Origin: Solidesulfovibrio fructosivorans JJ]
GTDB lineage: Bacteria; Desulfobacterota; Desulfovibrionia; Desulfovibrionales; Desulfovibrionaceae
Direction of reading: 5' to 3'
Assembly: GCF_000179555.1 (NCBI RefSeq)
Contig: NZ_AECZ01000003.1
Coordinates: forward strand, 1 to 64,000
DNA: 64,000 nt
The notes under the pieces: model-generated
The model's input: the letters and a program-made list of their open reading frames with translations, nothing else
Database searches by the model: none
What the model was told of the DNA's origin: nothing
Translations under genes and position numbers: made by a program
In this document: positions 1 through 64,000 of the stretch, piece after piece
Numbering within the stretch: the stretch's first letter is position 1
Layout of the letters: each line of letters opens with the position of its first letter

Positions 1-47
1 TCCCCCTCTCGAATCATCCTCACATCTCCTGCCCTCCCTCCACGCTT

Positions 48-76
48 TTGACATCCCGGCACGACTCGTCTAATTT
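48..76 (+). promoter_or_regulatory. Probable sigma70 promoter of the hisS operon
   Basis: A perfect -35 TTGACA (48-53) is followed after 17 bases by TAATTT (71-76) as the -10. The spacing is ideal and the hisS start lies 52 bases beyond. Transcription would begin near 83, in the run of T residues. No start site was measured; this is motif reading only. Confidence 0.65.
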
Positions 77-128
77 CACTCCTCTTTTTTAACGACGCGG
101 CCTCGCGCTTATCCCGGACCAGCTTCCC

Positions 129-1394
129 ATGGAAAAGATACAGAAAATAAAAGGGTTCGCGGACCTTTTTCCGCCAGACTCCACGGTCTTCGCCTTTATC
201 GAAAAGACGGCGCGGGCCGTTTTTTCCCGTTACGGCTACAAGGAACTGCGCGTGCCGGTCCTGGAGCGCACCGAACTTTTTGCCCGGGGCATCGGCGAGG
301 AAACCGACGTCGTGCAAAAAGAGATGTATACCTTTCCGGACCGCAAGGGCCGCTCGCTCACGCTGCGCCCCGAGGCCACGGCCGGGGTCATGCGGGCGCT
401 GGTCGAGGACGGCCGCGCCAATGAGGGGCTGGTCAAATATTTCGCCTACGGGCCGATGTTTCGCTACGAGCGGCCGCAGAAGGGCCGCATGCGCCAGTTC
501 CACCAGATCGACGTGGAGGCCGTCGGGTCCCCGGAGCCGCTCCTCGACGCCGAGGTCCTGCTCATGCTCGACCAGTACCTGCGCGCCCTGGGCCTTGCCG
601 ACCTGACCGTGGAGCTCAATTCCCTGGGCTGCCGCCAGTGCCGGCCGGCCTATCTCGACGTGCTGCGCGAGTTCCTTAAGGGCATGCACAAGGAGCAGCT
701 CTGCGAGGACTGCATGCGCAGAAAGCTCACCAATCCCCTTCGCGTCCTTGACTGCAAGGTGCCCCAGTGCAAGGAATTCACCGCCGACGCGCCCAAGATC
801 ACCGACCACCTGTGCCCGGAGTGCGCCGCGCATTTCGCCACGGTCACGGGCATGCTCGACGCCGCCGGCCTGCGCTACACGCTCAATCCCCGGCTGGTGC
901 GCGGCCTCGACTATTACGTGCGCACCACCTTCGAGATCGTCTCCGGCGACATCGGCTCCCAGTCGTCGGTTGCCGGCGGCGGCCGTTATGACGGGCTGGT
1001 TTCCGCCATCGGCGGGCCGGATGTGCCCGGTGTGGGATTCGCCTGCGGCATGGAGCGGCTGGCGCTTTTGATCGACAAGGTGAACGAGCCGGCTCCGGAT
1101 TTTTATCTGGCCGTGCTCGACGCCTCGGGGCTCGACCGGGGGCTGCTCCTGGCCCAGGACCTGCGCCGGGCCGGATTTTCCGGCGAAGCGCCCTACGCCG
1201 CGCGCAGCGTCAAAAGCCAGATGCGGGCCGCGGACAAATCCGGGGCGCGGTTTTGCCTGGTGCTCGGCACGGACGAACTGGCCGCCGGCACTGTGGTGGT
1301 GAAGAACATGACCGCCGGGGGACAGGAGACCATCAACCGGGACATGCTCGTCGCCCACCTGCGCGCCCGTCTCGAAGAGGCCAAGGACGAGTAG
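129..1394 (+). CDS. hisS: Histidyl-tRNA synthetase
   Basis: This 421-residue class II aminoacyl-tRNA synthetase charges tRNA-His in the cytoplasm, using ATP and histidine. The N-terminus (MEKIQKIKGFADLFPPDS) is the usual HisRS start. Class II motif 2 is seen around residues 114-129 (FRYERPQKGRMRQFHQ), and the histidine-specific signature LVRGLDYYVRTTFE around residues 257-270. A Cys-rich insertion (residues 160-240) and the C-terminal anticodon-binding domain follow. Length is normal for the bacterial family. It is the first gene of a + strand run hisS-aspS-def-fmt-DUF116-rsmB, a translation-centred grouping, and lies behind a near-consensus promoter. The ribosome binding site before the ATG is weak. 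Confidence 0.97.
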   Translation: MEKIQKIKGFADLFPPDSTVFAFIEKTARAVFSRYGYKELRVPVLERTELFARGIGEETDVVQKEMYTFPDRKGRSLTLRPEATAGVMRALVEDGRANEGLVKYFAYGPMFRYERPQKGRMRQFHQIDVEAVGSPEPLLDAEVLLMLDQYLRALGLADLTVELNSLGCRQCRPAYLDVLREFLKGMHKEQLCEDCMRRKLTNPLRVLDCKVPQCKEFTADAPKITDHLCPECAAHFATVTGMLDAAGLRYTLNPRLVRGLDYYVRTTFEIVSGDIGSQSSVAGGGRYDGLVSAIGGPDVPGVGFACGMERLALLIDKVNEPAPDFYLAVLDASGLDRGLLLAQDLRRAGFSGEAPYAARSVKSQMRAADKSGARFCLVLGTDELAAGTVVVKNMTAGGQETINRDMLVAHLRARLEEAKDE

Positions 1395-1480
1395 GCAGGG
1401 CCCGGATTTTTTTCCGGAGCGGGAACGTATTTTTCGCGATTTGACGGATTATCGATATAAAATTTTTGAAAAGGGGCGTG

Positions 1481-1530
1481 GGGAAAGACTTTTCCGAAAA
1501 GTTTTTCCCTACATCCTTGAAAAAAGGATG
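1481..1530 (+). promoter_or_regulatory. Two hairpins in the hisS-aspS gap, one enclosing the aspS ribosome binding site
   Basis: The 141-base gap contains a 13-base-pair inverted repeat at 1481-1509 (GGGAAAGACTTTT / AAAAGTTTTTCCC, loop CCG, one G-U pair). It resembles the A/T core of the intergenic hairpin family seen elsewhere in the window. A smaller hairpin follows at 1512-1530 (CATCCTT, 5-base loop, AAGGATG), whose 3' arm carries the AAGGA Shine-Dalgarno of aspS (ATG at 1536). The first could attenuate or process the mRNA; the second could mask the ribosome binding site. Function is inferred. Confidence 0.45.
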
Positions 1531-1535
1531 ACTCC

Positions 1536-3341
1536 ATGAGCGAGACGCTTGTCCTCGACAGGCTGGACGACTGGCGGCGCAGCCACGATTGCGGGGCGCT
1601 GCGGGCGTCCGACGTCGGCAGCGAAGTGTGCCTGATGGGCTGGGCCCAGTTCCGCCGCGACCACGGCGGCCTGATTTTCATCGACCTGCGCGACCGGGGC
1701 GGGCTGACCCAGGTCGTTTTCTGCCCCGAGGGCAGCGCCGAGGCCCTGGAGCGCGCCCACGTGCTGCGCACCGAATACGTGCTGGCCGTCAAGGGCCGGG
1801 TGCGCCCGCGTCCCGAGGGCATGGCCAACCCCGGCATGCCCACCGGCGAGATCGAGGTGGAGATCACCGAGTTCAAGCTCCTAAACACCGCCGCCACCCC
1901 GCCGTTTCCCATCGAGGACCGCATCGACGCCTCGGAGCTGTTGCGCCTCAAATACCGCTACCTGGACCTGCGCCGGCCCAAGCTGGCCGGCAATCTGATC
2001 CTGCGCCACCATGCCGTGCAAAGCATCCGCCGCTACCTGGACGGCCTGGGCTTCCTGGAGGTCGAAACGCCCGTTTTGACCCGGTCCACGCCCGAGGGCG
2101 CGCGCGACTTCCTGGTGCCGAGCCGCATCAACAACGGCTCGTTTTACGCCCTGCCCCAGTCGCCCCAGCTTTTCAAGCAGCTGCTCATGATGTCCGGCTT
2201 CGACCGCTATTACCAGGTGGTCAAATGCTTCCGCGACGAGGACTTGCGCGCCGACCGCCAGCCCGAGTTCACCCAGGTGGACATCGAGATGAGCTTCGTC
2301 GACGAGGAGCAGATCATGGGCATGGCCGAGAACATGGTGCGCACCATGTTCAAGGAAGCCATGGACATCGCCCTGCCCGACGTTTTTCCCCGCATGACCT
2401 ACGCCGACGCCATCCGCGACTACGGCCTGGACAAGCCCGACGTGCGCTTCGGCCTCAAGCTCGTGGACGTGACCGAGGTGGTGCGCGGCAGCCAGTTCCA
2501 GGTGTTCGCCAAGGCCGAGCTGGTCAAGGGCATCCGCGTGGCCGGCGGCGCGGCGCTCTCCCGCAAGGAGATCGACGACCTGACCGAGTTCGTGAAGATT
2601 TACGGGGCCAAGGGCCTGGCCTGGATCAAGATCAAGGAAGGGGAATGGCAGTCGCCGTTCGCCAAGTTCCTCTCCGACGAGGAGCGCGCCGGGCTGGCCG
2701 AGGCCTTCGGCCTCGAAGTCGGCGATATCGTGTTCTTCCAGGCCGGCGCGGCGGAAATGGTCAACACGGCCCTGGGCTATCTGCGCATCCAGCTGGGTGA
2801 ACGCTTTTCGCTCATTCCGGAAGGCTCCTTCGCCCCGGTCTGGGTGACGGATTTTCCGCTTTTGGAATACGATCCCGAGGCCAAACGCTTCGCCGCCAAG
2901 CACCATCCCTTCACCGCGCCCCAGTCCGGGCATCTGGAAAAGCTGGCCGAGGCCCCGGGCCAGGCCCTGTCCCGGGCTTATGACCTCGTGCTCAACGGCA
3001 ACGAGATCGGCGGCGGCTCCATCCGCATCCACGACCGGGCCACCCAGAAGGCCATGTTCGCGGCGCTCGGCATCGAGGACCAGGAGGCCGAGGACAAATT
3101 CGGCTTTTTGCTCAAGGCCCTGGAGTTCGGCGCGCCGCCCCACGGCGGCATTGCCTTTGGCCTCGACCGTCTTATCATGATCCTTGCCGGCGCCAAATCC
3201 ATCCGTGACGTCATCGCCTTCCCCAAGACCCAGAAGGCCATGTGCCTGCTGACCGACGCGCCGGCCGGAGTGTCGGCGGGGCAACTGCGTGAACTCGGCA
3301 TCAAGCTGCGGTCGCGGGACAAGGACAAAGACAAAGCTTAG
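1536..3341 (+). CDS. aspS: Aspartyl-tRNA synthetase
   Basis: This 601-residue bacterial-type class II synthetase aspartylates tRNA. The N-terminal OB-fold anticodon-binding domain covers about residues 20-120 (GWAQFRRDHGGLIFIDLRD). The catalytic core shows motif 2 FRDEDLRADRQPEF (about 231-244) and motif 3 GIAFGLDRLIMILAG near residue 545, with the bacterial GAD insertion domain between them. Length matches the bacterial (not archaeal) family. The ATG is preceded by AAGGA 7 bases upstream, partly inside a small hairpin. It lies 141 bases after hisS and 4 bases before def, so is probably co-transcribed. Whether it is discriminating or also charges tRNA-Asn cannot be read from the sequence alone. 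Confidence 0.97.
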   Translation: MSETLVLDRLDDWRRSHDCGALRASDVGSEVCLMGWAQFRRDHGGLIFIDLRDRGGLTQVVFCPEGSAEALERAHVLRTEYVLAVKGRVRPRPEGMANPGMPTGEIEVEITEFKLLNTAATPPFPIEDRIDASELLRLKYRYLDLRRPKLAGNLILRHHAVQSIRRYLDGLGFLEVETPVLTRSTPEGARDFLVPSRINNGSFYALPQSPQLFKQLLMMSGFDRYYQVVKCFRDEDLRADRQPEFTQVDIEMSFVDEEQIMGMAENMVRTMFKEAMDIALPDVFPRMTYADAIRDYGLDKPDVRFGLKLVDVTEVVRGSQFQVFAKAELVKGIRVAGGAALSRKEIDDLTEFVKIYGAKGLAWIKIKEGEWQSPFAKFLSDEERAGLAEAFGLEVGDIVFFQAGAAEMVNTALGYLRIQLGERFSLIPEGSFAPVWVTDFPLLEYDPEAKRFAAKHHPFTAPQSGHLEKLAEAPGQALSRAYDLVLNGNEIGGGSIRIHDRATQKAMFAALGIEDQEAEDKFGFLLKALEFGAPPHGGIAFGLDRLIMILAGAKSIRDVIAFPKTQKAMCLLTDAPAGVSAGQLRELGIKLRSRDKDKDKA

Positions 3342-3345
3342 GACC

Positions 3346-3879
3346 ATGCTCTTGGAAATACTCAAATACCCGCATCCGATCCTGGCCGCCAAGTCGGAGC
3401 CGGTGCCCGGGGTCACGCCCGAAATTCGCCAACTGGCGGACGACATGGCCGAGACCATGTACGCCAACCAGGGCGTCGGACTGGCTGCGCCCCAGGTCGG
3501 ACGCTCCATCCGGCTGGTGGTCATCGACCTGTCCGGGCCGGACAAGCGCGAAGAGCGCATCAACCTGGTCAACCCGGTCATCACCAAGGCGGAAGGCGAA
3601 CAGGAGGACGACGAGGGCTGCCTGTCGGTGCGGGACTACCGCGCCAACGTCAAGCGGGCGGCCACGGTGACCGTTTGCGCCACCGATCTCGACGGAAACC
3701 CTTTTTGCCTTGAGGCCGACGGCCTTTTGGCCGTATGTCTCCAACACGAGATCGATCATCTCGACGGCGTGCTTTTTATCGACCACATCAGTCGGCTCAA
3801 GCGCGCCATGTACGACAAGCGGGTGAAACGATGGGCCAAGCAGAAGCTCCAGCAGCAGACGGACCGGAAAGACTCGTAG
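3346..3879 (+). CDS. def: Peptide deformylase
   Basis: This 177-residue metalloenzyme removes the formyl group from the N-terminal methionine of nascent proteins. All three family motifs are present: GVGLAAPQVG (motif 1), EGCLSV with the metal-binding Cys (motif 2), and QHEIDHLDG with the two metal-binding His and catalytic Glu (motif 3). The start chosen is the ATG at 3346 (MLLEILKYPHPIL), the usual N-terminus of the family; the frame is open further upstream but only through the end of aspS. It begins 4 bases after aspS and overlaps the start of fmt by 49 bases. Pairing with fmt is functional: Fmt adds the formyl group, Def removes it. Confidence 0.97.
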   Translation: MLLEILKYPHPILAAKSEPVPGVTPEIRQLADDMAETMYANQGVGLAAPQVGRSIRLVVIDLSGPDKREERINLVNPVITKAEGEQEDDEGCLSVRDYRANVKRAATVTVCATDLDGNPFCLEADGLLAVCLQHEIDHLDGVLFIDHISRLKRAMYDKRVKRWAKQKLQQQTDRKDS

Positions 3880-4853
3880 CCGTTTTCATGGGCACGCCGC
3901 AGTTTGCGGCCACGGTCCTGGAGCATCTGCTGGAAAGCGACGACGTGCGCGTGGCCGCCGTCTACACCCAGCCCGACCGTCCCTGCGGCCGGGGCAAGAA
4001 GTGCCATGTCGGCCCGGTCAAGGAGCTGGCCCTGGAAAAGGGGCTGCCCATCCACCAGCCCGAGTCCTTCAGGGACCCGGCGGCGGTGGACATCCTGGCC
4101 GCCTACAAGCCGGACATCCTGGTCGTCGCCGCCTACGGCATGATCCTGCCTCAGGCCGTGCTCGACATCCCCCGGCTCATGCCCATAAACGTCCATGCCT
4201 CGCTGCTGCCGGCCTGGCGCGGCGCGGCCCCCATCGAGCGGGCCATCGCCGCCGGCGATCAGCTCACGGGCGTGACCATCATGCGCATGGTGGCGGCGCT
4301 CGACGCCGGCCCCATGATCATGCAGCGGGCCCTGGCCATCGGCGCGGGCGATACCGCCGGGGAACTTCGGGCCGAACTGGCCGACCTCGGCGGCCGGGTG
4401 CTTGCGCACTGCCTCAAACGGCTGCGCGTCGGCGGGGTGCCCATGGTCGAGCAGGACCCGGACAAGGTCACCTACGCCAAGAAGATCGACAAGGCCGAGG
4501 CGTTTATCGACTGGTCGCGCCCGGCCCGGGAAGTCCATAACCTGATCCGGGCCATGACGCCCCATCCCGGCGCTTTTTTCTTCTGGCGTCCCGCCCCGGA
4601 CAAACCGGCCCTGCGCATCATCGCCCATCCGGGCAAGGTGGGCTGCCCGCTGCCGCCCGGGGCCAAGCCCGGCGACATCCTGGGCGTCATGGACTGCCAT
4701 CTGGGCGTGGCCTGCGCCGATGCCGTCTATCTCATCCCCACAGTGGTCCCGGCCGGAAAACGGCCCATGGATGCCCAGGCTTTTTCCTGCGGCTACCTCG
4801 GCAAGTGCGAGGACGACGCCATGGCCGTATGCGGCCCGCCTGAGGCGTCCTGA
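3831..4853 (+). CDS. fmt: Methionyl-tRNA formyltransferase
   Basis: This 340-residue enzyme formylates initiator Met-tRNA using 10-formyl-tetrahydrofolate. The N-terminal Rossmann-like domain starts RLVAVFMGTPQFA, and the catalytic region has the expected HASLLPAWRGAAP (N...H...SLLP-type signature). The C-terminal OB-fold domain follows. The ATG at 3831 is preferred because the later ATG at 3888 would remove the first beta strand; it overlaps the 3' end of def by 49 bases, suggesting translational coupling. Length is slightly above the family norm because of about 15 extra N-terminal residues, so the exact start is not certain. Confidence 0.95.
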   Translation: MGQAEAPAADGPERLVAVFMGTPQFAATVLEHLLESDDVRVAAVYTQPDRPCGRGKKCHVGPVKELALEKGLPIHQPESFRDPAAVDILAAYKPDILVVAAYGMILPQAVLDIPRLMPINVHASLLPAWRGAAPIERAIAAGDQLTGVTIMRMVAALDAGPMIMQRALAIGAGDTAGELRAELADLGGRVLAHCLKRLRVGGVPMVEQDPDKVTYAKKIDKAEAFIDWSRPAREVHNLIRAMTPHPGAFFFWRPAPDKPALRIIAHPGKVGCPLPPGAKPGDILGVMDCHLGVACADAVYLIPTVVPAGKRPMDAQAFSCGYLGKCEDDAMAVCGPPEAS

Positions 4854-4872
4854 CGGGGAAAACGGAGCGTTG

Positions 4873-5718
4873 GTGGAACGAAACGAACCCTCGAGAAAGC
4901 GCCTTTTCATCGGGCTTCTGTGCGGCACGGGGTTGGCCGTGTGCGTGCTTTTGGCCCTTGTCTGGGCCGTGCCCTACGTGGGCCTGGCCAATATCCATCC
5001 CCTGGCCCCCTTGTTGATGGGCGTGGTTTTCGCCGCCGCCATCGTGGTCGTGTTGTGGGCCACGGTGGGGCTCGCCCTAAGCGTCGCCCTGGGCCGGTCG
5101 TTTCTCGGCTCGGACCATCTGCGCGGTGTCATGGCCAAGGTGTTTTTGCCGCTGATGACCATTTTCGCCCGGCTGTTGCACATTTCCAAAAGCCGGGTGC
5201 GCAGCTCGTTCATCAAGGTCAACAACGAGCTCGTGGCCGCCGAGCACAAACGCTACGACCCCTCGGAAGTCCTCGTGCTCCTGCCCCACTGCCTCCAGTC
5301 CAGCCGCTGCCTGCGCCGGCTGACCTACGACATCAACAACTGCAAGCGTTGCGGCCAGTGCCCGGTGGACGGGCTGCTCACCCTGTCCGAGGCCTACGGC
5401 GTGCATATCGCCATCGCCACCGGCGGCACCATCGCCCGGCGCATCGTGGTCCAGAAGCGGCCGCGCCTGATTCTGGCCGTGGCCTGCGAGCGGGATCTCA
5501 GTAGCGGCATCCAGGACACCTATCCCATCCCGGTCTACGGCGTGCTCAACGAGCGCCCCAACGGCCCCTGTCTGGATACCCAGGTGCCCCTGCCGCATCT
5601 GGAATCGGCCTTGCGCTTTTTCCTGGTCAACGGCGAGGCGAAAAGCCCCGTTTTCGACCGGTTTACCGGACGGGCGCCCCTTGGCGCGCCCATTTCCGCC
5701 ATGGGCGGGTCGCATTGA
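4873..5718 (+). CDS. DUF116 membrane-anchored cysteine-rich protein
   Basis: A 281-residue protein of the DUF116 family, function unknown. Two hydrophobic segments near the N-terminus (about residues 12-34 and 42-72) suggest a membrane anchor. The conserved DUF116 domain follows (about 100-265), with a C-x2-C-x2-C group (NCKRCGQCPVDG) and further Cys in VACERD and NGPC, which could bind a metal or Fe-S cluster; this is inference. The GTG at 4873 is chosen because ACGGAG stands 5-10 bases upstream; upstream codons in frame overlap fmt. The stop overlaps the TTG start of rsmB (TTGA), so this gene is embedded in the fmt-rsmB operon, hinting at a link to translation or formyl/methyl metabolism. 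Confidence 0.8.
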   Translation: MERNEPSRKRLFIGLLCGTGLAVCVLLALVWAVPYVGLANIHPLAPLLMGVVFAAAIVVVLWATVGLALSVALGRSFLGSDHLRGVMAKVFLPLMTIFARLLHISKSRVRSSFIKVNNELVAAEHKRYDPSEVLVLLPHCLQSSRCLRRLTYDINNCKRCGQCPVDGLLTLSEAYGVHIAIATGGTIARRIVVQKRPRLILAVACERDLSSGIQDTYPIPVYGVLNERPNGPCLDTQVPLPHLESALRFFLVNGEAKSPVFDRFTGRAPLGAPISAMGGSH

Positions 5719-7070
5719 GCCCTACCGGAAACTCCGCGCCGCCGCCGGCCCGCAAGCTGGCCCTGGCCGTTTTGGCCAAGGTGCTGCCCCAGCCGTCCCG
5801 GCGCAAGGGGCCGGGAACCGGGCAGGACGTCCAAGCGGCCCTGGACGCCGCCCTGCTCGCCGCGCCGGGGCTCGATCCCCGCGATCGGGGGCTGGCCACC
5901 GAACTCGTCTACGGCTATCTGCGCCTGCGCGGGCGGATGGCTTTTCTTTGCGCGCGGTTCCTCAAACGGCCGGACGCCGTGCCCGCGCCTGTGCGCCGCA
6001 TCCTCGAACTGGCTGCCTACGAGATCCTTTTTTGCTCCAAGGTCCCGGCCTACGCCTCGGTGGACTGGGCGGTTTCGGCCGTGCGGGCCAAGGCGGGCAA
6101 GGGGCTTTCGGGCATGGCCAACGCGGTGCTGCGGCGCATTGCCGCCGACCCCGCCGCCTTCGAGGACCCGGACTTTTATTGCCGGGACCGTTGCAACGAA
6201 GCGGAATACCTGAGCCGCTTCTATTCCTGCCCGGAATGGATCGTGGCCATGTGGCTGCGCGATTTCGGCCCCGAGGAAACACGGGCCTACCTGACCGCCC
6301 AGCTCGAACCCGCGCCGCTCGGACTTCGGGTCAACCGGTCGCGCGACGGGGCGCGGGCTCTTTTCGACGCCCTGGCCGCCGCGCCCGGGGTGCTGGCCGC
6401 CGATTTCCCCACCCTGGCCTTTCCGGCCGGGACCGACCTGCCCGGTGCGGCCGGCCTGGATTTGATGGCCGCCCTGGCCGACGGGCGGCTGTCGCGGCAA
6501 TCCGCCGCTGCCCAGCGCATTCTCTACGATTTGCGCCTCGACGACTGGCCCGAACCGATCTTCGACGCCTGCGCCGGCCGAGGCGGCAAGACGCTTCTTT
6601 TGGCCGAGGCGGGCAAAAAGGTCATCGCCGGGGACATGCACGCCGGACGCCTCTCGGGACTCGGCCGCGAGGCGGCGCGCCTGGGCGTCTCGCCGCTGGG
6701 CGTGCTGCGGGGCTCGGCCACGCGGCTGCCCCTCGCCCCGGGCCGCATCGGCACCATCCTCCTCGACGCGCCCTGCTCGGGCCTCGGCGTGCTGGCCAGA
6801 CGCCCGGACTCCAAATGGCGTCGCCGGCCCGAGGACGTGGCCGGGCTCACCCGGCTGCAACGGGCCATGCTGGAAGCGGCCTACGCCGCCCTGGCCCCGG
6901 GAGGACGCATCGTCTACGTCACCTGCACCGCCCACCCGGCCGAAAACGAAGGCAATATCGACCGCCTCGGCGCGCGCCACCACGACCTGACCCTCGAAAC
7001 CGAAATCCCCGCCACCCCCTCGCCCACCCTCGGTGAAACCTTTTACGGTGCCGTGTTAAGGAAGGGGTGA
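5715..7070 (+). CDS. rsmB: 16S rRNA m5C967 methyltransferase (RsmB/Sun family)
   Basis: This 451-residue SAM-dependent enzyme of the RsmB/NSUN family likely methylates cytosine 967 of 16S rRNA. An N-terminal NusB-like RNA-binding domain (about residues 15-150) precedes the Rossmann methyltransferase domain (about 245-451). Motif IV DAPCSGLGVLA and motif VI VTCTAHPAENEG carry the two cysteines used by this class. The start is TTG at 5715, overlapping the DUF116 stop as TTGA; no better ATG is available without losing the NusB-like domain. It is the last gene of the hisS run and faces the chemoreceptor gene across a compound palindrome that can serve as a two-way terminator. Confidence 0.93.
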   Translation: MSPTGNSAPPPARKLALAVLAKVLPQPSRRKGPGTGQDVQAALDAALLAAPGLDPRDRGLATELVYGYLRLRGRMAFLCARFLKRPDAVPAPVRRILELAAYEILFCSKVPAYASVDWAVSAVRAKAGKGLSGMANAVLRRIAADPAAFEDPDFYCRDRCNEAEYLSRFYSCPEWIVAMWLRDFGPEETRAYLTAQLEPAPLGLRVNRSRDGARALFDALAAAPGVLAADFPTLAFPAGTDLPGAAGLDLMAALADGRLSRQSAAAQRILYDLRLDDWPEPIFDACAGRGGKTLLLAEAGKKVIAGDMHAGRLSGLGREAARLGVSPLGVLRGSATRLPLAPGRIGTILLDAPCSGLGVLARRPDSKWRRRPEDVAGLTRLQRAMLEAAYAALAPGGRIVYVTCTAHPAENEGNIDRLGARHHDLTLETEIPATPSPTLGETFYGAVLRKG

Positions 7071-7084
7071 GGAGATAAGAAAGT

Positions 7085-7249
7085 GCGAGAGGGGGACCCT
7101 TTTTGAAAAAAGGGTCCCCCTCTCGCGCTCTCCCCTCCCCAAAACTTTTTACGGTTACAGGAGTGGCAACGTCAACATGCTGTAATCGTTAAAAGTCTTT
7201 TGAAAGGGGGTCCGGGGGGAAACTTTTCTTCAGAAAAGTTTCCCCCCGG
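7085..7249. terminator. Compound bidirectional palindrome between convergent rsmB and the chemoreceptor gene
   Basis: The first hairpin, 7085-7126, has perfect 19-base arms (GCGAGAGGGGGACCCTTTT) and a TGAA loop. The second, 7212-7249, has perfect 17-base arms (CCGGGGGGAAACTTTTC) and a TTCA loop. Between them 7141-7160 and 7180-7201 form a weaker third inverted repeat (ACTTTT-ACGGTTACAG / CTGTAATCGTTAAAAGT). Each hairpin lies at the 3' end of the gene on its side, so the simplest role is two-way transcription termination or mRNA 3' end protection. Related elements lie at 22800-22946 and 32886-33032. Confidence 0.75.
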
Positions 7250-7253
7250 CCTC

Positions 7254-9293
7254 TTAGTCGCCGGCGGCTTCGCGCTGCATGGATTCGATCAACTCCACCA
7301 GGGCGGTCGCCTGTTCGGCCAGTTCGCTGACGGCCTTTTCCGCCTCGGTCATGGACTGGCTCGTTTCGGACGAGATGGCGTTGACCTCGACGATGGAGCG
7401 GTTGATTTCCTCGGTGGCCGAGGACTGTTCCTCGGTGGCCGTGGCGATGGCCCGTACTTGGTCCGCGACGGACTCCACCAGGGAGACGATGGCGGTGAGC
7501 GCCTCGCCCGATTCCTGGGCCTTGGTCGTGGCCTCGGCGGTTTCCGCCACGGCGCGCTCCATGTTGTCCACATTGGTGCGCGTGCCTTGCTGGATGCCGT
7601 GGATGGCCTCGCTGACTTCCCTGGTGGCGCTCATCGTCTTTTCCGCGAGCTTTCGCACTTCGTCGGCCACCACGGCGAAGCCGCGCCCGGCCTCGCCGGC
7701 TCGGGCCGCTTCGATGGCGGCGTTTAAGGCCAGCAGGTTGGTCTGGTCGGCGATGTCGTTGATCACCCCGACAATGGCCCCGATGCTCTGGGCCTGTGCG
7801 CCGAGTTGCCCCATATCGCGTTTGAGGGTCAGCGTCTGGTCCCGTACCGCCGCGATGCGGTCCACGGCCTCGGAAACGATTGCCGCGCCGCCCTCGGCTT
7901 TTCCCTTGGTCTGGTCGGCCGTCGACGCGGCCTGGGCGGCGTTTTGGGCCACTTCGATGACCGTGGCGTTCATCTCCTCCATGGCCGTGGCCGTCTCCCC
8001 CACGCGTTGGGACTGGACGTCCGAGCCTTGGCGGGACTGTTCGATGCGGCCGCGCAGGGCGTCCGTGGCGCGTTCCACAATCGTCACGACCTCGCCCAGG
8101 CGCGCCGCCGCATGGAGAATGCCCTCGCGCCGGGCCGTTTCGCCCTTGTGCCGCGCTTTTTCGGCGGCGGCCTGGGCGGACCGGGCCTTGTCCGATTCCT
8201 CCCTGGCCGTTTGCGTGGCGGCTTCGGCCTCGCCGATCTTGGCCCGAAGCGTGACCACCATGCTGTGGAGCGCCTTGGACAGATCGCCCACCTCGTCGTT
8301 TTGGGCGACGGTCAGTTCCGCGTCGAGCTTTCCGCCCGCCACCGCCCCGGAAAAAGCGGCCAGGGCAAGGATGGGCCGGGTGAAGCGCCGGGAAAAGAAA
8401 AATCCCAACCCGGCCAGCACGAGCACCACGACGCCGGCCGAAAGACCGGCGGACCGGTTGACCGCGCCCAGGGCGGCCGCCAATTCGTCCATCTCCTTGC
8501 CCACGAACCCTATGCCCGCGGGTTTGCCGTCCGCGTCCTTAAGGGGCCAGTAGACGGAGACGAAGGGTTTGCCGAATAGCGTCAGTTCGCGGAAGACCGG
8601 TTTGCCCTCCCCGAGGATCTCCCGGTTGACCTGGGCGTCGGAGATGGTGGTGCCGATGACCCGGTGGCCGCCGTCCATGATGGTCGAGGAGATGCGGGTC
8701 GTCCCGGAGAAGATGGTGGCTTCGACGCCGAGCGTCTTTCGCATGTGGTCGACCCAGGTATTGTCCGCCGCCGGTTCCGCCACCACGCCGACGTTGCCGA
8801 CGAGGGCGCCGTCCTTGCGGACCGGGGCCGTGGCCACAAGGGGCAGGCGCTTTTCGCCCACAGGCGCGAATCCGATCGTTTCCTCACCGCTCCGCAGCGT
8901 TGCGCCGCGCTTGGCCAGGGCTTCGGGCAGGCCCTCGGCGGCCCCGGCGGCGGCCAGCACAGTGCCGGCGGCATTGGTAAAAAGGACGGCCTTGACCTGT
9001 CCGGCAGCGACGAGGTCCCGGGCCAGCCGGGAAAGCAGGGAAACGTCGCCGCCGCTTATGCCGGCGATGACGTTCGGCCGCACGGCCTGGGTCTTGGCCA
9101 GGGTCCGCAATTGGGTGCGCAGGGTCTGGATGCTGTCCGCGCCGACGTTTTTGAATGCTTCGATGGTCTGGTCGTATTCCTTGGTGAAGCCGCGTTCGAA
9201 GGCGATGCGCCCGGAGACGAACACGGCGATGCTGGCGATGATGACGGAGGAAACGACGAGGACGACGATTTTCGGGGTGATGCCGATGCGCAT
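7254..9293 (-). CDS. Methyl-accepting chemotaxis protein with periplasmic Cache-like sensor
   Basis: A 679-residue transmembrane chemoreceptor. TM1 lies at about residues 8-28, followed by a periplasmic sensor of about 250 residues with Cache-like features ([10 protein letters not shown] near its end, as in sCache_3 receptors). TM2 is near 283-303, HAMP near 305-357, a coiled-coil methylation region and the signalling tip ([19 protein letters not shown]...[14 protein letters not shown]). No C-terminal CheR/CheB tethering pentapeptide is seen. The ATG at 9293 is supported by a strong GGGGAGG site 7 bases upstream. It stands alone with its own promoter (9399-9427) and convergent to rsmB. The ligand cannot be predicted. 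Confidence 0.93.
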
Positions 9294-9398
9294 GGCCTAC
9301 CTCCCCTGGCAGGGTTGAAGACGCGCGGCGAAACGTCGCGTTTTTTCCGAAAGGGCATACCTTGCGCCCTTCCACGAACCGATGAGGAATCAAGAAAA

Positions 9399-9427
9399 TA
9401 AATATTGTAAAAGTTTAGTTGGGTCAA
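9399..9427 (-). promoter_or_regulatory. Probable sigma70 promoter of the chemoreceptor gene
   Basis: On the - strand, TTGACC (9427-9422) is followed by a 17-base AT-rich spacer and TATTTA (9404-9399). The region is markedly AT-rich compared with the surrounding DNA, and lies 106 bases upstream of the start codon. No sigma28 or sigma54 consensus was convincing here. Confidence 0.5.
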
Positions 9428-9483
9428 TAGGTTATGCCAAATAAATACTTTCACTGGCGTACGGAAGGCCAGGCGGGCGGGAC

Positions 9484-9513
9484 AAAAAAAGCCGGAGCCC
9501 GAAGGCTCCGGCC
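9484..9513 (-). terminator. Rho-independent terminator of lon
   Basis: Read on the - strand this is GCCGGAGCC, loop TTCG, GGCTCCGGC, then a run of seven T: a textbook intrinsic terminator with a stable UUCG-type tetraloop. It lies 26 bases beyond the lon stop codon. It differs in design from the GC-clamped palindrome family found at other gene ends. Confidence 0.9.
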
Positions 9514-9538
9514 GTATTCGGTCGTTTGGCGGCAAGCG

Positions 9539-11998
<2,460 letters not shown>

Positions 11999-12136
11999 GA
12001 TGTGCCTTGCTCCTATGTGATCTTCCGGCGCGGAGGCCGCCGGAAGGGGTGACGCTTGGGGGAAAAGCCGGCCGGCGCGGGGGCGTTCGGTCGCCGCGCC
12101 AACCATGCGTTTCGGGAAAAAACGTGTCGCGCCGGC

Positions 12137-12412
12137 CTAGCCTCGGATCTCGAAGCCGTCGTAGGCCTTGTCGTAGTCGATCATCTCGGCCGCGACCGAC
12201 TCCACCCGGGACAGGGGCGAGCCGCCGGGCAGGCGTTCCTTGAAGGCGGCAAGCGCGGGCGCTTCGCCCTGGGCCAAAAGCTCCACCTGGCCGTCGCGCA
12301 GGTTGCGCACCCAGCCGGAGAGCCCGAGGCTCTTGGCCTGGTCGAACACCCAGGCCCGAAAATACACGCCCTGAACCTTGCCGGACACGGTGGCATGCAG
12401 ACTTGGCGTCAT
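12137..12412 (-). CDS. acyP: Acylphosphatase
   Basis: A 91-residue enzyme that hydrolyses acyl phosphates such as carbamoyl or acetyl phosphate. The family signature GKVQGVYFRAW contains the phosphate-binding Arg19, and GWVRNLRDG supplies the catalytic Asn37. Length is typical (about 90). The ATG at 12412 has a strong AAGGAGG site 6 bases upstream. It is the third gene of a - strand run holA-radC-acyP-lon, with 17 bases to radC and 138 bases to lon. Confidence 0.94.
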   Translation of the reverse strand: MTPSLHATVSGKVQGVYFRAWVFDQAKSLGLSGWVRNLRDGQVELLAQGEAPALAAFKERLPGGSPLSRVESVAAEMIDYDKAYDGFEIRG

Positions 12413-12429
12413 GATTTCCTCCTTGGCCG

Positions 12430-13116
12430 TCAGATCATGCCTTCGGCCTGGAAACTGAAAAACCGGTTCTCCGTCACCACCAGATGGTCGAGCAGCCGCA
12501 GGTCGATTTCCCGTGCCGCGCTTTTTATGCGCCGGGTAAACTCCACATCCTCGGTCGAAGGCCTGGGATCGCCGCTTGGATGGTTGTGCACGAGGATCAT
12601 GCCGCTGGCCTTGTGGCGCAGGGCCACGCCGAGGACTTCGCGGGGGTAGACCGCCGCCTGGTCCACAGTGCCCTTGCTCACCTGCTCCCAGCCGATCAGC
12701 CGGTTTTTGGTGTCCACAAGCGCCATCCAGAACTCCTCGCGTTCTTTGGCTCCGATCCGGGCCCGGGCCATGTCGGCCACGATATCGGGCGCGTTGAGCA
12801 CTATTCTGTCGCGCGCCGGCTGTTCGTGAAACCGGGCCCAGGCCTCGCGCCACAAGGTGACGAATTCTTCGGCCCCGGGCCCGAACCCCGGCACGTCGCG
12901 CAATTCCTCCATCCGGGCCAAAAGCGTGCCGCGCAGGCTGCCGAAGCGGGAAAGCAGTTCCTTGGCCAGCGGTTTGTTGTCGCGGCGCACGTTGACGTAG
13001 CCAAGGACGAGCTCCAGCACCTCATAGTCCGCCAGGGCCCGCGGATCGCTCATGAGGCGGTCCTTGAGGCGCCGACGGTGACCCAGATAGTGCGGCGTTT
13101 CCTTCTTAGTAAGCAT
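12430..13116 (-). CDS. radC: RadC-like JAB/MPN (JAMM) domain protein
   Basis: A 228-residue protein of the RadC family, once linked to DNA repair but of unproven function. Its C-terminal JAMM metalloprotease-like domain shows LVHNHPSGDPRPSTED (H-x-H-P-S-G-x8-D zinc motif), and the N-terminus has helix-hairpin-helix character (VPGFGPGAEEF). The ATG at 13116 (MLTKKETPHYL) is chosen over a TTG 18 bases upstream. It lies 87 bases after holA and 17 bases before acyP, so is probably in the same transcript. The symbol follows the family name and does not imply a role in recombination. Confidence 0.88.
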   Translation of the reverse strand: MLTKKETPHYLGHRRRLKDRLMSDPRALADYEVLELVLGYVNVRRDNKPLAKELLSRFGSLRGTLLARMEELRDVPGFGPGAEEFVTLWREAWARFHEQPARDRIVLNAPDIVADMARARIGAKEREEFWMALVDTKNRLIGWEQVSKGTVDQAAVYPREVLGVALRHKASGMILVHNHPSGDPRPSTEDVEFTRRIKSAAREIDLRLLDHLVVTENRFFSFQAEGMI

Positions 13117-13203
13117 AGTGTGCGGCCTGGGCAAGGCGTTTTGACGATTTGGGGGGACGTTTCACGGCACGGACGGCGGGAAAGGCGGGGCGAAGACGGC
13201 CGG

Positions 13204-14196
13204 TCATGACGAAAGCGGACGTGTTTGCCTGGCATTGCCGCCAAAAAGGCGGAAAAGTTCGGCCGTGAGGTATTCCATGGCCTGGTCCGGCCGTCTGGCC
13301 CCGGATTTGATGCCGGATTCGGCGGCAAAGGCCGCCTCGAAAATGCGGGTCAGGCCGGCCGCGCCCAGCCGCCGGGCCATGGCCTGCTTTTTTTGCATGA
13401 CAAAGGACGGCAGGCGCACGTCGCCGGCCTCGCCCGCCGCGATGCGCCACATGATCCTGGCCTCGTAGAGGAGCAGGCCCAGGAAGGGAAAGACCATGTC
13501 CTCGCCGGCAAGCTGCTTTTCCCCGATCTCGCGCCACACGGCGGCCGGGTCGCGGCCGCTTGCCAGGGCGTCGAGGAAGGCGAAGCCGTCCATGCCCTCG
13601 TGGCCGCCGACAAGGGCCGCGTCGTCCATGGTCAGGACCGAGCGGTCGCCGAGGGTGAGTTCCAGCTTGGCCAGCTCGTTGTCGGCCCGGGCGAGGTCCA
13701 GCGGCAGCGCGGCGGCGAGCGCCTCGGCCACCCCCGGCTCGAAGGCCAGTTTCCGGCCCCCGGCCCAGTCGGCGAGCAGCGGCCCCATGTCCCGGCGGGT
13801 GAGTCCCGGCGAGACGAAAAGCCAGCCCCGCTTTTCCGCCACCTTGAAATACGGCTGGGTCGCAAGCCCCTTGGGATACTTCGGCCCTTTGCGGTCAAAC
13901 GCCCCCTCCAGGCAGAAAAACGGCCAGACCGCGTCGTTGAAGCCGCGCAGCGCCGCGGCCAGCTTGGGCCAGAACTCCGCCGGACAGGCCTCGGCCCGGC
14001 GCAGGACCAAGGCCCGGCGGCCGGAAAAAAGGCTGGCCACGGTGAGCGCGCTCCAGAACGGATCGCCAAGCTCCTCGTCGCCCCAGAAGACGGCTTTGTC
14101 GAAGCCGGAGCCTTGTTCGGCCAGCAGGCGGTCGACGCGGTCGCGGATGATCTCCGGATCGGGACAGGCCAGGAAGGAAAAGCCGGGACGGTTCAT
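13204..14196 (-). CDS. holA: DNA polymerase III delta subunit (clamp loader) family protein
   Basis: A 330-residue protein resembling the delta subunit of the replicative clamp loader, which opens the sliding clamp during replication. The N-terminus (FSFLACPDPEIIRDRVDRLL) fits the fold that binds the clamp, with a degenerate AAA+ core lacking a Walker A. The C-terminal region resembles the delta collar domain (DNELAKLELTLGDRS, VFPFLGLLLYEARIMWRIA). The ATG at 14196 lacks a clear Shine-Dalgarno. It is the first gene of the - strand holA-radC-acyP-lon run and is divergent from the riboswitch-controlled transporter. The assignment rests on overall family resemblance rather than a diagnostic catalytic motif. 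Confidence 0.75.
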   Translation of the reverse strand: MNRPGFSFLACPDPEIIRDRVDRLLAEQGSGFDKAVFWGDEELGDPFWSALTVASLFSGRRALVLRRAEACPAEFWPKLAAALRGFNDAVWPFFCLEGAFDRKGPKYPKGLATQPYFKVAEKRGWLFVSPGLTRRDMGPLLADWAGGRKLAFEPGVAEALAAALPLDLARADNELAKLELTLGDRSVLTMDDAALVGGHEGMDGFAFLDALASGRDPAAVWREIGEKQLAGEDMVFPFLGLLLYEARIMWRIAAGEAGDVRLPSFVMQKKQAMARRLGAAGLTRIFEAAFAAESGIKSGARRPDQAMEYLTAELFRLFGGNARQTRPLSS

Positions 14197-14278
14197 GGGC
14201 GAAGAGTAGCCGAGGCCCGGCCGGGGGGCAACGGGCTTGGCCCCGGGAGGGGCCCGGGAAAAGGAACTTTCCGCCCCG

Positions 14279-14307
14279 TTGACGCGGACGGGCCGTGGCG
14301 TTACCAA
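14279..14307 (+). promoter_or_regulatory. Possible promoter upstream of the c-di-AMP riboswitch
   Basis: TTGACG (14279-14284) is followed after 17 bases by TACCAA (14302-14307). The -35 is good and the -10 weak. Its position would start transcripts right at the 5' end of the riboswitch, which is the reason for listing it. Confidence 0.35.
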
Positions 14308-14311
14308 GCCA

Positions 14312-14440
14312 GCCACGTCGAGTCCCGCCCCAAGGCGGGAGCGGGGGACCCATATTCCCGGGGCGCATCGCCGCAAGGCGTAGGGCAACCTCTTCGGCCC
14401 GAGCCCGTCAGCTAACCTCGTAGACGTCGAAGGGGGACCC
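14312..14440 (+). ncRNA. c-di-AMP riboswitch (ydaO/yuaA class)
   Basis: The leader upstream of the KimA-like transporter carries the conserved blocks of the ydaO/yuaA RNA: GCGGGGGACCCA (about 14341), GGGGCGCATC, GTAGGGCAACCTC with GGCCCGAG, and the hallmark CCGTCAGCTAACCTCGTAG (14405-14423). A closing P1 helix can form between ACGTC (14315-14319) and GACGT (14423-14427), and CCCGCC/GGCGGG forms an internal hairpin. This RNA class senses cyclic di-AMP and usually switches expression off when the ligand is abundant. The 230 bases after the aptamer form the expression platform; no classical T-run terminator was recognised there. The match is by memory of the consensus, not by a covariance search. 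Confidence 0.85.
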
Positions 14441-14671
14441 CCGCCACCACATTGCGCGCGTCGGGTTCCCGCAACCGGTCGTCCGGAGGGATGCCCATGC
14501 CGCCGCGCCAGTCCGCCCGCCAGGTCCGTTGGGCCTTGCCGCGCTCCCTTGCGCGTTCCGCTTTGCGCTTCCTTCCGGCCGTGGCGTCGGCGCTGGGAGC
14601 CTAGGTCCCCGATCCAGGGACCGTCCGCAGCGGTTTCCTTCCCTTTCCCTGCCATCGCGCAAGGATTTCCC
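14441..14671 (+). promoter_or_regulatory. Long leader between riboswitch and transporter start (expression platform)
   Basis: No credible gene lies here. The stretch contains short hairpins, including GGGGGACCCCC-type pairing directly after the aptamer (about 14431-14443) and GGTCCC...GGGACC (about 14604-14622), and ends in a pyrimidine-rich tract before the AAGGA ribosome binding site at 14660-14664. It probably holds the switching structure, but which pairing is alternative to the aptamer is not clear from inspection. Confidence 0.4.
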
Positions 14672-16705
14672 ATGTCCATGCAAAAACAGGCCTCGCTGGC
14701 CAGTCGCGTCCGTCGCGCCGTCATCGGCGATTCCATCAACCTGGCCGACCAGTCGATTTTCCACAAACTGTCGCTGATCGCCTTTTTCGCCTGGGTGGGG
14801 CTCGGCGCGGACGGATTGTCCTCGTCGTGCTACGGCCCGGCCGAGGCCTATCTGGCCCTTGGCAAGCACACCTTCCTGGCCGTGTTCGTGGCCCTTGGCA
14901 CGGCGCTGACCATCGGCGTCATAAGCGCCGCCTACTCCCAGATCATCGAGCTTTTTCCCACCGGGGGCGGCGGCTACATCGTGGCGAGCCGGCTCCTTTC
15001 CCCGTCGGTCGGCATGGTTTCGGGCTGCGCCCTTCTGATCGACTATGTGCTGACCATCACCTTGTCCGTCGCCAGCGGCGCGGACGCGGTCTTCAGCTTC
15101 CTGCCCGCCGCCTGGCTGCCCTACCGCCTGGAGGCGGCGGTCGTCGGCGTCGTCTTGCTGATTGTCTTGAACCTGCGCGGGGTCAAGGAATCGGTCATGG
15201 CCCTGGTGCCCATCTTCATGCTCTTCGTGGTCACCCACGCCGTGGCCCTCGGCTACGGCATCTTTTCCCACGCCGGGGCCATGCCGGCCGTGGCCGCGCG
15301 CGTCGCCCGGGACGTGGCCGTGGCCGACAGGGAACTGGGGCTTATGGGCATGTTTCTCCTGGTGCTCCACGCCTACAGCATGGGCGCGGGCACCTATACC
15401 GGCATCGAGGCCGTGTCCAACGGCCTGCCCATCCTGCGTGAGCCCCGGGAGCGGACCGGCAAGCGGACCATGCTCTACATGGCCCTGTCCCTGGCCCTGA
15501 CCGTGGTCGGCATCATCGTGTGCTATCTGCTCTTCGAGGTGCGGCCGGAAGAAGGCAAGACGCTCAACGCCGTGCTGTTCGGGGCCGTGACCGCCGGCTG
15601 GGGCCCGACGCTCGGCGGCGGCTTCGTGCTCGTGACCCTCGTCTCCGAGGCGCTGCTCCTGTTCGTCGCCGCCCAGGCCGGTTTTGTCGACGGACCGCGG
15701 GTGCTGTCCAACATGGCCATCGACCGCTGGCTGCCGGCCCGGTTCGCGCTGCTTTCCGACCGGCTCGTCACCCAGAACGGCATTTTGCTCATGGGCGCGG
15801 GCGCGCTTGTCCTCATGCTCGTCTCCCACGGCTCGGTGGACCTGCTCATCGTGCTCTACAGCATCAACGTCTTCATCACCTTCGTCCTGTCCCAGCTCGG
15901 CATGGTGCGCCACTGGTGGCGGGCGCGCGGCCAGCGCGCCCCCTGGAAAAAGGGGCTTTGCCTAAACGGCCTGGGGCTTTTGCTCACGGCCTTCATCCTG
16001 GTCATGGTCACCTGGGTGAAGTTTTTCGAGGGCGGCTGGGTGACGCTTCTCATCACGGGCCTGCTGGCCGCCGCCGCCTGGGGCATCCGCCGCCACTACA
16101 ACCGGGTGGGGGCCAAAATCCGCAAGCTCGACGTGCTGCGCGCCGTGGTGGACCCGGAAAACCCCTACACCCCGCCCATCCCGGACAATCCCGCCCCCGT
16201 GGCCGCGCCGGACCCGCGCGCCCCGACGGCCGTCATCTTCGTCAACGGCTTCAACGGGCTCGGCATCCACACCCTGCTCTCCGTGGTCCGGCTTTTCGGC
16301 AAGGACATCGCCAACTTCGTCTTCGTGCAGATCGGCGTGGTGGACGCGGCGGTGTTCAGGGGCGCGGAGGAGCTGGCGCGGCTCAAGGCCGGCATGGAGC
16401 GCGACCTGCAAACCTATGTCGGGCTCATGCGGGATCGGGGCTACCACGCCGAGGCCCATTGGGCCGTGGGCACGGACATCGTGCAGGAGATTCTCGATCT
16501 GGCCCCGCCGCTTCGCGAACGCTATCCCAAGGCCATCTTCTTCGGCGGCCAGATCGTCTTCGAAAAGGAGACCTTTCTCACCCGGCTGCTCCACAACTAC
16601 GTGGTCTTCACGCTCCAGCGCCAACTCTACCGGCTGGGGCTGCCGTTTATGATCATGCCCGTCATGCTCGACCGGCCCGACGGCGGACCGGTCATGGCCG
16701 CCTGA
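14672..16705 (+). CDS. KimA-like APC-superfamily potassium transporter
   Basis: A 677-residue polytopic membrane protein of the APC superfamily with about 12 membrane segments (residues 30-460). The N-terminal GLGADGLSSSCYGPAEAY and the gene's ydaO-type riboswitch match KimA (formerly YdaO) of Bacillus subtilis, a high-affinity proton/K+ symporter inhibited and repressed by c-di-AMP. The soluble C-terminal part (about 500-677) resembles the USP-like cytosolic domain of KimA (TAVIFVNGFNGLGIHTLL). The ATG at 14672 has AAGGA 7 bases upstream; a second ATG at 14678 is possible. Potassium rather than amino acid transport is inferred from the riboswitch and domain pairing. Confidence 0.82.
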   Translation: MSMQKQASLASRVRRAVIGDSINLADQSIFHKLSLIAFFAWVGLGADGLSSSCYGPAEAYLALGKHTFLAVFVALGTALTIGVISAAYSQIIELFPTGGGGYIVASRLLSPSVGMVSGCALLIDYVLTITLSVASGADAVFSFLPAAWLPYRLEAAVVGVVLLIVLNLRGVKESVMALVPIFMLFVVTHAVALGYGIFSHAGAMPAVAARVARDVAVADRELGLMGMFLLVLHAYSMGAGTYTGIEAVSNGLPILREPRERTGKRTMLYMALSLALTVVGIIVCYLLFEVRPEEGKTLNAVLFGAVTAGWGPTLGGGFVLVTLVSEALLLFVAAQAGFVDGPRVLSNMAIDRWLPARFALLSDRLVTQNGILLMGAGALVLMLVSHGSVDLLIVLYSINVFITFVLSQLGMVRHWWRARGQRAPWKKGLCLNGLGLLLTAFILVMVTWVKFFEGGWVTLLITGLLAAAAWGIRRHYNRVGAKIRKLDVLRAVVDPENPYTPPIPDNPAPVAAPDPRAPTAVIFVNGFNGLGIHTLLSVVRLFGKDIANFVFVQIGVVDAAVFRGAEELARLKAGMERDLQTYVGLMRDRGYHAEAHWAVGTDIVQEILDLAPPLRERYPKAIFFGGQIVFEKETFLTRLLHNYVVFTLQRQLYRLGLPFMIMPVMLDRPDGGPVMAA

Positions 16706-16906
16706 AAAAAAACGCCGGGGATCGTCCGGCATGGCGGGGCGTTGGCGTTTCCCCCAGGGGGCTGGGGAAAACTTGCGCTTGCAATCGGGCCTGTGCGGAG
16801 TATGACGGATAACGATTTTCGGGGGTGTCAGGGGAGCCTTTGGCTCGGGTTGTTGGGGAGCGCCCGGGCTGTCGTTTCATCTCTACCTTACTGGTATTGC
16901 TATAAA
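16706..16906. other. Intergenic region before nrdG
   Basis: No gene is visible. Just after the transporter stop lies an A8 run followed by a GC hairpin (CGCCGG...CCGG...GGCG, 16711-16736). The last 40 bases become AT-rich and end in TATAAA (16901-16906) directly before the ATG of nrdG; this could be a -10 for a start further downstream or simply chance. No NrdR-type box was recognised. Confidence 0.3.
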
Positions 16907-17677
16907 ATGAAGGTTTCTCAAGCCTGGGGGCTCGTGCGCGGCATTGAGCCCATGTCCCTGTGTGATTGGCCGGGGCGCCTTAGCGCCGTGTTTTTTTTCG
17001 GCGGCTGCAACCTGCGCTGTCCGTACTGCCACAACGCCGGCCTCGCCTGGGGCGGCGCGGGCAAGACGCCGCTTGCCGCCGCCTCGGTGCGCCGCTTCGC
17101 CGCTTCCCACGCCAAATGGCTCGACGGCTTCGTCGTCACCGGCGGCGAACCGACCCTGGCGCCCGGTCTGGCCGATTTCGCCGCCGAGCTGGCCGCCTGC
17201 GGCCCGGCCGTCAAGATCGATTCCAACGGCATGCGGCCGGACGTTCTGGCCGAGGTGCTCGGCCGGCTGCCCGAGGCGCGCTTTTCCGTGGACGTCAAGG
17301 CGCCTTACGCCAAGTACGGGCTGGTCACGGGAGGGGCCGTGACCCCGGAAGAGGCGGCCGACCGCCTCGGCGAGGTCTTTTCCCTGGCGTTGCGGCATCC
17401 GGACCGCTTCGCCTTTCGCACCACCCGCGTTCCGGAACTGACAGAGGACGACGTCAGGGAAATTAGGGAGGCCCTGCCGTCGGGTTTCACACTCACCGTG
17501 CAAGCTTTTCGCAAGCCGAGCTTCAAAAGGGAGGAGGAGGGGCATGCCCAAGCAGATTCGAAAGCGCGACGGATGTCTGGAAACGTGGTCGACCCAACGC
17601 ATCGCCCAGGCGATTTTAAAGGCCCTCAAGGCCAGCGGCATCCAGGACCCGCTGCTGTCCACGCGGCTTGCCCATAA
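16907..17677 (+). CDS. nrdG: Anaerobic ribonucleotide reductase activating protein (radical SAM)
   Basis: A 256-residue radical SAM activase that installs the glycyl radical in NrdD. The 4Fe-4S/SAM motif C-x3-C-x2-C is at Cys34, Cys38 and Cys41 (GGCNLRCPYCHN), followed by the VVTGGEPTL glycine-rich motif. The N-terminal IEPMSLCDWPGRLSAVFF is typical of the anaerobic NrdG branch. The start is uncertain: the ATG at 16907 has no Shine-Dalgarno and a GTG at 16934 is an alternative. The 3' end overlaps nrdD by 134 bases, giving about 45 extra residues, an unusually long overlap with no early stop in this frame. Adjacent nrdD is the natural partner. Confidence 0.88.
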   Translation: MKVSQAWGLVRGIEPMSLCDWPGRLSAVFFFGGCNLRCPYCHNAGLAWGGAGKTPLAAASVRRFAASHAKWLDGFVVTGGEPTLAPGLADFAAELAACGPAVKIDSNGMRPDVLAEVLGRLPEARFSVDVKAPYAKYGLVTGGAVTPEEAADRLGEVFSLALRHPDRFAFRTTRVPELTEDDVREIREALPSGFTLTVQAFRKPSFKREEEGHAQADSKARRMSGNVVDPTHRPGDFKGPQGQRHPGPAAVHAACP

Positions 17678-19592
17678 GGTCGAGGCCAAGCTCGAGGGCG
17701 TCGACGTTCCCGAACAGGAGGCCGTGCAGGACGCGGTGGAACAGGTGCTCATGGAGTCGCGGCTTTTCGCCGTGGCCCGCCGCTACATCGTGTACCGCGA
17801 AAAGCGGCGCGAACTGCGCGAGCAAAAGGCCGCCTACCTTGACATCTCCGACGTCATCGACAACTACATTTCCAAGACCGACTGGCGGGTGGCGGAAAAC
17901 GCCAACATGACGCACTCCTTTCAAGGGCTCATGCTGCACCTCTCGGGCACGGTCCAGGCCCGCTACGCCCTCGGCAAGTATCCCCAGGAAGCGCGCGAGG
18001 CCCACGACCACGGCTATTTCCACATCCACGACCTGTCGTTCGGCCTGGCCGGCTACTGCGCCGGCTGGAGCCTTCGCGACCTGCTCCTCGAGGGCTTCAA
18101 CCTGCCCGGGCGCTCCTGCGCCGGTCCGGCCAGGCATTTCGACGCGGCCCTCGGCCAGATGGTCAATTTTCTGGGCACGCTGCAAAACGAGTGGGCCGGG
18201 GCCCAGGCCTTCAACAACGTAGACACCTACCTCGCCCCCTTTATCCGCGAGGACGGCCTTTCTTACCGCGAAGTGCGGCAAGCCATGCAGAAGTTCGTCT
18301 TCAACCTCAACACCACCTCGCGTTGGGGCGGGCAGAGCCCTTTTACCAACCTGACCTTCGATCTGGCCCCGCCCAAGCATCTGGCCAAGGAGGCGGTCAT
18401 CGTCGGCGGCGAGATGCGCGACGCCACCTACGGCGATTTCCGGCCGGAGATGGAGATGATCAACCGGGCCTTCCTGGAGGTCATGGCCGAGGGCGACTAC
18501 CACGGCCGGATTTTTTCGTTTCCCATCCCTACCTATAACATCACGGCCGATTTCCCCTGGGATTCCGACATCGGCACCCTGCTTTTGGAGCTGACCGCCA
18601 AGTACGGCGCGCCCTATTTCCAGAATTTCATCAACTCCGACCTCTCGCCCGAGGACGTGCGCTCCATGTGCTGCCGGTTGCAGATGGACCTGCGGGAGCT
18701 GCGCAACAAGGTGGGCGGGCTTTTCGGCGCCGGCGACCTGACCGGGTCCGTCGGCGTGGTGACGCTGAACCTGCCCAAGCTGGCGTTTCTGGCCCAGGGC
18801 GAGGAGGATTTCCTGGACCTTGTCGCCGAGTATGCCGAGCTGGCCAGGGACGCGCTGGAATTCAAGCGCAAGATGATCAGCGACAACCTGGAGCGGGGGC
18901 TTTTCCCCTGGACGCGGCGCTACCTCAAAAACGGCTTCAAGGGCCATTTCTCCACCATCGGACTGGTCGGCGGCCACGAGGCCTGCATGAACCTCCTCGG
19001 CAAGGGTATCGAGACGGACGCCGGGTTGCGGCTCATGACCCGGGTGCTGGGGCACCTGCGCCAGCTGACGTCGCGGTTCCAGGAGGAGACCGGGAACCTC
19101 TACAACCTGGAGGCCACCCCGGCCGAGGGCACGAGCTATCGCCTGGCCAAGATCGACAAGGCGCTTTATTGCGACATCAAGGCCTCGGGCAACGGCACGC
19201 CGTATTACACCAACTCCACCACGCTGCCCGTCGGGCTCTCGCGCGACGTCTTCTACGCCCTGGAGCACCAGAACAAGCTCCAGCCGCTCTATACCGGCGG
19301 CACGGTGTTCCACACCTACCTCGGCGAGGCCGTGGCCGACACCGAGGCGCTCAAGTCCTTTATCGTCAAGGCCTTCACCATGACGAAGATTCCGTACCTG
19401 TCGATCACGCCGACGTTCTCGGTGTGCAAGACCCACGGCTACATCAAGGGCGAGCATTTCGAGTGCCCGGAGTGCGGCGCGCCGTCGGAAGTGTTCACGC
19501 GCATCGTGGGCTACTACCGGCCGGTGTCCATGTGGAACAAGGGCAAGCAGGCGGAGTACGCCGAGCGGCTGACCTACGGGGAAGTCTGCTAG
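17544..19592 (+). CDS. nrdD: Anaerobic (class III) ribonucleoside-triphosphate reductase
   Basis: A 682-residue glycyl radical enzyme that makes dNTPs without oxygen. An N-terminal ATP-cone (about residues 3-90, KQIRKRDGCLETWSTQRIAQ) provides allosteric control. The 10-stranded barrel contains conserved FNLNTTSRWGGQSPFTN. The C-terminus has a four-Cys zinc site (VCKTHGYIKGEHFECPECG) and the glycyl radical region IVGYYRPVSMWNKGKQ, with the radical most likely on the Gly of VGYY. A GGAGGAGGGG ribosome binding site precedes the ATG inside the 3' end of nrdG. The reductant (formate or thioredoxin type) cannot be set with certainty. Confidence 0.96.
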   Translation: MPKQIRKRDGCLETWSTQRIAQAILKALKASGIQDPLLSTRLAHKVEAKLEGVDVPEQEAVQDAVEQVLMESRLFAVARRYIVYREKRRELREQKAAYLDISDVIDNYISKTDWRVAENANMTHSFQGLMLHLSGTVQARYALGKYPQEAREAHDHGYFHIHDLSFGLAGYCAGWSLRDLLLEGFNLPGRSCAGPARHFDAALGQMVNFLGTLQNEWAGAQAFNNVDTYLAPFIREDGLSYREVRQAMQKFVFNLNTTSRWGGQSPFTNLTFDLAPPKHLAKEAVIVGGEMRDATYGDFRPEMEMINRAFLEVMAEGDYHGRIFSFPIPTYNITADFPWDSDIGTLLLELTAKYGAPYFQNFINSDLSPEDVRSMCCRLQMDLRELRNKVGGLFGAGDLTGSVGVVTLNLPKLAFLAQGEEDFLDLVAEYAELARDALEFKRKMISDNLERGLFPWTRRYLKNGFKGHFSTIGLVGGHEACMNLLGKGIETDAGLRLMTRVLGHLRQLTSRFQEETGNLYNLEATPAEGTSYRLAKIDKALYCDIKASGNGTPYYTNSTTLPVGLSRDVFYALEHQNKLQPLYTGGTVFHTYLGEAVADTEALKSFIVKAFTMTKIPYLSITPTFSVCKTHGYIKGEHFECPECGAPSEVFTRIVGYYRPVSMWNKGKQAEYAERLTYGEVC

Positions 19593-19610
19593 TCGTTTTT
19601 CTTGTGACGT

Positions 19611-19643
19611 GGTCTTGGGCAGGGCTTGGCCCTGCCCGAGACC
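19611..19643. terminator. Hairpin after nrdD
   Basis: GGTCTTGGGCAGGGC and GCCCTGCCCGAGACC form a 15-base-pair stem with a TTG loop and one G-U pair. There is no T run, so it may be an mRNA-stabilising or factor-dependent end rather than a classical intrinsic terminator. It closes the nrdG-nrdD unit. Confidence 0.55.
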
Positions 19644-19772
19644 CGTCATGATCGGATGATCTTGATTGGTGTGCGCATCTGCTTCGCCGGGGCTTTTGGA
19701 ATTTGGCGGCCTTTATAGAAATCGTGCTGGAGCAAATGGTATAAAATTAGTTGGTGGACATCATTATACGCC

Positions 19773-20486
19773 ATGATTTTCAAGCATTGCATAGTCACGC
19801 GTTTCAATGCCCACATCGATACAAGATGTTATGACTTTCGCCTGAGCGACACATGGCTTGCTGAACGCTTTGAGCTCTTCAACACCTTCTGCCTTCCTTC
19901 TGTCGTGGGCCAGCAATGCCAGGATTTTGTCTGGCTTGTCTTGTTCGATGCAGAAACCCCTGAAAAATTTCGTCGTATCATCGCGTTTCTTCAAAAATAT
20001 AAGAAATTCATACCTCTTTATTGCAAGGAATTTCCGACGATCCTGCCGCAAGTCAAAGAGCGCATCGTAACAATGTTTCCCGAGGCGGATTATTATCTGA
20101 CGACAAGATTGGATAATGATGACGCCTTGTCCCGGAAATTCGTCGCCATAATCCATGACGTGGTCGAAAAAGTTCTCTCCTCAGGCAAACAAGTTCCTCC
20201 GGAACTTTTCATCAATTTCCCCAACGGGCTACAGTACTGCAACGGTTCCTGCTATGATTTCTACGATCCGACCAATGCCTTCGTCAGTCTGCTCGAACGC
20301 AACAAACCGCCTCATACCGTTTTCTGGGTCGAGCACCCGTCCATTTACGACAAGGCCCCGGTCGCGCAGATCGAAACGAAGCCTATTTTCTTGCAAAATA
20401 TCCACGACATGAACCTGTACAACTACATTCGCGGCGATGTGATGGAAGACAAGGACATCCTCGCCGATTTCGACCTGCAATTGTAA
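19773..20486 (+). CDS. Putative rhamnosyltransferase-like glycosyltransferase, AT-rich island
   Basis: A 237-residue soluble protein resembling the putative rhamnosyl transferase family (formerly DUF3118). Features are an N-terminal TRFN segment, FCLPSVVGQQCQDFVWLVLF, and an acidic TRLDNDDALS that would bind metal and nucleotide sugar. The gene is far richer in A and T than its neighbours (only 23 of the first 60 bases are G or C), and AT-rich sequence with TATAAA (19740-19745) precedes it. It splits the ribonucleotide reductase genes with no functional link to them. All this suggests horizontal acquisition. The acceptor is unknown; the family name is by resemblance, not proof. Confidence 0.65.
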   Translation: MIFKHCIVTRFNAHIDTRCYDFRLSDTWLAERFELFNTFCLPSVVGQQCQDFVWLVLFDAETPEKFRRIIAFLQKYKKFIPLYCKEFPTILPQVKERIVTMFPEADYYLTTRLDNDDALSRKFVAIIHDVVEKVLSSGKQVPPELFINFPNGLQYCNGSCYDFYDPTNAFVSLLERNKPPHTVFWVEHPSIYDKAPVAQIETKPIFLQNIHDMNLYNYIRGDVMEDKDILADFDLQL

Positions 20487-20542
20487 AAAACGTCCCGCGC
20501 GACCGCGCTTTTTTTGACCTTGAACCCGAGGATTCGCCGCCT

Positions 20543-22774
20543 ATGACAACCCTGCCCATGCCCGCCGATCTGCCCGAACCCGCCATCAATCCCAACGCCC
20601 AGGTGGTCCTGGCCAAGCGCTACCTGCAAAAAGGCCCGGACGGCGAGCCGACCGAGGACGCCAGGAGCCTTTTCTGGCGCGTGGCCACGGCCATAGCCGC
20701 CATGGAGGCGCACTACGACAAGTCGCCCTTCACCCCCGAGGCCCTGGCCCGGGCCTTCTACGACCTCATGACGGGCATGCGCTTTCTGCCCAATTCCCCG
20801 ACGCTCATGAATGCCGGCGCGCCCCTCGGGCAGCTCGCCGCCTGCTTTGTGCTGCCGGTCGGCGACTCCATGGAGGAAATCTTCGACGCCGTGAAATTCG
20901 CGGCGCTCATCCACAAGTCCGGCGGCGGCACCGGCTTTTCCTTTTCCCGGCTGCGCCCGAAAAAAAGCCGCGTCGGCTCGACCGGCGGCGTGGCCTCCGG
21001 CCCGGTCTCGTTCATGCGCATCTTCAATACCGCGACCGAGCAGGTCAAACAGGGCGGCACGAGGCGCGGGGCCAACATGGGCATACTGCGCATCGACCAC
21101 CCCGACATCCTGGAATTCATCACCTGCAAGGAGCGCGAAAACGAGCTCCAGAATTTCAACATCTCCGTGGCCCTGACCGAACGCTTCATGCAGGCCGTGG
21201 AAAAAGGCGAGGACTACGACCTGGTCGATCCCCGCGACAAGCGCGTGGTCGGCAGCCAGAACGCGGCCGAGGTCTTTTCGCTTCTCGTGCGCAAGGCCTG
21301 GGAATCCGGCGACCCCGGCATCGTCTTTATCGACCGCATCAACCGCGACAATCCCACCCCGGCCCTTGGCGAAATCGAGTCGACCAACCCCTGCGGCGAA
21401 CAGCCGCTGCTGCCCTACGAGGCCTGCAACCTCGGCTCCATCAACCTCTCCGTCTTTTTCGACCCCGAGGCCGAGGACGGCATCGACTGGAAGGGGCTGA
21501 CCGAGACCGTGCATCTGGCCGTGCGCTTCCTCGACAACGTCATCGACGCCTCGCGCTATCCCCTGGACCAGATCACCGAGATGGTCCGCGCCAACCGCAA
21601 GATCGGGCTCGGCATCATGGGATTCGCCGACCTGCTCTACCTCCTGCGCATCCCCTACGACAGCACCGAGGCCCTGTCCCTGGCCGAAAAGGTCATGGAG
21701 ACCATCCAGGGCGAGGCGCGCTCCGCCTCCAAGACCCTGGCCGCCGAACGCGGCCCCTTCCCGGCCTACGCCGAGTCCGTCTTCGGCAAGCGCAACCTCG
21801 GCCCCTACCGCAACGCCACCACCACGACCATCGCCCCGACCGGCACCCTGTCCATCATCGCCGGCTGCTCGTCGGGCATCGAGCCGCTTTTCGCCCTGGC
21901 CTTTTCCCGCCACGTCATGGACGGCGAAAAGCTCGTGGAGGCCAACCCCCATTTCGTGGCCGCCATGCAGGAGGCCGGGGCCTATTCCGAAAGCCTCATG
22001 GAGGAGGTCACCCGCAAGGGCTCCATCGCCCATATCGGCATGCTGCCCGAAGAGCTGCGCGACGTCTTCGTCACGGCCATGGACATCGAGCCGGTCTGGC
22101 ACCTCAAGATGCAGGCCGCCTTCCAGAAATACACGGACAACGCCGTGTCCAAGACCGTCAACCTGCCGAACAAGGCGACCAAGGAAGACATCCGGGAAAT
22201 CTACTGGCTGGCCTACGAGCTGGGCTGCAAGGGCGTGACCGTCTACCGCGACGGCTGCAAGGCGGGTCAGGTGCTGTGCACGGGCGAGGGCGGCCAGGCC
22301 GAGACGGGCAAGCCACAGAGCAAGGTGCGCGTGCGCCCGGACATCGTCTTCGGCTTCACCCAGAAGGTCAAAACCGGGCTCGGCGAACTCTACCTCACCG
22401 TCAACGAGGTCGAAGGCAAGCCCTTCGAGGTCTTCGCCACCATCGGCAAGTCCGGCCGCTCGGTCACGGCCAAGGCCGAGGCCATCGGCCGGCTGGTGTC
22501 CCTGGCCCTGCGCTCGGGCGTGGACGTGGCCGACATCGTGGGCCAGCTCAAGGGCATCGGCGGCGAAAATCCGGTCTTCCAGAAAAAGGGCCTGCTGCTC
22601 TCCATCCCGGACGCCGTGTCCTGGGTGCTGGAAAACCGCTACCTGCAAGGCGCGCCTATCCACGACGACACCGGCAACCTGACCCACCCCACCTGCCCGG
22701 ACTGCGGCGGCGAGCTGACCTTCGAGGAAGGCTGCCACGTCTGCAAAGCCTGCGGCTATACCAAGTGCGGATGA
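20543..22774 (+). CDS. nrdJ: Adenosylcobalamin-dependent (class II) ribonucleotide reductase
   Basis: A 743-residue B12-dependent reductase that works with or without oxygen. The catalytic core shows LPNSPTLMNAG, STNPCGEQPLLPYEACNLGS (active-site Cys and Glu) and the TTTTIAPTGTLSIIAG loop. After residue about 580 comes a TSCPD-type domain (TGLGELYLTVNEVEGKPFEV) and a C-terminal Cys-rich zinc-like tail (CPDCGGELTFEEGCHVCKAC) that likely carries the redox shuttle cysteines. GAGG lies 12 bases before the ATG. No cobalamin riboswitch fits in the 56-base upstream gap. With nrdD this gives the cell two oxygen-independent routes to deoxynucleotides. Confidence 0.96.
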   Translation: MTTLPMPADLPEPAINPNAQVVLAKRYLQKGPDGEPTEDARSLFWRVATAIAAMEAHYDKSPFTPEALARAFYDLMTGMRFLPNSPTLMNAGAPLGQLAACFVLPVGDSMEEIFDAVKFAALIHKSGGGTGFSFSRLRPKKSRVGSTGGVASGPVSFMRIFNTATEQVKQGGTRRGANMGILRIDHPDILEFITCKERENELQNFNISVALTERFMQAVEKGEDYDLVDPRDKRVVGSQNAAEVFSLLVRKAWESGDPGIVFIDRINRDNPTPALGEIESTNPCGEQPLLPYEACNLGSINLSVFFDPEAEDGIDWKGLTETVHLAVRFLDNVIDASRYPLDQITEMVRANRKIGLGIMGFADLLYLLRIPYDSTEALSLAEKVMETIQGEARSASKTLAAERGPFPAYAESVFGKRNLGPYRNATTTTIAPTGTLSIIAGCSSGIEPLFALAFSRHVMDGEKLVEANPHFVAAMQEAGAYSESLMEEVTRKGSIAHIGMLPEELRDVFVTAMDIEPVWHLKMQAAFQKYTDNAVSKTVNLPNKATKEDIREIYWLAYELGCKGVTVYRDGCKAGQVLCTGEGGQAETGKPQSKVRVRPDIVFGFTQKVKTGLGELYLTVNEVEGKPFEVFATIGKSGRSVTAKAEAIGRLVSLALRSGVDVADIVGQLKGIGGENPVFQKKGLLLSIPDAVSWVLENRYLQGAPIHDDTGNLTHPTCPDCGGELTFEEGCHVCKACGYTKCG

Positions 22775-22799
22775 GTTAAGTTATTTGGGATAAAGCGAT

Positions 22800-22946
22800 G
22801 CGAGAGGGGGACCCTTTTTGAAAAAAGGGTCCCCCTCTCGCGTTCTCCCCTCCAAAAAACTTCTAACGATGATAAGTTGTTACCGTTAAAAGTCTTTGGG
22901 AGGGGGGCCCGGGGGGAACCCTTTCTGTAGAAAGGGTTCCCCCCGG
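22800..22946. terminator. Compound bidirectional palindrome between convergent nrdJ and the FapA-like gene
   Basis: Hairpin 22800-22841 is base-for-base identical to 7085-7126 (19-base arms, TGAA loop). Hairpin 22909-22946 has perfect 17-base arms (CCGGGGGGAACCCTTTC, loop TGTA) and is identical to 32886-32923. Between them, AAACTTCTAACG and CGTTAAAAGTCTTT form the central inverted repeat. It sits between two gene ends, which suits a two-way terminator. Confidence 0.75.
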
Positions 22947-22962
22947 CTCTTTTCTTCCCGTC

Positions 22963-24075
22963 TTACTTGCGCAACGCCGGGTGCTCCATGACGATTTCGC
23001 CGTCCTGGTAGCGGAACACCACGTCGTGGGTGTCTTCGGGCACGGTCAGAAACGCCTCGCCGATGTTGATTTCGACATTGGCTCCGACACGTCCCGGCAC
23101 GATCACCCGGCAGTCGGCGAACCGGCGCAGGGCGTCGGGACCCGACCACAACTGCCAGAGCTGGGCCTTGCAGACGCTCAGGAGTCTTTCGTAGCGGGTG
23201 AGTTCCGACGCGTAGGCTTCGACCCGTTCGCTGCCCCGCTGCATCTCGAAGCGGCAGGCCTCGATTTCCATGTGCGCCTCGGCCATGCGGGCCTTGAGGC
23301 GCTGGTCCTTGTGGATGCGTTCGGGATCGTAGCCCACGAGCAGCCGCGTCTGGCTTTGGCCGGTGCCGCCGAGTTGTTCGCCCACGTAGACCGCGTCGCC
23401 GCAATAGGCCTCGCCGCCGATCAACCGGGCCTTTACGGCCAGCTTTTCCCCGGCGAAAAGCCGGCAATGCATGCTCGATCCGTCGATGAGGATGTTGCCC
23501 GCGGCATGGAGCGCCGCGTTTTCGCAGAATTTGGCCCGCAGGCTCTTGCCGGCCCGCAGCGACGCCTTGCTGCCGCCCATGATGCCGGACTGGCAGGAGA
23601 TGTTGCCCATGGCCTGGATCCGGGCCGCCTCCACCGCGCCGCGCACGGTGATGTTGCGTCCCATGACCAGAAAGCCGGAGCGCACCGAGCCGCCGACGAG
23701 CACGTCGCCGATGGCCACGATGTTGCCGGTGTGGAAATCGATGTCGTGCCCGATCGAAAGCGTGTCGTGGACGGTGATCTTGCCGTCGGCGCAGGCCACG
23801 TGCCCGTTGACCGAGGCGATGAGCCTTCTCGGGTTTTCCGGGTCCACCCGGCAGCCCTCGCCGTGGGAAAAAGCGGGCTGGTCCGCCACCACCTCCCCGG
23901 GGAGGGGGGTGTGGTCCGGACTGATATCCTCCCACTCGGCCAGGGCCTGCGCCACCACCACGTTTTGCACGTAGCCCAGGTCGTACTGATCCACGGATCC
24001 GTCGTCGCGCCATTTGGGCCGCAGCCGACGATGTTCGTAGTCGGGATCGAAATAGTATTTCAGGCGATACGGCAT
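22963..24075 (-). CDS. FapA/DUF342 family protein
   Basis: A 370-residue protein of the DUF342/FapA family (flagellar assembly protein A-like), with the right-handed beta-helix core made of repeating short strands (for example DIDFHTGNIVAIGDVLVGGS, about residues 110-130) followed by a helical coiled stretch near 255-310. These proteins are soluble or peripheral polymer-binding proteins of unclear biochemical role. The start at 24075 (MPYRLKYYFDPDYE) has only a weak ribosome binding site. No flagellar genes are near. It is convergent to nrdJ and divergent from the acyl-CoA dehydrogenase gene. Confidence 0.75.
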   Translation of the reverse strand: MPYRLKYYFDPDYEHRRLRPKWRDDGSVDQYDLGYVQNVVVAQALAEWEDISPDHTPLPGEVVADQPAFSHGEGCRVDPENPRRLIASVNGHVACADGKITVHDTLSIGHDIDFHTGNIVAIGDVLVGGSVRSGFLVMGRNITVRGAVEAARIQAMGNISCQSGIMGGSKASLRAGKSLRAKFCENAALHAAGNILIDGSSMHCRLFAGEKLAVKARLIGGEAYCGDAVYVGEQLGGTGQSQTRLLVGYDPERIHKDQRLKARMAEAHMEIEACRFEMQRGSERVEAYASELTRYERLLSVCKAQLWQLWSGPDALRRFADCRVIVPGRVGANVEINIGEAFLTVPEDTHDVVFRYQDGEIVMEHPALRK

Positions 24076-24223
24076 GGGGGGAGTCCGCCGGTTTGCAAGG
24101 TGCCCTTATTGAGATACGTACCTAAGGGGCTGGGGTAATACAAGCCCTGTCGCGGAGTTGGGGAGGGTAAAATCCTCGCCGGATGAAAACGGGGCTGTCA
24201 CCTGGCACGCCGTCGTCCATTTA

Positions 24224-24251
24224 TTGACGCTTTGGGCCGAATATTTTAATG
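24224..24251 (+). promoter_or_regulatory. Possible promoter of the acyl-CoA dehydrogenase/ETF operon
   Basis: TTGACG (24224-24229) is followed after 16 bases by TTAATG (24246-24251) within an AT-rich stretch. It lies 63 bases upstream of the chosen ATG at 24315 and overlaps an alternative ATG at 24249, which argues against that start. Confidence 0.4.
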
Positions 24252-24314
24252 TCTCATACTTTTGCAAAATCCATGCGCCCTGGCGCGTCCAAACCTCGAA
24301 CTAAGGCGAATCCT

Positions 24315-26363
24315 ATGGAAACTCTTCGCACGCTTCCGGGCGACGACGTCCGGCAAATCATGTGGCGCTTCGCCGACCGCTTCGACCTCCAGATGGCCGT
24401 CCAATCCGCCCGCTCCGTGGCCAGGGGAGTGGTCGCCCGGCTCGTGGCCGAAGGCGCGCGCCATTCCCACGAATGGACCGAACAGAAAGCCCAGCTCCTT
24501 GCCGCCTTTGACGAAGCCGGCATCACCGCCGTGTTCATGGACCCCCATCAGGGCGGTTTCATCGAAGGCCCCAAGAACATGGCCCTGGCCCTGGTCGCCT
24601 TCGAGCTGGCCTGGGTCGACGCCGGCGCGGCCACCTGCTCCCTGGCCGGCAACCTGGCCCTGTCGCCCATCCACGAGCGCGGCACCGACGAACAGCGCGA
24701 CCACTACATGAGCCTGGCCGCCCCCACGCCCGGCCAGACCACCTGGCGCGGCGCCTTCGCCCTGACCGAGCCCCTGCCCTACGTCGGCGTGGACACGGGC
24801 GTGCTCGTTGGCAAGGTCCGCGTGGACTCCTGGGAAGAGGGGGGGGAACCCATGCTCCTGGTGGACAAGCGCGGCCGCTTCATCACCGGCATGGACTTCG
24901 CCAATTTCGCCACCGTGGCCGTGGATACCGCCGACCCGCGCATCAAGACCTCCTGCATGGTCATCCTCGAGGAGACCGACCCGGGGCTCTTTGACCGCGG
25001 CGCGCCCACCCTCAAGATGGTCCACCAGCTGTCCTCCACCCGCGATCCGGTCTTCAGCATGAAGGTGCCGGCCAGCCGCATCATCGGCGGCTACACGGTC
25101 AAGGACGGTTGCATCGTCCCCAACTATTCCCACTCCGAGATCATTGCCGCCGTGTTCCACCGCACCCGCGTGCCCGTGGCGCTCATGACCACGGCCAAGC
25201 TGCTCTCCGCCGTGGAGCCGGTCATCCGCTACCAGCGCGGCCGCTTCCGTGGCGGCGACGCCTGCGCCGAGGGCACGCCCAAGTACGAGCTGGGCATCCA
25301 GCAGAAGCAGGACGCCCCCATCCGTCTGGCCGAGGTCTGGGCGGCCGGCGAAGCCGGCGCGTCCCTCGGGTTCGGCACGGCCCGGCTCTTCGACAATCTC
25401 GACCCGACCGAAAAGGCCAAGGACAAGGCCCTGGCCGACGCGGGCGTCACCGGCATGCGCGCCCAGTTGACAGCGCTCAAAAAGGTCCTGCCCCAGTCCG
25501 TCGAATACGTGAATCTGCTTTTCACCCCCGAGGACTCCCGCGACGCCGACCGGTTCGCCGCCCTCGACGCCGACCCGGTGGTCAAATACCAGGCCCTCGA
25601 AGCCGAGGCCGGCGTCCTGTGCCCGGCCTGCAAGCTCTGGAACACCGGCGGCGGGGCCACCGTCATGCGCGAGGCCGTGGCCATGATGGGCGGCTACGGC
25701 ATTACCGAGGACTGCCCGGGCTTCCTGTTCCACAAATGGAGCGACGGCCAGCTCGAGGCCACCTACGAAGGCCCCGAATGCGTGCAGCGCCGCCAGCTCT
25801 CCATCACCATGGCCAGCGACATCTTCGCCGTCTACCTCGACAACTACATCGCCGAGATGGACCGCGTGGCCGCGACCAATCCCGAGACCGGCGCGGCGAC
25901 CGTGGCCGCCGGCTTCAAGCTCTGGAAGCACTCCCTGCAAGTCCTGGCCAAGGGCAAGGACGCCGACGGCAAGAAGCTCTACCACAGCAACCGCCAGGCC
26001 GTGACCTTCCCCCTGGCCGACGCGCTGTGCCCGCTTCTGGCCAGCCGCCTGTTCATTCTCGATATCCTGGAACTGGCCGCCAAGGGCCCGGAAAATCCGG
26101 TCGTGGCCGAGGGCCTCGACGGCTACGTCTCCTTTTTCAGCGACCTGTCCAAATTGCAGGCCGCCAAGGCCGCCGGCGAGGCCGCCCGCGTGTGCGCGAA
26201 CCTCGTGTGCGGCTACGCCCCCGAGGGCGCGGACCTGGCCGCGTTCGCCGCCCTGCGCGCCGCCGTGGACATCTCCATGGCCGGAGCCGGAGCCGCCCGC
26301 GAACGCGCCGGCCAGGCCATCACCCAGGTGATGATCCCGGAAGCGCTCGATTATCCGCTGTAA
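24315..26363 (+). CDS. Large acyl-CoA dehydrogenase
   Basis: A 682-residue flavoprotein of the acyl-CoA dehydrogenase superfamily, longer than the common 380-residue type because of a C-terminal helical extension. Visible signatures are AFALTEPLPYVG (FAD-binding loop region), VMREAVAMMGGYGITED and TYEGPECVQ, where Glu485 occupies the catalytic base position of the YEG motif. The ATG at 24315 (METLRTLPGDDV) is preferred since the upstream ATG at 24249 overlaps the likely promoter. It leads a + strand set with an ETF:quinone oxidoreductase and both ETF subunits, so electrons from acyl-CoA oxidation probably go to the quinone pool. The acyl substrate is unknown. Confidence 0.88.
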   Translation: METLRTLPGDDVRQIMWRFADRFDLQMAVQSARSVARGVVARLVAEGARHSHEWTEQKAQLLAAFDEAGITAVFMDPHQGGFIEGPKNMALALVAFELAWVDAGAATCSLAGNLALSPIHERGTDEQRDHYMSLAAPTPGQTTWRGAFALTEPLPYVGVDTGVLVGKVRVDSWEEGGEPMLLVDKRGRFITGMDFANFATVAVDTADPRIKTSCMVILEETDPGLFDRGAPTLKMVHQLSSTRDPVFSMKVPASRIIGGYTVKDGCIVPNYSHSEIIAAVFHRTRVPVALMTTAKLLSAVEPVIRYQRGRFRGGDACAEGTPKYELGIQQKQDAPIRLAEVWAAGEAGASLGFGTARLFDNLDPTEKAKDKALADAGVTGMRAQLTALKKVLPQSVEYVNLLFTPEDSRDADRFAALDADPVVKYQALEAEAGVLCPACKLWNTGGGATVMREAVAMMGGYGITEDCPGFLFHKWSDGQLEATYEGPECVQRRQLSITMASDIFAVYLDNYIAEMDRVAATNPETGAATVAAGFKLWKHSLQVLAKGKDADGKKLYHSNRQAVTFPLADALCPLLASRLFILDILELAAKGPENPVVAEGLDGYVSFFSDLSKLQAAKAAGEAARVCANLVCGYAPEGADLAAFAALRAAVDISMAGAGAARERAGQAITQVMIPEALDYPL

Positions 26364-26740
26364 CTGGGGGGTGGGGCTCCGCCCCAGACCCCGCCAGGGC
26401 GCTGCCCTGGACCCGCCGGGGGGCTTGATGCCCCCCGGGCCCCCCTTTACCGGGTCGGGATGATGGATGACAGTGCGGTTGGGACAGGCGGACGGCGGGG
26501 ACGCCGAACGTTTGTCGCCGCAATCGGCCCGGCGGCACGCGGCGCTGCGCGCCCCGACGCCGGACGCGATTGCGGCGACAAGGTGCGCCAGCGGCGAAGC
26601 GCCGCATTGGAAGCCAATTTGGTTAGGCTACAACCCCTGTAAAGTTTTTTGGGGAGGGTGGGGGTCCGGGGGAGGGAACCCCTTTTTTTCAAAAAAGGGG
26701 TTCCCTCCCCCGGCTCCTCGCTCAACGGAGGACATGACGT
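26364..26740. repeat. Repeat-filled 377-base gap between acyl-CoA dehydrogenase and ETF:QO
   Basis: No gene. In order: hairpin TGGGGCTCCGCCCCA (26372-26386); CCAGGGC-GCT-GCCCTGG (26394-26410); CCGGGGGGC-TTGAT-GCCCCCCGG (26416-26438); a 70-base stem-loop with perfect 15-base arms TTGTCGCCGCAATCG / CGATTGCGGCGACAA (26512-26581) and nested hairpin; GCGGCG-AAG-CGCCGC (26591-26605); then the GC-clamped palindrome 26666-26713 with 23-base arms. The same modules recur in the same order at 28589-28944. These look like REP/BIME-style dispersed elements. Confidence 0.75.
26666..26713. repeat. GC-clamped palindrome upstream of ETF:QO
   Basis: A perfect 23-base-arm hairpin, CCGGGGGAGGGAACCCCTTT and three more T, loop TC, with the matching 3' arm. 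It is preceded by the family flank (AAAGTTTTTTGGGGAGGG). It lies between two co-directional genes, ending 14 bases before the GGAGGA ribosome binding site, so if transcribed it would be a strong attenuator or mRNA processing/stability barrier. Confidence 0.8.
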
Positions 26741-28588
26741 ATGGAACGGCAGGTCATGGAGACGGACATCGTCTGTGTTGGGTTTGGCCCGGCCATGGGT
26801 GGATTTCTGACCACGCTGGCCCGGGGCATCGTCAACGAGGACGGCTCGCCGGTCATGGAGAGCGAGCTTATGCCCGGCATGCCGCCCCAGGTCATCTGTT
26901 ACGAGCGGGCCGACGACGTGGGTGTGGGCGTTTCCGGCGTGGTGTCCAAGGCGCGCGGCATCCGGGCCAGCTTCCCGGACATGAAGCCCTCCGATGTGCC
27001 CATGTGCGCGCCGATCACCGACGAGAAGGTCGTCTATTTGCTCGATCCCGTGGGCGCCAGCCGCCGGCCGCTTCTTATGCGGATGAAGGACAAGGTGATA
27101 AAGGCCCTGGGCAAGCGGCTGCCGGGCTATGCCGACATGGCCGTGGAGCTGCCCTATATCCCGGAGTTTTTACAAAAGCACGGCGGCATGACCTTTTCCA
27201 TCGGCCAGTTCAACCAGTGGGTGGGCGGCAACGTCATGGCCACCGGCGCGGCCCAGATCTGGCCGTCCTCGCCCGTGGCCGAGCCCCTGGTCGAAAACCG
27301 GCAGGTGGTCGGCGTGCGCCTGGCCGACCAGGGCGTGGACAAGGCCGGCAAGCCCGAGGCCGCCTACATGCCGGGCATGGACGTGCGGGCCAAGCTCACC
27401 GTCGTCGGCGACGGCCCCGTCGGGCCGGTCGGACGCGCCCTCGACAACCTCCACGGCCTCCCCGCCGGCCATCACCACCGCGACTACGCCGTGGGCATGA
27501 AGATGGTTATCGACCTGCCCGGCCATTGTCCCTGGAAGGAAGGCACGGTCATCCACACCATCGGCTTCCCCGAGCCCGAGATTTTCGGCTTCCTCTACGT
27601 GCTGCCCGGCCGCGTCGCGGCCATGGGCATCTTCGTGCCCTCCTGGTTCGACAATCCGGTGCGCACGGCCTACCGCTACCTCCAGCACTGGATGCAGCAC
27701 CCCTACATCTGGAAGAACATCAAAGGCGGCGAGCTGCGTTCCTGGGGGGCCAAGACCCTGCAGGAGGCCGGCAAATCCGGCGAACCCTACCTCGTCGGCA
27801 ACGGCTACGCCCGCATCGGCGAGGGCTCCGGCACCACCAACGTCCTGACCGGCTCCGGCGTGGACGAGGCCTGGACCTCGGGCGTGCTTCTGGGCGAGGC
27901 CGTGGTGCACCTGCTGGAACAGGGACTGCCCTTTACCGCCGAGAACCTGGAAAAGACCTACGTGGCCAGGCGCCGGGCCTCCTGGCTCGAAGAGGAAGCC
28001 AGGATCGCCGCGCGCTCCCGCGAGGGCTTCGCCGCTGGATTCCTGCCCGGGCTCATCGGCATGGGCCTGTGCGGCCTGACCAAGGGCGCGCTGTGCTGGC
28101 CGGCCGCATCCAAGCCCACCTGGAAACGCATTCCGAGCATCGAGGAATACTACCGGGGCCGCATCTCCTGCGAGGATATCGCCACCATTCGCCGCGAAGC
28201 CACGGCCAAGGGCCGGCCCCTGCACGATGCGCTCATGGACCGCGTGGGCTGGCCGGCCATCGTTTGCGACGGCAAACTGCTCGTCTCGCACCAGGATGCG
28301 CTGCTTTTAGGCGGCAAGGTCCAGGCCGCGCCCGGCTACGCCGACCACGTGACCTTCGAAAACCCGGATGTCTGCCGCGCCTGCTGCGAGAAGACCTGCA
28401 TCGAGGCCTGCTCCGGACAGGCCATCACCACCAATCCCGACGACGGCGTGCCGCTGTTCGATAGGGAAAAATGCGTGCACTGCGGGGCCTGCCTGTGGAA
28501 CTGCTCCAAGCCGTCCCTGGCCGATCCCGAACGCACCAACGTGGTCTTCAAGGCCGCCGCCGGCGGTTTGCACTCGGCCGAGAACTGA
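26741..28588 (+). CDS. ETF:quinone oxidoreductase-like FAD protein with C-terminal ferredoxin domain
   Basis: A 615-residue protein resembling ETF-QO/FixC, passing electrons from ETF to quinone. The N-terminal FAD-binding fold begins TDIVCVGFGPAMGG; the ETF-QO-type core follows (VGDGPVGPVGRALD, YLVGNGYARIGEGSGTTN). The C-terminus carries two Cys groups, CRACCEKTCIEAC and CVHCGACLWNC, more than the single 4Fe-4S of the mitochondrial enzyme, so two clusters are possible. GGAGGA lies 8 bases before the ATG at 26741. Neighbours acyl-CoA dehydrogenase, etfB and etfA make the electron path clear. A FixCX-like fused arrangement is the best description. Confidence 0.87.
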   Translation: MERQVMETDIVCVGFGPAMGGFLTTLARGIVNEDGSPVMESELMPGMPPQVICYERADDVGVGVSGVVSKARGIRASFPDMKPSDVPMCAPITDEKVVYLLDPVGASRRPLLMRMKDKVIKALGKRLPGYADMAVELPYIPEFLQKHGGMTFSIGQFNQWVGGNVMATGAAQIWPSSPVAEPLVENRQVVGVRLADQGVDKAGKPEAAYMPGMDVRAKLTVVGDGPVGPVGRALDNLHGLPAGHHHRDYAVGMKMVIDLPGHCPWKEGTVIHTIGFPEPEIFGFLYVLPGRVAAMGIFVPSWFDNPVRTAYRYLQHWMQHPYIWKNIKGGELRSWGAKTLQEAGKSGEPYLVGNGYARIGEGSGTTNVLTGSGVDEAWTSGVLLGEAVVHLLEQGLPFTAENLEKTYVARRRASWLEEEARIAARSREGFAAGFLPGLIGMGLCGLTKGALCWPAASKPTWKRIPSIEEYYRGRISCEDIATIRREATAKGRPLHDALMDRVGWPAIVCDGKLLVSHQDALLLGGKVQAAPGYADHVTFENPDVCRACCEKTCIEACSGQAITTNPDDGVPLFDREKCVHCGACLWNCSKPSLADPERTNVVFKAAAGGLHSAEN

Positions 28589-28944
28589 GTCGGCAGGAGA
28601 GGCTCCGCCTCTCCTGCACCTCACCGCCGGGGGGCTTGATGCCCCCCGGTCCCCCCTTTACACTTTGCCGGGCGGGACCATGGCAGGGGTGCGGGAGCCC
28701 GGATATTTGTCACCGCAATCGGCCCGGCGGCACGAGGGGCAAAGCCCCTCGACGCCGGACGCGATTGCGGCGACAACCGCGCCAGCGGCGAAGCGCCGCA
28801 TGAAATGGCAAAAGATAGAGCGTTGGGTCATATTTTTTAAGAGTTTTTTTGGAGGGTGGGGGTCCGGGGGCGGGGACCTTTTTTTGCAAAAAAAGGTCCC
28901 CGCCCCCGGTTCCATCCCTTCCTCCCCCCTCAAAAGGAGTGCCT
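28589..28944. repeat. Repeat-filled 356-base gap between ETF:QO and etfB, paralogous to 26364-26740
   Basis: No gene. Modules in order: hairpin GCAGGAGAGGC-TCC-GCCTCTCCTGC (28593-28617); CCGGGGGGC-TTGAT-GCCCCCCGG (28627-28649, identical to 26416-26438); a 70-base stem-loop TTGTCACCGCAATCG / CGATTGCGGCGACAA (28707-28776) enclosing GAGGGGC-AAA-GCCCCTC; GCGGCG-AAG-CGCCGC (28785-28799); then palindrome 28864-28909. The inner hairpin differs in sequence from its counterpart but still pairs, suggesting the structure is what is kept. Confidence 0.75.
28864..28909. repeat. GC-clamped palindrome upstream of etfB
   Basis: A 46-base perfect palindrome, CCGGGGGCGGGGACC then seven T, GC, seven A and the matching arm. 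The flank GAGTTTTTTTGGAGGGTGGG is as in the copy at 26666. It lies 22 bases before the AAAAGGAGT ribosome binding site of etfB. Confidence 0.8.
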
Positions 28945-29745
28945 ATGTTCCATATCGTGGTATGCGGCGGGATTGTGCCTGATCCGCTGCAGACGCTGGA
29001 GCCGGTCAAGGGTCCGACCGGCTGGGGTTTGAAAAACGAATTGATGTTGCCTTCGATCCTGGATCCCTGGGCGGCTTGTTCCTTGTATGAGGCGGCCCAG
29101 CTGGCCAAGACGCAGGCTGGCAGCAAGGTCTGGCTGGTCTCTCTTGGTCAAAAGGCCAAGTTGCAGCAGGTGATGATGACCGTGGCCCAGAAAGCGCCAT
29201 TCGAGCTGGTGGTGGCCGATGGCCCGGCCGGCGGCTTCATGGATTCTTCCGAGGTGGCGAATGCCCTGGCCGTGGCCATCGAGGGCATTGCCGGGCTGGA
29301 CAAGTCCAAGCTGCTCGTTTTCGGCGGCTGGATGTCGGCTTCGCGCGGCTCCGGTTCGACGCTCCAGATCCTGGGCGAGAAGCTCGGCATCGTGGACCAG
29401 TTCCAGGGCGTGGACAAGCTGACGGTCGGCGCGGACGGCTCGCTCGAGATCATGGAGCGCGTCGAGGGCGGGGCCTATCAGGTTTCGACCTGCGCCGGCG
29501 CTCCGGCGGTTCTCGGTTGGGCCACGGGCGAGCTGCCCGAGCCGCCCAACAATCCGCAGGTGGGCATGGCCAACATGCGCCTTGTCATGCCGGCCCTGCA
29601 AAAGGCCAAGCCGGCCGCTCTGGACGCCGCCGCCATCGACTACCAGTCGGTCGCCGTCCCGGCCCAGAAGCGCGACACCCGCGTGGTCAAGGACACGCCT
29701 GTCGAGGACATCGCCAAGGAAATCATCGCCTGGATCGAGAGCTAA
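28945..29745 (+). CDS. etfB: Electron transfer flavoprotein beta subunit
   Basis: A 266-residue EtfB-family protein that, with EtfA, accepts electrons from the dehydrogenase. It starts MFHIVVCGGIVPDP, keeps the nucleotide-binding beta/alpha fold and an EtfB-like IAKEIIAWIES end. The N-terminus of canonical EtfB (KxxxDP) is altered to GGIVPDPLQTLEP, so it belongs to a divergent branch. An AAAAGGAGT ribosome binding site lies 5 bases before the ATG; in-frame codons further upstream lie inside the palindrome and are not used. It is 18 bases before etfA. Confidence 0.87.
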   Translation: MFHIVVCGGIVPDPLQTLEPVKGPTGWGLKNELMLPSILDPWAACSLYEAAQLAKTQAGSKVWLVSLGQKAKLQQVMMTVAQKAPFELVVADGPAGGFMDSSEVANALAVAIEGIAGLDKSKLLVFGGWMSASRGSGSTLQILGEKLGIVDQFQGVDKLTVGADGSLEIMERVEGGAYQVSTCAGAPAVLGWATGELPEPPNNPQVGMANMRLVMPALQKAKPAALDAAAIDYQSVAVPAQKRDTRVVKDTPVEDIAKEIIAWIES

Positions 29746-29763
29746 GGGCTGGAGGCACGATTT

Positions 29764-30789
29764 ATGGATACCGTTCTTTTTTGCGCGCATACCGAGGCTG
29801 ACGGCAGCCTGTCCGTCGCCTCCCTGGAAGCCCTGACCGCAGCCAAGACCCTGGCCGAGGGGCTGGGCGCGCCCTATGCGGTCGGGCTTTTCGGCGCGGA
29901 TGTGGCCGCCGCCGCGAGCGTCGTGGCCGGCTGCGGCGCGACCGCCATCCACGGCGTGTCCGGCGAGGCCTTCGGCGTTTCCCGCTACGCCACCGACGCC
30001 GCCGCCATGGAGGCCCTGGCCAAGGCGGCTTCCGCCACCATCATCGTGGCCACGGACGATTCCCGCGCCTCCCGGGCCATGCCCGGCGTGGCCGCGCGCC
30101 TTGGCGGGCGCATCGACGCCCACGTGACTGGCCTGGCCGTCAAGGACGGCAAGCCGGTGGCCACGCGCGGCTATTACCGCCAGCGCATGCAGGCGGAGCT
30201 GACCCGCGCCGCCCGGCCCTGGTGCCTGACCGTTTCCGCCGGCTGTTTCGCCGCCTACGACGGCGCGCCGGGCGAGGCGTCCGTCACGGCGGTCGAGGTC
30301 CCGGTCACCGAGGCCATGACCCGCACGACGCTCAAGGCCGTCATCGCCCCCTCGGCCGACGAGCAGACCATCCGCCCCGACGCCAAGCTCCTTTTCGTGG
30401 CCGGCGCGGGCTGGACCAAGAAGCAGGCCGACGGCGCGTCCCATGTGGCCGATGCCGGCGAACTGATCCTCGGGTTCCTCGGCCGGTCCAAGGCGTCGCT
30501 CGGCAGCAGCAAGTCCCTGGTGGATATGGGCGGCGACGGCGAGGCCGTGCTGCCGTTTCTCACCCACCTGCATCAGGTCGGGCAGACCGGAGCTACGCCG
30601 CGCCATCCCAAGGGGCTGGCCACCTGCTGCCACGGCGAGGAGCCGCATGTGGTCGGCTGGCGGTTTGTCGGCGAACGCCGGGCCGTCAACCTCGACCCCT
30701 CCTGCGGCTGGGCGCAGGGCAAGGCCGACGTGCTCTACGTGGCCGACGCCTTCGCCGTCATGAAGAAGATCAATGAGTTGTTAGGGTAA
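29764..30789 (+). CDS. etfA: Electron transfer flavoprotein alpha subunit
   Basis: A 341-residue EtfA-family protein holding the electron-carrying FAD. The C-terminal FAD domain is recognisable but divergent: VGQTGATPRHPKGL stands where canonical EtfA has GQTGxxVxP, and the last motif AVNLDPSCGWAQGKADVLYV corresponds to the usual INxDPxAPIFxxADYG. A conserved VAGAGWTKK precedes. It ends the acyl-CoA dehydrogenase/ETF run and is followed by a palindrome and a T-run terminator. Whether this ETF is a simple carrier or bifurcating cannot be told from inspection; its partner ETF:QO favours the simple carrier role. Confidence 0.87.
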   Translation: MDTVLFCAHTEADGSLSVASLEALTAAKTLAEGLGAPYAVGLFGADVAAAASVVAGCGATAIHGVSGEAFGVSRYATDAAAMEALAKAASATIIVATDDSRASRAMPGVAARLGGRIDAHVTGLAVKDGKPVATRGYYRQRMQAELTRAARPWCLTVSAGCFAAYDGAPGEASVTAVEVPVTEAMTRTTLKAVIAPSADEQTIRPDAKLLFVAGAGWTKKQADGASHVADAGELILGFLGRSKASLGSSKSLVDMGGDGEAVLPFLTHLHQVGQTGATPRHPKGLATCCHGEEPHVVGWRFVGERRAVNLDPSCGWAQGKADVLYVADAFAVMKKINELLG

Positions 30790-30802
30790 GAGAGGGGAAA
30801 AA

Positions 30803-30848
30803 CCGGGGGAGGGGACCCTTTTTTGAAAAAAAGGGTCCCCTCCCCCGG
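30803..30848. repeat. GC-clamped palindrome after etfA
   Basis: A 46-base hairpin, CCGGGGGAGGGGACCC plus a T6 tract, GAA loop and the matching arm, followed by the family flank CCCTCCCCAAAAACTTTCG. It stands 13 bases past the etfA stop and just before a separate intrinsic terminator, so it is not needed for termination by itself. Confidence 0.75.
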
Positions 30849-30880
30849 ACCCCCACCCTCCCCAAAAACTTTCGATAGGG

Positions 30881-30915
30881 GGATATCCTTCCGCAAGGGA
30901 GGGTATCCTTTTTTT
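30881..30915 (+). terminator. Rho-independent terminator of the ETF operon
   Basis: GGATATCCTTCC, loop GCAA, GGGAGGGTATCC form a 12-base-pair stem (two G-U pairs) followed by seven T residues on the + strand. It reaches the stop codon of the convergent small gene. Confidence 0.85.
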
Positions 30916-31222
30916 ATTGGGGAGATTGGGCGGTACGCAGGCCGCAGGCGCGCTCGCAGCGGTTGCGCATGGTGTCGGCGGGAAGGTTCAGGTGCGCGGC
31001 CACACAGGCCTGGCATAGGGTGGCCGGTTGGGGCAGGCCCGCTTTTTTGGCGTTTTCCACCACCATGGCGAAGACCGCTTCGGCCAGATCGGCCCGGGCC
31101 GGAGCGAAGTCGGAGGTCCGCGTGTACAGGGCCGGGCTGCCCTGGCTGCGGTCCTGGATGACGACGAAAAGAAGCAGCCCCAGAAGGGCCGAGGCGAGCA
31201 CGATGGTCTTGACAAGGCGCAT
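30914..31222 (-). CDS. Small secreted or membrane-anchored hypothetical protein
   Basis: A 102-residue protein I do not recognise. It starts MRLVKTIVLASALLGLLLFV, a hydrophobic N-terminal segment that is either an uncleaved anchor or a signal peptide. The rest is soluble with four Cys (LCQAC and NRCERAC), which could form disulphides or bind a cofactor. The ATG at 31222 has a GGGGGA run upstream. It is convergent with etfA and divergent from lysR. A real gene is supported by codon use and the plausible start; function is unknown. Confidence 0.55.
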   Translation of the reverse strand: MRLVKTIVLASALLGLLLFVVIQDRSQGSPALYTRTSDFAPARADLAEAVFAMVVENAKKAGLPQPATLCQACVAAHLNLPADTMRNRCERACGLRTAQSPQ

Positions 31223-31397
31223 GATGTTTCCCCCACATTTTGGCCTCGGCCCGTCCTTTACGGCGGGCCGGGCGTGTGCCATAGGCCAGAAAAGCTACGG
31301 ACTGGTTGTAGCCCGCCTGCGGGGACGCGATCCAATCGCAATGTCGGAAGAAGTCCTTCCGAATCCCTGAAGGGAAAACGACGCCGGGAGGGGCGTT

Positions 31398-32297
31398 GTG
31401 GAATACTACCATCTACGGACCTTCGTGGCCGTGGCCGAGGAAGAGCACCTGACCCGGGCGGCCGAGCGCTTAAACGCCAGCCTGCCCGCGGTGAGCGCCC
31501 ATGTGCGCGGCCTTGAGGAGGAACTCGGGGTGCCGCTTTTCACGCGTACGCCAAAGGGCATGCGCCTGACGGGCGAGGGACAGGCGCTTTTGACCGAGGC
31601 CAAACAGGCCCTCGCTGGTCTGGACGCCGTTCGGGCCAGGGCCGGCAGCCTGCGCCGGGACGTCACGGGCGTGGTCCGCATCGGCCTCAACAACGAGGCC
31701 GGGCGCATGCGCGTGCCCGAAATGCTGGCTGTTCTTTCCCGCCGCCATCCCGGGGTGGAAGTGCATCTGACCGATTCGAGTTCGGCGAACATTCTCGATA
31801 ACGTGCGTCAGGGAAAGCTCGATCTGGGCTTTATCTATGACAATATCATCGAGCAGGGGCGCGATGTCGTGACCGTGCCCTTGGAGAACGTGGACATGGC
31901 CGTGGTCGGTCCCACCTCCTGGGCGGACCGGGTTTGTCTGGCGGACTGGGAAACGTTGGCCGGGTTGCCCTGGGTCTGGTTTTCCCAGCGCTGTCCGTTT
32001 CAATATTTGCTGGAGGCTTGCTTCTCCTGCCGTGATCTGCCGCTCAACAAGGTCATGGTGGGGGACAGCGACGCCACGTTGCGGACTATGGTCGCGGCCG
32101 GCATCGGGCTGACGCTGCTGCGCCGCGACGATGCCCTGGAGGCCGAAGCGGCCGGGGAAGTGTGCCTGTGGCAGCGGGAAGGGCTTACCCTGGGTTTGTC
32201 CCTGATTTATCGGCGGGAGAAGGCCGAGGATCGGGTGGTCGCGGCGGTGGTCGCGGCGGTGTCGGAAGTCTGGGGTTTGCCCGGGCATCGGCGGTAA
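31398..32297 (+). CDS. LysR-family transcriptional regulator
   Basis: A 299-residue LTTR. The N-terminal winged helix-turn-helix is canonical (YHLRTFVAVAEEEHLTRAA, then LNASLPAVSAHVRGLEEELG, residues 4-45), followed by a periplasmic-binding-protein-like effector domain (about 90-295). The GTG at 31398 is supported by GGGAGGGG 5 bases upstream. LysR regulators often act on divergent neighbours: here that is the small Cys-containing protein at 30914-31222, but the ETF operon or downstream genes are also possible targets. The ligand is unknown. Confidence 0.92.
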   Translation: MEYYHLRTFVAVAEEEHLTRAAERLNASLPAVSAHVRGLEEELGVPLFTRTPKGMRLTGEGQALLTEAKQALAGLDAVRARAGSLRRDVTGVVRIGLNNEAGRMRVPEMLAVLSRRHPGVEVHLTDSSSANILDNVRQGKLDLGFIYDNIIEQGRDVVTVPLENVDMAVVGPTSWADRVCLADWETLAGLPWVWFSQRCPFQYLLEACFSCRDLPLNKVMVGDSDATLRTMVAAGIGLTLLRRDDALEAEAAGEVCLWQREGLTLGLSLIYRREKAEDRVVAAVVAAVSEVWGLPGHRR

Positions 32298-32331
32298 CGC
32301 GAAGTTTGTTTTTTTGCGGGAGATGGAAGTG

Positions 32332-32556
32332 ATGCGTGAGGCGGCGGTGACGCCTGATCGGGATTATTTTTTCTGGCGGGTCGCGGGCGGCATGGTTGTG
32401 CTGGTGCTGGCCCTGTCGATTCTGGTCCTGGCCCAGTCGGGCTACCAGGACGAGGGCACATTGCCCAACGAGTCTCTTACGGGAAGCTCGCTTGTCCGTG
32501 CCGACGGCAACCCACAAACATTGGCGGCTCCGGAGCGGGAAAAGGCCCGGCCTTGA
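32332..32556 (+). CDS. Small single-pass membrane protein
   Basis: A 74-residue hypothetical protein with one membrane segment (residues 19-40, VAGGMVVLVLALSILVLAQS) and a short periplasmic or cytosolic tail rich in polar residues. ATG 32332 is preferred, with GGGAG 9 bases upstream; in-frame ATG 32323 is an alternative. It lies 34 bases after lysR and is followed by the XRE gene after 73 bases. I cannot assign a function. Confidence 0.5.
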   Translation: MREAAVTPDRDYFFWRVAGGMVVLVLALSILVLAQSGYQDEGTLPNESLTGSSLVRADGNPQTLAAPEREKARP

Positions 32557-32629
32557 TCCGGCGGCCGCGTGCCGTATGCGCCCGCGTCTCGCGGGCGGTA
32601 TCCGTTCTGGGCGAGGCCGGGGAGTAACG

Positions 32630-32881
32630 ATGCGCGATCAGGAAACGGATGGAGATTTGCCGCGCGAGGTGGCCTGGCTTTGCCGCGAAGGCGAGTCGCC
32701 CATCCGGGCGTGGCGGGAACATCTGGGCGTCACGCCGGAAGAGTTGGCCCGGCGTCTGGACATCTCGCCGGCCGCCGTGGCCCAGTTCGAAGCCCGCTCG
32801 GCCCGGCCCCGGGCGGCGACGCTCAAAAAAATCGGCGCGGTCCTCGGCATCTCCTGGGAGCTCTTGCGCCGGGATCGTTAA
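32630..32881 (+). CDS. XRE-family helix-turn-helix protein
   Basis: An 83-residue protein that is almost only a Cro/CI-type DNA-binding domain (residues 24-80): IRAWREHLGVTPEELARRLD then ISPAAVAQFEARSARP as recognition region. The ATG at 32630 has GGGGAG 5 bases upstream, which decides the frame against two overlapping open frames. It follows lysR and a small membrane protein and is convergent with the hydrolase at 33058. The target is unknown; such small XRE proteins can be antitoxins, but no toxin partner is adjacent. Confidence 0.8.
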   Translation: MRDQETDGDLPREVAWLCREGESPIRAWREHLGVTPEELARRLDISPAAVAQFEARSARPRAATLKKIGAVLGISWELLRRDR

Positions 32882-32885
32882 GAGA

Positions 32886-33032
32886 CCGGGGGGAACCCTT
32901 TCTGTAGAAAGGGTTCCCCCCGGACCCCCCTCCCAAAGACTTTTAACGGTGACAGTCTGATATCGTTAAAAGTTTTTTGGAGGGGAGAGCGCGAGAGGGG
33001 GACCTTTTTTTCAAAAAAGGTCCCCCTCTCGC
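32886..33032. terminator. Compound bidirectional palindrome between convergent XRE and hydrolase genes
   Basis: Hairpin 32886-32923 is identical to 22909-22946 (17-base arms, loop TGTA). Hairpin 32991-33032 (GCGAGAGGGGGACC outer arm, 42 bases) is a variant of 7085-7126. Between them AAAGACTTTTAACGGTGA and TATCGTTAAAAGTTTTTT form the central inverted repeat. The order is the mirror image of the elements at 7085 and 22800, as expected for a symmetric element inserted in the other orientation. Confidence 0.75.
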
Positions 33033-33057
33033 ACATCCTTTTTCCTTCTCTTCCTAC

Positions 33058-34680
33058 CTACATATACCCCAAATCCGAGAGCTCGTCCGCGATCTGGTCC
33101 GCCTGCGCGCCGTCGGTGCCGGCCGCGCCTGTCGTGCTGGCGGTGGCCGTGGTGGTTTGCGGCGGCCGGGCGGCCAGGGTTTCGGCCGTGAAGGCTCCGG
33201 CCAGCACGTGGCCGTCCATGTTTTCCGGCACGGCCTCGTCCAGGGCGTAGAGCAGCGTCGGCGTCACGTCGGCCATGGCCGCGTCGGCAAGCTCCACCCC
33301 GGCGGCCACGCCCGGGCCGCGCAGGGCGAACACCCCGTACTGTTCGTGGCGGCCGCTCCATTTGTGCGTCGCGAAAAGCCCGGTCGGCGCGCCCTGCTCG
33401 TAGAGCGCGATCTCGTGGGGCACCAGCACCTGGTAGCCGGGCGCGCACAGGGTGATGACGTCCGGCGCGTCGGTGACGGCCGGGCCGTTGTAGAGTTCTT
33501 CCCGGGCGTAGACGGCGGCGAAGGGATGGGCCCCGGTTTGCGGGTCCACGATGGCGAGCAGGCCTTCCTTGAGCCGCCGCGTCAACTCCGCCCGGTCGGC
33601 TTCGCCCACCAGCTTGGGGTTGAAGAAGATCCCCCCGGCGATGCCTTCCGACACGCAGGTCGTCTTGTCCCAGTCCACGATGGCGGAAAAGAGGTTGTTG
33701 ATGCGGGCGAAGGCCTTGGACTTGGCCTTGCGCCGGGCTTCCAGCACGGATTCGGGCAGGATCGCCTTGGCCAGGGCCACGAGCGTCTTTTTGAGCCCCG
33801 ACGGCGCGTGCCGGCCGCCCGCCAGGGCGGACAGCTCGCCGGAGAGCGTCAGGAAGCCGTTGTCCATGAGCCAGCGGTTGAGAAAGATGGCGCGCCTAAG
33901 CGGCCCGGCGCCGTGGTCGGAGACCAGGGCCACGGCCGTATCCGGCGGGCAGGCGTCGAGGATGCGCCCGAGCGCCGCGTCCAGGCGTTCGTACACGGCC
34001 TCGATGGCCTGGCCCAGGGCGGCGTGGTCGGGATGGGACGGGTCGCGGTAGCCCCAGAAGAAGTGCTGCACCCGGTCGGATTCCATAAAGATCGAGCAGA
34101 AGTAGTCGAGGGGCTTTTGGGCCATGAGCCACAGGGTCAGCTCGCAGCGGGCGTCCACGCCCGCAAGCAGGTTTTGCAGGTAGCGCTCCGGGTCCGGGTC
34201 CATGTTGGGCGAGTCCCGGCAGGGGCCGAAGCGGGCTTCGATTTCCTGGCGCAACTCGGGGGGATGCACGTAATCCTCGGCGTAGGACGGGGTGAACATG
34301 CCCGAGATCACGAGGCCGCTTATGGGGTCGGGCGGCCAGGTCACGGGCACGTTGACGGCCCCGGCCGGCCGGCCCCTGTCCGAGAGCACGGCCCAGATGG
34401 GCGCGGCCCGGCGCATGGCCGCCGAGACGAAGCGCACCTCGTGGCTGGCCGGGTCCAGGGTCAGGGCGTCGAAAATGCCGTGGCGGCCGGGCGTGCATCC
34501 GGTGGCGAAGCTCGTCCAGGCCACGGGGGTGACCGGCGGCACGGTGGAACAAAGGGGCGCGTGCACGCCGGCTTCGAGGAATTTTTCCAGCACCGGCATG
34601 CGGCCGGCCGCGATCATGGGTTTGACAATGTCGAAGGTGGCGCCGTCCCAGCCGACGACCACCACGCGGGATGCTTTCAT
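33058..34680 (-). CDS. Alkaline phosphatase superfamily phosphodiesterase/nucleotide pyrophosphatase-like protein
   Basis: A 540-residue hydrolase of the type I phosphodiesterase/nucleotide pyrophosphatase fold. The N-terminus VVVVGWDGATFDIVKPM carries the first metal-binding Asp, TPVAWTSFATG the likely nucleophile Thr/Ser, and ALVSDHGAGPL the D-H metal motif, with THKWSGRHEQYG supplying a further His. No signal peptide is visible. The low-complexity C-terminus (Thr/Ala-rich, about 505-525) is odd. The start at 34680 overlaps the flippase stop as ATGA and has GGAG 8 bases upstream, so it is translated after the flippase. It may process a lipid-linked or nucleotide-linked envelope precursor; that is inference. 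Confidence 0.8.
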   Translation of the reverse strand: MKASRVVVVGWDGATFDIVKPMIAAGRMPVLEKFLEAGVHAPLCSTVPPVTPVAWTSFATGCTPGRHGIFDALTLDPASHEVRFVSAAMRRAAPIWAVLSDRGRPAGAVNVPVTWPPDPISGLVISGMFTPSYAEDYVHPPELRQEIEARFGPCRDSPNMDPDPERYLQNLLAGVDARCELTLWLMAQKPLDYFCSIFMESDRVQHFFWGYRDPSHPDHAALGQAIEAVYERLDAALGRILDACPPDTAVALVSDHGAGPLRRAIFLNRWLMDNGFLTLSGELSALAGGRHAPSGLKKTLVALAKAILPESVLEARRKAKSKAFARINNLFSAIVDWDKTTCVSEGIAGGIFFNPKLVGEADRAELTRRLKEGLLAIVDPQTGAHPFAAVYAREELYNGPAVTDAPDVITLCAPGYQVLVPHEIALYEQGAPTGLFATHKWSGRHEQYGVFALRGPGVAAGVELADAAMADVTPTLLYALDEAVPENMDGHVLAGAFTAETLAARPPQTTTATASTTGAAGTDGAQADQIADELSDLGYM

Positions 34681-36137
34681 ACGTTTTCTCCGGGGGTCTC
34701 CGCGCCTTGCGGGCGCGGGCGCATGACGGAGCGCAGTTCCAGAAGGTCGCGGCGGCCGAAGGCCTTGAGCCCGGCCAAGACGGCCACGTACACCAGCGCG
34801 CCGACCGGCGCGCCGACAAAGGGCATGTTGCGCAGGAGCGCGCAGGCCCCGAGGCAGGCCCCGCCGGCGCACAGCACCCGCAAAAGCGGACCCGTGGCGT
34901 GGGACCGGAAGCCGTGGCGGGCGGCGAAGCGCGTGGAAAAGGCCAGAAGCCAGAGGTACGAGCCGAGGGCCACCACCGCCGAGCCGAGCGCGCCGTAGCG
35001 GGGCACGGCGTAGATGTTGCCGGCGACATTGAGAGCCAAAGCCGCCGCCGCGTAATAGAGGGCATAGCGCTGGCGGCCGATGGCCACGAGCACGTTGTTG
35101 ACCAGCATGTCCAGGGCCAGGGGGGCCATGGCCAGGGAAAGGATGCGCAGGATTATGACCGATCCGACGTACTTGGGGCCGAAGATCAGGATGCAGGCTG
35201 GCTCGGCGTAAAAGGCCAGCAGAATCGAGGGCAGGACCATGGCGTGCAGGGTGTGGCGGAAGATGAGCCGAAACAGGCGTCTGGCGGCCAAAGGATCGAC
35301 CGGGGCCAGCCGGGCCAGGGCCGGAAACACGGCCAGCATCAGCGCCTGGGGCAGGATCTCGAGCTTGAGGATGAATTCGTGCGGGGCCTGGAAATCGGCC
35401 ACGGCCGCGAGGTCGGCCAGCCAGGTCAGGGCCAGGGTGTTGGCCCGAAACAGGTTCTGGTGGAAAAAGACGCCGAGCCCCACCACCGACGAGGCTCCGA
35501 GCATGCGCCACAGCGCGGCCCGGTCGAAAGAAAACGAGGGGCGGCAGAGATACCTGCCCGAGACGTACCAGACGAGCAGCATGTGCAGGGCGGCGGCGGC
35601 GAAAAGCCCGGCCAGAACGCCCGTGTAGCCGAGCCCCAGCCACAGGGCCAGCCCGACCAGGGTCAGGGAGGCCAGCCCGGAAACGATGGACAGCGGCGGC
35701 TCGTAGCCCATGCGCTCGTAGGCCTGGAACACGGCGCAGCCGAGAAGGCTCAAGGAGCGGCAGGCCTCGACGCCGAAGGCCAGGGCCAGGCCGATGGCGG
35801 CCGGTCCTTTATAGCCGGAAAAATAGCCGATGGCCGCCAGGACCATCCCGGCCACGACGAGCAGGCCCAGGCGCAGGGTCAGCGCCTGTCCCACGGCCGC
35901 CGGGGCGCAGCCCCGGTCCATGGCCATGTCGCGGATCATGATCTGCTGGATGCCGAAATAGGTGACCGCGACCACGGCCCCGGCCAGGGCCATGATCGAG
36001 GCGTATCGGCCGAAATCGTCGAGGGACAGGACCCGGGCCACGGCCAGCAGCACGAAAAAGCCGCTGGCGATCTGGACCAGCCGGGAAACGGCCAGGGAAA
36101 GGAAGTTGCGGGCCAGCGACCGTGGCGGCGGCGTCAC
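34677..36137 (-). CDS. Wzx-like oligosaccharide flippase
   Basis: A 486-residue polytopic protein of the MOP/polysaccharide flippase superfamily, with about 12-14 membrane segments, moving lipid-linked sugar units across the inner membrane. Family features include the N-terminal ARNFLSLAVSRLVQIASGFF and VLSLDDFGRYASIMAL segments. The GTG at 36137 is chosen because AAGGAG lies about 9 bases upstream; a TTG at 36179 would add an unlikely polar tail. Its stop overlaps the start of the phosphodiesterase gene. It belongs to the envelope polysaccharide region. Confidence 0.85.
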   Translation of the reverse strand: MTPPPRSLARNFLSLAVSRLVQIASGFFVLLAVARVLSLDDFGRYASIMALAGAVVAVTYFGIQQIMIRDMAMDRGCAPAAVGQALTLRLGLLVVAGMVLAAIGYFSGYKGPAAIGLALAFGVEACRSLSLLGCAVFQAYERMGYEPPLSIVSGLASLTLVGLALWLGLGYTGVLAGLFAAAALHMLLVWYVSGRYLCRPSFSFDRAALWRMLGASSVVGLGVFFHQNLFRANTLALTWLADLAAVADFQAPHEFILKLEILPQALMLAVFPALARLAPVDPLAARRLFRLIFRHTLHAMVLPSILLAFYAEPACILIFGPKYVGSVIILRILSLAMAPLALDMLVNNVLVAIGRQRYALYYAAAALALNVAGNIYAVPRYGALGSAVVALGSYLWLLAFSTRFAARHGFRSHATGPLLRVLCAGGACLGACALLRNMPFVGAPVGALVYVAVLAGLKAFGRRDLLELRSVMRPRPQGAETPGENV

Positions 36138-36556
36138 GCTGTGGCGCTCCTTGGCTGACGGTTGGCGGGCTGCTGCCAAATCCCCCCTGGCTGGGGTGGC
36201 GTAAAAAGTCCAAAGCCTCGCGCAGGTCGGCTACGCTGCGGCCCTGAACTTTTTTTGCGCCTTGCCGGCGGGAATTCGCATCAGCCCGCGGAAAAGGTCT
36301 TTTGCAACAGGCTGCCTGCGGCACGATGTCGCCTCGTCGGTCGCGATCCGGGACGACGGATCGGTGGAAAAGCCGCGGCCAAGGCGCGGGCGAACATTTT
36401 CAATGCCTGCCATGAAATAGCACGGCCCACGGGGGGCGTAAACAGTCGGGACAGATACGCCCGGTGGGGGTTAGGCGCGGGACGCGTCAAAAGAAAGGCC
36501 GTCTTCCGTCCGGTGGAGACGGCTCGGCGCGGGCAACGAGGCGCGCGCCGGCGCAA
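36138..36556. other. 419-base non-coding gap upstream of the flippase
   Basis: I see no convincing gene on either strand. The composition is patchy, with short T-rich and A-rich spots (TTTTTTTGCGCC at about 36250, GGTCTTTTGCAACAGGC at about 36296) in GC-rich sequence, unlike the compact spacing of the neighbouring genes. It could hold the promoter of the flippase unit and remnants of an older element. No inverted repeat of the families described here was found in it. Confidence 0.35.
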
Positions 36557-38497
36557 TCAGTACGGCTCCCGGGCGCAGGGCAGCGTGGCGGCCAGGGCGG
36601 CCAGCCGGGCGCGGGGCAAATGGTACAGGGCGAAACTGGCGTTTTTGGCCGCGAGATACGGGGCCAGATCGGCCGGGACGCCGGATTTGGGCAGGTCCAG
36701 GGCCACGAACACCTTGCCGCCCTGCGGTCCCTCGAGCATCTGGCCGGGCAGGCGCACCCGCCAGCGTTCACCCAGCGTCAGGCCCAGAAACGACCATTTC
36801 CAGGGGTCGGCCGAGCATATGCCGACATCCTTGGCCCCGGCCGCGACCAGGGCGGTCCGGATGGCGTCGATGTCGCAGTCGATGGCCCGGTAGCGGCCGT
36901 GGTTGCGCACGTAGTCGGGGTAATCCATGTCCATGGCGGCATAGACCGGGCGCAGGCAGGCAAAGGACAGCTGGAGCACGAGAAAGGCCATGGCCAGGGC
37001 CTTTGCGGCCGGCAGCGGGCGTTTCATCCAGCCTGATCGGGCAAGACGCGGCAGGGCGCTTTCGGACAGGGCGGCATAGAGCGGCAGGGACAGGGTGAAG
37101 GGGTAGAAATAGGACAGCCCCTTGCCCGCCACCCAGGGGGTGTCCCGCAGCGTGAAAAGGGCGAAAGCGGCGAGCGATGCGGCGGCAAAGGCCACGGCCG
37201 CCAGCGGCGCGTCATGGTCGCGGTCGGCAAGGGCCCGCGCGATGCCGGCAAGGAACAGCGCGGCCAGAAGCAGGGCGAACAGTGTGACCACGATGGGATG
37301 GATGTGGAGAAACGACAGGCCGGGCAGTTTGGAAAAGCCGTCCCCGGCGAGGGTGACGCCGAAAATGCCGGCGGGGATGTTCTTGAACAGCCAGGTGAAG
37401 TAGGCCTCGCTCCACAGTTCCGGCGCGATGGTGGTGAAATGGATCTGGGCCAGCATGTGGGCGTAGAGAAAGCGCAGGGGCCAGGTGGCGGCCAGGCCCA
37501 CGGCGAATCCGGCCGCCTGGACGAGTCCCTGGCGGCGGGTGAGGCGTCCGGACAGGCCCAAAAGGCCGAGGAACGCCGCGACCGCGCCGACGACCATGGG
37601 GAAGATTTCGGTATAGTTGACGAAGCAGGCCAGATACGAAAGCCCGAGCAGGCCGGCGCGGCGGGCGATGTCCGGGGCGCGTTCCGGCGGCGGCAGGGAA
37701 ATGGCCCAGGCGAGCAGCACGGTCAGCGGCAGGGCGTTGATCTGGGAGAAGGCCCGGATGTCGAGCACGAACTGGCCGTAGAACCCCGTGGTCATGACCA
37801 GGGCGGTCAGGGCCGCCAGAAAGGGCGAAAAGCCCATGGCCGCGAGAAAGGCCAGCAACGCGGCGTAGAGCAGGACGAAACTCGTCATGGTAAACGGGTA
37901 TTGAAAATCCACGATGCCCATGCCGGCCAGCTTGGCGCCGTAGGCCAGCATGGCCCCGCACGTCCAGCGGATGCTCAACATGGAGCGCGGCGGGCCGAGC
38001 ATGGGGTCGTCGGCCTCCACCTCCTCGGGGGAATGGGTGAAGGCCCAGGCCCGGGGGTGGGCGTCGAAATACTTGGCCAGGAACATGTAGATAAACGAGT
38101 CGCTGGCGTTGCCGCGAAAGACGGCATAGCCCTTGTTGCCGGCGGCAAGCGGCGCGGTGAGCAACCCCAGGCACAGGACCGCGCCGGTGAGCCCGGCGAC
38201 AAGCCTTTTGCCGCGCACGGCGGCCAGACGCGCGAGCACGTTCCGGCGCGCGAGGACCAGACAGGCCAGCGAGACGAGCAGAAGCCCGCCGGTGACGGGG
38301 ACCATGGCCGCGCCCACCGTGCCCTCCCGCATGAGCCAGCAGGTGAGCCCGACGCTGACCAGGGCGTATCCGGCGGCCGGGGCCATGGCCAAAACGGCCG
38401 GCAGGCCCACGCCACGGGCCAAGACGGCCATGGGCCCGAGCCCGACGCCGGCGAACACGGCGCAATTGACGACAATGGCGAAAACGGCTTGCAGCAT
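36557..38497 (-). CDS. Large polytopic membrane protein, GT-C-like, unknown specificity
   Basis: A 646-residue protein with about 13 hydrophobic segments and a soluble C-terminal part (about residues 540-646). I cannot assign it to a characterised family; the pattern of many membrane helices and an extracytoplasmic tail, within a polysaccharide locus, resembles GT-C glycosyltransferases or O-antigen type polymerase/ligase proteins. An early loop NASDSFIYMFLAKYFDAHP is reminiscent of the acidic loop of GT-C enzymes. The ATG at 38497 follows the upstream HlyD-like gene by 8 bases, indicating co-transcription on the - strand. Confidence 0.65.
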   Translation of the reverse strand: MLQAVFAIVVNCAVFAGVGLGPMAVLARGVGLPAVLAMAPAAGYALVSVGLTCWLMREGTVGAAMVPVTGGLLLVSLACLVLARRNVLARLAAVRGKRLVAGLTGAVLCLGLLTAPLAAGNKGYAVFRGNASDSFIYMFLAKYFDAHPRAWAFTHSPEEVEADDPMLGPPRSMLSIRWTCGAMLAYGAKLAGMGIVDFQYPFTMTSFVLLYAALLAFLAAMGFSPFLAALTALVMTTGFYGQFVLDIRAFSQINALPLTVLLAWAISLPPPERAPDIARRAGLLGLSYLACFVNYTEIFPMVVGAVAAFLGLLGLSGRLTRRQGLVQAAGFAVGLAATWPLRFLYAHMLAQIHFTTIAPELWSEAYFTWLFKNIPAGIFGVTLAGDGFSKLPGLSFLHIHPIVVTLFALLLAALFLAGIARALADRDHDAPLAAVAFAAASLAAFALFTLRDTPWVAGKGLSYFYPFTLSLPLYAALSESALPRLARSGWMKRPLPAAKALAMAFLVLQLSFACLRPVYAAMDMDYPDYVRNHGRYRAIDCDIDAIRTALVAAGAKDVGICSADPWKWSFLGLTLGERWRVRLPGQMLEGPQGGKVFVALDLPKSGVPADLAPYLAAKNASFALYHLPRARLAALAATLPCAREPY

Positions 38498-38505
38498 GAG
38501 ACGGA

Positions 38506-39525
38506 TTATTTGGCGTCGCCCGGCAGGGTGACCGTGACGTCGCAGCGCATGCCTTCCTTGATGCGCAAGTCGTGGTTGGGCAGGGTGATTTCCACTCTGT
38601 AGAAGGAAGGCTGTTGCAGCATGGCCGGCTGGGCCACGAAGTCGACCTTGCTGATGGTGGAGTGGAAGGTCTGGCCGGGCAGGGTATGGAAGACGATGGA
38701 CACGGGGTCGCCGACCTTGAGTTTCTGGGCGGCGATTTCGTGCACCGAGGCCCGGACGATGATGGGGTCGAGGCGGCCGATGGAAATGAGCGAGGCCTGC
38801 TTGGTGAAGGCCATGCCCGGGACGAGGCGGAAGTTGGTCCACAGCACGTAGCCGGCGGCCGGAGCGCGGATGTAGCCGATGCGCGGCAGGTGGTGGACGT
38901 CCTGGTTCTTGCCGTATTTGGACTTGGCGATGATGACGGCGTTGTCGTAGCTCTGCTTGGCCAGGTCCAGCTTTTCCCGCAGGTAGTCGCGCCGCAGGAG
39001 CAGGGCCTCGATGTCGCGGATGCCCATGCGCACTTCGATGGGGGCGGCGGAGTTTTCGGCGGCCATGTTCTCCAGGTCCGCCTGCTTCTGGCGCGTGGCG
39101 GTCAGCTGGCTTTCCACGTAGGCCAGCGCGTGCTCGACGTCGTCGAGTTCGGCCCGGGACAGGGCCTGCTTTTCGGCCATGAGGTTTTCCAGCGGCATCT
39201 CGTAGGTGATGAGGATCTGATCCTCGTCCACCTTGTCCCCCACCTTGAGCGGGGCCGAAAGGATGCGCAGGCGGCTCATGTCCGAGCCCATTTCGGTGGC
39301 GGATTTCGACTCTTTTCTTTCGTCGGGCAATTCGTAGACATTGGCCTGGATGCCGGTGCCCTGTTTGGCCGCCTTGGCGGCGTTGGTGCTAAACGGCCAG
39401 GTGATCTCGTATTTGATGGGGCAATAGCTTTTGCCGAGAAAGGTCAGGGTCGCGGCCGCGGCCGGGCCGGGCAGGCACAGGGACAAGACGGCCAGCAGGG
39501 CCCAGAAAATGCGTATGGGTTTCAT
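38506..39525 (-). CDS. HlyD/MacA-like periplasmic adaptor protein (copy 1)
   Basis: A 339-residue secreted adaptor-type protein: N-terminal signal peptide (MKPIRIFWALLAVLSLCLPG, cut near AAAA), biotinyl-lipoyl-like half motifs, a long helical hairpin (about residues 115-190) and a beta-barrel region. It is clearly related to the adaptor at 53575-54525: both share PIIVRASVHEIAAQKLKVGD-like / PMIIRAQVHEIEAQKLKEGE-like segments and a LQQPS[FY]Y-type segment close to the C-terminus. It is divergent from the export lipoprotein gene and upstream of the GT-C-like gene. No ABC partner is adjacent, so it may work with the polysaccharide system or with the exporter further on. Confidence 0.8.
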   Translation of the reverse strand: MKPIRIFWALLAVLSLCLPGPAAAATLTFLGKSYCPIKYEITWPFSTNAAKAAKQGTGIQANVYELPDERKESKSATEMGSDMSRLRILSAPLKVGDKVDEDQILITYEMPLENLMAEKQALSRAELDDVEHALAYVESQLTATRQKQADLENMAAENSAAPIEVRMGIRDIEALLLRRDYLREKLDLAKQSYDNAVIIAKSKYGKNQDVHHLPRIGYIRAPAAGYVLWTNFRLVPGMAFTKQASLISIGRLDPIIVRASVHEIAAQKLKVGDPVSIVFHTLPGQTFHSTISKVDFVAQPAMLQQPSFYRVEITLPNHDLRIKEGMRCDVTVTLPGDAK

Positions 39526-39681
39526 GATATGCCTGGGTGCGAAATTAAGGATTGACGGCCCACGGCCGCTGGGTCGCCTGATACCGCACAACCGCCCGGA
39601 CCACAATGTGGGCGCAAGCCTTGCGCGAGCGCCTGAAATCCCTTACCAGGAAAGCAGGTTAAGAGCCAGTCAGGGAAATCC

Positions 39682-40548
39682 ATGCCGCGAGTCCCCGCTT
39701 TTTTTTCCGGTTATCGCCGCGTCTTCGCGGTGATGGCCTGCCTGTGCCTGGTCGCGGCCCTGGCGGGTTGTACCTCGCATTCCACGCCGCCGCCGCTCAA
39801 GGGCACCTCCAAAAATCATCCCGCGGGCCAGCCCCAGCGGCGGTCCACCCTCGGCTACGGCGACGAAGTGTCCATCGAGGTGTGGCGCAACGACGACCTC
39901 AAAACCACCGCCCGGGTGGACGCCGCCGGCGACATCAACCTGCCCCTGGTGGGCGAGGTGCCGGCCGGCGGGCGCACCGTGTCCGAATTGCGTGTCGCCC
40001 TGGCCAAGGCCTACGCCAAATATATCGTCGATCCCCAGGTGATGGTGAACGTCGCCACCCTGCGCAGCCAGACCGCCATGGTGCTCGGCGAGGTCAAAAG
40101 CCAGGGCGTGGTCACCGTGGACCATGACATGAGCCTGTTCGAGGCCGTGGCCCGGGCCGGCGGCTTCACGGACAACGCCGGGAACTCCACGGTGGTGCTG
40201 TTGCGGCCCGAAGGGGAGAAGCCCCATGCCTATATCCTCGATATGCGCCTGGGCGCCAAGCTCGGCGAGGGCGTGGCCGGGTTCGACCGCTATCTGGAGG
40301 GCGGCGACATCCTCTATGTTCCCAAAAGCAACTGGGCCAGCGTGGAGCAGTTCATGAGCCGCATGACCTCGGTGCTCAACACCCTGGTCAACGCGGAACG
40401 CTTCGTCATCTTCATACCGCAGCTGCGCGACGCGATGGACGATCTTTTCAAGGGGCCGAAGGATCAGACAACCGTGGTCACCCAATCCCAACCCGTGGCC
40501 GGAGAGGTGTTGAGCAACCGCCAGGGCGGGGTCATTTCGGTGGATTAG
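39682..40548 (+). CDS. Polysaccharide export outer membrane lipoprotein (Wza/GfcE family)
   Basis: A 288-residue lipoprotein: signal sequence with lipobox LAGC, lipidated Cys30, then the polysaccharide export domain (LGYGDEVSIEVWRNDDLKTT, residues 57-76; GEVPAGGRTVSELRVAL) and an SLBB-like domain (VLGEVKSQGVVTVDHDMS). It would form the outer membrane channel for capsule or exopolysaccharide. Length is shorter than E. coli Wza. Its stop codon is immediately followed by the ATG of the Wzz/BY-kinase-like gene, its expected partner. Confidence 0.9.
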   Translation: MPRVPAFFSGYRRVFAVMACLCLVAALAGCTSHSTPPPLKGTSKNHPAGQPQRRSTLGYGDEVSIEVWRNDDLKTTARVDAAGDINLPLVGEVPAGGRTVSELRVALAKAYAKYIVDPQVMVNVATLRSQTAMVLGEVKSQGVVTVDHDMSLFEAVARAGGFTDNAGNSTVVLLRPEGEKPHAYILDMRLGAKLGEGVAGFDRYLEGGDILYVPKSNWASVEQFMSRMTSVLNTLVNAERFVIFIPQLRDAMDDLFKGPKDQTTVVTQSQPVAGEVLSNRQGGVISVD

Positions 40549-42744
40549 ATGGAATTGCGCGCGCTTTTGCGCTTGCTCTGGCGACGCCGCAAACTCATGG
40601 CCTGGGTGTTTGGCGTCGTGTGCGGCGGGCTGGCCCTGCTCACCCTGATGGCGGAAACCCAGTACGTCTCCTCGGCCAAGGTCTACCTGTACCACTCCTC
40701 GACCAAGGCTTCCCTGCTCTCGCGCATCTCCCTCGATTCCCCCATGGCCGGAAGCGCGTCGCTGACCGACACCGAACGCTCCACCTACGAGGATCTGGCC
40801 ACGACCGTCCCGGTGCTGCGGCCCGTCATCCGGGAGCTGCACCTGGCGCGCAAACGCAAGTCACTGCAACTTGTCGAGTTCATTCCTTTCGTGCGTTACC
40901 TGTTCGACCATTTCGCCCCGGATCTGGGGCGGCGGGCCATGACGTACGAGGAGCTGACCAACAAGTCGCTGGTCCACCTCATCTTTCCCCGGCCCTATAT
41001 CAAGGCGGCCATGGTGGAGGATTCCGACATCCTGGAATTTTCCTCCTCGGCCGATTCCCTGGAACTGTCCATCGCCCTGGCCAACGCCGCCGCCCGGTCC
41101 TTCGTCGCCCGCGAGACGGCCATGCGCCAGGACGAATGCCGGCTTTTGGCCGAGGCCGTGGACAAGGAGCTGCCCAGGGCCCGGGCCGCCTTCAATCAGG
41201 CCCTCGACGAGCAGCGCGACCTGCGCCGGCGGGAGAAGATCGTGGACCTGTCCACCGCGGGCGAACAGCTCGTCACCCGCTATTACACCCTGACCTCCGA
41301 CCGCGACGCCAACCGCCTGAGCCTCATCAAGGCCCGGGGCATGCTGGCCAACGTCAAGGCCCAGCTGGCCAAGCGGCCGGAATATCGCAAGACCTCGCAG
41401 TCCCTCCAGCGCTCGGGCCTGATCGACTCGGTCAAGCTGACCCTGCGCGACCTTTATATGGACCTGGCCTCGGCCAGGACGCGCATGACCGCCGAGCACC
41501 CGGCGGTCAAGGAAATCGAGAACAAGATCGCCGAGGCCAAGCGCATCATCAAGGGCGAGGCGCAAAAGGTGTTCGGCTCGGAAACCGTGTCCACGGACCC
41601 GACATACAGCTATCTGAGCGAGCGCGGGGCCGAATACACGGCCCAGGTGGCCGGCTACGAAAGCCAGGACGAGGCCTACGGGACCCTGCTCGCCGCCCTG
41701 GAGAAGGAAGCCGAGGCCCATCCGGCCAAGCTCGCGGCCGACGCCCTGGTGGCGGTCAAGGTGGATGCGCGGCAGACGTTCGTCAACAACCTCAACCTGC
41801 TGGCGTCCACGGCCGCCGCCGGCGAGGGGCTCGACCTGTCCCTGGCCCATATGGTCGAGCCGGCGACGATTCCGGGCAAGATCGACGACTACAAGCGGCC
41901 CAAGCTGTCGTTGATGCTGGCCGTCGGCGTGCTTCTCGGCGGATTTCTGGCCGTTGTCGCCGCATTGGTCGCGGCCTACGTCGACGAGGCGGTTTCCGGG
42001 ACGGCGGGGGCGCGGGAGGCTGGAACGACGCCTCTTGGCTGCGTGCCCCGACGCGACAGGGCCGCCCGGGGGCAGGCCCTGCGGCGGCTACGCGAGGCCC
42101 TTTGCCCCGCCGGCGACGACGGGGCGCGTCTTCTGGTTGTGGCCGCTGCCGATGAGGCGGTGACCGCCGCCGAGACGTATGGCCTGGTGCTCGATTTGGG
42201 CCGGACCGTGGCCCGAAGCGGCCGGACGACCCTGGTCGTCGACGCCGACCTGCGCCGGCCCGGCCTTGCCGTCGCGGCCGGACTGCCCGCTGGCCCGGGC
42301 CTGGCCGAGGCGCTGGAGGGCGAGACGCCGCTTGCCTCGGTGCTCGTGCCCGGCGACGAGCCCTCGCTTTGGATTTTGCCGGCCGCGACGGCCCCCGTGG
42401 CGGGGGATGCGGCCGATCGCCTCATGGACGGGCCGGCGTTGCGGCGGGTTCTGGCGGAACTGGCCGGCCGTTTCGACCGGGTGCTCGTCTGCGCCGCGCC
42501 GTGCTCCCGTTCCGGCGACGCCTTGACGCTTTCCCGGCTGGCCGGGGGGATGGTGCTGGTGGCCGGGCTGTACCGCACGCCCGGACCGGTCCTGGCCCGG
42601 GCCGCGTCCGAGGCGTTGGCCGCGACCGGCCGCGCGCCGTACGCCCTGCTCGACGGCGCGCCCGACGACGATCTGACCCCGCGCGAACAGTGGCTGGCCA
42701 TCCGCCGCCGCCTGCGGCGCGCCAAGGCCGCGCCGGCCGTCTGA
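40549..42744 (+). CDS. Wzz/BY-kinase-like polysaccharide co-polymerase with degenerate P-loop
   Basis: A 731-residue inner membrane protein. It has Wzz-type topology: TM1 near residues 18-36, a large periplasmic coiled-coil part, and TM2 near residues 450-475. The C-terminal cytoplasmic domain resembles the BY-kinase ATPase of Wzc: Walker A' is intact (LVVDADLRRPG, residues 562-572). But the canonical Walker A (GEGKST) is absent; the equivalent stretch (VVAAADEAVTAAETYG, about 528-543) has no Gly-Lys-Ser/Thr. The Walker B Asp is replaced (VLVCAAP), and no C-terminal Tyr cluster is seen. So it is probably a non-catalytic co-polymerase controlling chain length/export with the upstream Wza-like protein. 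Confidence 0.82.
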   Translation: MELRALLRLLWRRRKLMAWVFGVVCGGLALLTLMAETQYVSSAKVYLYHSSTKASLLSRISLDSPMAGSASLTDTERSTYEDLATTVPVLRPVIRELHLARKRKSLQLVEFIPFVRYLFDHFAPDLGRRAMTYEELTNKSLVHLIFPRPYIKAAMVEDSDILEFSSSADSLELSIALANAAARSFVARETAMRQDECRLLAEAVDKELPRARAAFNQALDEQRDLRRREKIVDLSTAGEQLVTRYYTLTSDRDANRLSLIKARGMLANVKAQLAKRPEYRKTSQSLQRSGLIDSVKLTLRDLYMDLASARTRMTAEHPAVKEIENKIAEAKRIIKGEAQKVFGSETVSTDPTYSYLSERGAEYTAQVAGYESQDEAYGTLLAALEKEAEAHPAKLAADALVAVKVDARQTFVNNLNLLASTAAAGEGLDLSLAHMVEPATIPGKIDDYKRPKLSLMLAVGVLLGGFLAVVAALVAAYVDEAVSGTAGAREAGTTPLGCVPRRDRAARGQALRRLREALCPAGDDGARLLVVAAADEAVTAAETYGLVLDLGRTVARSGRTTLVVDADLRRPGLAVAAGLPAGPGLAEALEGETPLASVLVPGDEPSLWILPAATAPVAGDAADRLMDGPALRRVLAELAGRFDRVLVCAAPCSRSGDALTLSRLAGGMVLVAGLYRTPGPVLARAASEALAATGRAPYALLDGAPDDDLTPREQWLAIRRRLRRAKAAPAV

Positions 42745-42756
42745 CGCGGACGCTTC

Positions 42757-43044
42757 CTACAAATCCTTCACATCCACGCCGCGCTCGGCCAGGATTCTGG
42801 CGCGCAGGCGCTCCAAACGCGCGGTCAGATAGGCCAGCTCGTAGGTCTCAGGCAGTTCCTGGAAATCGGCCATGTCCGGGTCGAAGCTCTCCAGGTCGAT
42901 GACCACCCGCTCGGCCACCAGACGCACGTAGTCGGCGTAGCTGGGGAAATCCAACGGGTGTCCGGGCGCGCGCAGGCTGCGGGCGAAAGCCAGGGCCTCG
43001 GCATAAGCTTTGCTGTCGAAAATGCCGGCATCGGGATTGGTCAT
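42757..43044 (-). CDS. Small soluble hypothetical protein
   Basis: A 95-residue protein, acidic and helical in appearance (DFPSYADYVRLVAERVVIDL), with no motif I recognise. The ATG at 43044 is supported by AAAGGGAAA 7-15 bases upstream. It is convergent with the Wzz-like gene, whose stop is only 12 bases away, so there is no room for a terminator between them. It lies 160 bases downstream of another small - strand gene, with a palindrome between. Confidence 0.6.
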   Translation of the reverse strand: MTNPDAGIFDSKAYAEALAFARSLRAPGHPLDFPSYADYVRLVAERVVIDLESFDPDMADFQELPETYELAYLTARLERLRARILAERGVDVKDL

Positions 43045-43083
43045 GGCGTTTTCCCTTTAGGTTTGGAAGAGGGGGAAGAGGGT

Positions 43084-43124
43084 GCGAGAGGGGAAACCCT
43101 TTGAAAAGGGTTCTCCCCTCTCGC
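43084..43124. repeat. GC-clamped palindrome between two small - strand genes
   Basis: GCGAGAGGGGAAACCCTTT and AAAAGGGTTCTCCCCTCTCGC form a nearly perfect 41-base hairpin, followed by the flank CTCTCCCCTTCCTAAATTTCTTAACGG. It sits between two genes read in the same direction. Confidence 0.7.
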
Positions 43125-43204
43125 GCTCTCCCCTTCCTAAATTTCTTAACGGGTTGCAGCGGCAACCTGCATGAAGAAGGCCGGGAGAGAGGGCTTGGGG
43201 AACC

Positions 43205-43675
43205 TTAGTAACCCGGCCAGGCCGGATAGCCCGGGCCGAAGAAGGGCCGGGGCTGGGCGCCGTCCTCGACCGGAGCGCTCCGGGATGGAGAGGCGGCGGA
43301 CTTCTTCCCCGTCTTGCCCGACTTGGCCGGGGCGGCCTTGGCCGCGACAAGCCCGTCCACCTTGGCGCTGAGCGCGCGGACCTCGCCGGAAAGCCGCTCC
43401 AGGGCCTTGGCCGCGTCGCGGCCGCGAAGGGCGTCGACCTTGGCCGAAAGGGCGGCTACCGCCTCGCCGACGGCCTTGACCTGTCCGGCCAGTCCCGTGA
43501 CGTCGACCGCCGGCGCGGCCGGCGGCAGGGCCTTGACGCTCACTGCCACGGCGCGGACCTCCTGGCGCAGCCGTTCGTTGGCGAACCCCAGCCAGATCAC
43601 GCCGGCAAGGATAAGCACCAGCGCCGCCACGCCAGCGGTGGCCACTCGTCCCCAGGGATACGTCTGGGCATCCAT
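43205..43675 (-). CDS. Single-pass membrane protein with coiled coil
   Basis: A 156-residue hypothetical protein: one membrane segment (residues 11-32, VATAGVAALVLILAGVIWLG), a heptad-rich coiled-coil stretch (35-110, with repeated ALSAKVD), then a Lys/Ala/Ser-rich low-complexity region and an aromatic/proline tail (FFGPGYPAWPGY). GGGAGG precedes the ATG by about 10 bases. It resembles small scaffolding or spacer proteins but I know no function. It is downstream of the epimerase gene on the same strand. Confidence 0.6.
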   Translation of the reverse strand: MDAQTYPWGRVATAGVAALVLILAGVIWLGFANERLRQEVRAVAVSVKALPPAAPAVDVTGLAGQVKAVGEAVAALSAKVDALRGRDAAKALERLSGEVRALSAKVDGLVAAKAAPAKSGKTGKKSAASPSRSAPVEDGAQPRPFFGPGYPAWPGY

Positions 43676-43732
43676 ATGTCCGTCGCCTCCCTCCCCGTCC
43701 GGCTTCGGCCGGGCCTCCGCTTCAGGCGCGGC

Positions 43733-44674
43733 CTACAGCTTGGGCAGGGTCTTCATGGTGCGGATGTTGTACCAGCGGTCCTCGTCGGCCAGCCGTCCGT
43801 CCCGGAAGGCCTCGGCCACGTCGCGGATGCCGTCGGCCACGCCGTACTTGGGCGTAAATCCCGTGGCCAGCAGCTTGTCGGAATTCTGGCGATAGGAACG
43901 GGGGTCGTTGGACGGCTTGATCTCGATCTCGGCCGGAGCCACCTCCACGATCTTCTTGGCCAGATCGAGGATGGAGATGTTTTCGAAGCCCGCGTTGTAG
44001 ATGCCGGTGTATTTGCCGCCGGCGGCCAGGAAATGCAGGAACACCCGCACGATGTCCTTCATGTGGATGTTGGGCCGGGTCTGGTCGCCGCCAAGGACGG
44101 TGATGTGCTTTTTGGCCAGGGCCTGCATGGTGAGCAGGTTGACGGCCACGTCCAGGCGCATGCGCGGAGAGTAGCCGCACACCGTGGCCGGGCGCACGAT
44201 GGTCAGGGCGAACTTGTCGGCGTAGCTTAAAAGCACCCGTTCGCTGACCATCTTGGTCTTGTTGTAGTCCGAGATGGGCACGCAGGGCAGGTCCTCGGTC
44301 ACTTCCGGCTCGTCCTTGACGCCGTAGACCGAGCCCGAGGAGGCGTGCAGGAACTGCTTGACCCCGCAGGCCACGGCCTTCTCGGCCAGCTTCATGGTGG
44401 CCAGGCAGTTGACCTCCCAGGTCAGTTTGGAATCCAGGTCGCCGCAGGGGTCGTTGGCCACGTTGGCCAGGTTGATCACGGCGTCCACGCCGGCCATGGG
44501 CACCGCGTCGATGTCCCGCGTGTCGCCGCTGATGGCGGTGAGGCGGGGATGTTCGGGGATGTGGCGGCCGAACCAGCCGATGTCGTAGGCCGTGACGTCG
44601 TGCCCCAGGGCGAGGAGTTCCGGAACGAGCACGCTGCCGATATAACCGAATCCGCCGGTGACGAGTATGCGCAT
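43733..44674 (-). CDS. NAD-dependent epimerase/dehydratase (extended SDR)
   Basis: A 313-residue extended short-chain dehydrogenase/reductase, likely acting on nucleotide sugars. It has the N-terminal NAD motif VTGGFGYIGS, the substrate-contact region LHASSGSVYGVK, and the catalytic Tyr and Lys in YNKTK. The ATG at 44674 has AAAAGGAA 7 bases upstream. The context is the envelope region; SDRs of this fold also act as ceramide reductases (CerR) in bacterial sphingolipid synthesis, and a serine-palmitoyltransferase-like gene is 4 kb away, so that is an alternative I consider less likely. Confidence 0.85.
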   Translation of the reverse strand: MRILVTGGFGYIGSVLVPELLALGHDVTAYDIGWFGRHIPEHPRLTAISGDTRDIDAVPMAGVDAVINLANVANDPCGDLDSKLTWEVNCLATMKLAEKAVACGVKQFLHASSGSVYGVKDEPEVTEDLPCVPISDYNKTKMVSERVLLSYADKFALTIVRPATVCGYSPRMRLDVAVNLLTMQALAKKHITVLGGDQTRPNIHMKDIVRVFLHFLAAGGKYTGIYNAGFENISILDLAKKIVEVAPAEIEIKPSNDPRSYRQNSDKLLATGFTPKYGVADGIRDVAEAFRDGRLADEDRWYNIRTMKTLPKL

Positions 44675-44794
44675 GAAAGCTTCCTTTTGGCTGTGTGATA
44701 ATGACGGCGAAGCGTCTGGCCGGGCCATACACCATTTGCGAAACGCGCGCCAGACATGCTACCCGCCACCATCGCGCAAGCAAAGGACGGGAAT

Positions 44795-45739
44795 ATGCGG
44801 GCGATCCGGGACGCGTTGGTCTGGTGCTACTGGCATCCTTTCAAGCGGTTGGTCTGGACCCTGCCGGATGGCGCGGCCCATGCCCTGGCCAGGGGGCTCG
44901 GCCGGGCGCTCGGCCGGGTGCCCAACGCCAGGCTTGCCGGCATGGCCGAGGCGGCGCGCTACGTCCCGGGCGTGCCCGACGATCCCGGGGCGCGCCTTTC
45001 CCTTGCCCGCAAGGCCCTGGTGGAATTTTGCCAGACCGACCTCGAGGCGCTTCTTTTTCCGCGTCTGACCCCGGAGCGCACCGCCGCCCTGGTCGCCATC
45101 GCCGGCCGCGACCGCCTCGACGCCGCCCTGGCCATGGGGCGCGGGGCCATGCTCGCCTTCGGCCATTTCGGCGCCAACCAGATGATCATGCCTGCCATCG
45201 GCCACGCCGGCTACCGCATGTGGCAGCTTTCGGCCCCGGCCACGGTTTTAAACGAAAAGCTGCCCGAGGGGCGGAGCCGGGCGGTGCGCCGCACGCGCGA
45301 GATGCGCTGGGCCCACGAGTTGTCCCTGCCCGTGACCCACGTGAGCGTCTTCGGCAGCCTGCGGGAGGCCTTCACCTGTCTGCGCGGCGGCAATGTCCTT
45401 GGCGTGGCCGTGGACGGCGGCGGCGGGGAAAAACGCGTCGCCGTGCCCTTTCTCGGCCGTACGGCCGCCTTTTCCCTGGGACCGATGCAGCTTGCCGGCA
45501 AGACGGGCTGCGCGGTGCTGCCCTGCTTCATGGAGCGGGCGGCGGATGGCCGGATGACGCTTCGCATCGAGGAGCCGCTGCCCGCGGTCGGGCCCCGGCA
45601 CGAGGACGCCGAGGCGGCGACGGCCCTGTTCGCCGAGCGCCTGTCCCGGGCCGTGATCGCGAGTCCCAGCCATTACCTCTATTTCCTGGCTTTCCGGCTG
45701 CACATGGCGGCAAGCGGCCAGGACCCCTTTTTCGTTTGA
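44795..45739 (+). CDS. LpxL/HtrB-like lysophospholipid acyltransferase family protein
   Basis: A 314-residue inner-membrane acyltransferase related to LpxL/LpxM. The key motif H-x4-D/E reads H-FGAN-Q here (His124, Gln129), so the usual acidic partner is replaced by Gln. Conserved downstream blocks include NVLGVAVDGGGGEKRVAVPF (the V-D-G segment) and GCAVLPCF. The ATG at 44795 has AAGGA 7 bases upstream; an in-frame ATG at 44756 is less likely. It starts the long + strand run of envelope genes and is divergent from the epimerase. If active, the acyl acceptor is unknown; the substitution could mean altered or lost catalysis. Confidence 0.78.
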   Translation: MRAIRDALVWCYWHPFKRLVWTLPDGAAHALARGLGRALGRVPNARLAGMAEAARYVPGVPDDPGARLSLARKALVEFCQTDLEALLFPRLTPERTAALVAIAGRDRLDAALAMGRGAMLAFGHFGANQMIMPAIGHAGYRMWQLSAPATVLNEKLPEGRSRAVRRTREMRWAHELSLPVTHVSVFGSLREAFTCLRGGNVLGVAVDGGGGEKRVAVPFLGRTAAFSLGPMQLAGKTGCAVLPCFMERAADGRMTLRIEEPLPAVGPRHEDAEAATALFAERLSRAVIASPSHYLYFLAFRLHMAASGQDPFFV

Positions 45740-45829
45740 GGGCGCGCGACGGGAACGCCTGATGAAAATCCCTGGGAAGCGGATACGAGGCTGGACAACG
45801 CCGGCCGCCTCCATTACCCAGGGCGGGCC

Positions 45830-47491
45830 ATGCCAATATCCACGACGACCGCCGGCACGCATCCGGCCGCGCCGCCGCAGCCCGGATCCCCGGGTTTTTT
45901 TGCCCGCCTGGACTGGGGCCTTGTCGTCGTTTTGCTCGCGGCCGCCTTTTTGCTGTTCTACAATCTGGGCCAGCGGCCCTTCTGGCAGGACGAGGCCGAA
46001 ACGGCCTGCCTGGCCAGAAACGTCTTGCACTCCGGCCTGCCCTACGCCTCCGACGGGGTCAATGTCGTGTCCCAGGAGGAGGCCCGTGAGTTCGACAAGA
46101 CCGGCGGCTACCTGTGGCGCTGGTCCCCCTGGATTCAGATCTACATGCAGGCGGCGGGCATGGCCGTCGGCGGCATGGACACCGCCCCGGCCCGTTTCCC
46201 CTTCGCCCTGGCCGCGCTTCTGGCCATCTTCTGGACCTACCGGCTGGTGCGCCGCCACTTCGGCGACCGGTCGTGGGCCTTGCTGGCCGCCATTTTGCTC
46301 ACCAGCTGCGTGCCTTTCTTGCTGATCGGCCGGCAGGCCCGCTACTACGCCCCGGGCACGCTTTTCGTGCTGTGGGCCCTGGACGCCTTCTTTTCCGACT
46401 GGCAGCGGCGCTGGGGGCCGTTTTGGGCCATTTTCGCCTCCATGGTCCTGCTTTTTCACGCCAACTATCTGCTCTTTTTGAGCTTCGCCCCAACGGCCCT
46501 GGCCGCCGCCGCCCTGGTCTATCCCGAGCGCATGGCCTGGAAGCGGCTGGGCCTTTTGACCCTGCTCACCACGGTCGTGGCCGTGGTGCCGGGAATCCTG
46601 CTCTACCGCATCGGCCGGCAAAGCGGCATGTTCGACATCCTGCTCGTGCCGGAAAACCTGATGCTCTACTTTGCCGACCTGTGCATGTTCTGTATCCCGC
46701 TGCCCGTATCGGCGGCCCTGGTCTGGCGCTGGCGGGGCTTTTTCACCAGGCTCAGGCGCCCCGACGATCCCGGCGAGACGTTCGTGCTTTTTTCCGCCGT
46801 GCTGATCGTCATGAGCCTGCTTTTTCTCGGCATCGTGCCCCAGCGCTTTTTCCGCTACATCGCCCATCTGCTGCCCCTTTGCGCCATCCTGCTCGCCTGG
46901 TGCGTGCGCCGGCTGTGGGGCTTTTCCCGGCCCGCCTCGGTGATGCTTTTCATCCTGCTGGCGTTTACCAACTGGCTGGCCGTCTACCCCATGGAGCGGC
47001 TCAAGATCGTCAACCGCCCCTGGCAAAACGATTTTCGCCAGCTCACCTCGCTCAATTTTCCCTTGAAGCTCCTCGTCACCGAGCTCGTCTGCGGCTATCC
47101 CGACGTCAACACGAGCATCGTGGAATTTTTCAAGACCCACGCCAAGCCCGGACAGACGGTGCTGGCCGAGTACGGCGATTTGCCGCTGATGTTTTACGTG
47201 CCGGGGCTCAGGGTCCTGGGGGGGCTGCAAGGGCCGGTGCCGCCGGGCACGGTGCCGGACTGGGTGCTTCGACGCCGGGTGGTGCGGGTCAACCGCGACC
47301 GCTTTCTTTTCGGCGCCCGGGAATATACCGACGGCATGGACCTTTCGGGCCGCTACGAACGCGTGCCCCTGTCCCTTCCCGACGAGACCTTCGGCAACCG
47401 CACCGACGACCCCAACCACCACTATTTCATGCCGGTGGAGCCCCCGAACAAGTCGCTGGAAATCTGGCGGCTCAAGGAGCCTCGGTCGTGA
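45830..47491 (+). CDS. GT-C (PMT/ArnT-like) membrane glycosyltransferase family protein
   Basis: A 553-residue polytopic protein with about 11 membrane segments and an extracytoplasmic tail. The first loop carries FWQDEAETACLARNVL, the acidic catalytic-loop motif typical of GT39/GT83 enzymes that use polyprenyl-phosphate sugars. A long C-terminal soluble region follows (about residues 400-553). It is the first of three overlapping genes, sharing GTGA with the next. The sugar and acceptor are unknown. Confidence 0.82.
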   Translation: MPISTTTAGTHPAAPPQPGSPGFFARLDWGLVVVLLAAAFLLFYNLGQRPFWQDEAETACLARNVLHSGLPYASDGVNVVSQEEAREFDKTGGYLWRWSPWIQIYMQAAGMAVGGMDTAPARFPFALAALLAIFWTYRLVRRHFGDRSWALLAAILLTSCVPFLLIGRQARYYAPGTLFVLWALDAFFSDWQRRWGPFWAIFASMVLLFHANYLLFLSFAPTALAAAALVYPERMAWKRLGLLTLLTTVVAVVPGILLYRIGRQSGMFDILLVPENLMLYFADLCMFCIPLPVSAALVWRWRGFFTRLRRPDDPGETFVLFSAVLIVMSLLFLGIVPQRFFRYIAHLLPLCAILLAWCVRRLWGFSRPASVMLFILLAFTNWLAVYPMERLKIVNRPWQNDFRQLTSLNFPLKLLVTELVCGYPDVNTSIVEFFKTHAKPGQTVLAEYGDLPLMFYVPGLRVLGGLQGPVPPGTVPDWVLRRRVVRVNRDRFLFGAREYTDGMDLSGRYERVPLSLPDETFGNRTDDPNHHYFMPVEPPNKSLEIWRLKEPRS

Positions 47492-47931
47492 AGCGCGTAT
47501 TGACCCGGGAGAACGTGGTGCGGCTGCTTTTGCTCGTGGCCCTTGGCGGCACCCTTTACAAAGGTTTCATGAAGACGCCCGAGGCGGCCTCCTGGCTGCG
47601 GCCCCGGGATTTCTTCAACGGGCTGGTCAATGACGGCGAGAACACCGCCATCATGAAGGAGCGCCACCGCGACGTGCTCGAGGCCACGGATAAGGCCGTG
47701 CGCGTGCGCCTGTCCGAGCTGCGCTCCGGCGTGTACAAGCCGGCCAAGGGCTCCCTGGTCGACGAGGAATCGCTCACCCGGGCCATCCGCAAGGACCAGG
47801 CCACCCGCGAACGGGCCGTGGACGACGAGGTGCGGGCCTGGGAAAAGCTTGAGCGGGCCAGACGCCTGGAAGCCGCGCACTGGCGCATGGGCCTTGGCTG
47901 CGCCGAAGCCGGGGAGGGCGGCAAGCCGTGA
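47488..47931 (+). CDS. Small hypothetical protein with N-terminal membrane anchor
   Basis: A 147-residue protein that starts at GTG 47488, overlapping the preceding stop as GTGA, with AAGGAG 8 bases upstream. A short hydrophobic stretch (residues 11-22, VVRLLLLVALGG) is followed by a charged, mostly helical soluble domain (RHRDVLEATDKAVRVRLSEL). I do not recognise the family. Its tight coupling to the GT-C gene and to the next gene suggests a role with the membrane glycosyltransferase, perhaps as an accessory subunit. Confidence 0.6.
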   Translation: MKRVLTRENVVRLLLLVALGGTLYKGFMKTPEAASWLRPRDFFNGLVNDGENTAIMKERHRDVLEATDKAVRVRLSELRSGVYKPAKGSLVDEESLTRAIRKDQATRERAVDDEVRAWEKLERARRLEAAHWRMGLGCAEAGEGGKP

Positions 47932-48455
47932 GTCGTACCGGACGCAACCTCAAGCGGTCGCTTCTCGCCGTGCTGGCCGTGATCGTTCTCGGCGTGGGCG
48001 CGCTTGTCTGGTTCGGGGCCTGGTATTACCCGGCCCTCGGGCTTGCCGGCATTCCCAAGGACGACTACCGCCGGGCCATGGACATCGCCGTGCGGGGCAT
48101 GACCGCCTCGGAGGGGTTGGCCTTCGAGGATTGGGATTTCATGAAATTCCGGCAGGTGGAGCGCGGCGGCGAGGCCTACGCCTGGGGCGCGGCGCGCTGC
48201 CGGGCCAGGGACGGCTCCACCTCCTTTTATTGGGTCTATCTGGAATGGAGCAAGAAGCGCGGCCAGTGGCTGCGCAATTTCAGCGAGGAACTGGCCACGC
48301 CGGACGACGAGATCTATTTCACCCGGACCTCCCCCGGCCAGTTCGGCCGGGCCCGGCTGGCCCTGGGCAAAATCCTCGGCCAGCTTGCCGCCCATGTCCG
48401 GGAAGCCCGCGGCTTCGGCCATAATCCCCAAGACTTGCCAAGCCCCGGCCTTTGA
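47928..48455 (+). CDS. Hypothetical membrane-anchored periplasmic protein
   Basis: A 175-residue protein with an N-terminal membrane segment (residues 11-32, LLAVLAVIVLGVGALVWFG) and a soluble, probably periplasmic domain (DWDFMKFRQVERGGEAYAWG; WVYLEWSKKRGQWLRNF). The GTG start at 47928 overlaps the previous stop as GTGA. I do not recognise it. It ends 125 bases before the alpha-oxoamine synthase gene. Confidence 0.62.
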   Translation: MSRTGRNLKRSLLAVLAVIVLGVGALVWFGAWYYPALGLAGIPKDDYRRAMDIAVRGMTASEGLAFEDWDFMKFRQVERGGEAYAWGAARCRARDGSTSFYWVYLEWSKKRGQWLRNFSEELATPDDEIYFTRTSPGQFGRARLALGKILGQLAAHVREARGFGHNPQDLPSPGL

Positions 48456-48580
48456 CGTATTGGCCGTTTCTCCGGTCATATGCCGGAATGCGGCCTGGCC
48501 AAAAGGCCGCCGGGCGGCGTCACTCTCCCCCCAGGCTTTTACCGTCCGCTTGCAAACCACACGAGGAAGAAACAATCGCC

Positions 48581-49867
48581 ATGACACTGCGCCAACGTTG
48601 CGACCACTTCAATGCCTTGCATTCGAGCATATCCGCCCAGGGGATCAATCCCTATTTCAGGCCCATATCCAAGACTTGGGGCACCGAGGTCGAAGTGGAC
48701 GGCAAGCGTCTGGTCATGATCGGTTCCAACGACTACCTGGGGCTTAGCCATGACCCCCGGGTCATGGACGCCTCGGCCCGGGCCGTCTACGATTGGGGCA
48801 CCGGCCCCGGCGGTTCCCGCTTTTTGAGCGGCAACATGGTGCTGCACCATGCCCTGGAGGAAAGGCTGGCCGCCTTTGTCGGCAAACGCCACGCCGTGGT
48901 CCACGTCACGGGATTTAGCACCAACATGGGGGCGCTCGGCGTCCTGGTCACCCCGGCCGATACCGTCATCTGCGACCGGGAAAACCACGCCAGTATTTTC
49001 GAAGGCATCAAGAACACCCGCGCCCGGCTGGTCACCTTCGCCCACAACGACGCGGCCCAGGCGCGAAAGCGCGTGGAGGACGCCAAGGCCGCCCGGCCCG
49101 ACGGCGACGTGTTCCTGGTCACCGAGGGCGTGTTCAGCATGTCCGGCGAGCTGGCCGTCCTCGACGAGCTGGCCGCCATCAAAGCCGACCATCCCGACAT
49201 CGTCTTTTATCTCGACGACGCCCACGGCCTCGGCGTGTTCGGCCGGGGAGGGCGCGGCGCGGCGGACCATTTCGACATCACCGACAAGGTCGATTTCATC
49301 ATGGGCACCTTCAGCAAGTCCATGGCGTCCATCGGCGGGTTCATCGCCGGCGACGACGAGGATATGCTGCGGTTTTTGCGCTACCAGTCGCGCACCCAGA
49401 TTTTTTCCGCCGCCCTGCCGGCCGCCAACACCGTGGCCGTGCTCACCTGCCTGGACATTTTGGAGCGTGAGCCCGAGCGGGTGGACCGCCTCCACGCGGT
49501 CACCCTGCGCATGCGTCAGGCCTACAAGGATATCGGCCTACGCATCGGCGCCTCGGCCTCGCCGATCATTCCCATCATCATCGGCTCCGACGAAAAGGCC
49601 TTCCAATTTTCGCGCGCCCTGTTCGAGGCCGGCGTCTTCGCCCTGCCGGCCGTCTATCCGGCCGTGCCGCGCGGCCAGGCGCTGATCCGGACCGCCTACA
49701 TGAGCACCCACCAGGACCGGCAGCTCGATTTCGTGCTTTCGGTCCTCGACCGTCTGGCCCGGGAGTTCGGCGTGCGCGAGTGCGACATGGCCGAGGATAT
49801 GGATGCGGTGTGCCCGGATGGGGACGTCGCCGAGGCCTCGGGCCGCTCGAGGCTCTCGTACTTGTAA
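48581..49867 (+). CDS. Serine palmitoyltransferase-like alpha-oxoamine synthase
   Basis: A 428-residue PLP enzyme of the alpha-oxoamine synthase family (SPT, KBL, BioF, HemA). The PLP-binding lysine lies in MGTFSKSMASIGGFIAGD (Lys246). The TFSKS form, rather than the GTLGK/GTLGKA form of KBL and BioF, points to serine palmitoyltransferase. Other marks are GSNDYLGL, the substrate His in RENHASIFEG, and YLDDAHGLGVFG. It would condense an amino acid (probably serine) with an acyl thioester to begin sphingoid base synthesis. The ATG 48581 has AGGAAG about 11 bases upstream. Neighbours: an ABC/TolC/HlyD exporter and a GNAT-fold acyltransferase. Confidence 0.7.
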   Translation: MTLRQRCDHFNALHSSISAQGINPYFRPISKTWGTEVEVDGKRLVMIGSNDYLGLSHDPRVMDASARAVYDWGTGPGGSRFLSGNMVLHHALEERLAAFVGKRHAVVHVTGFSTNMGALGVLVTPADTVICDRENHASIFEGIKNTRARLVTFAHNDAAQARKRVEDAKAARPDGDVFLVTEGVFSMSGELAVLDELAAIKADHPDIVFYLDDAHGLGVFGRGGRGAADHFDITDKVDFIMGTFSKSMASIGGFIAGDDEDMLRFLRYQSRTQIFSAALPAANTVAVLTCLDILEREPERVDRLHAVTLRMRQAYKDIGLRIGASASPIIPIIIGSDEKAFQFSRALFEAGVFALPAVYPAVPRGQALIRTAYMSTHQDRQLDFVLSVLDRLAREFGVRECDMAEDMDAVCPDGDVAEASGRSRLSYL

Positions 49868-49931
49868 AGCGCCCCTGCCTCCGGTATAGGCGCGGGAGCT
49901 CCTTATTCTGGGACGCCTCCCGGTACACAGC

Positions 49932-51185
49932 ATGGCTATTGGAAAACGAAAGAAGATAACCGTCGCGGAACTCGACCGCATTCGGCGTCGCGGCGCCGGC
50001 CCTATGCGGTATTACGACCTCGTGCGCGTCAGCGTGCGCGAGGTCGTGCGCAAGCGCCGACGCTACATCGGCGTTATGGCGTCCATTGCCCTTGGCATGG
50101 CGGGGTTTATCGTCATCATCACCATGGGCAACGACCTCAAGAAAAATTTCAACAACGACCTCGACTTGCTCGGCGGCGCGACCATCATCAACGTGATGTT
50201 CGAGCAGCAGCCGCTGGAGCGCCAGGAATGGTTTCGCGACCGGACCCTGGACGCCCTGGCCCGCATTCCGGGCGTTTCCGACATCACCAAGGTGGCGCTG
50301 AAAACCAATGCGCTGACCACTTGGCACGACAGGATTTTCGGCTTCAACCTGGTCGGTTGCGAAGCCAATTATTGGAAGGTCTTTTCCTTCAACGCCGCCG
50401 AAGGCCGTCTTTTCGACGAGCGGGACATCGAGGAAGGGGCGCGCGTGTGCGTGGTGGGCGTGGACCTGGCCCGCCAGATGTTCGGCGCGGGCAAGGACGC
50501 CATCGGCAAGATCCTGTCCATCGACGACAACCTCTATACCGTCGTCGGCATTCTCGGCGGCGTGCGCGCCGGCGACCGCAGCCAGTTCGTGTTTCTGCCC
50601 ATCTCCACGGCCATGGCCCGGGTGGTGAACATCTCCATGCCCTACAGCGCCTACGTGCGTTGCGCCACATGGGACGACGTGGCCCCGGTGTCCAAGGCCA
50701 TCCCCGGCGTGGTCAAGGCCAATCAGATCGACCGGGGGCTGCGGGTCAACGTGGCCTGGGAGCCCCTCAAGCAGGTGCAGCGCATCTTCTGGTGGGTGGA
50801 GCTTTTCATCTACAGCTCCATTGTGGCCACCATGATTCTCGGCGGCTTCGGCATCTGGAACATCATGATGGCCACGGTCACGAGCCGCACACGTGAAATC
50901 GGCCTCAAAAAGGCCATGGGCGCCCTGGATACCGACATCCTTTACCAGTTTCTTTTCGAGGCCCTGTGCGTCACCCTGACCTCGTCCGTGGTGGGTGTGG
51001 TCCTCGGCCGGGTGGGCATCGAATACATGAGCCGGATGCTCGGCTCCAGGCCGCCGGAAGGATTGTTTTTCGTCTGCTTGTTGCTGGGGCTTGTCTTCGC
51101 CGCCGTCCTCGGCATCGGCGCCGGCCTTTATCCCTCCATCCGGGCCAGCCGGATGCAGGTCGTGGATGCCATGCGCTATGAGTAA
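49932..51185 (+). CDS. MacB/FtsX-type ABC transporter permease
   Basis: A 417-residue inner membrane permease with the MacB/LolC topology: TM1 near residues 45-68, a large periplasmic domain (about 70-285), then three membrane segments (about 290-410) including FSSIVATMILGGFGIWNIMM-type sequence and the conserved TSRTREIGLKKAMGA loop that contacts the ATPase. It lacks a fused ATPase, which is supplied by the next gene, overlapping by 8 bases. The ATG at 49932 has no strong Shine-Dalgarno, and an ATG at 50004 (MRYYDLVRVS) is an alternative. Such permeases act mechanically on lipids, peptides or lipoproteins in the periplasm. Confidence 0.9.
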   Translation: MAIGKRKKITVAELDRIRRRGAGPMRYYDLVRVSVREVVRKRRRYIGVMASIALGMAGFIVIITMGNDLKKNFNNDLDLLGGATIINVMFEQQPLERQEWFRDRTLDALARIPGVSDITKVALKTNALTTWHDRIFGFNLVGCEANYWKVFSFNAAEGRLFDERDIEEGARVCVVGVDLARQMFGAGKDAIGKILSIDDNLYTVVGILGGVRAGDRSQFVFLPISTAMARVVNISMPYSAYVRCATWDDVAPVSKAIPGVVKANQIDRGLRVNVAWEPLKQVQRIFWWVELFIYSSIVATMILGGFGIWNIMMATVTSRTREIGLKKAMGALDTDILYQFLFEALCVTLTSSVVGVVLGRVGIEYMSRMLGSRPPEGLFFVCLLLGLVFAAVLGIGAGLYPSIRASRMQVVDAMRYE

Positions 51186-51882
51186 TCAATACGATCATAC
51201 CGACGACAACGCGCTTGTCATCGACATCAACGGGCTGACCAAGACCTACAGCACCGGGCTCGAACCGATTTCGGTGCTCAAGGACGTCAATCTGCACGTG
51301 CGGCGTGGGGAAATGGTCGCGGTCATGGGGCCGTCCGGTTCGGGCAAATCCACCCTGCTTTTCTGCCTGGGGCTTTTTCAGCCCCCGTCCACGGGATCCT
51401 ACAAGGTGGCCGGGGTGGAGGTCTTGACCCTGTCCCGCGACCAGCAGGCCATTTTTCGCCGGGAGATGCTCGGATTTGTTTTTCAGACTTGTGACCTGCT
51501 TGAAAACTCCACCGTGTACGAGAATCTGGAACTGCCGCTGATCTACGCCGGCGTGCGCCGCAGGGAGCGGCCCGAACGGATTCGCGAGGCGCTTTCCATG
51601 GTCAACCTCGAACACCGCATCCACCAGCCGTCCAACCGGCTGTCCGGCGGTGAGCGGCAGCGGGTGTCCATCGCCAGGGCCCTGGTCAACGAACCGGAGT
51701 TTATTTTGGCGGATGAGCCCACCGGCCAGCTTGACCGGGAAAACAGCCTGCGTGTATTGGAGTATTTTACAAAGATTACGGAAGAAGCCCGCACGGCCAT
51801 GGTCGTGGTCACCCACGACGCGATGACGGCCGAGCATTGCACACGCACGTGCGTCCTGACGGACGGCCGCCTCAACGGTTGA
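51178..51882 (+). CDS. MacB/LolD-type ABC transporter ATP-binding protein
   Basis: A 234-residue ATPase with Walker A GPSGSGKST (about residue 53), the signature LSGGERQRVSIARAL and Walker B FILADEPT, followed by the switch His in VVVTHD. The Q-loop is VFQTCDLLENSTVYENLELP. The ATG at 51178 overlaps the end of the permease by 8 bases. It ends 21 bases before the outer membrane protein gene. It pairs with the permease to power an envelope-spanning exporter. Confidence 0.95.
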   Translation: MSNQYDHTDDNALVIDINGLTKTYSTGLEPISVLKDVNLHVRRGEMVAVMGPSGSGKSTLLFCLGLFQPPSTGSYKVAGVEVLTLSRDQQAIFRREMLGFVFQTCDLLENSTVYENLELPLIYAGVRRRERPERIREALSMVNLEHRIHQPSNRLSGGERQRVSIARALVNEPEFILADEPTGQLDRENSLRVLEYFTKITEEARTAMVVVTHDAMTAEHCTRTCVLTDGRLNG

Positions 51883-51903
51883 ACGCTCGACGGGGAGGAG
51901 CGC

Positions 51904-53574
51904 ATGACCAGGGAATTTACCAACGGACATCGGATCGATGCGTCGCAGGGGGGCGTTGTCCGCCGTTTTCGGGCGGGACGCGCGACGGTGCGGGCCATGG
52001 CCGTGGCGCTGTGTCTGGCACTGATATTCGCCTGCCTGCCGGCCTGGGCCGGCTCGTCCCGGTATACCAAGGACAAGGGCGTCCCCGCTGCGGCTCCGGC
52101 CGCGTCGTCTGTTTCGGCGCCCGCGCCGAAGGCCGCCGCCAAGGCGTCCGGGGAAGAGCCGGCGCCGAGTTTCGCCAAAGCCGCCGGGGGACTCGCCCTG
52201 GGCTCGACCACGTTGCGTTCGCCCGCCGACTTCCAGGAATGCGTGCGCGTGGCCCTGAGCCAGTCGCCGCTTTTGACCAAAAGTTCCATCGAGATCGAAT
52301 CCAGGCGCCTGGACGTGGGGGATGCCTACTCCCAGTACATTCCCACTATCATCATGAGCACGACCTTCTACCTGCGCCTGCCGGAGTATAAAAATACGGC
52401 CGCGCCCACGGCTTGGTCGTCGGTCATGCAGAACGCCTCGTCCAACCCCACCCAAAACCTTTCCAATTCCATCTCGGCGGCCAACGCCGTCTACTCGGGC
52501 AACTCCAACAACCGTAACCGCAAGACCTACGACCTGAACTTCTCCACAGGAGCCTGGAACCCGCTTTTGACCGCTTTCGAGGTCCAGGCGAAAAAAGAGA
52601 TGGTCAACATCGCCGTTCTGTCCCACCTCAAAGTCATCGACGAGGGGCTCAAACGGCTCGGCACCACCTTTTTGCAGCTCGGCATGGTCGAAAAAATGTT
52701 GAAGCTGTCCAAGGAACGGGAAGATCTGGCCGTCAAAAACCTCGAGTACGTGAAAACCAAGGCCGGCCTCGGCCAGGGCGCCCAGCTCGATGTGCGCATC
52801 GCCGAAACGCGCATCAACATGGCCAAGGCCGAAGCGGAAAAAATGCGGACCACCCGCAGCGTGCTCCAGGACGAGATGAAGTTCATTATGGGCATCCCCT
52901 TTGTCCAGAAAATCAATCTCGACCTCACCAACGCCCCGGGCCAGGTTCTTGAGGACTTCAACCCGGCCTCGGTCACCGATGAGCGGCTGCGCAAGCATTC
53001 CTTCAAACTGCGCATCCACGATTACGAACTTTCGTTGCAGCGGAAAAACATCGCCCTGTCCTATATTCACTTTTTGCCGACCTTCTCTTTCGGCTTCACC
53101 TCGGTGTCCACGCTCAACAACACCTCCTACAAGGAGGACACCTCGGCGCTGCCGTTCATGTATCCTAACCTGTCGTTCAATTTCCCCTTCGACTGGTGGA
53201 CTAAAAGCCGCGACGTGAGCCGGCAATACAAGAAGCTGGCTCAAAAAAACGTCGAGGGGCGCAATCTGGAATTCACCCTCATGAGCGAGTTCCAGCAGGC
53301 CCTGGCCAAGCTGCGTTCGGCCAATTCCGACGTCAAATTCGCCAACTCCACGATGGAGTTGCAAAAGCTGACCACACAGCAGGCCCAGTTCCGGTTTGAA
53401 TCCGGCCAGGCCGAATACGACGCCATCGTCAAGGCCATGGCCGACTACCTGGACAGCCGGCAGACCTTGATCACGAAGGAATACCAGCGCGACGTCGACA
53501 TGCTCGAGGTCCGGTCCATCTCCGGCGACTTCCAGGACCGCTACATCAACGCCACTGTCATGGAGAACATCTAA
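51904..53574 (+). CDS. TolC-like outer membrane efflux protein
   Basis: A 556-residue outer membrane factor. A signal peptide (residues about 28-49, AMAVALCLALIFACLPAWA) is preceded by a long basic N-terminus. Next is an Ala/Pro-rich linker (residues 57-85), then two tandem efflux-type coiled-coil repeats (about 105-540). GGGGAGGAG precedes the ATG. It is followed without a gap by the HlyD-like adaptor. Together with the permease, ATPase and adaptor it makes a complete tripartite MacAB-TolC-like system. Confidence 0.88.
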   Translation: MTREFTNGHRIDASQGGVVRRFRAGRATVRAMAVALCLALIFACLPAWAGSSRYTKDKGVPAAAPAASSVSAPAPKAAAKASGEEPAPSFAKAAGGLALGSTTLRSPADFQECVRVALSQSPLLTKSSIEIESRRLDVGDAYSQYIPTIIMSTTFYLRLPEYKNTAAPTAWSSVMQNASSNPTQNLSNSISAANAVYSGNSNNRNRKTYDLNFSTGAWNPLLTAFEVQAKKEMVNIAVLSHLKVIDEGLKRLGTTFLQLGMVEKMLKLSKEREDLAVKNLEYVKTKAGLGQGAQLDVRIAETRINMAKAEAEKMRTTRSVLQDEMKFIMGIPFVQKINLDLTNAPGQVLEDFNPASVTDERLRKHSFKLRIHDYELSLQRKNIALSYIHFLPTFSFGFTSVSTLNNTSYKEDTSALPFMYPNLSFNFPFDWWTKSRDVSRQYKKLAQKNVEGRNLEFTLMSEFQQALAKLRSANSDVKFANSTMELQKLTTQQAQFRFESGQAEYDAIVKAMADYLDSRQTLITKEYQRDVDMLEVRSISGDFQDRYINATVMENI

Positions 53575-54525
53575 ATGCGGCAGCTTGTCACGCTTTTGGC
53601 CGCCATCTGCCTGCTGGCCGCAAGCACGGCCGGCATGGCCCAGGACAAGGCTCCGGACGGGAAGCAGCCCGCCAAGCAGGAGACGCCCGACTCGTTTCGG
53701 CCCGCGACGATCAATTTTTCCGGCAAGCTCTACAGCCCGGTCAAATTGTCTGTGTTTTTGCCCTATAACGCAAAGATAACGGCCCTTTCCGGGAAGATCG
53801 GCCAGCAGGTCAAACGCGACGACATCCTGGCCCGTTACGAGATCCCCCTTGAAACGCGCATGGACGAGAAGACCAAGCTCTCACCGGCCAACATCAAGGA
53901 AATCGAGTACAAGATAGCCATGGCCGACAAGGAGATTGATCGCCTTTCCGCCAAGGCCAAGGAACTCCAGGCCATGAGTCAGCGCAACATGGCCTCCCAG
54001 CAGTCCCTGACCATGAACTCCAAGGAGATCGAGGTCTACCGCAAGGAAAAGACCTCCCTGGCCGAGCAGTTGACCCTGGCCCGCGAGCTCCTGTCCGATC
54101 ACGTGGAGCTGGCCGAGGACCGCTTCGGCAAGGCCGCGGGTGTGGGCAAGATGCCCAAGGACGGCATCATCAAGGCCCCGACCGACGGCTATGTCATGTG
54201 GATGAATCCGGAGCTGCGCCTCGGGGTCAAGCTGGCCAAGGACGCCGAGCTGTTCCAGGTCGGCAAGCTCAACCCCATGATCATCCGGGCCCAGGTCCAT
54301 GAGATCGAGGCCCAGAAGCTCAAGGAAGGCGAGGCGGCCACCGTCACCTTCGACTCCATGCCGGGCAAGACGTATTCCGCCACGGTGTCGCGCATCCCCT
54401 GGGCGCCCATTCCCTCTACCCTGCAGCAGCCCTCGTATTACGACGTTGAGTTGACCATTCCCAACCCGACGCTGGAACTCAAGGAAGGCCTCAAGGGGCA
54501 GATCACCATTCAGCCCGACAAATAA
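53575..54525 (+). CDS. HlyD/MacA-like periplasmic adaptor protein (copy 2)
   Basis: A 316-residue secreted adaptor: signal peptide (MRQLVTLLAAICLLAASTAG, cut near MAQ), a lipoyl-like half motif (KITALSGKIGQQVKRDD), a helical hairpin (about residues 105-185) and C-terminal beta-barrel domain. It starts immediately after the TolC-like stop. It is a diverged paralogue of the protein at 38506-39525, matching best in the beta-barrel part near QVHEIEAQKLKEGEAATV. Its neighbours make it the bridging subunit of the exporter. Confidence 0.88.
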   Translation: MRQLVTLLAAICLLAASTAGMAQDKAPDGKQPAKQETPDSFRPATINFSGKLYSPVKLSVFLPYNAKITALSGKIGQQVKRDDILARYEIPLETRMDEKTKLSPANIKEIEYKIAMADKEIDRLSAKAKELQAMSQRNMASQQSLTMNSKEIEVYRKEKTSLAEQLTLARELLSDHVELAEDRFGKAAGVGKMPKDGIIKAPTDGYVMWMNPELRLGVKLAKDAELFQVGKLNPMIIRAQVHEIEAQKLKEGEAATVTFDSMPGKTYSATVSRIPWAPIPSTLQQPSYYDVELTIPNPTLELKEGLKGQITIQPDK

Positions 54526-54536
54526 GTCTGTATAAC

Positions 54537-55679
54537 ATGCCTGATTCCGATCTCGTCGTTTCGCGCGCGGCCGGTCCGGCCGACATGGACGCCTTTATTC
54601 GTTATGCCTGGGAAATCTATCGCGACGACCCCCTTTGGGTGCCGCCGCTGATTCCCATGCAGGAGGAATTCCTGGACCCGGCCAGGGGCCCCTTTTTCGA
54701 GTTCGGCCAGGCCGAATATTTTCTGGCCCGCCGGAACGGTCGGGTGGTTGGCCGTATTTCCGCTCATGTCAGCGGCCTCTACGAGAAATACCACGACAAC
54801 GAGACCGGGTTTTTCGGTTTTTTCGAATGCGAGAACAACCGTGAAACCGCCCATGCCCTGTTCGATGCCGCCGCCGGCTGGGTACGGGCGAAGGGCAAGG
54901 TGCGTCTTCACGGGCCGCTGTCGTTCGCCATCTATGACGAGGTCGGCCTGCTCGTGGACGGGTTCGATACCCCGCCGGCCATGATGCAGACCCACAACCC
55001 CCGCTACTACGAGGATCTCGTCACCTCCTGGGGGTTCACCAAGACCTTCGACTGGTACGCCTACAGAATCAGCCGCAAGCCGATGCACGACGCGGAAAAG
55101 CTGGCAAAATTGCGCGACAGCATCTTAAAGCGCCAGAAGTGCACGATCCAACCCATCCCGCGCAAGGAGTTCGCCAAGCGCGGCCCCCAGATCAAAGAGC
55201 TTTTCAACGACATCTGGAGCAAGAACTGGGGCCATATTCCGCTGACCGACCGCCAGTACCAGGACCTCTTCGTCACGCTCCAGCCGTTGGTGCGGCCGGA
55301 CCTCGAGACCATGATCGTCGACGACGAAGACAACATCGTGGCCTTCTCCGTGGTGTCGCCGGACATGAACCGGCCGGTCAAACGCTTCAACGGCAAGTTC
55401 GGCTGGTGGCAGAAACTGCAACTGGTCTGGGACTGCCGGGTGAAGCCGCTGACCCACTGCCGGGCCGTCATCATGGGCGTGGCCCGCTCCCATCAGTGGA
55501 AGCGGCTGCACCACGCCATCATACTCAACATCGTGGTCAATTTTCTCCAGAACCACCCCAAGATGGAATATTGCGACTGTTCGCTCATCCCGGAATCCCT
55601 GGAGCAGTGGAACAAGACGCTCATGGATTACGGCGGCGAGCGCTACAAGGTCTTCCGCCTTTATGACCGGGACATCTGA
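54537..55679 (+). CDS. GNAT-fold acyltransferase, candidate bacterial ceramide synthase-like
   Basis: A 380-residue protein of a GNAT-like family that begins with DMDAFIRYAWEIYRDDPLWV-PPL, a hallmark of a group of acyl-CoA acyltransferase-like proteins often near serine-palmitoyltransferase genes in other bacteria. The first part has a GNAT core (YFLARRNGRVVGRISAHVSG); the second has SFAIYDEVGLLVDG and EYCDCSLIPES. It lies 11 bases after the adaptor gene and its 3' end overlaps the next gene by 17 bases. Proposed role: N-acylation of a sphingoid base. This is inference from family and context; an unrelated N-acyl or O-acyl transferase is possible. Confidence 0.6.
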   Translation: MPDSDLVVSRAAGPADMDAFIRYAWEIYRDDPLWVPPLIPMQEEFLDPARGPFFEFGQAEYFLARRNGRVVGRISAHVSGLYEKYHDNETGFFGFFECENNRETAHALFDAAAGWVRAKGKVRLHGPLSFAIYDEVGLLVDGFDTPPAMMQTHNPRYYEDLVTSWGFTKTFDWYAYRISRKPMHDAEKLAKLRDSILKRQKCTIQPIPRKEFAKRGPQIKELFNDIWSKNWGHIPLTDRQYQDLFVTLQPLVRPDLETMIVDDEDNIVAFSVVSPDMNRPVKRFNGKFGWWQKLQLVWDCRVKPLTHCRAVIMGVARSHQWKRLHHAIILNIVVNFLQNHPKMEYCDCSLIPESLEQWNKTLMDYGGERYKVFRLYDRDI

Positions 55680-57354
55680 TGCGCCGGCCCGCCGTGCGGA
55701 CTGGTTCGTCGTCTCTTTTCTGACCCTTGTCGTTTTTGCCGTGGCCCATCGCCACGGCTTGGCCTCGCCCTTTATCGTCAACGACGACACGCGTCAGCAG
55801 CTTTTCTGGATGGCCCGCTGGCTCGACCCCGCCCTTTATCCGTCCGACCTGCTGACGCGCTACGCCGCCGCTTATGTGCCGGCCGGGATCAAGGCGCTCT
55901 ATTTCCTGGCCGCCAAGGGTCTGGGGGTGGGGCCGCTCGTCTTTTCCAAGTGGCTGACCGGCGGTCTGCTGCTGGTTTTGGCCCTGGCTTTTTTCGGCCT
56001 TGGCGCAACCCTTGAGGGCCGCGTCCTGGGCTATGCCTGCGCCGCCATGGCCTGGCTCATGCCGTTTTTCCTGAAGAACATCTCCGGCGGCCTGTCGCGG
56101 GGATTCGCCGCGCCGCTTCTCGCGCTGTTTCTGCTGGCCTGGATGCGCCGTTCGGGCCTTGGCATGGCCGTTATCCTCCTGCTCCAAGCGGTTTTCATTC
56201 CCTATATCGCCGCGCTTTGCGCCGGGTGCGCCTGTTTGGACGCGGTGTTCGCCCGCATCCAGGGCCGGCCCGACGCGCCGTTTCCGGTGCGCCCCTGGCA
56301 TGGTCTGGCCCTTTTCGCCGCGGCCGGCATTGTCTGGTCCTTCGACCATACCCTGACGACCTCGGGGTTCGGTCCCCTGGTCGGGCATGCGGCGCTTGCC
56401 GCCGGGCCCGAATTTTCCGCCGCCGGCAGGCTGGAGCTCTATCCCCTGCCCAATCCCTTTTTCGATCTGGTCTATTGGCCCTTCGAGAGCATCGGCCTGT
56501 TTCTCGACATCGGCCTTGTCGCCGGTATCGTAAGCCTTGTCGTCCTGTTGCCCATCGTCATCATCGGCGCCCGGCGCGCCCCCTGGCCGGCCCTTCTGGC
56601 CAAGTGCCGCCCGGTCGGCGCGCTGCTTGTCGGTTCGCTGCTCTTGTACATTTTGGCCCGGATCGTGGCGCTGAAGCTCTTCGTGCCGGACCGCTACATT
56701 TCCTACACCATCAATGTGGTCTACGCCCTGGGCCTGGCCGTGGTCTTGCGCTATGCCTTGGCCGACATTTTAAAGCGCCCGCTGTCTCGGGTGTTGCTCC
56801 TGCTCGTTGCGGCCGCGCTCGGGGCCTGGCGGCTGACCGACGTCGGGCTTTACGACTATCGGGCCGACGCGCCGCTTTATGCCGCCGTGCGGGAGCTGCC
56901 CAAGGACGCGCTTGTCGCCGGCAATCCCGAACTCCTCGACGACGTGCTCACCTTCGGCCGGCGCGACGTCCTGGCTTCGTATGAACTGGCCCACCCCTGG
57001 AGCGTGGGCTACTGGGAGCGGTACTATCCGCGCCTGGCCCATCAGGCGGCGGCCTATTACGCCAAGGATGCCGGCACGGTGCTCGAATTCGCCAAGGCCT
57101 ACGGCGTCACGCACATGGTGGTGCGCGACGCGGACTTGACCGGCGCGGCCATCGCCAGGGGACCGCTTTTCGCGCCCTTTGACGCCCGTATTCGGGAACT
57201 GGCCGCCAAACCCGGCAAGTTCGTCCTTCTCGACGCGGCCAAATTCCCCTATACCAGCCCCGAACCCGGCGTGCGTCTGGTGGATTTGCGGCCGCTCGTG
57301 GCTGCGGCGGACGCGGCGCGCCTCGACGCCGGAAACCCCTCATCCGGAAACTGA
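55663..57354 (+). CDS. Polytopic membrane protein, GT-C-like, unknown specificity
   Basis: A 563-residue protein with about 10-11 membrane segments and a soluble C-terminal domain (about residues 400-563). An early loop contains FIVNDDTRQQLFWMARW, an acidic DD motif like that of GT-C glycosyltransferases. The ATG at 55663 overlaps the acyltransferase gene by 17 bases. It is followed by a GT2 enzyme that may supply a polyprenyl-phosphate sugar donor. No defined family is recognised beyond this topology. Confidence 0.68.
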   Translation: MTGTSDAPARRADWFVVSFLTLVVFAVAHRHGLASPFIVNDDTRQQLFWMARWLDPALYPSDLLTRYAAAYVPAGIKALYFLAAKGLGVGPLVFSKWLTGGLLLVLALAFFGLGATLEGRVLGYACAAMAWLMPFFLKNISGGLSRGFAAPLLALFLLAWMRRSGLGMAVILLLQAVFIPYIAALCAGCACLDAVFARIQGRPDAPFPVRPWHGLALFAAAGIVWSFDHTLTTSGFGPLVGHAALAAGPEFSAAGRLELYPLPNPFFDLVYWPFESIGLFLDIGLVAGIVSLVVLLPIVIIGARRAPWPALLAKCRPVGALLVGSLLLYILARIVALKLFVPDRYISYTINVVYALGLAVVLRYALADILKRPLSRVLLLLVAAALGAWRLTDVGLYDYRADAPLYAAVRELPKDALVAGNPELLDDVLTFGRRDVLASYELAHPWSVGYWERYYPRLAHQAAAYYAKDAGTVLEFAKAYGVTHMVVRDADLTGAAIARGPLFAPFDARIRELAAKPGKFVLLDAAKFPYTSPEPGVRLVDLRPLVAAADAARLDAGNPSSGN

Positions 57355-57372
57355 ACACAACTGGCGGGAATC

Positions 57373-58338
<966 letters not shown>

Positions 58339-58369
58339 GGCAAAGTGGAGGCGGAGAGGCCTCCGGCGG

Positions 58370-58403
58370 CCGGGGGAAACTTTTTGAAAAAAGTGTCCCC
58401 CGG
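58370..58403. repeat. GC-clamped palindrome between GT2 and asnB copy 1
   Basis: CCGGGGGAAACTTTTT and AAAAAAGTGTCCCCCGG form a 34-base hairpin with one mismatch, followed by the family flank CCCCCTTCAAAAACTTTTCA. It sits between co-directional genes 76 bases before asnB. The preceding CCTCCGGCGGC is shared with the copy at 61143. Confidence 0.75.
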
Positions 58404-58478
58404 ACCCCCTTCAAAAACTTTTCAAGGGGTGGGGGCTTGCATTGGTGAAGCGGCATTTGAGGGTAAAAGAGTAGGCGT

Positions 58479-60356
58479 ATGTGCGGCATCTGCGGCTTCG
58501 TCGGACAAGGGGATGCGGCGGCGCTGTCCCGCATGAACGCCACCCTCGCCCGGCGCGGCCCGGACGGCGAGGGGACCTATGCCGACGCTTCGGCCGGGGT
58601 GCGCCTGGGCCATCGCCGGCTCGCCATCATCGACATCGCCGGCGGAGCCCAACCCATGGGCACTTCCGACGGCGACTTGGTCGTGGTCTACAACGGCGAG
58701 ATCTACAACCACGCCGCCTTGCGCGAGGAGCTTGTCGCACGGGGCCACCGCTTCGTTTCGGACCACTGCGACACCGAAGTGCTGCTCCACGGCTGGCGGG
58801 AGTGGGGCGAGGACCTGCCGAAGCGGCTTAACGGCATGTGGGCCTTTGCCCTCTACGACAAGCCGCGCGGCCTGCTCTTCTGCTCCCGCGACCGGTTCGG
58901 CAAAAAGCCCTTCTTCTACGCCGCGCGTCCCGGTTTTTTCGCCTTCGCCTCGGAATTGACCGCCCTGGTCGCCCACCCCGCTCTGGCCGGCGCGTCCATC
59001 TCCCGGACCGCGCTGCGCAAATATTTCGCCTACGGCTTCATGCCCGCCCCAAACGCCCTCTACGCCGGCACGCACAAGCTTCCCGGCGGCGAAAACCTCC
59101 TTGTCGACGTGCGCGACGGCTGCGTGCGCCGCAAGCGCTGGTGGGCCTTTTGCCTGGAACCGACGGACGTTCTTCCGGCCGATCCCGAACGGGAATGGGG
59201 TGAGCGCATCGTTTCGCTTCTCGACGCGGCCGTTTCCCGCCGTCTCATGTCCGACGTGCCCTTGGGCGTGTTTCTCTCCGGCGGGGTGGATTCCTCGGCT
59301 GTAACCGCCCTGGCCGCCCGGCATGCGCCCGACATCGCCGCCTTTTCCATCGGCTTCGACGACCCGTCCTTCGACGAATCGGACAAGGCCGTGCAGGCGG
59401 CCTCCTTTTGCAACGTCGCGCACCATCTGACGCGTCTGACCCTTGCCGACGCGCTGGCGCTTTTGCCGGAAATCGTCGGCCGGCTCGACGAGCCCATGGG
59501 CGACGTGTCGCTTTTGCCCACCGCGCTCTTGTGCCGGGAGACGCGCAAACAGGTCACGGTGGCCGTCGGCGGCGACGGCGCGGACGAGCTTTTCGCCGGT
59601 TACGACCCTTTCCGGGCCCTGCGCGCCGCCGAACTCTATTCCCGCATCGCTCCAAAGCCGCTGCACAAGGCCCTGGCCCTGCTTGCCGCCCGCCTGCCCG
59701 TGGGCCACGGCTACATGGCCGCGTCCTTTCGCATAAACCGCTTTCTGCGGGGACTCTCGTATCCGCCGCGCCTGTGGAACCCGACTTGGCTCGGTCCGTG
59801 CGACCCGGCCGGAATCGCGGAGCTCTTTCGTGAGCCCGTCGATCCCGAGGAGCTCTACAGCGAGGCCGTGGCTGTCTACGAGGACTGCCCGTCCACGGAC
59901 ATGGTGGACAAGACCCTGGAATTCTATACGCGCCTGTATTTGCAGGACGACATCCTGGTCAAAACCGACCGGGCCGGCATGATGCATTCCCTGGAGGTGC
60001 GCGCGCCGTTTCTGGACATCGAACTGGTGGATTTCGTGCGCACCATTCCCAGCCGCTACAAGTTCCGCCACGGCACCACCAAGTATATTCTGAAAAAATC
60101 CCTGGAACGGCTCTTGCCGCGCGACATCATCTATCGCAAAAAACAGGGCTTCGGCGTGCCCATCGGCCGTTGGCTGGCCGATGGCGCGCTTGCCATGGGC
60201 GCGGCGTCGCCGGTCGAGACGGGCCTCGATGCCGGCTTTATCGAGGCAAGCCTGCGCGAACACCGGGACGGCCGGGCCGATCATCGTCTTTTTCTCTGGA
60301 ATCTCTGGGTGCTGCGGCACATGGACCTGGGCGGAGGGGCCCTTGGAACGCGATAA
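58479..60356 (+). CDS. asnB: Asparagine synthase (glutamine-hydrolysing)-like amidotransferase, copy 1
   Basis: A 625-residue AsnB-family protein with an N-terminal glutaminase domain (catalytic Cys2 in MCGICGFVGQG; RRGPDGEGTYAD) and a C-terminal synthetase domain with the ATP-pyrophosphatase motif VFLSGGVDSSAV (about residue 265). Such proteins in envelope loci often amidate sugars rather than make asparagine. It is about 45% of the way into a run that ends with a second copy. The ATG is the only one that leaves Cys2 in the catalytic position. The 3' end overlaps the TTG start of the methyltransferase by 14 bases. Confidence 0.92.
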   Translation: MCGICGFVGQGDAAALSRMNATLARRGPDGEGTYADASAGVRLGHRRLAIIDIAGGAQPMGTSDGDLVVVYNGEIYNHAALREELVARGHRFVSDHCDTEVLLHGWREWGEDLPKRLNGMWAFALYDKPRGLLFCSRDRFGKKPFFYAARPGFFAFASELTALVAHPALAGASISRTALRKYFAYGFMPAPNALYAGTHKLPGGENLLVDVRDGCVRRKRWWAFCLEPTDVLPADPEREWGERIVSLLDAAVSRRLMSDVPLGVFLSGGVDSSAVTALAARHAPDIAAFSIGFDDPSFDESDKAVQAASFCNVAHHLTRLTLADALALLPEIVGRLDEPMGDVSLLPTALLCRETRKQVTVAVGGDGADELFAGYDPFRALRAAELYSRIAPKPLHKALALLAARLPVGHGYMAASFRINRFLRGLSYPPRLWNPTWLGPCDPAGIAELFREPVDPEELYSEAVAVYEDCPSTDMVDKTLEFYTRLYLQDDILVKTDRAGMMHSLEVRAPFLDIELVDFVRTIPSRYKFRHGTTKYILKKSLERLLPRDIIYRKKQGFGVPIGRWLADGALAMGAASPVETGLDAGFIEASLREHRDGRADHRLFLWNLWVLRHMDLGGGALGTR

Positions 60357-61161
60357 GATCGAATACGTCACCCTGCGGGTCATCCGCCGCTTCTTTTTTG
60401 GCGAGTCGAGCCTGCATCTGCTCGGCCGCTACCTGCCGCATTACCGCGTCAACACGGGCCTGACCGACCCTTGGGCCATTGCCGAATCCTACGCCGCCGA
60501 TCTGGCCAAGGTCGGCGTTTCCGTGGCCGGAAAAAGGGTGCTGGAGATCGGCAGCGGCGCGTCCAACGGCCCCGGCTATGCCCTGGTGGCCATGGGCGCG
60601 GCCCGGGTGGTGTGCCACGAGCCCTACGTCCGCTTCGACGTGGGCCTGGACGCCAAGAATCTGGCCGCCATGACCACCCGCTTCCCCAAAGTCAAATTCA
60701 ACGTCGTGCACCGCCTCAAAACCCTGGATACCGTGCCCGACCATTGCGTGGATATCGTGGTGTCCAATTCCGTGCTCGAACACGTGGCCGACCCGCCCGC
60801 GCTTTTCGCCGACCTCGGCCGCGTGCTGGCCCCGGGCGGCGTCATGCTGCACCGCGTGGACTACCGCGATCACTTCTTCAAATACCCCTTCCACTTCCTC
60901 ATGTTCTCCAGGTTCGCCTGGAAACATTTCCTCAACCCCGGCGACCTGCCCCGCTGGCGGCTCGACGATCACCTCAGCGCCCTGGCCGTGGCCGGCTTCG
61001 ACACGCAGCTTCTTGCCAGCGAGTCCGACCCCGAAGCCTTCGCCAAGATCGCCGGCCGCCTGCACCCCGATTTCCAGCACCGCGACCCCGACATACTCGC
61101 CGTCACAAAGGCGGTGATGGTGAGTCGTGTTGCCTCCGGCGGCCAGGGGGAAACTTTTTGA
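60343..61161 (+). CDS. SAM-dependent methyltransferase (class I)
   Basis: A 272-residue class I methyltransferase with motif I VLEIGSGASNGPG (about residue 66), acidic loop VCHEPYVRFD, and VVSNSVLEHV (motif IV region). Start TTG at 60343 has GGAGGGG upstream, and overlaps asnB by 14 bases. The last nine or so residues (VASGGQGETF) are encoded by the left arm of the palindrome 61143-61178 and the stop codon is in its loop, so the native C-terminus was probably shorter before the repeat arrived. The acceptor is unknown; a sugar or lipid in this envelope region is likely. Confidence 0.82.
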   Translation: MERDKIEYVTLRVIRRFFFGESSLHLLGRYLPHYRVNTGLTDPWAIAESYAADLAKVGVSVAGKRVLEIGSGASNGPGYALVAMGAARVVCHEPYVRFDVGLDAKNLAAMTTRFPKVKFNVVHRLKTLDTVPDHCVDIVVSNSVLEHVADPPALFADLGRVLAPGGVMLHRVDYRDHFFKYPFHFLMFSRFAWKHFLNPGDLPRWRLDDHLSALAVAGFDTQLLASESDPEAFAKIAGRLHPDFQHRDPDILAVTKAVMVSRVASGGQGETF

Positions 61162-61340
61162 AAAAAGTTTCCCCCTGGACCCCCTTCAAAAACTTTTAAC
61201 GGGGCAGTCAGCCTTACCTCCTGGACAGGATTGCAGGGAAAGGGAAAATATTCGGTATGGAAGCATCCCCGTTGAAAGTTTTTGGGAGGGGAGAGCGCGA
61301 GAGGGGAAACCCTTTTTCCCAAAAAGGGGTCCCCTCTCGC
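61143..61340. repeat. Compound palindrome between methyltransferase and GT4 gene
   Basis: Hairpin 61143-61178 is a perfect repeat (CCAGGGGGAAACTTTTT, GAA loop). A central long inverted repeat pairs AAAAACTTTTAACGGGG (61188-61204) with CCCCGTTGAAAGTTTTT (61267-61283). A third hairpin covers 61297-61340 (GCGAGAGGGG outer arm). The 62 bases inside the central repeat hold an AGGGA-like ribosome binding site and ATG at 61257. It is the only complete three-hairpin copy between co-directional genes. Confidence 0.75.
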
Positions 61341-62507
61341 ATGTCCCAGTCTCCCTTCTCACCTCTTCGCCTCCTCCTCCTCAATTACGAGTACCCGCCA
61401 CTTGGCGGCGGGGCGGGGAATGCCACGGCGAACATGGCCCGGGAGTTGGCGGCGCTCGGGCATGTGGTGCGGGTGGTCACGGCGGCGTATGGGGATTTGC
61501 CCAAACGGGAGGTCGTGGACGGCTACGAGGTCTGGCGGCTGCCGGCCTTGCGGCGCCATGCGGATCATTGTTCGCCTTTGGAGATGTTGTCGTTCACGGC
61601 GAGCGCCATGCTTGCCTTGCCGGCCATGGCCAGGGAATTCCGGCCCGATGCCTGCGTGGCCTTTTTCGGCATCCCCTGCGGCCCGGCGGCCTGGGCGCTG
61701 CGGGTGCTTCGCGGCGTGCCCTATATCGTTTCGCTTCGCGGCGGCGACGTGCCGGGGTTCCAGCCCTACGATCTGGCGGCCTACCATAAGCTGACGGGGC
61801 CGTTTATCCGTTTTTTATGGAAGCGCGCGGCCCATGTGGTGGCCAACAGCCGGGGGTTGGCCGATCTGGCCCGCAAATCGGCCGGGCAGATTCCCATCCG
61901 CATGATCCCCAACGGCGTGGACGCGGCGCGTTTTTGCCCGGATGCGGCGGCAACGCGCGAAGGGCCGGTGCGGCTGCTGTTCGTCGGCCGTCTGGTGCGT
62001 CAAAAGGGGCTGGACGTGCTGCTCGACGCCCTGGCCAGGCTGCCGGAGAGCGCCTGTTTCGAGGCGACCATCGTCGGCGACGGGCCGCTTCGGGGGGAGC
62101 TTGCCGACCGGACGGCGCGCCTGGGGCTTAAGGATCGGGTGCGCTTTGCCGGCTGGGTGTCCCGGGCGGACATGCCGGACGAGTTGCGCCGGGCCGACGC
62201 CTTCGTCTTTCCTTCGCGCGACGAGGGCATGCCCAACGCGGTGCTGGAGGCCATGGCCTCGGGGCTGGCCGTGGCGGCCACGCGCATCGCCGGCAACGAG
62301 GAACTGGTCCTGGACGGTGAAACCGGCTTTCTCGTGCCGCCGGACGATGCCGCCTCCCTGGCCGGGGTTCTGGTGAAGCTCGTGGCCGACCGCACCCTGT
62401 GCAGCCGGCTGGGCCGGGCCGGCCGGGAAAGGGCCGAACGGGAATACTCCTGGCGCGTGGTGGCCGGGGCCTACGCCGACCTGTGCCGGTCGGTTGGAAC
62501 GAAGTAG
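61341..62507 (+). CDS. GT4 glycosyltransferase
   Basis: A 388-residue GT-B retaining glycosyltransferase of family GT4. The N-terminal acceptor domain starts RLLLLNYEYPPLGGGAGN; the C-terminal domain has FVGRLVRQKGLD and the E-x7-E motif (SRDEGMPNAVLEAMA), which binds the nucleotide sugar. The start is uncertain: ATG 61341 abuts the palindrome and has no Shine-Dalgarno, while ATG 61257 has AGGGA 11 bases upstream but adds 28 repeat-encoded residues. It is 9 bases before asnB copy 2. Confidence 0.88.
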   Translation: MSQSPFSPLRLLLLNYEYPPLGGGAGNATANMARELAALGHVVRVVTAAYGDLPKREVVDGYEVWRLPALRRHADHCSPLEMLSFTASAMLALPAMAREFRPDACVAFFGIPCGPAAWALRVLRGVPYIVSLRGGDVPGFQPYDLAAYHKLTGPFIRFLWKRAAHVVANSRGLADLARKSAGQIPIRMIPNGVDAARFCPDAAATREGPVRLLFVGRLVRQKGLDVLLDALARLPESACFEATIVGDGPLRGELADRTARLGLKDRVRFAGWVSRADMPDELRRADAFVFPSRDEGMPNAVLEAMASGLAVAATRIAGNEELVLDGETGFLVPPDDAASLAGVLVKLVADRTLCSRLGRAGRERAEREYSWRVVAGAYADLCRSVGTK

Positions 62508-62516
62508 GGCGGGCCT

Positions 62517-64000
62517 ATGTGCGGCATCTGCGGATTCGTGGCCACGCGGGGCGGCCGGGCGGAGCTGACCGAGCGCCTGGACCGCATGTGCGCGGCCATC
62601 GCCCACCGGGGGCCGGACGGGCAGGGCGTCTACGCCGACGCCTTTGCCGACGGCGGCGGCGTGTGGCTCGGGCATCGCCGGCTGGCCGTCATCGACCTTG
62701 TCACCGGGGACCAGCCGCTGTTCAACGAAACGCGTTCCCTGGCTATCGTCTTTAACGGCGAGATCTACAATTTCAAGGAATTGCGGGAAGAGCTGATCGC
62801 CAAGGGCCACGTCTTCACTACCCGAAGCGACACCGAGGCCATCATCCACCTCTACGAGGAGATGGGGCCGGCCTGCGCCACGCGGCTTCGCGGCATGTTC
62901 GCCTTGGCCATATGGGACGCCGGCCGCCGCGAGCTGTTCCTGGCCCGCGATCCCTTCGGCAAAAAGCCGCTTTATTACACGGAAACGGACGGCGGCATCG
63001 TTTTCGGCTCCGAGATCAAGGCGCTGTTCGCCGTTCCCGGCGTCTCCGCCCGTCTGGACGCCTCGGCCGTGGCCCATTACCTGACGCTCCAGCACGTGCC
63101 CGAGCCGGCCACGGGCTTTGCCGGCATCAAGAGCCTGCCCGCCGGGCATACGCTGTCCTGGCGTGACGGCCAGACGTGCCTGACGCGGTATTTCCGGCTC
63201 GACTATCTGCCCAAGCTGACCGGCTCCGAGGACGCCCTGGCCGAAGAGCTGCGTCAGCGCGTCACCGAGGCCGTGCGCCTGCGCCTGGTCGCCGACGTGC
63301 CGCTTGGTGCGCACCTTTCCGGCGGCGTGGATTCCGGCATCATCACCGCCGTCATGGCCGGGCTCACCGACCGGCCCGTGCGCACCTTTTCCATCGGCTT
63401 CGCCGAGGAAGCCTTCAGCGAGACTGCCAAGGCCCGGGCCGTGGCCGGGCGTTTCGGCACCGAACACACCGAATTCACGCTTCGCTTCGACGATGCCCGG
63501 GCAGTCATGGAAGACGTCGCGGCCGCCACGGACATGCCCTTTGCCGACCCGTCCGCCCTGGCCGCCTGGCACCTGTGCAAACTGACGCGGCAGCATGTCA
63601 CCGTGGCCTTAAATGGCGACGGCGGCGACGAGATGTTCGCCGGCTACCAGCGCTACTGGCTCGATCCCTTGGCCGACGTGTACGCCCGCCTGCCCAACGC
63701 CGTGACGCGAAGCCTCGTGCCCTGGCTGGCGAATCTGATCCCGAGCCGGGGCGACGTGCCCGTGGAAGCGGACTGGCGCGCCGGCATCGCCCGTCTGGCC
63801 CAGGCCGCGCGCATCCCCCGCACGGCCAGCCTCGTGCGCTGGGGTTCCTACTTCTCCCCCTGGGACCGCCACGCCCTGCTGCGCCCGGAATTCGAACGCG
63901 CCTCGCGCCCGGCCGATACCGTCGCCCTCTACGAGGCCTTTTACGCTGCGGCCAACGCCGAAGCGCCCCTCGACCACAACCTCTTCGCGGACGTGAGCGT
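62517..64000 (+). CDS. asnB: Asparagine synthase-like amidotransferase, copy 2 (cut by window end)
   Basis: The first 494 codons of a second AsnB-family protein; the 3' end lies outside the window. The glutaminase domain starts MCGICGFVATRGG with Cys2, has IAHRGPDGQGVYAD and NGEIYNFKELREEL, and the synthetase domain carries HLSGGVDSGIITAV. It differs clearly from copy 1, so this is not a recent duplication. It lies 9 bases after the GT4 gene and is probably translated from the same mRNA. Confidence 0.92.
   Translation, partial: MCGICGFVATRGGRAELTERLDRMCAAIAHRGPDGQGVYADAFADGGGVWLGHRRLAVIDLVTGDQPLFNETRSLAIVFNGEIYNFKELREELIAKGHVFTTRSDTEAIIHLYEEMGPACATRLRGMFALAIWDAGRRELFLARDPFGKKPLYYTETDGGIVFGSEIKALFAVPGVSARLDASAVAHYLTLQHVPEPATGFAGIKSLPAGHTLSWRDGQTCLTRYFRLDYLPKLTGSEDALAEELRQRVTEAVRLRLVADVPLGAHLSGGVDSGIITAVMAGLTDRPVRTFSIGFAEEAFSETAKARAVAGRFGTEHTEFTLRFDDARAVMEDVAAATDMPFADPSALAAWHLCKLTRQHVTVALNGDGGDEMFAGYQRYWLDPLADVYARLPNAVTRSLVPWLANLIPSRGDVPVEADWRAGIARLAQAARIPRTASLVRWGSYFSPWDRHALLRPEFERASRPADTVALYEAFYAAANAEAPLDHNLFADVS

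Follow-up and report, generated by a model that had tools for sequence, protein, structure and literature searches.

The window, that is, the whole stretch of 64,000 nucleotides of Solidesulfovibrio fructosivorans analysed here, carries on its + strand a tight cluster of six genes encoding, in order, an oxoamine synthase, a MacB-like permease, its ATPase, a TolC-like channel, a HlyD-like adaptor and a GNAT acyltransferase (Table 1). The little spacing or overlap described by a sequence-only reading of this DNA is found for all six, the successive gaps being 64, -8, 21, 0 and 11 bases with the ATPase start read from the translation as the ATG at 51178, and the two motifs that it named, TFSKS in the synthase (48581) and DDPLWVPPL in the GNAT (54537), are present. 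The gene row continues past the GNAT with a membrane enzyme of GT-C-like fold (55663), whose gene overlaps that of the GNAT by 17 bases, and with a GT2 enzyme (57373) starting 18 bases further on. Near this cassette, the gene at 39682 matches Poly_export with 79.5 bits and that at 40549 matches Wzz weakly, with 21.3 bits (below cut-off); an asparagine-synthase-type gene lies at 58479 and a GT1 gene at 61320. No Pfam family was matched by 37214-38602.

Table 1. Genes of the cassette and possible accessory genes, with their positions in the window.
Feature	Position	Strand	Evidence
PMT_2-type membrane glycosyltransferase, upstream; possible accessory	45830..47491	+	PMT_2 31 bits, cut-off 26
175-aa protein, one N-terminal membrane segment; possible accessory	47928..48455	+	Pfam: no family
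Alpha-oxoamine synthase, serine-palmitoyltransferase-like	48581..49867	+	TFSKS with PLP lysine; NCBIfam, PDB, trees
MacB-like ABC permease	49932..51185	+	Pfam MacB_PCD 105 bits, FtsX 55 bits
Separate ABC ATPase, LolD/MacB/DevA kind	51178..51882	+	ABC_tran 112 bits; Walker A, LSGGE
TolC-like outer-membrane channel	51904..53574	+	OEP 83 bits, two stretches
HlyD/MacA-like periplasmic adaptor	53575..54525	+	HlyD_D23 48 bits, HlyD_3 42 bits
Tandem-GNAT acyltransferase, sister subfamily to bacterial ceramide synthase	54537..55679	+	Cluster homologues, fold, own clade
Polytopic membrane enzyme, GT-C-like fold	55663..57354	+	Co-occurrence, AlphaFold, Foldseek
GT2 glycosyltransferase, ArnC/PgfS kind	57373..58338	+	NCBIfam PRK10714 215 bits, below cut-off

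For the synthase, the serine palmitoyltransferase (SPT) model of the CFB group ranks at the top of 12 NCBIfam families with 404 bits (cut-off 640). The other SPT models, beta (336 of 500 bits) and alpha (235 of 670 bits), also stay below their cut-offs, and the enzyme is named SPT-like because these curated thresholds are not reached. The closest solved structures in the PDB are SPTs (3a2b/8guh, 319 bits), the next chain scoring 245 bits. In a phylogenetic tree the synthase falls on the SPT side, with BioF/KBL and four unassigned paralogues opposite (support 97/97), and a second tree returns the same split between SPT and BioF/KBL (99/95). An identity as BioF or KBL is ruled out by both trees; the affinity with SPT raised by the sequence-only reading is upheld by them and by the NCBIfam and PDB rankings, although at scores under the curated cut-offs, and sequence comparison supports family placement of 48581 as an SPT-like enzyme. 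Nesting of the cassette synthases among the SPTs and branching at the SPT base were compared, and neither placement is favoured (p-AU 0.54). The same scores bear on a very improbable alternative, namely that the product of synthase and GNAT is a diffusible N-acyl-aminoketone, either a signal or an antibiotic-like metabolite, with the pump as its efflux system. Autoinducer synthases do belong to the oxoamine synthase family (CqsA, 97 bits in the PDB sequence search), and MacB-type pumps export various small molecules according to passages of PMC5985334, but the autoinducer-synthase model of NCBIfam gives 197 bits against 404 for SPT.

The GNAT, which has a tandem GNAT fold, reaches 17.7 bits with Pfam Acetyltransf_1, below its cut-off, and a PDB sequence search returned just two matches (E 0.24 and 0.58). 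Its homologues are found in sphingolipid-type clusters, with E down to 3e-63, and in the six clusters opened for comparison (6/44 records, picked for a nearby synthase) the identity is 29-36% across 96-99% of the length. The neighbours of these homologues in Rubrobacter and Streptomyces are an oxoamine synthase and an SDR of the CerR type; in Roseomonas, Sphingomonas and an E. coli record, homologues lie within clusters that contain LptF/LptG. Kinship with unrelated GNATs, which would have spoken against a role in this pathway, is not what is seen, the protein being homologous to the GNATs of canonical sphingolipid clusters. In a tree where Roseomonas and Sphingomonas clusters stood in for Caulobacter bCerS, the subfamily forms a clade of its own (10 rows, support 100/100), apart from the canonical bCerS clade. 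The ceramide synthase proposed earlier is therefore retained as a full-length homologue of sphingolipid-cluster GNATs, but not as a member of the canonical bCerS clade.

Genomic distribution also links these genes. The permease was found in 17 of 395 Desulfobacterota genomes and the oxoamine synthase in the same 17, with cut-offs placed at score gaps after the scores had been seen (450 to 371 bits for the permease, 692 to 495 for the synthase). Neighbourhood conservation, a check suggested by the sequence-only reading, is complete for this pair: permease and synthase adjoin in 17/17 carriers (11 genera, 3 family codes), and since they do so in every carrier among 395 genomes, their clustering is not due to chance. 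The five-gene core of synthase, permease, ATPase, TolC-like channel and HlyD-like adaptor is found together in 16/16 carriers besides the window. The GNAT subfamily (at least 525 bits, the next score being 410, a cut-off likewise set at the gap after scoring) occurs in 13/395 genomes, all of them inside the 17, and in 4 of these it lies on another contig; at the genus level, kinship ignored, the co-occurrence with the cassette gives a Fisher p of 5.6e-13. The GNAT is thereby tied to the synthase even where the two are unlinked. Two apparently stand-alone GNATs (L026, L027), which had suggested a protein unrelated to the pathway, come from genomes that both carry the synthase and the pump elsewhere. 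Three genomes (G334, G394, G412) have the cassette with GNAT relatives of just 366-368 bits, in one (G027) the permease and pieces of the synthase lie on different contigs and the GNAT is unmatched, and another (G016) has a GNAT without the cassette. Among 59 relatives, the synthase, the permease and the 55663 family share the same 20 genomes, the score cut-offs for synthase and permease again having been placed at gaps after scoring; in 16 wider cassette regions, the GNAT is linked in 9 and the 55663 family in 8. This sharing by a GT-C-like enzyme fits a membrane lipid and argues against a diffusible signal, even if it extends to just half of the wider regions.

A scan with two short peptide patterns, which is not exhaustive, yielded 25 permease loci, or 23 relatives once two partial matches (L097, 32%; L098, 27%) were removed. 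In four of these 23 (L089, L091, L092, L094), the sequence upstream of the permease extends for 2.5 kb or more but holds no synthase; in L086 and L090 the permease lies at a contig edge, where the upstream gene cannot be judged. A second-tier permease group adjoins glycosyltransferases, without a synthase (L142, L143). This group, together with the polysaccharide-type genes beside the cassette (39682, weakly 40549, 58479 and 61320), would suit an unlikely alternative in which the pump exports another product of a glycan locus (an exopolysaccharide precursor, a peptide or a lipoprotein) and is merely co-transcribed with the lipid genes. The adjacency of permease and synthase in all 17 genomes across 11 genera and 3 family codes argues against it. 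The genes at 39682 and 40549 were moreover matched in 0/16 other regions and that at 58479 in 1/16, and both second-tier loci opened (2/11 genomes) contain a GT21-like enzyme, assigned to Glyco_transf_21 by its L028 relative. By eye, cassette synthases and second-tier synthases seem mutually exclusive, an impression not counted as evidence.

The cassette contains a complete tripartite-pump set of MacB-type permease, ABC ATPase, HlyD/MacA adaptor and TolC channel. The permease combines four predicted membrane segments (hydrophobic at residues 46, 285, 340 and 377) with a periplasmic core domain, and scores 121 of 966 bits with the NCBIfam MacB model. The ATPase scores 217 bits with LolD, 209 of 966 with MacB and 169 of 295.8 with DevA, and the adaptor 38 bits with MacA and 32 of 129 with DevB, all below the cut-offs; judged by these sequence scores, the pump is a distant relative of MacAB-TolC/DevBCA and not DevBCA itself. 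Heterocyst glycolipids, the substrate of DevBCA-HgdD, are polyketide-derived. This MacB-type tripartite pump of Anabaena, presented as a lipid exporter in passages of PMC6161253 and PMC5985334, resembles the cassette in its separate MacB-like permease and ATPase, its MacA-like adaptor and its TolC homologue (HgdD), whereas the cassette differs by the channel gene that it contains and by the oxoamine nature of its synthase. The sequence-only reading regarded the association of lipid synthesis with a MacAB-style pump as new: the linkage is indeed seen, but lipid export by a MacB-type pump has a precedent in the heterocyst glycolipids, so the cassette extends a known principle. By analogy with DevBCA, the pump is best read as a possible exporter of the lipid predicted for the cassette.

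The membrane enzyme at 55663 matches no family in Pfam or NCBIfam. An NDDxRQQ motif, invariant in 12/12 aligned rows, lies after its first membrane segment. Foldseek related its AlphaFold model (pLDDT 83.8) to oligosaccharyltransferases, AftA and others, with a best E of 3e-07. By title, the 24 PDB entries matched with an E of 0.001 or less are oligosaccharyltransferase complexes or PglB/AglB, DPY19, AftA, ALG12 and AftD, or a translocon assembly, at query TM-scores of just 0.42-0.53 and rmsd of 8-18. This model suggests a possible GT-C-like enzyme with a putative catalytic role on the periplasmic side. The GT2 enzyme, which has two C-terminal membrane segments and is also the downstream gene in Desulfovibrionaceae relatives, is a possible supplier of polyprenyl-phosphate sugar. 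The 45830 family lies upstream solely in Desulfovibrionaceae-type loci (3/16 wider cassette regions), and the 47928 family in the same loci (3/16).

Two further genes, an SDR at 43733 and an LpxL-like acyltransferase at 44756, had been enlisted in the pathway, and both are now set aside. The SDR lies on the strand opposite to the cassette and matches the CerR-type model with 75.6 bits, spanning just 3-219 of 322; its best partner among eight sphingolipid-cluster SDRs scores 64 bits, whereas scores between pairs of these eight run from 62 to 206 bits, every one of the eight finding a partner at no less than 139 bits. It is rejected as CerR on these grounds. The LpxL-like gene was matched in 0/16 wider cassette regions. 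No CerR match was found in the 16 cassette regions (L126-L141) and no clear CerR in the genome of the window, as against 7/10 other, hand-picked synthase loci. One other cassette (L028) combines GNAT, CerR-type SDR, GT21-like enzyme, PKS and pump. The lack of CerR in 16/16 regions would also suit a case in which the synthase product were a sulfonolipid (from cysteate) or another non-sphingoid aminoketone lipid on which the GNAT and the pump act, a rather unlikely alternative. It agrees with the synthase scores below the SPT cut-offs, and passages of PMC11334938, a Black Sea study, correlate 1-deoxy- and sulfono-1-deoxyceramides with Desulfobacterota and/or Bacteroidota; the SPT structures nevertheless score 319 bits against 207 for the cysteate fatty acyltransferase 28eh, scores from which active-site specificity cannot be read.

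Taken together, the gene content gives slightly better than even chances to the reading of the locus as one for making and exporting a sphingoid-type lipid that is N-acylated and perhaps glycosylated; the likelihoods given to this reading and its rivals overlap and are not required to sum to one. From the genes, their family placement, their genomic linkage and their co-occurrence, which are established directly, we infer the chemical steps, the pump substrate and the glycosylation as follows. The PLP enzyme would condense serine (or else alanine or glycine) and a fatty acyl thioester into a 3-keto long-chain base, and the cytoplasmic tandem GNAT would N-acylate this base into a 3-keto-ceramide-like lipid, whose keto group may persist unless another enzyme reduces it. 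Some flippase would bring the lipid to the periplasmic face, where the GT-C enzyme, if present, might glycosylate it with a polyprenyl-phosphate sugar from the GT2 enzyme. Permease and ATPase, HlyD-like adaptor and TolC-like channel could then expel the lipid by mechanotransmission, in the way that DevBCA-HgdD exports heterocyst glycolipids. More tentatively, these cassettes may represent a Desulfobacterota line of ceramide synthesis with frequent periplasmic glycosylation by a new GT-C family and a MacB/HlyD/TolC pump that delivers the lipid to the outer membrane or releases it from the cell, replacing the Lpt-like module known from proteobacterial sphingolipid clusters; since they lack CerR, its ceramide would be 3-keto or reduced by another enzyme.

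The Caulobacter-type locus (Spt, bCerS, CerR, AcpR, AasR, LptF2/LptG2/LptC2), as described in passages of PMC11324152 and PMC11087976, likewise associates an SPT-like synthase, an N-acyltransferase and ABC-driven envelope transport. In contrast, neither CerR nor an acyl carrier protein nor an acyl-AMP ligase was seen in the cassette cluster, its transport genes are MacB/HlyD/TolC-like instead of Lpt-like, and a GT-C-like enzyme is added. Clusters related to the Caulobacter type were also encountered (L037, L038, L042). In Pseudomonas fluorescens, SgaAB (PKS-derived sphingolipids; passages of PMC12134224) is described as a two-gene cluster that also includes an oxoamine synthase with SPT homology; the window cassette has no PKS, whereas the L028 cassette has a PKS-like protein. 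Other Desulfobacterota (L146, L147, L148, L150, L151, L155) contain Bacteroides-like trios of SPT, GNAT and CerR, which repeat the three-enzyme logic within this phylum but differ by the presence of CerR, by a different synthase clade and by the absence of matched cassette-type exporter genes alongside.

Passages of two 2024 papers (PMC11087976, PMC11324152) describe as unknown how bacterial sphingolipids pass from the inner membrane to the outer one, the latter proposing Lpt-like proteins as transport candidates. In a literature search that left most subscription journals outside, no paper on sphingolipids in Desulfovibrio appeared by title among the matches listed; none was found for sphingolipid and TolC, and none on the subject by title among the matches listed for sphingolipid and MacB. 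In some sulfate-reducing bacteria, genes apparently suited to making a ceramide-like membrane lipid travel with a pump that may carry it towards the cell surface, and this pump, adjoining an SPT-like synthase in 17/17 genomes, is a concrete and deletable candidate for sphingolipid export. If so, different bacteria would export sphingolipids with different machines. The cassette further points towards a sphingolipid pathway in which CerR is not linked and towards a GT-C-like family that has no match in Pfam or NCBIfam, and culture collections keep some of the carrier anaerobes, among them S. alcoholivorans DSM 5433.

The six adjacent genes of the sequence-only reading are all present as described, arranged in tandem on the + strand. 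Pfam and NCBIfam recognize in their products an aminotransferase class I/II-fold oxoamine synthase, a permease with MacB-core and FtsX domains, an ABC ATPase, an outer-membrane efflux protein and a HlyD-like adaptor, the sixth product giving a single GNAT match, below threshold. The row extends further on the same strand, with a GT-C-like gene and a GT2 gene. Permeases 86-92% identical to that of the window occur in relatives titled Solidesulfovibrio or Desulfovibrio. The G+C content is 0.59-0.62 over the pump genes (window 50001-56000) and 0.64-0.71 in the flanking 2-kb blocks (40001 to 50000 and 56001 to 64000). A second copy of the downstream asparagine-synthase-type gene, 36-41% identical, is found further downstream in 7/7 congener regions fetched and in locus L025.

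Genes of the cassette and others considered with it (window positions; single numbers are the names by which genes are called in the text)
Feature	Position	Strand	Remark
SDR	43733		
LpxL-like acyltransferase	44756		
Oxoamine synthase	48581-49867	+	
MacB-like permease	49932-51185	+	
ATPase	51178-51882	+	
TolC-like channel	51904-53574	+	
HlyD-like adaptor	53575-54525	+	
GNAT	54537-55679	+	
GT-C-like membrane enzyme	55663-57354		17-base overlap with GNAT
GT2	57373-58338		18-base gap upstream, 140-base gap downstream
Asparagine-synthase-type	58479-60356		

The association of the synthase with the pump was evaluated in two genome sets, with score cut-offs placed at score gaps. In 395 genomes drawn from Desulfobacterota, a permease of at least 450 bits (next 371) and a synthase of at least 692 bits (next 495) are present in the same 17 genomes, from 11 genera and three family codes. 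The two genes are adjacent and co-directional in all 17. In the 16 regions besides the window, the synthase, permease, ATPase, TolC-like and HlyD-like genes are always matched, the GNAT in 9 (L135 breaks off inside it) and the family of 55663 in 8; the LpxL-like acyltransferase, formerly suggested as a partner, is matched in none of the 16 and has no support as such. The GNAT clade (at least 525 bits, next 410) is present in 13 of the 395 genomes, all of them cassette carriers. It lies on another contig than the cassette in four of these 13 (G102, G197, G224, G315). In G249 a GNAT copy beside the cassette is truncated by the contig end, and G334, G394 and G412 have relatives of 366-368 bits only.

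Among 59 relatives, the permease reaches at least 469 bits in 20 genomes (at most 151 in the others), and the same 20 contain the synthase (at least 497 bits, next best 340) and the family of 55663 (E 1e-10). The latter is fragmentary in G002, G013 and G027, and the synthase of G027 is fragmented on contigs other than that of the permease. The GNAT is found in 19 of the 20, plus G016. Of the 20 carriers, 14 belong to one genus; counted by genus, synthase and permease occur in 7/34 genera, and the synthase and the GNAT, each in 7, share 6. The corresponding Fisher p value is 3.5e-05, and that of GNAT versus cassette among the genera of the 395 genomes is 5.6e-13, both ignoring kinship between genera.

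When a collection of named genomes was scanned once with the permease alignment, 25 loci were matched, reduced to 23 by leaving out two partial matches; these overlap the phylum set (e.g. L080 with L128), and the two counts are not independent. The synthase is directly upstream of the permease in 17 of the 23 (cut by the contig start in L087). Two loci begin at the permease (L086, L090), and four (L089, L091, L092, L094) show no synthase within at least 2.5 kb upstream of it. By title, all 23 belong to groups of Desulfobacterota or Deltaproteobacteria. Eleven genomes that share one Desulfovibrionaceae genus code carry a second-tier permease relative (337-371 bits); in the two opened, L142 and L143, this relative lies with its ATPase beside GT21-like glycosyltransferase and GT1 genes, without synthase.

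The synthase matches 12 NCBIfam families, the first being the CFB-group serine palmitoyltransferase (SPT; 404 bits, below its 640-bit cut-off), ahead of beta-type SPT (336), TIGR01825, a BioF/Kbl-family model (332), BioF (322) and glycine C-acetyltransferase (314 and 259). The closest solved chains are SPTs (3a2b/8guh, 319 bits; next chain 245). In a 33-row tree, 13 cassette synthases form a single clade (100/100) within a group shared with SPT rows (99/95), which also includes a Priestia protein of unknown function; their link to the CFB SPTs is 89/75. When other Desulfobacterota enzymes were added (42 rows), a 97/97 branch parted the BioF, KBL and paralogue rows from the cassette and SPT rows. 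The phylogeny suggested earlier sets this enzyme on the SPT side, but the AU test does not reject a topology in which the cassette clade branches off first there (p-AU 0.54), and the synthase is for this reason called SPT-like. Its activity is probably of the SPT type; this and the other grades of confidence given here for the GNAT, the pump, glycosylation and the whole chain are judgements, not computed values.

The GNAT sequence has no match of note in the PDB; its AlphaFold model (pLDDT 86.6) matches tandem GNATs. A TBLASTN search of plasmids matched 44 records, six of which were opened, picked because a synthase search or the organism suggested a nearby synthase; an oxoamine synthase lies near the GNAT homologue in all six. 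The two adjoin directly in Rubrobacter and Streptomyces, with a CerR-type (ceramide reductase) SDR next, and also adjoin in Aureispira, while in the Roseomonas, Sphingomonas and E. coli records the homologue, named YghO in the last, is part of larger clusters, together with acyl carrier protein, SDR and LptF/LptG genes. In the E. coli record (L042:1-7116), an oxoamine synthase and an acyl-AMP ligase gene also accompany yghO. In an 18-row tree, the window GNAT falls in a Desulfobacterota clade of 10 (100/100); the canonical rows, like two Desulfobacterota rows linked to CerR, lie outside this clade. The enzyme is homologous to the GNAT of canonical sphingolipid clusters but stands in a clade of its own. 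It is likely the N-acyltransferase of the synthase product.

The protein of 55663 has no family match in Pfam or NCBIfam. Its AlphaFold model (pLDDT 83.8) gives 24 PDB matches at E <=0.001 (TM-scores 0.42-0.53, rmsd 8-18), titled as oligosaccharyltransferase complexes, translocon assemblies, PglB, AglB, DPY19, AftA, ALG12 and AftD; ArnT comes next (E 0.007). In GT-C enzymes, an acidic residue of the first extracytoplasmic loop is catalytic, and the NDDxRQQ motif, invariant in 12/12 aligned relatives, would suit this role. In NCBIfam, the GT2 product resembles ArnC-like polyprenyl-phosphate glycosyltransferases; such enzymes synthesize the donors that GT-C enzymes typically use. Glycosylation by 55663 is proposed tentatively, at slightly less than even chances.

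MacB-type transporters are described in PMC5985334 as acting by mechanotransmission on periplasmic substrates and are not thought to carry them across the inner membrane. The order fitting the gene set would be make, flip, glycosylate and export: synthesis by the cytoplasmic synthase and GNAT, a flip step for which the model includes no flippase, glycosylation by a periplasm-facing GT-C enzyme, and export by the MacB-type pump. The Anabaena DevBCA-HgdD pump, in which permease and ATPase are separate as in the cassette, exports glycolipids according to PMC6161253, and the pump part therefore has a precedent. Among the papers listed by literature searches, none links a MacB/TolC-type pump to a sphingolipid synthase. 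Export of the cassette's product by this pump is reasonably likely; the whole chain, in which glycosylation is not required, is narrowly favoured.

SDR 43733 had been put forward as CerR. Pairwise scores among the SDRs of eight sphingolipid-type or GNAT-adjacent loci range from 62 to 206 bits, and each of these SDRs has a partner of at least 139 bits. For 43733, the highest score is 64 bits against any of the eight and 75.6 bits against their model; this candidate was rejected. The best match of the host genome to the CerR-type model (107 bits) covers part of it only; G006 and G008, both congeners, match nearly all of it through unlinked genes (159 and 155 bits). CerR has no sharp score boundary, cassette-free genomes reaching 221 bits. 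CerR queries found no match in the 16 cassette regions (L126-L141; E 1e-5). Among 10 other synthase loci of the phylum (L146-L155), hand-picked, CerR is matched in 7, and 6 combine synthase, GNAT and CerR, without pump matches. These trios (L146, L147, L148, L150, L151, L155) contain a second, Bacteroides-like SPT family, with exporter genes unmatched. In L154, from one Desulfobacterota genome, a synthase and a CerR-type SDR occur together with weak matches to LptF and LptG (67 and 60 bits). A cassette that does have a GNAT and a CerR-type SDR, upstream of the synthase and pump, is L028, which is the same place as L088. The stretch upstream of this cassette (L028:1569-14138) also encodes a phosphopantetheinyl transferase, a GT21-like enzyme, a radical SAM protein and a 2431-aa PKS-like protein with KS, AT, ACP, KR, DH and nitronate-monooxygenase-like domains, a gene set that possibly constitutes a PKS-fed sphingolipid pathway.
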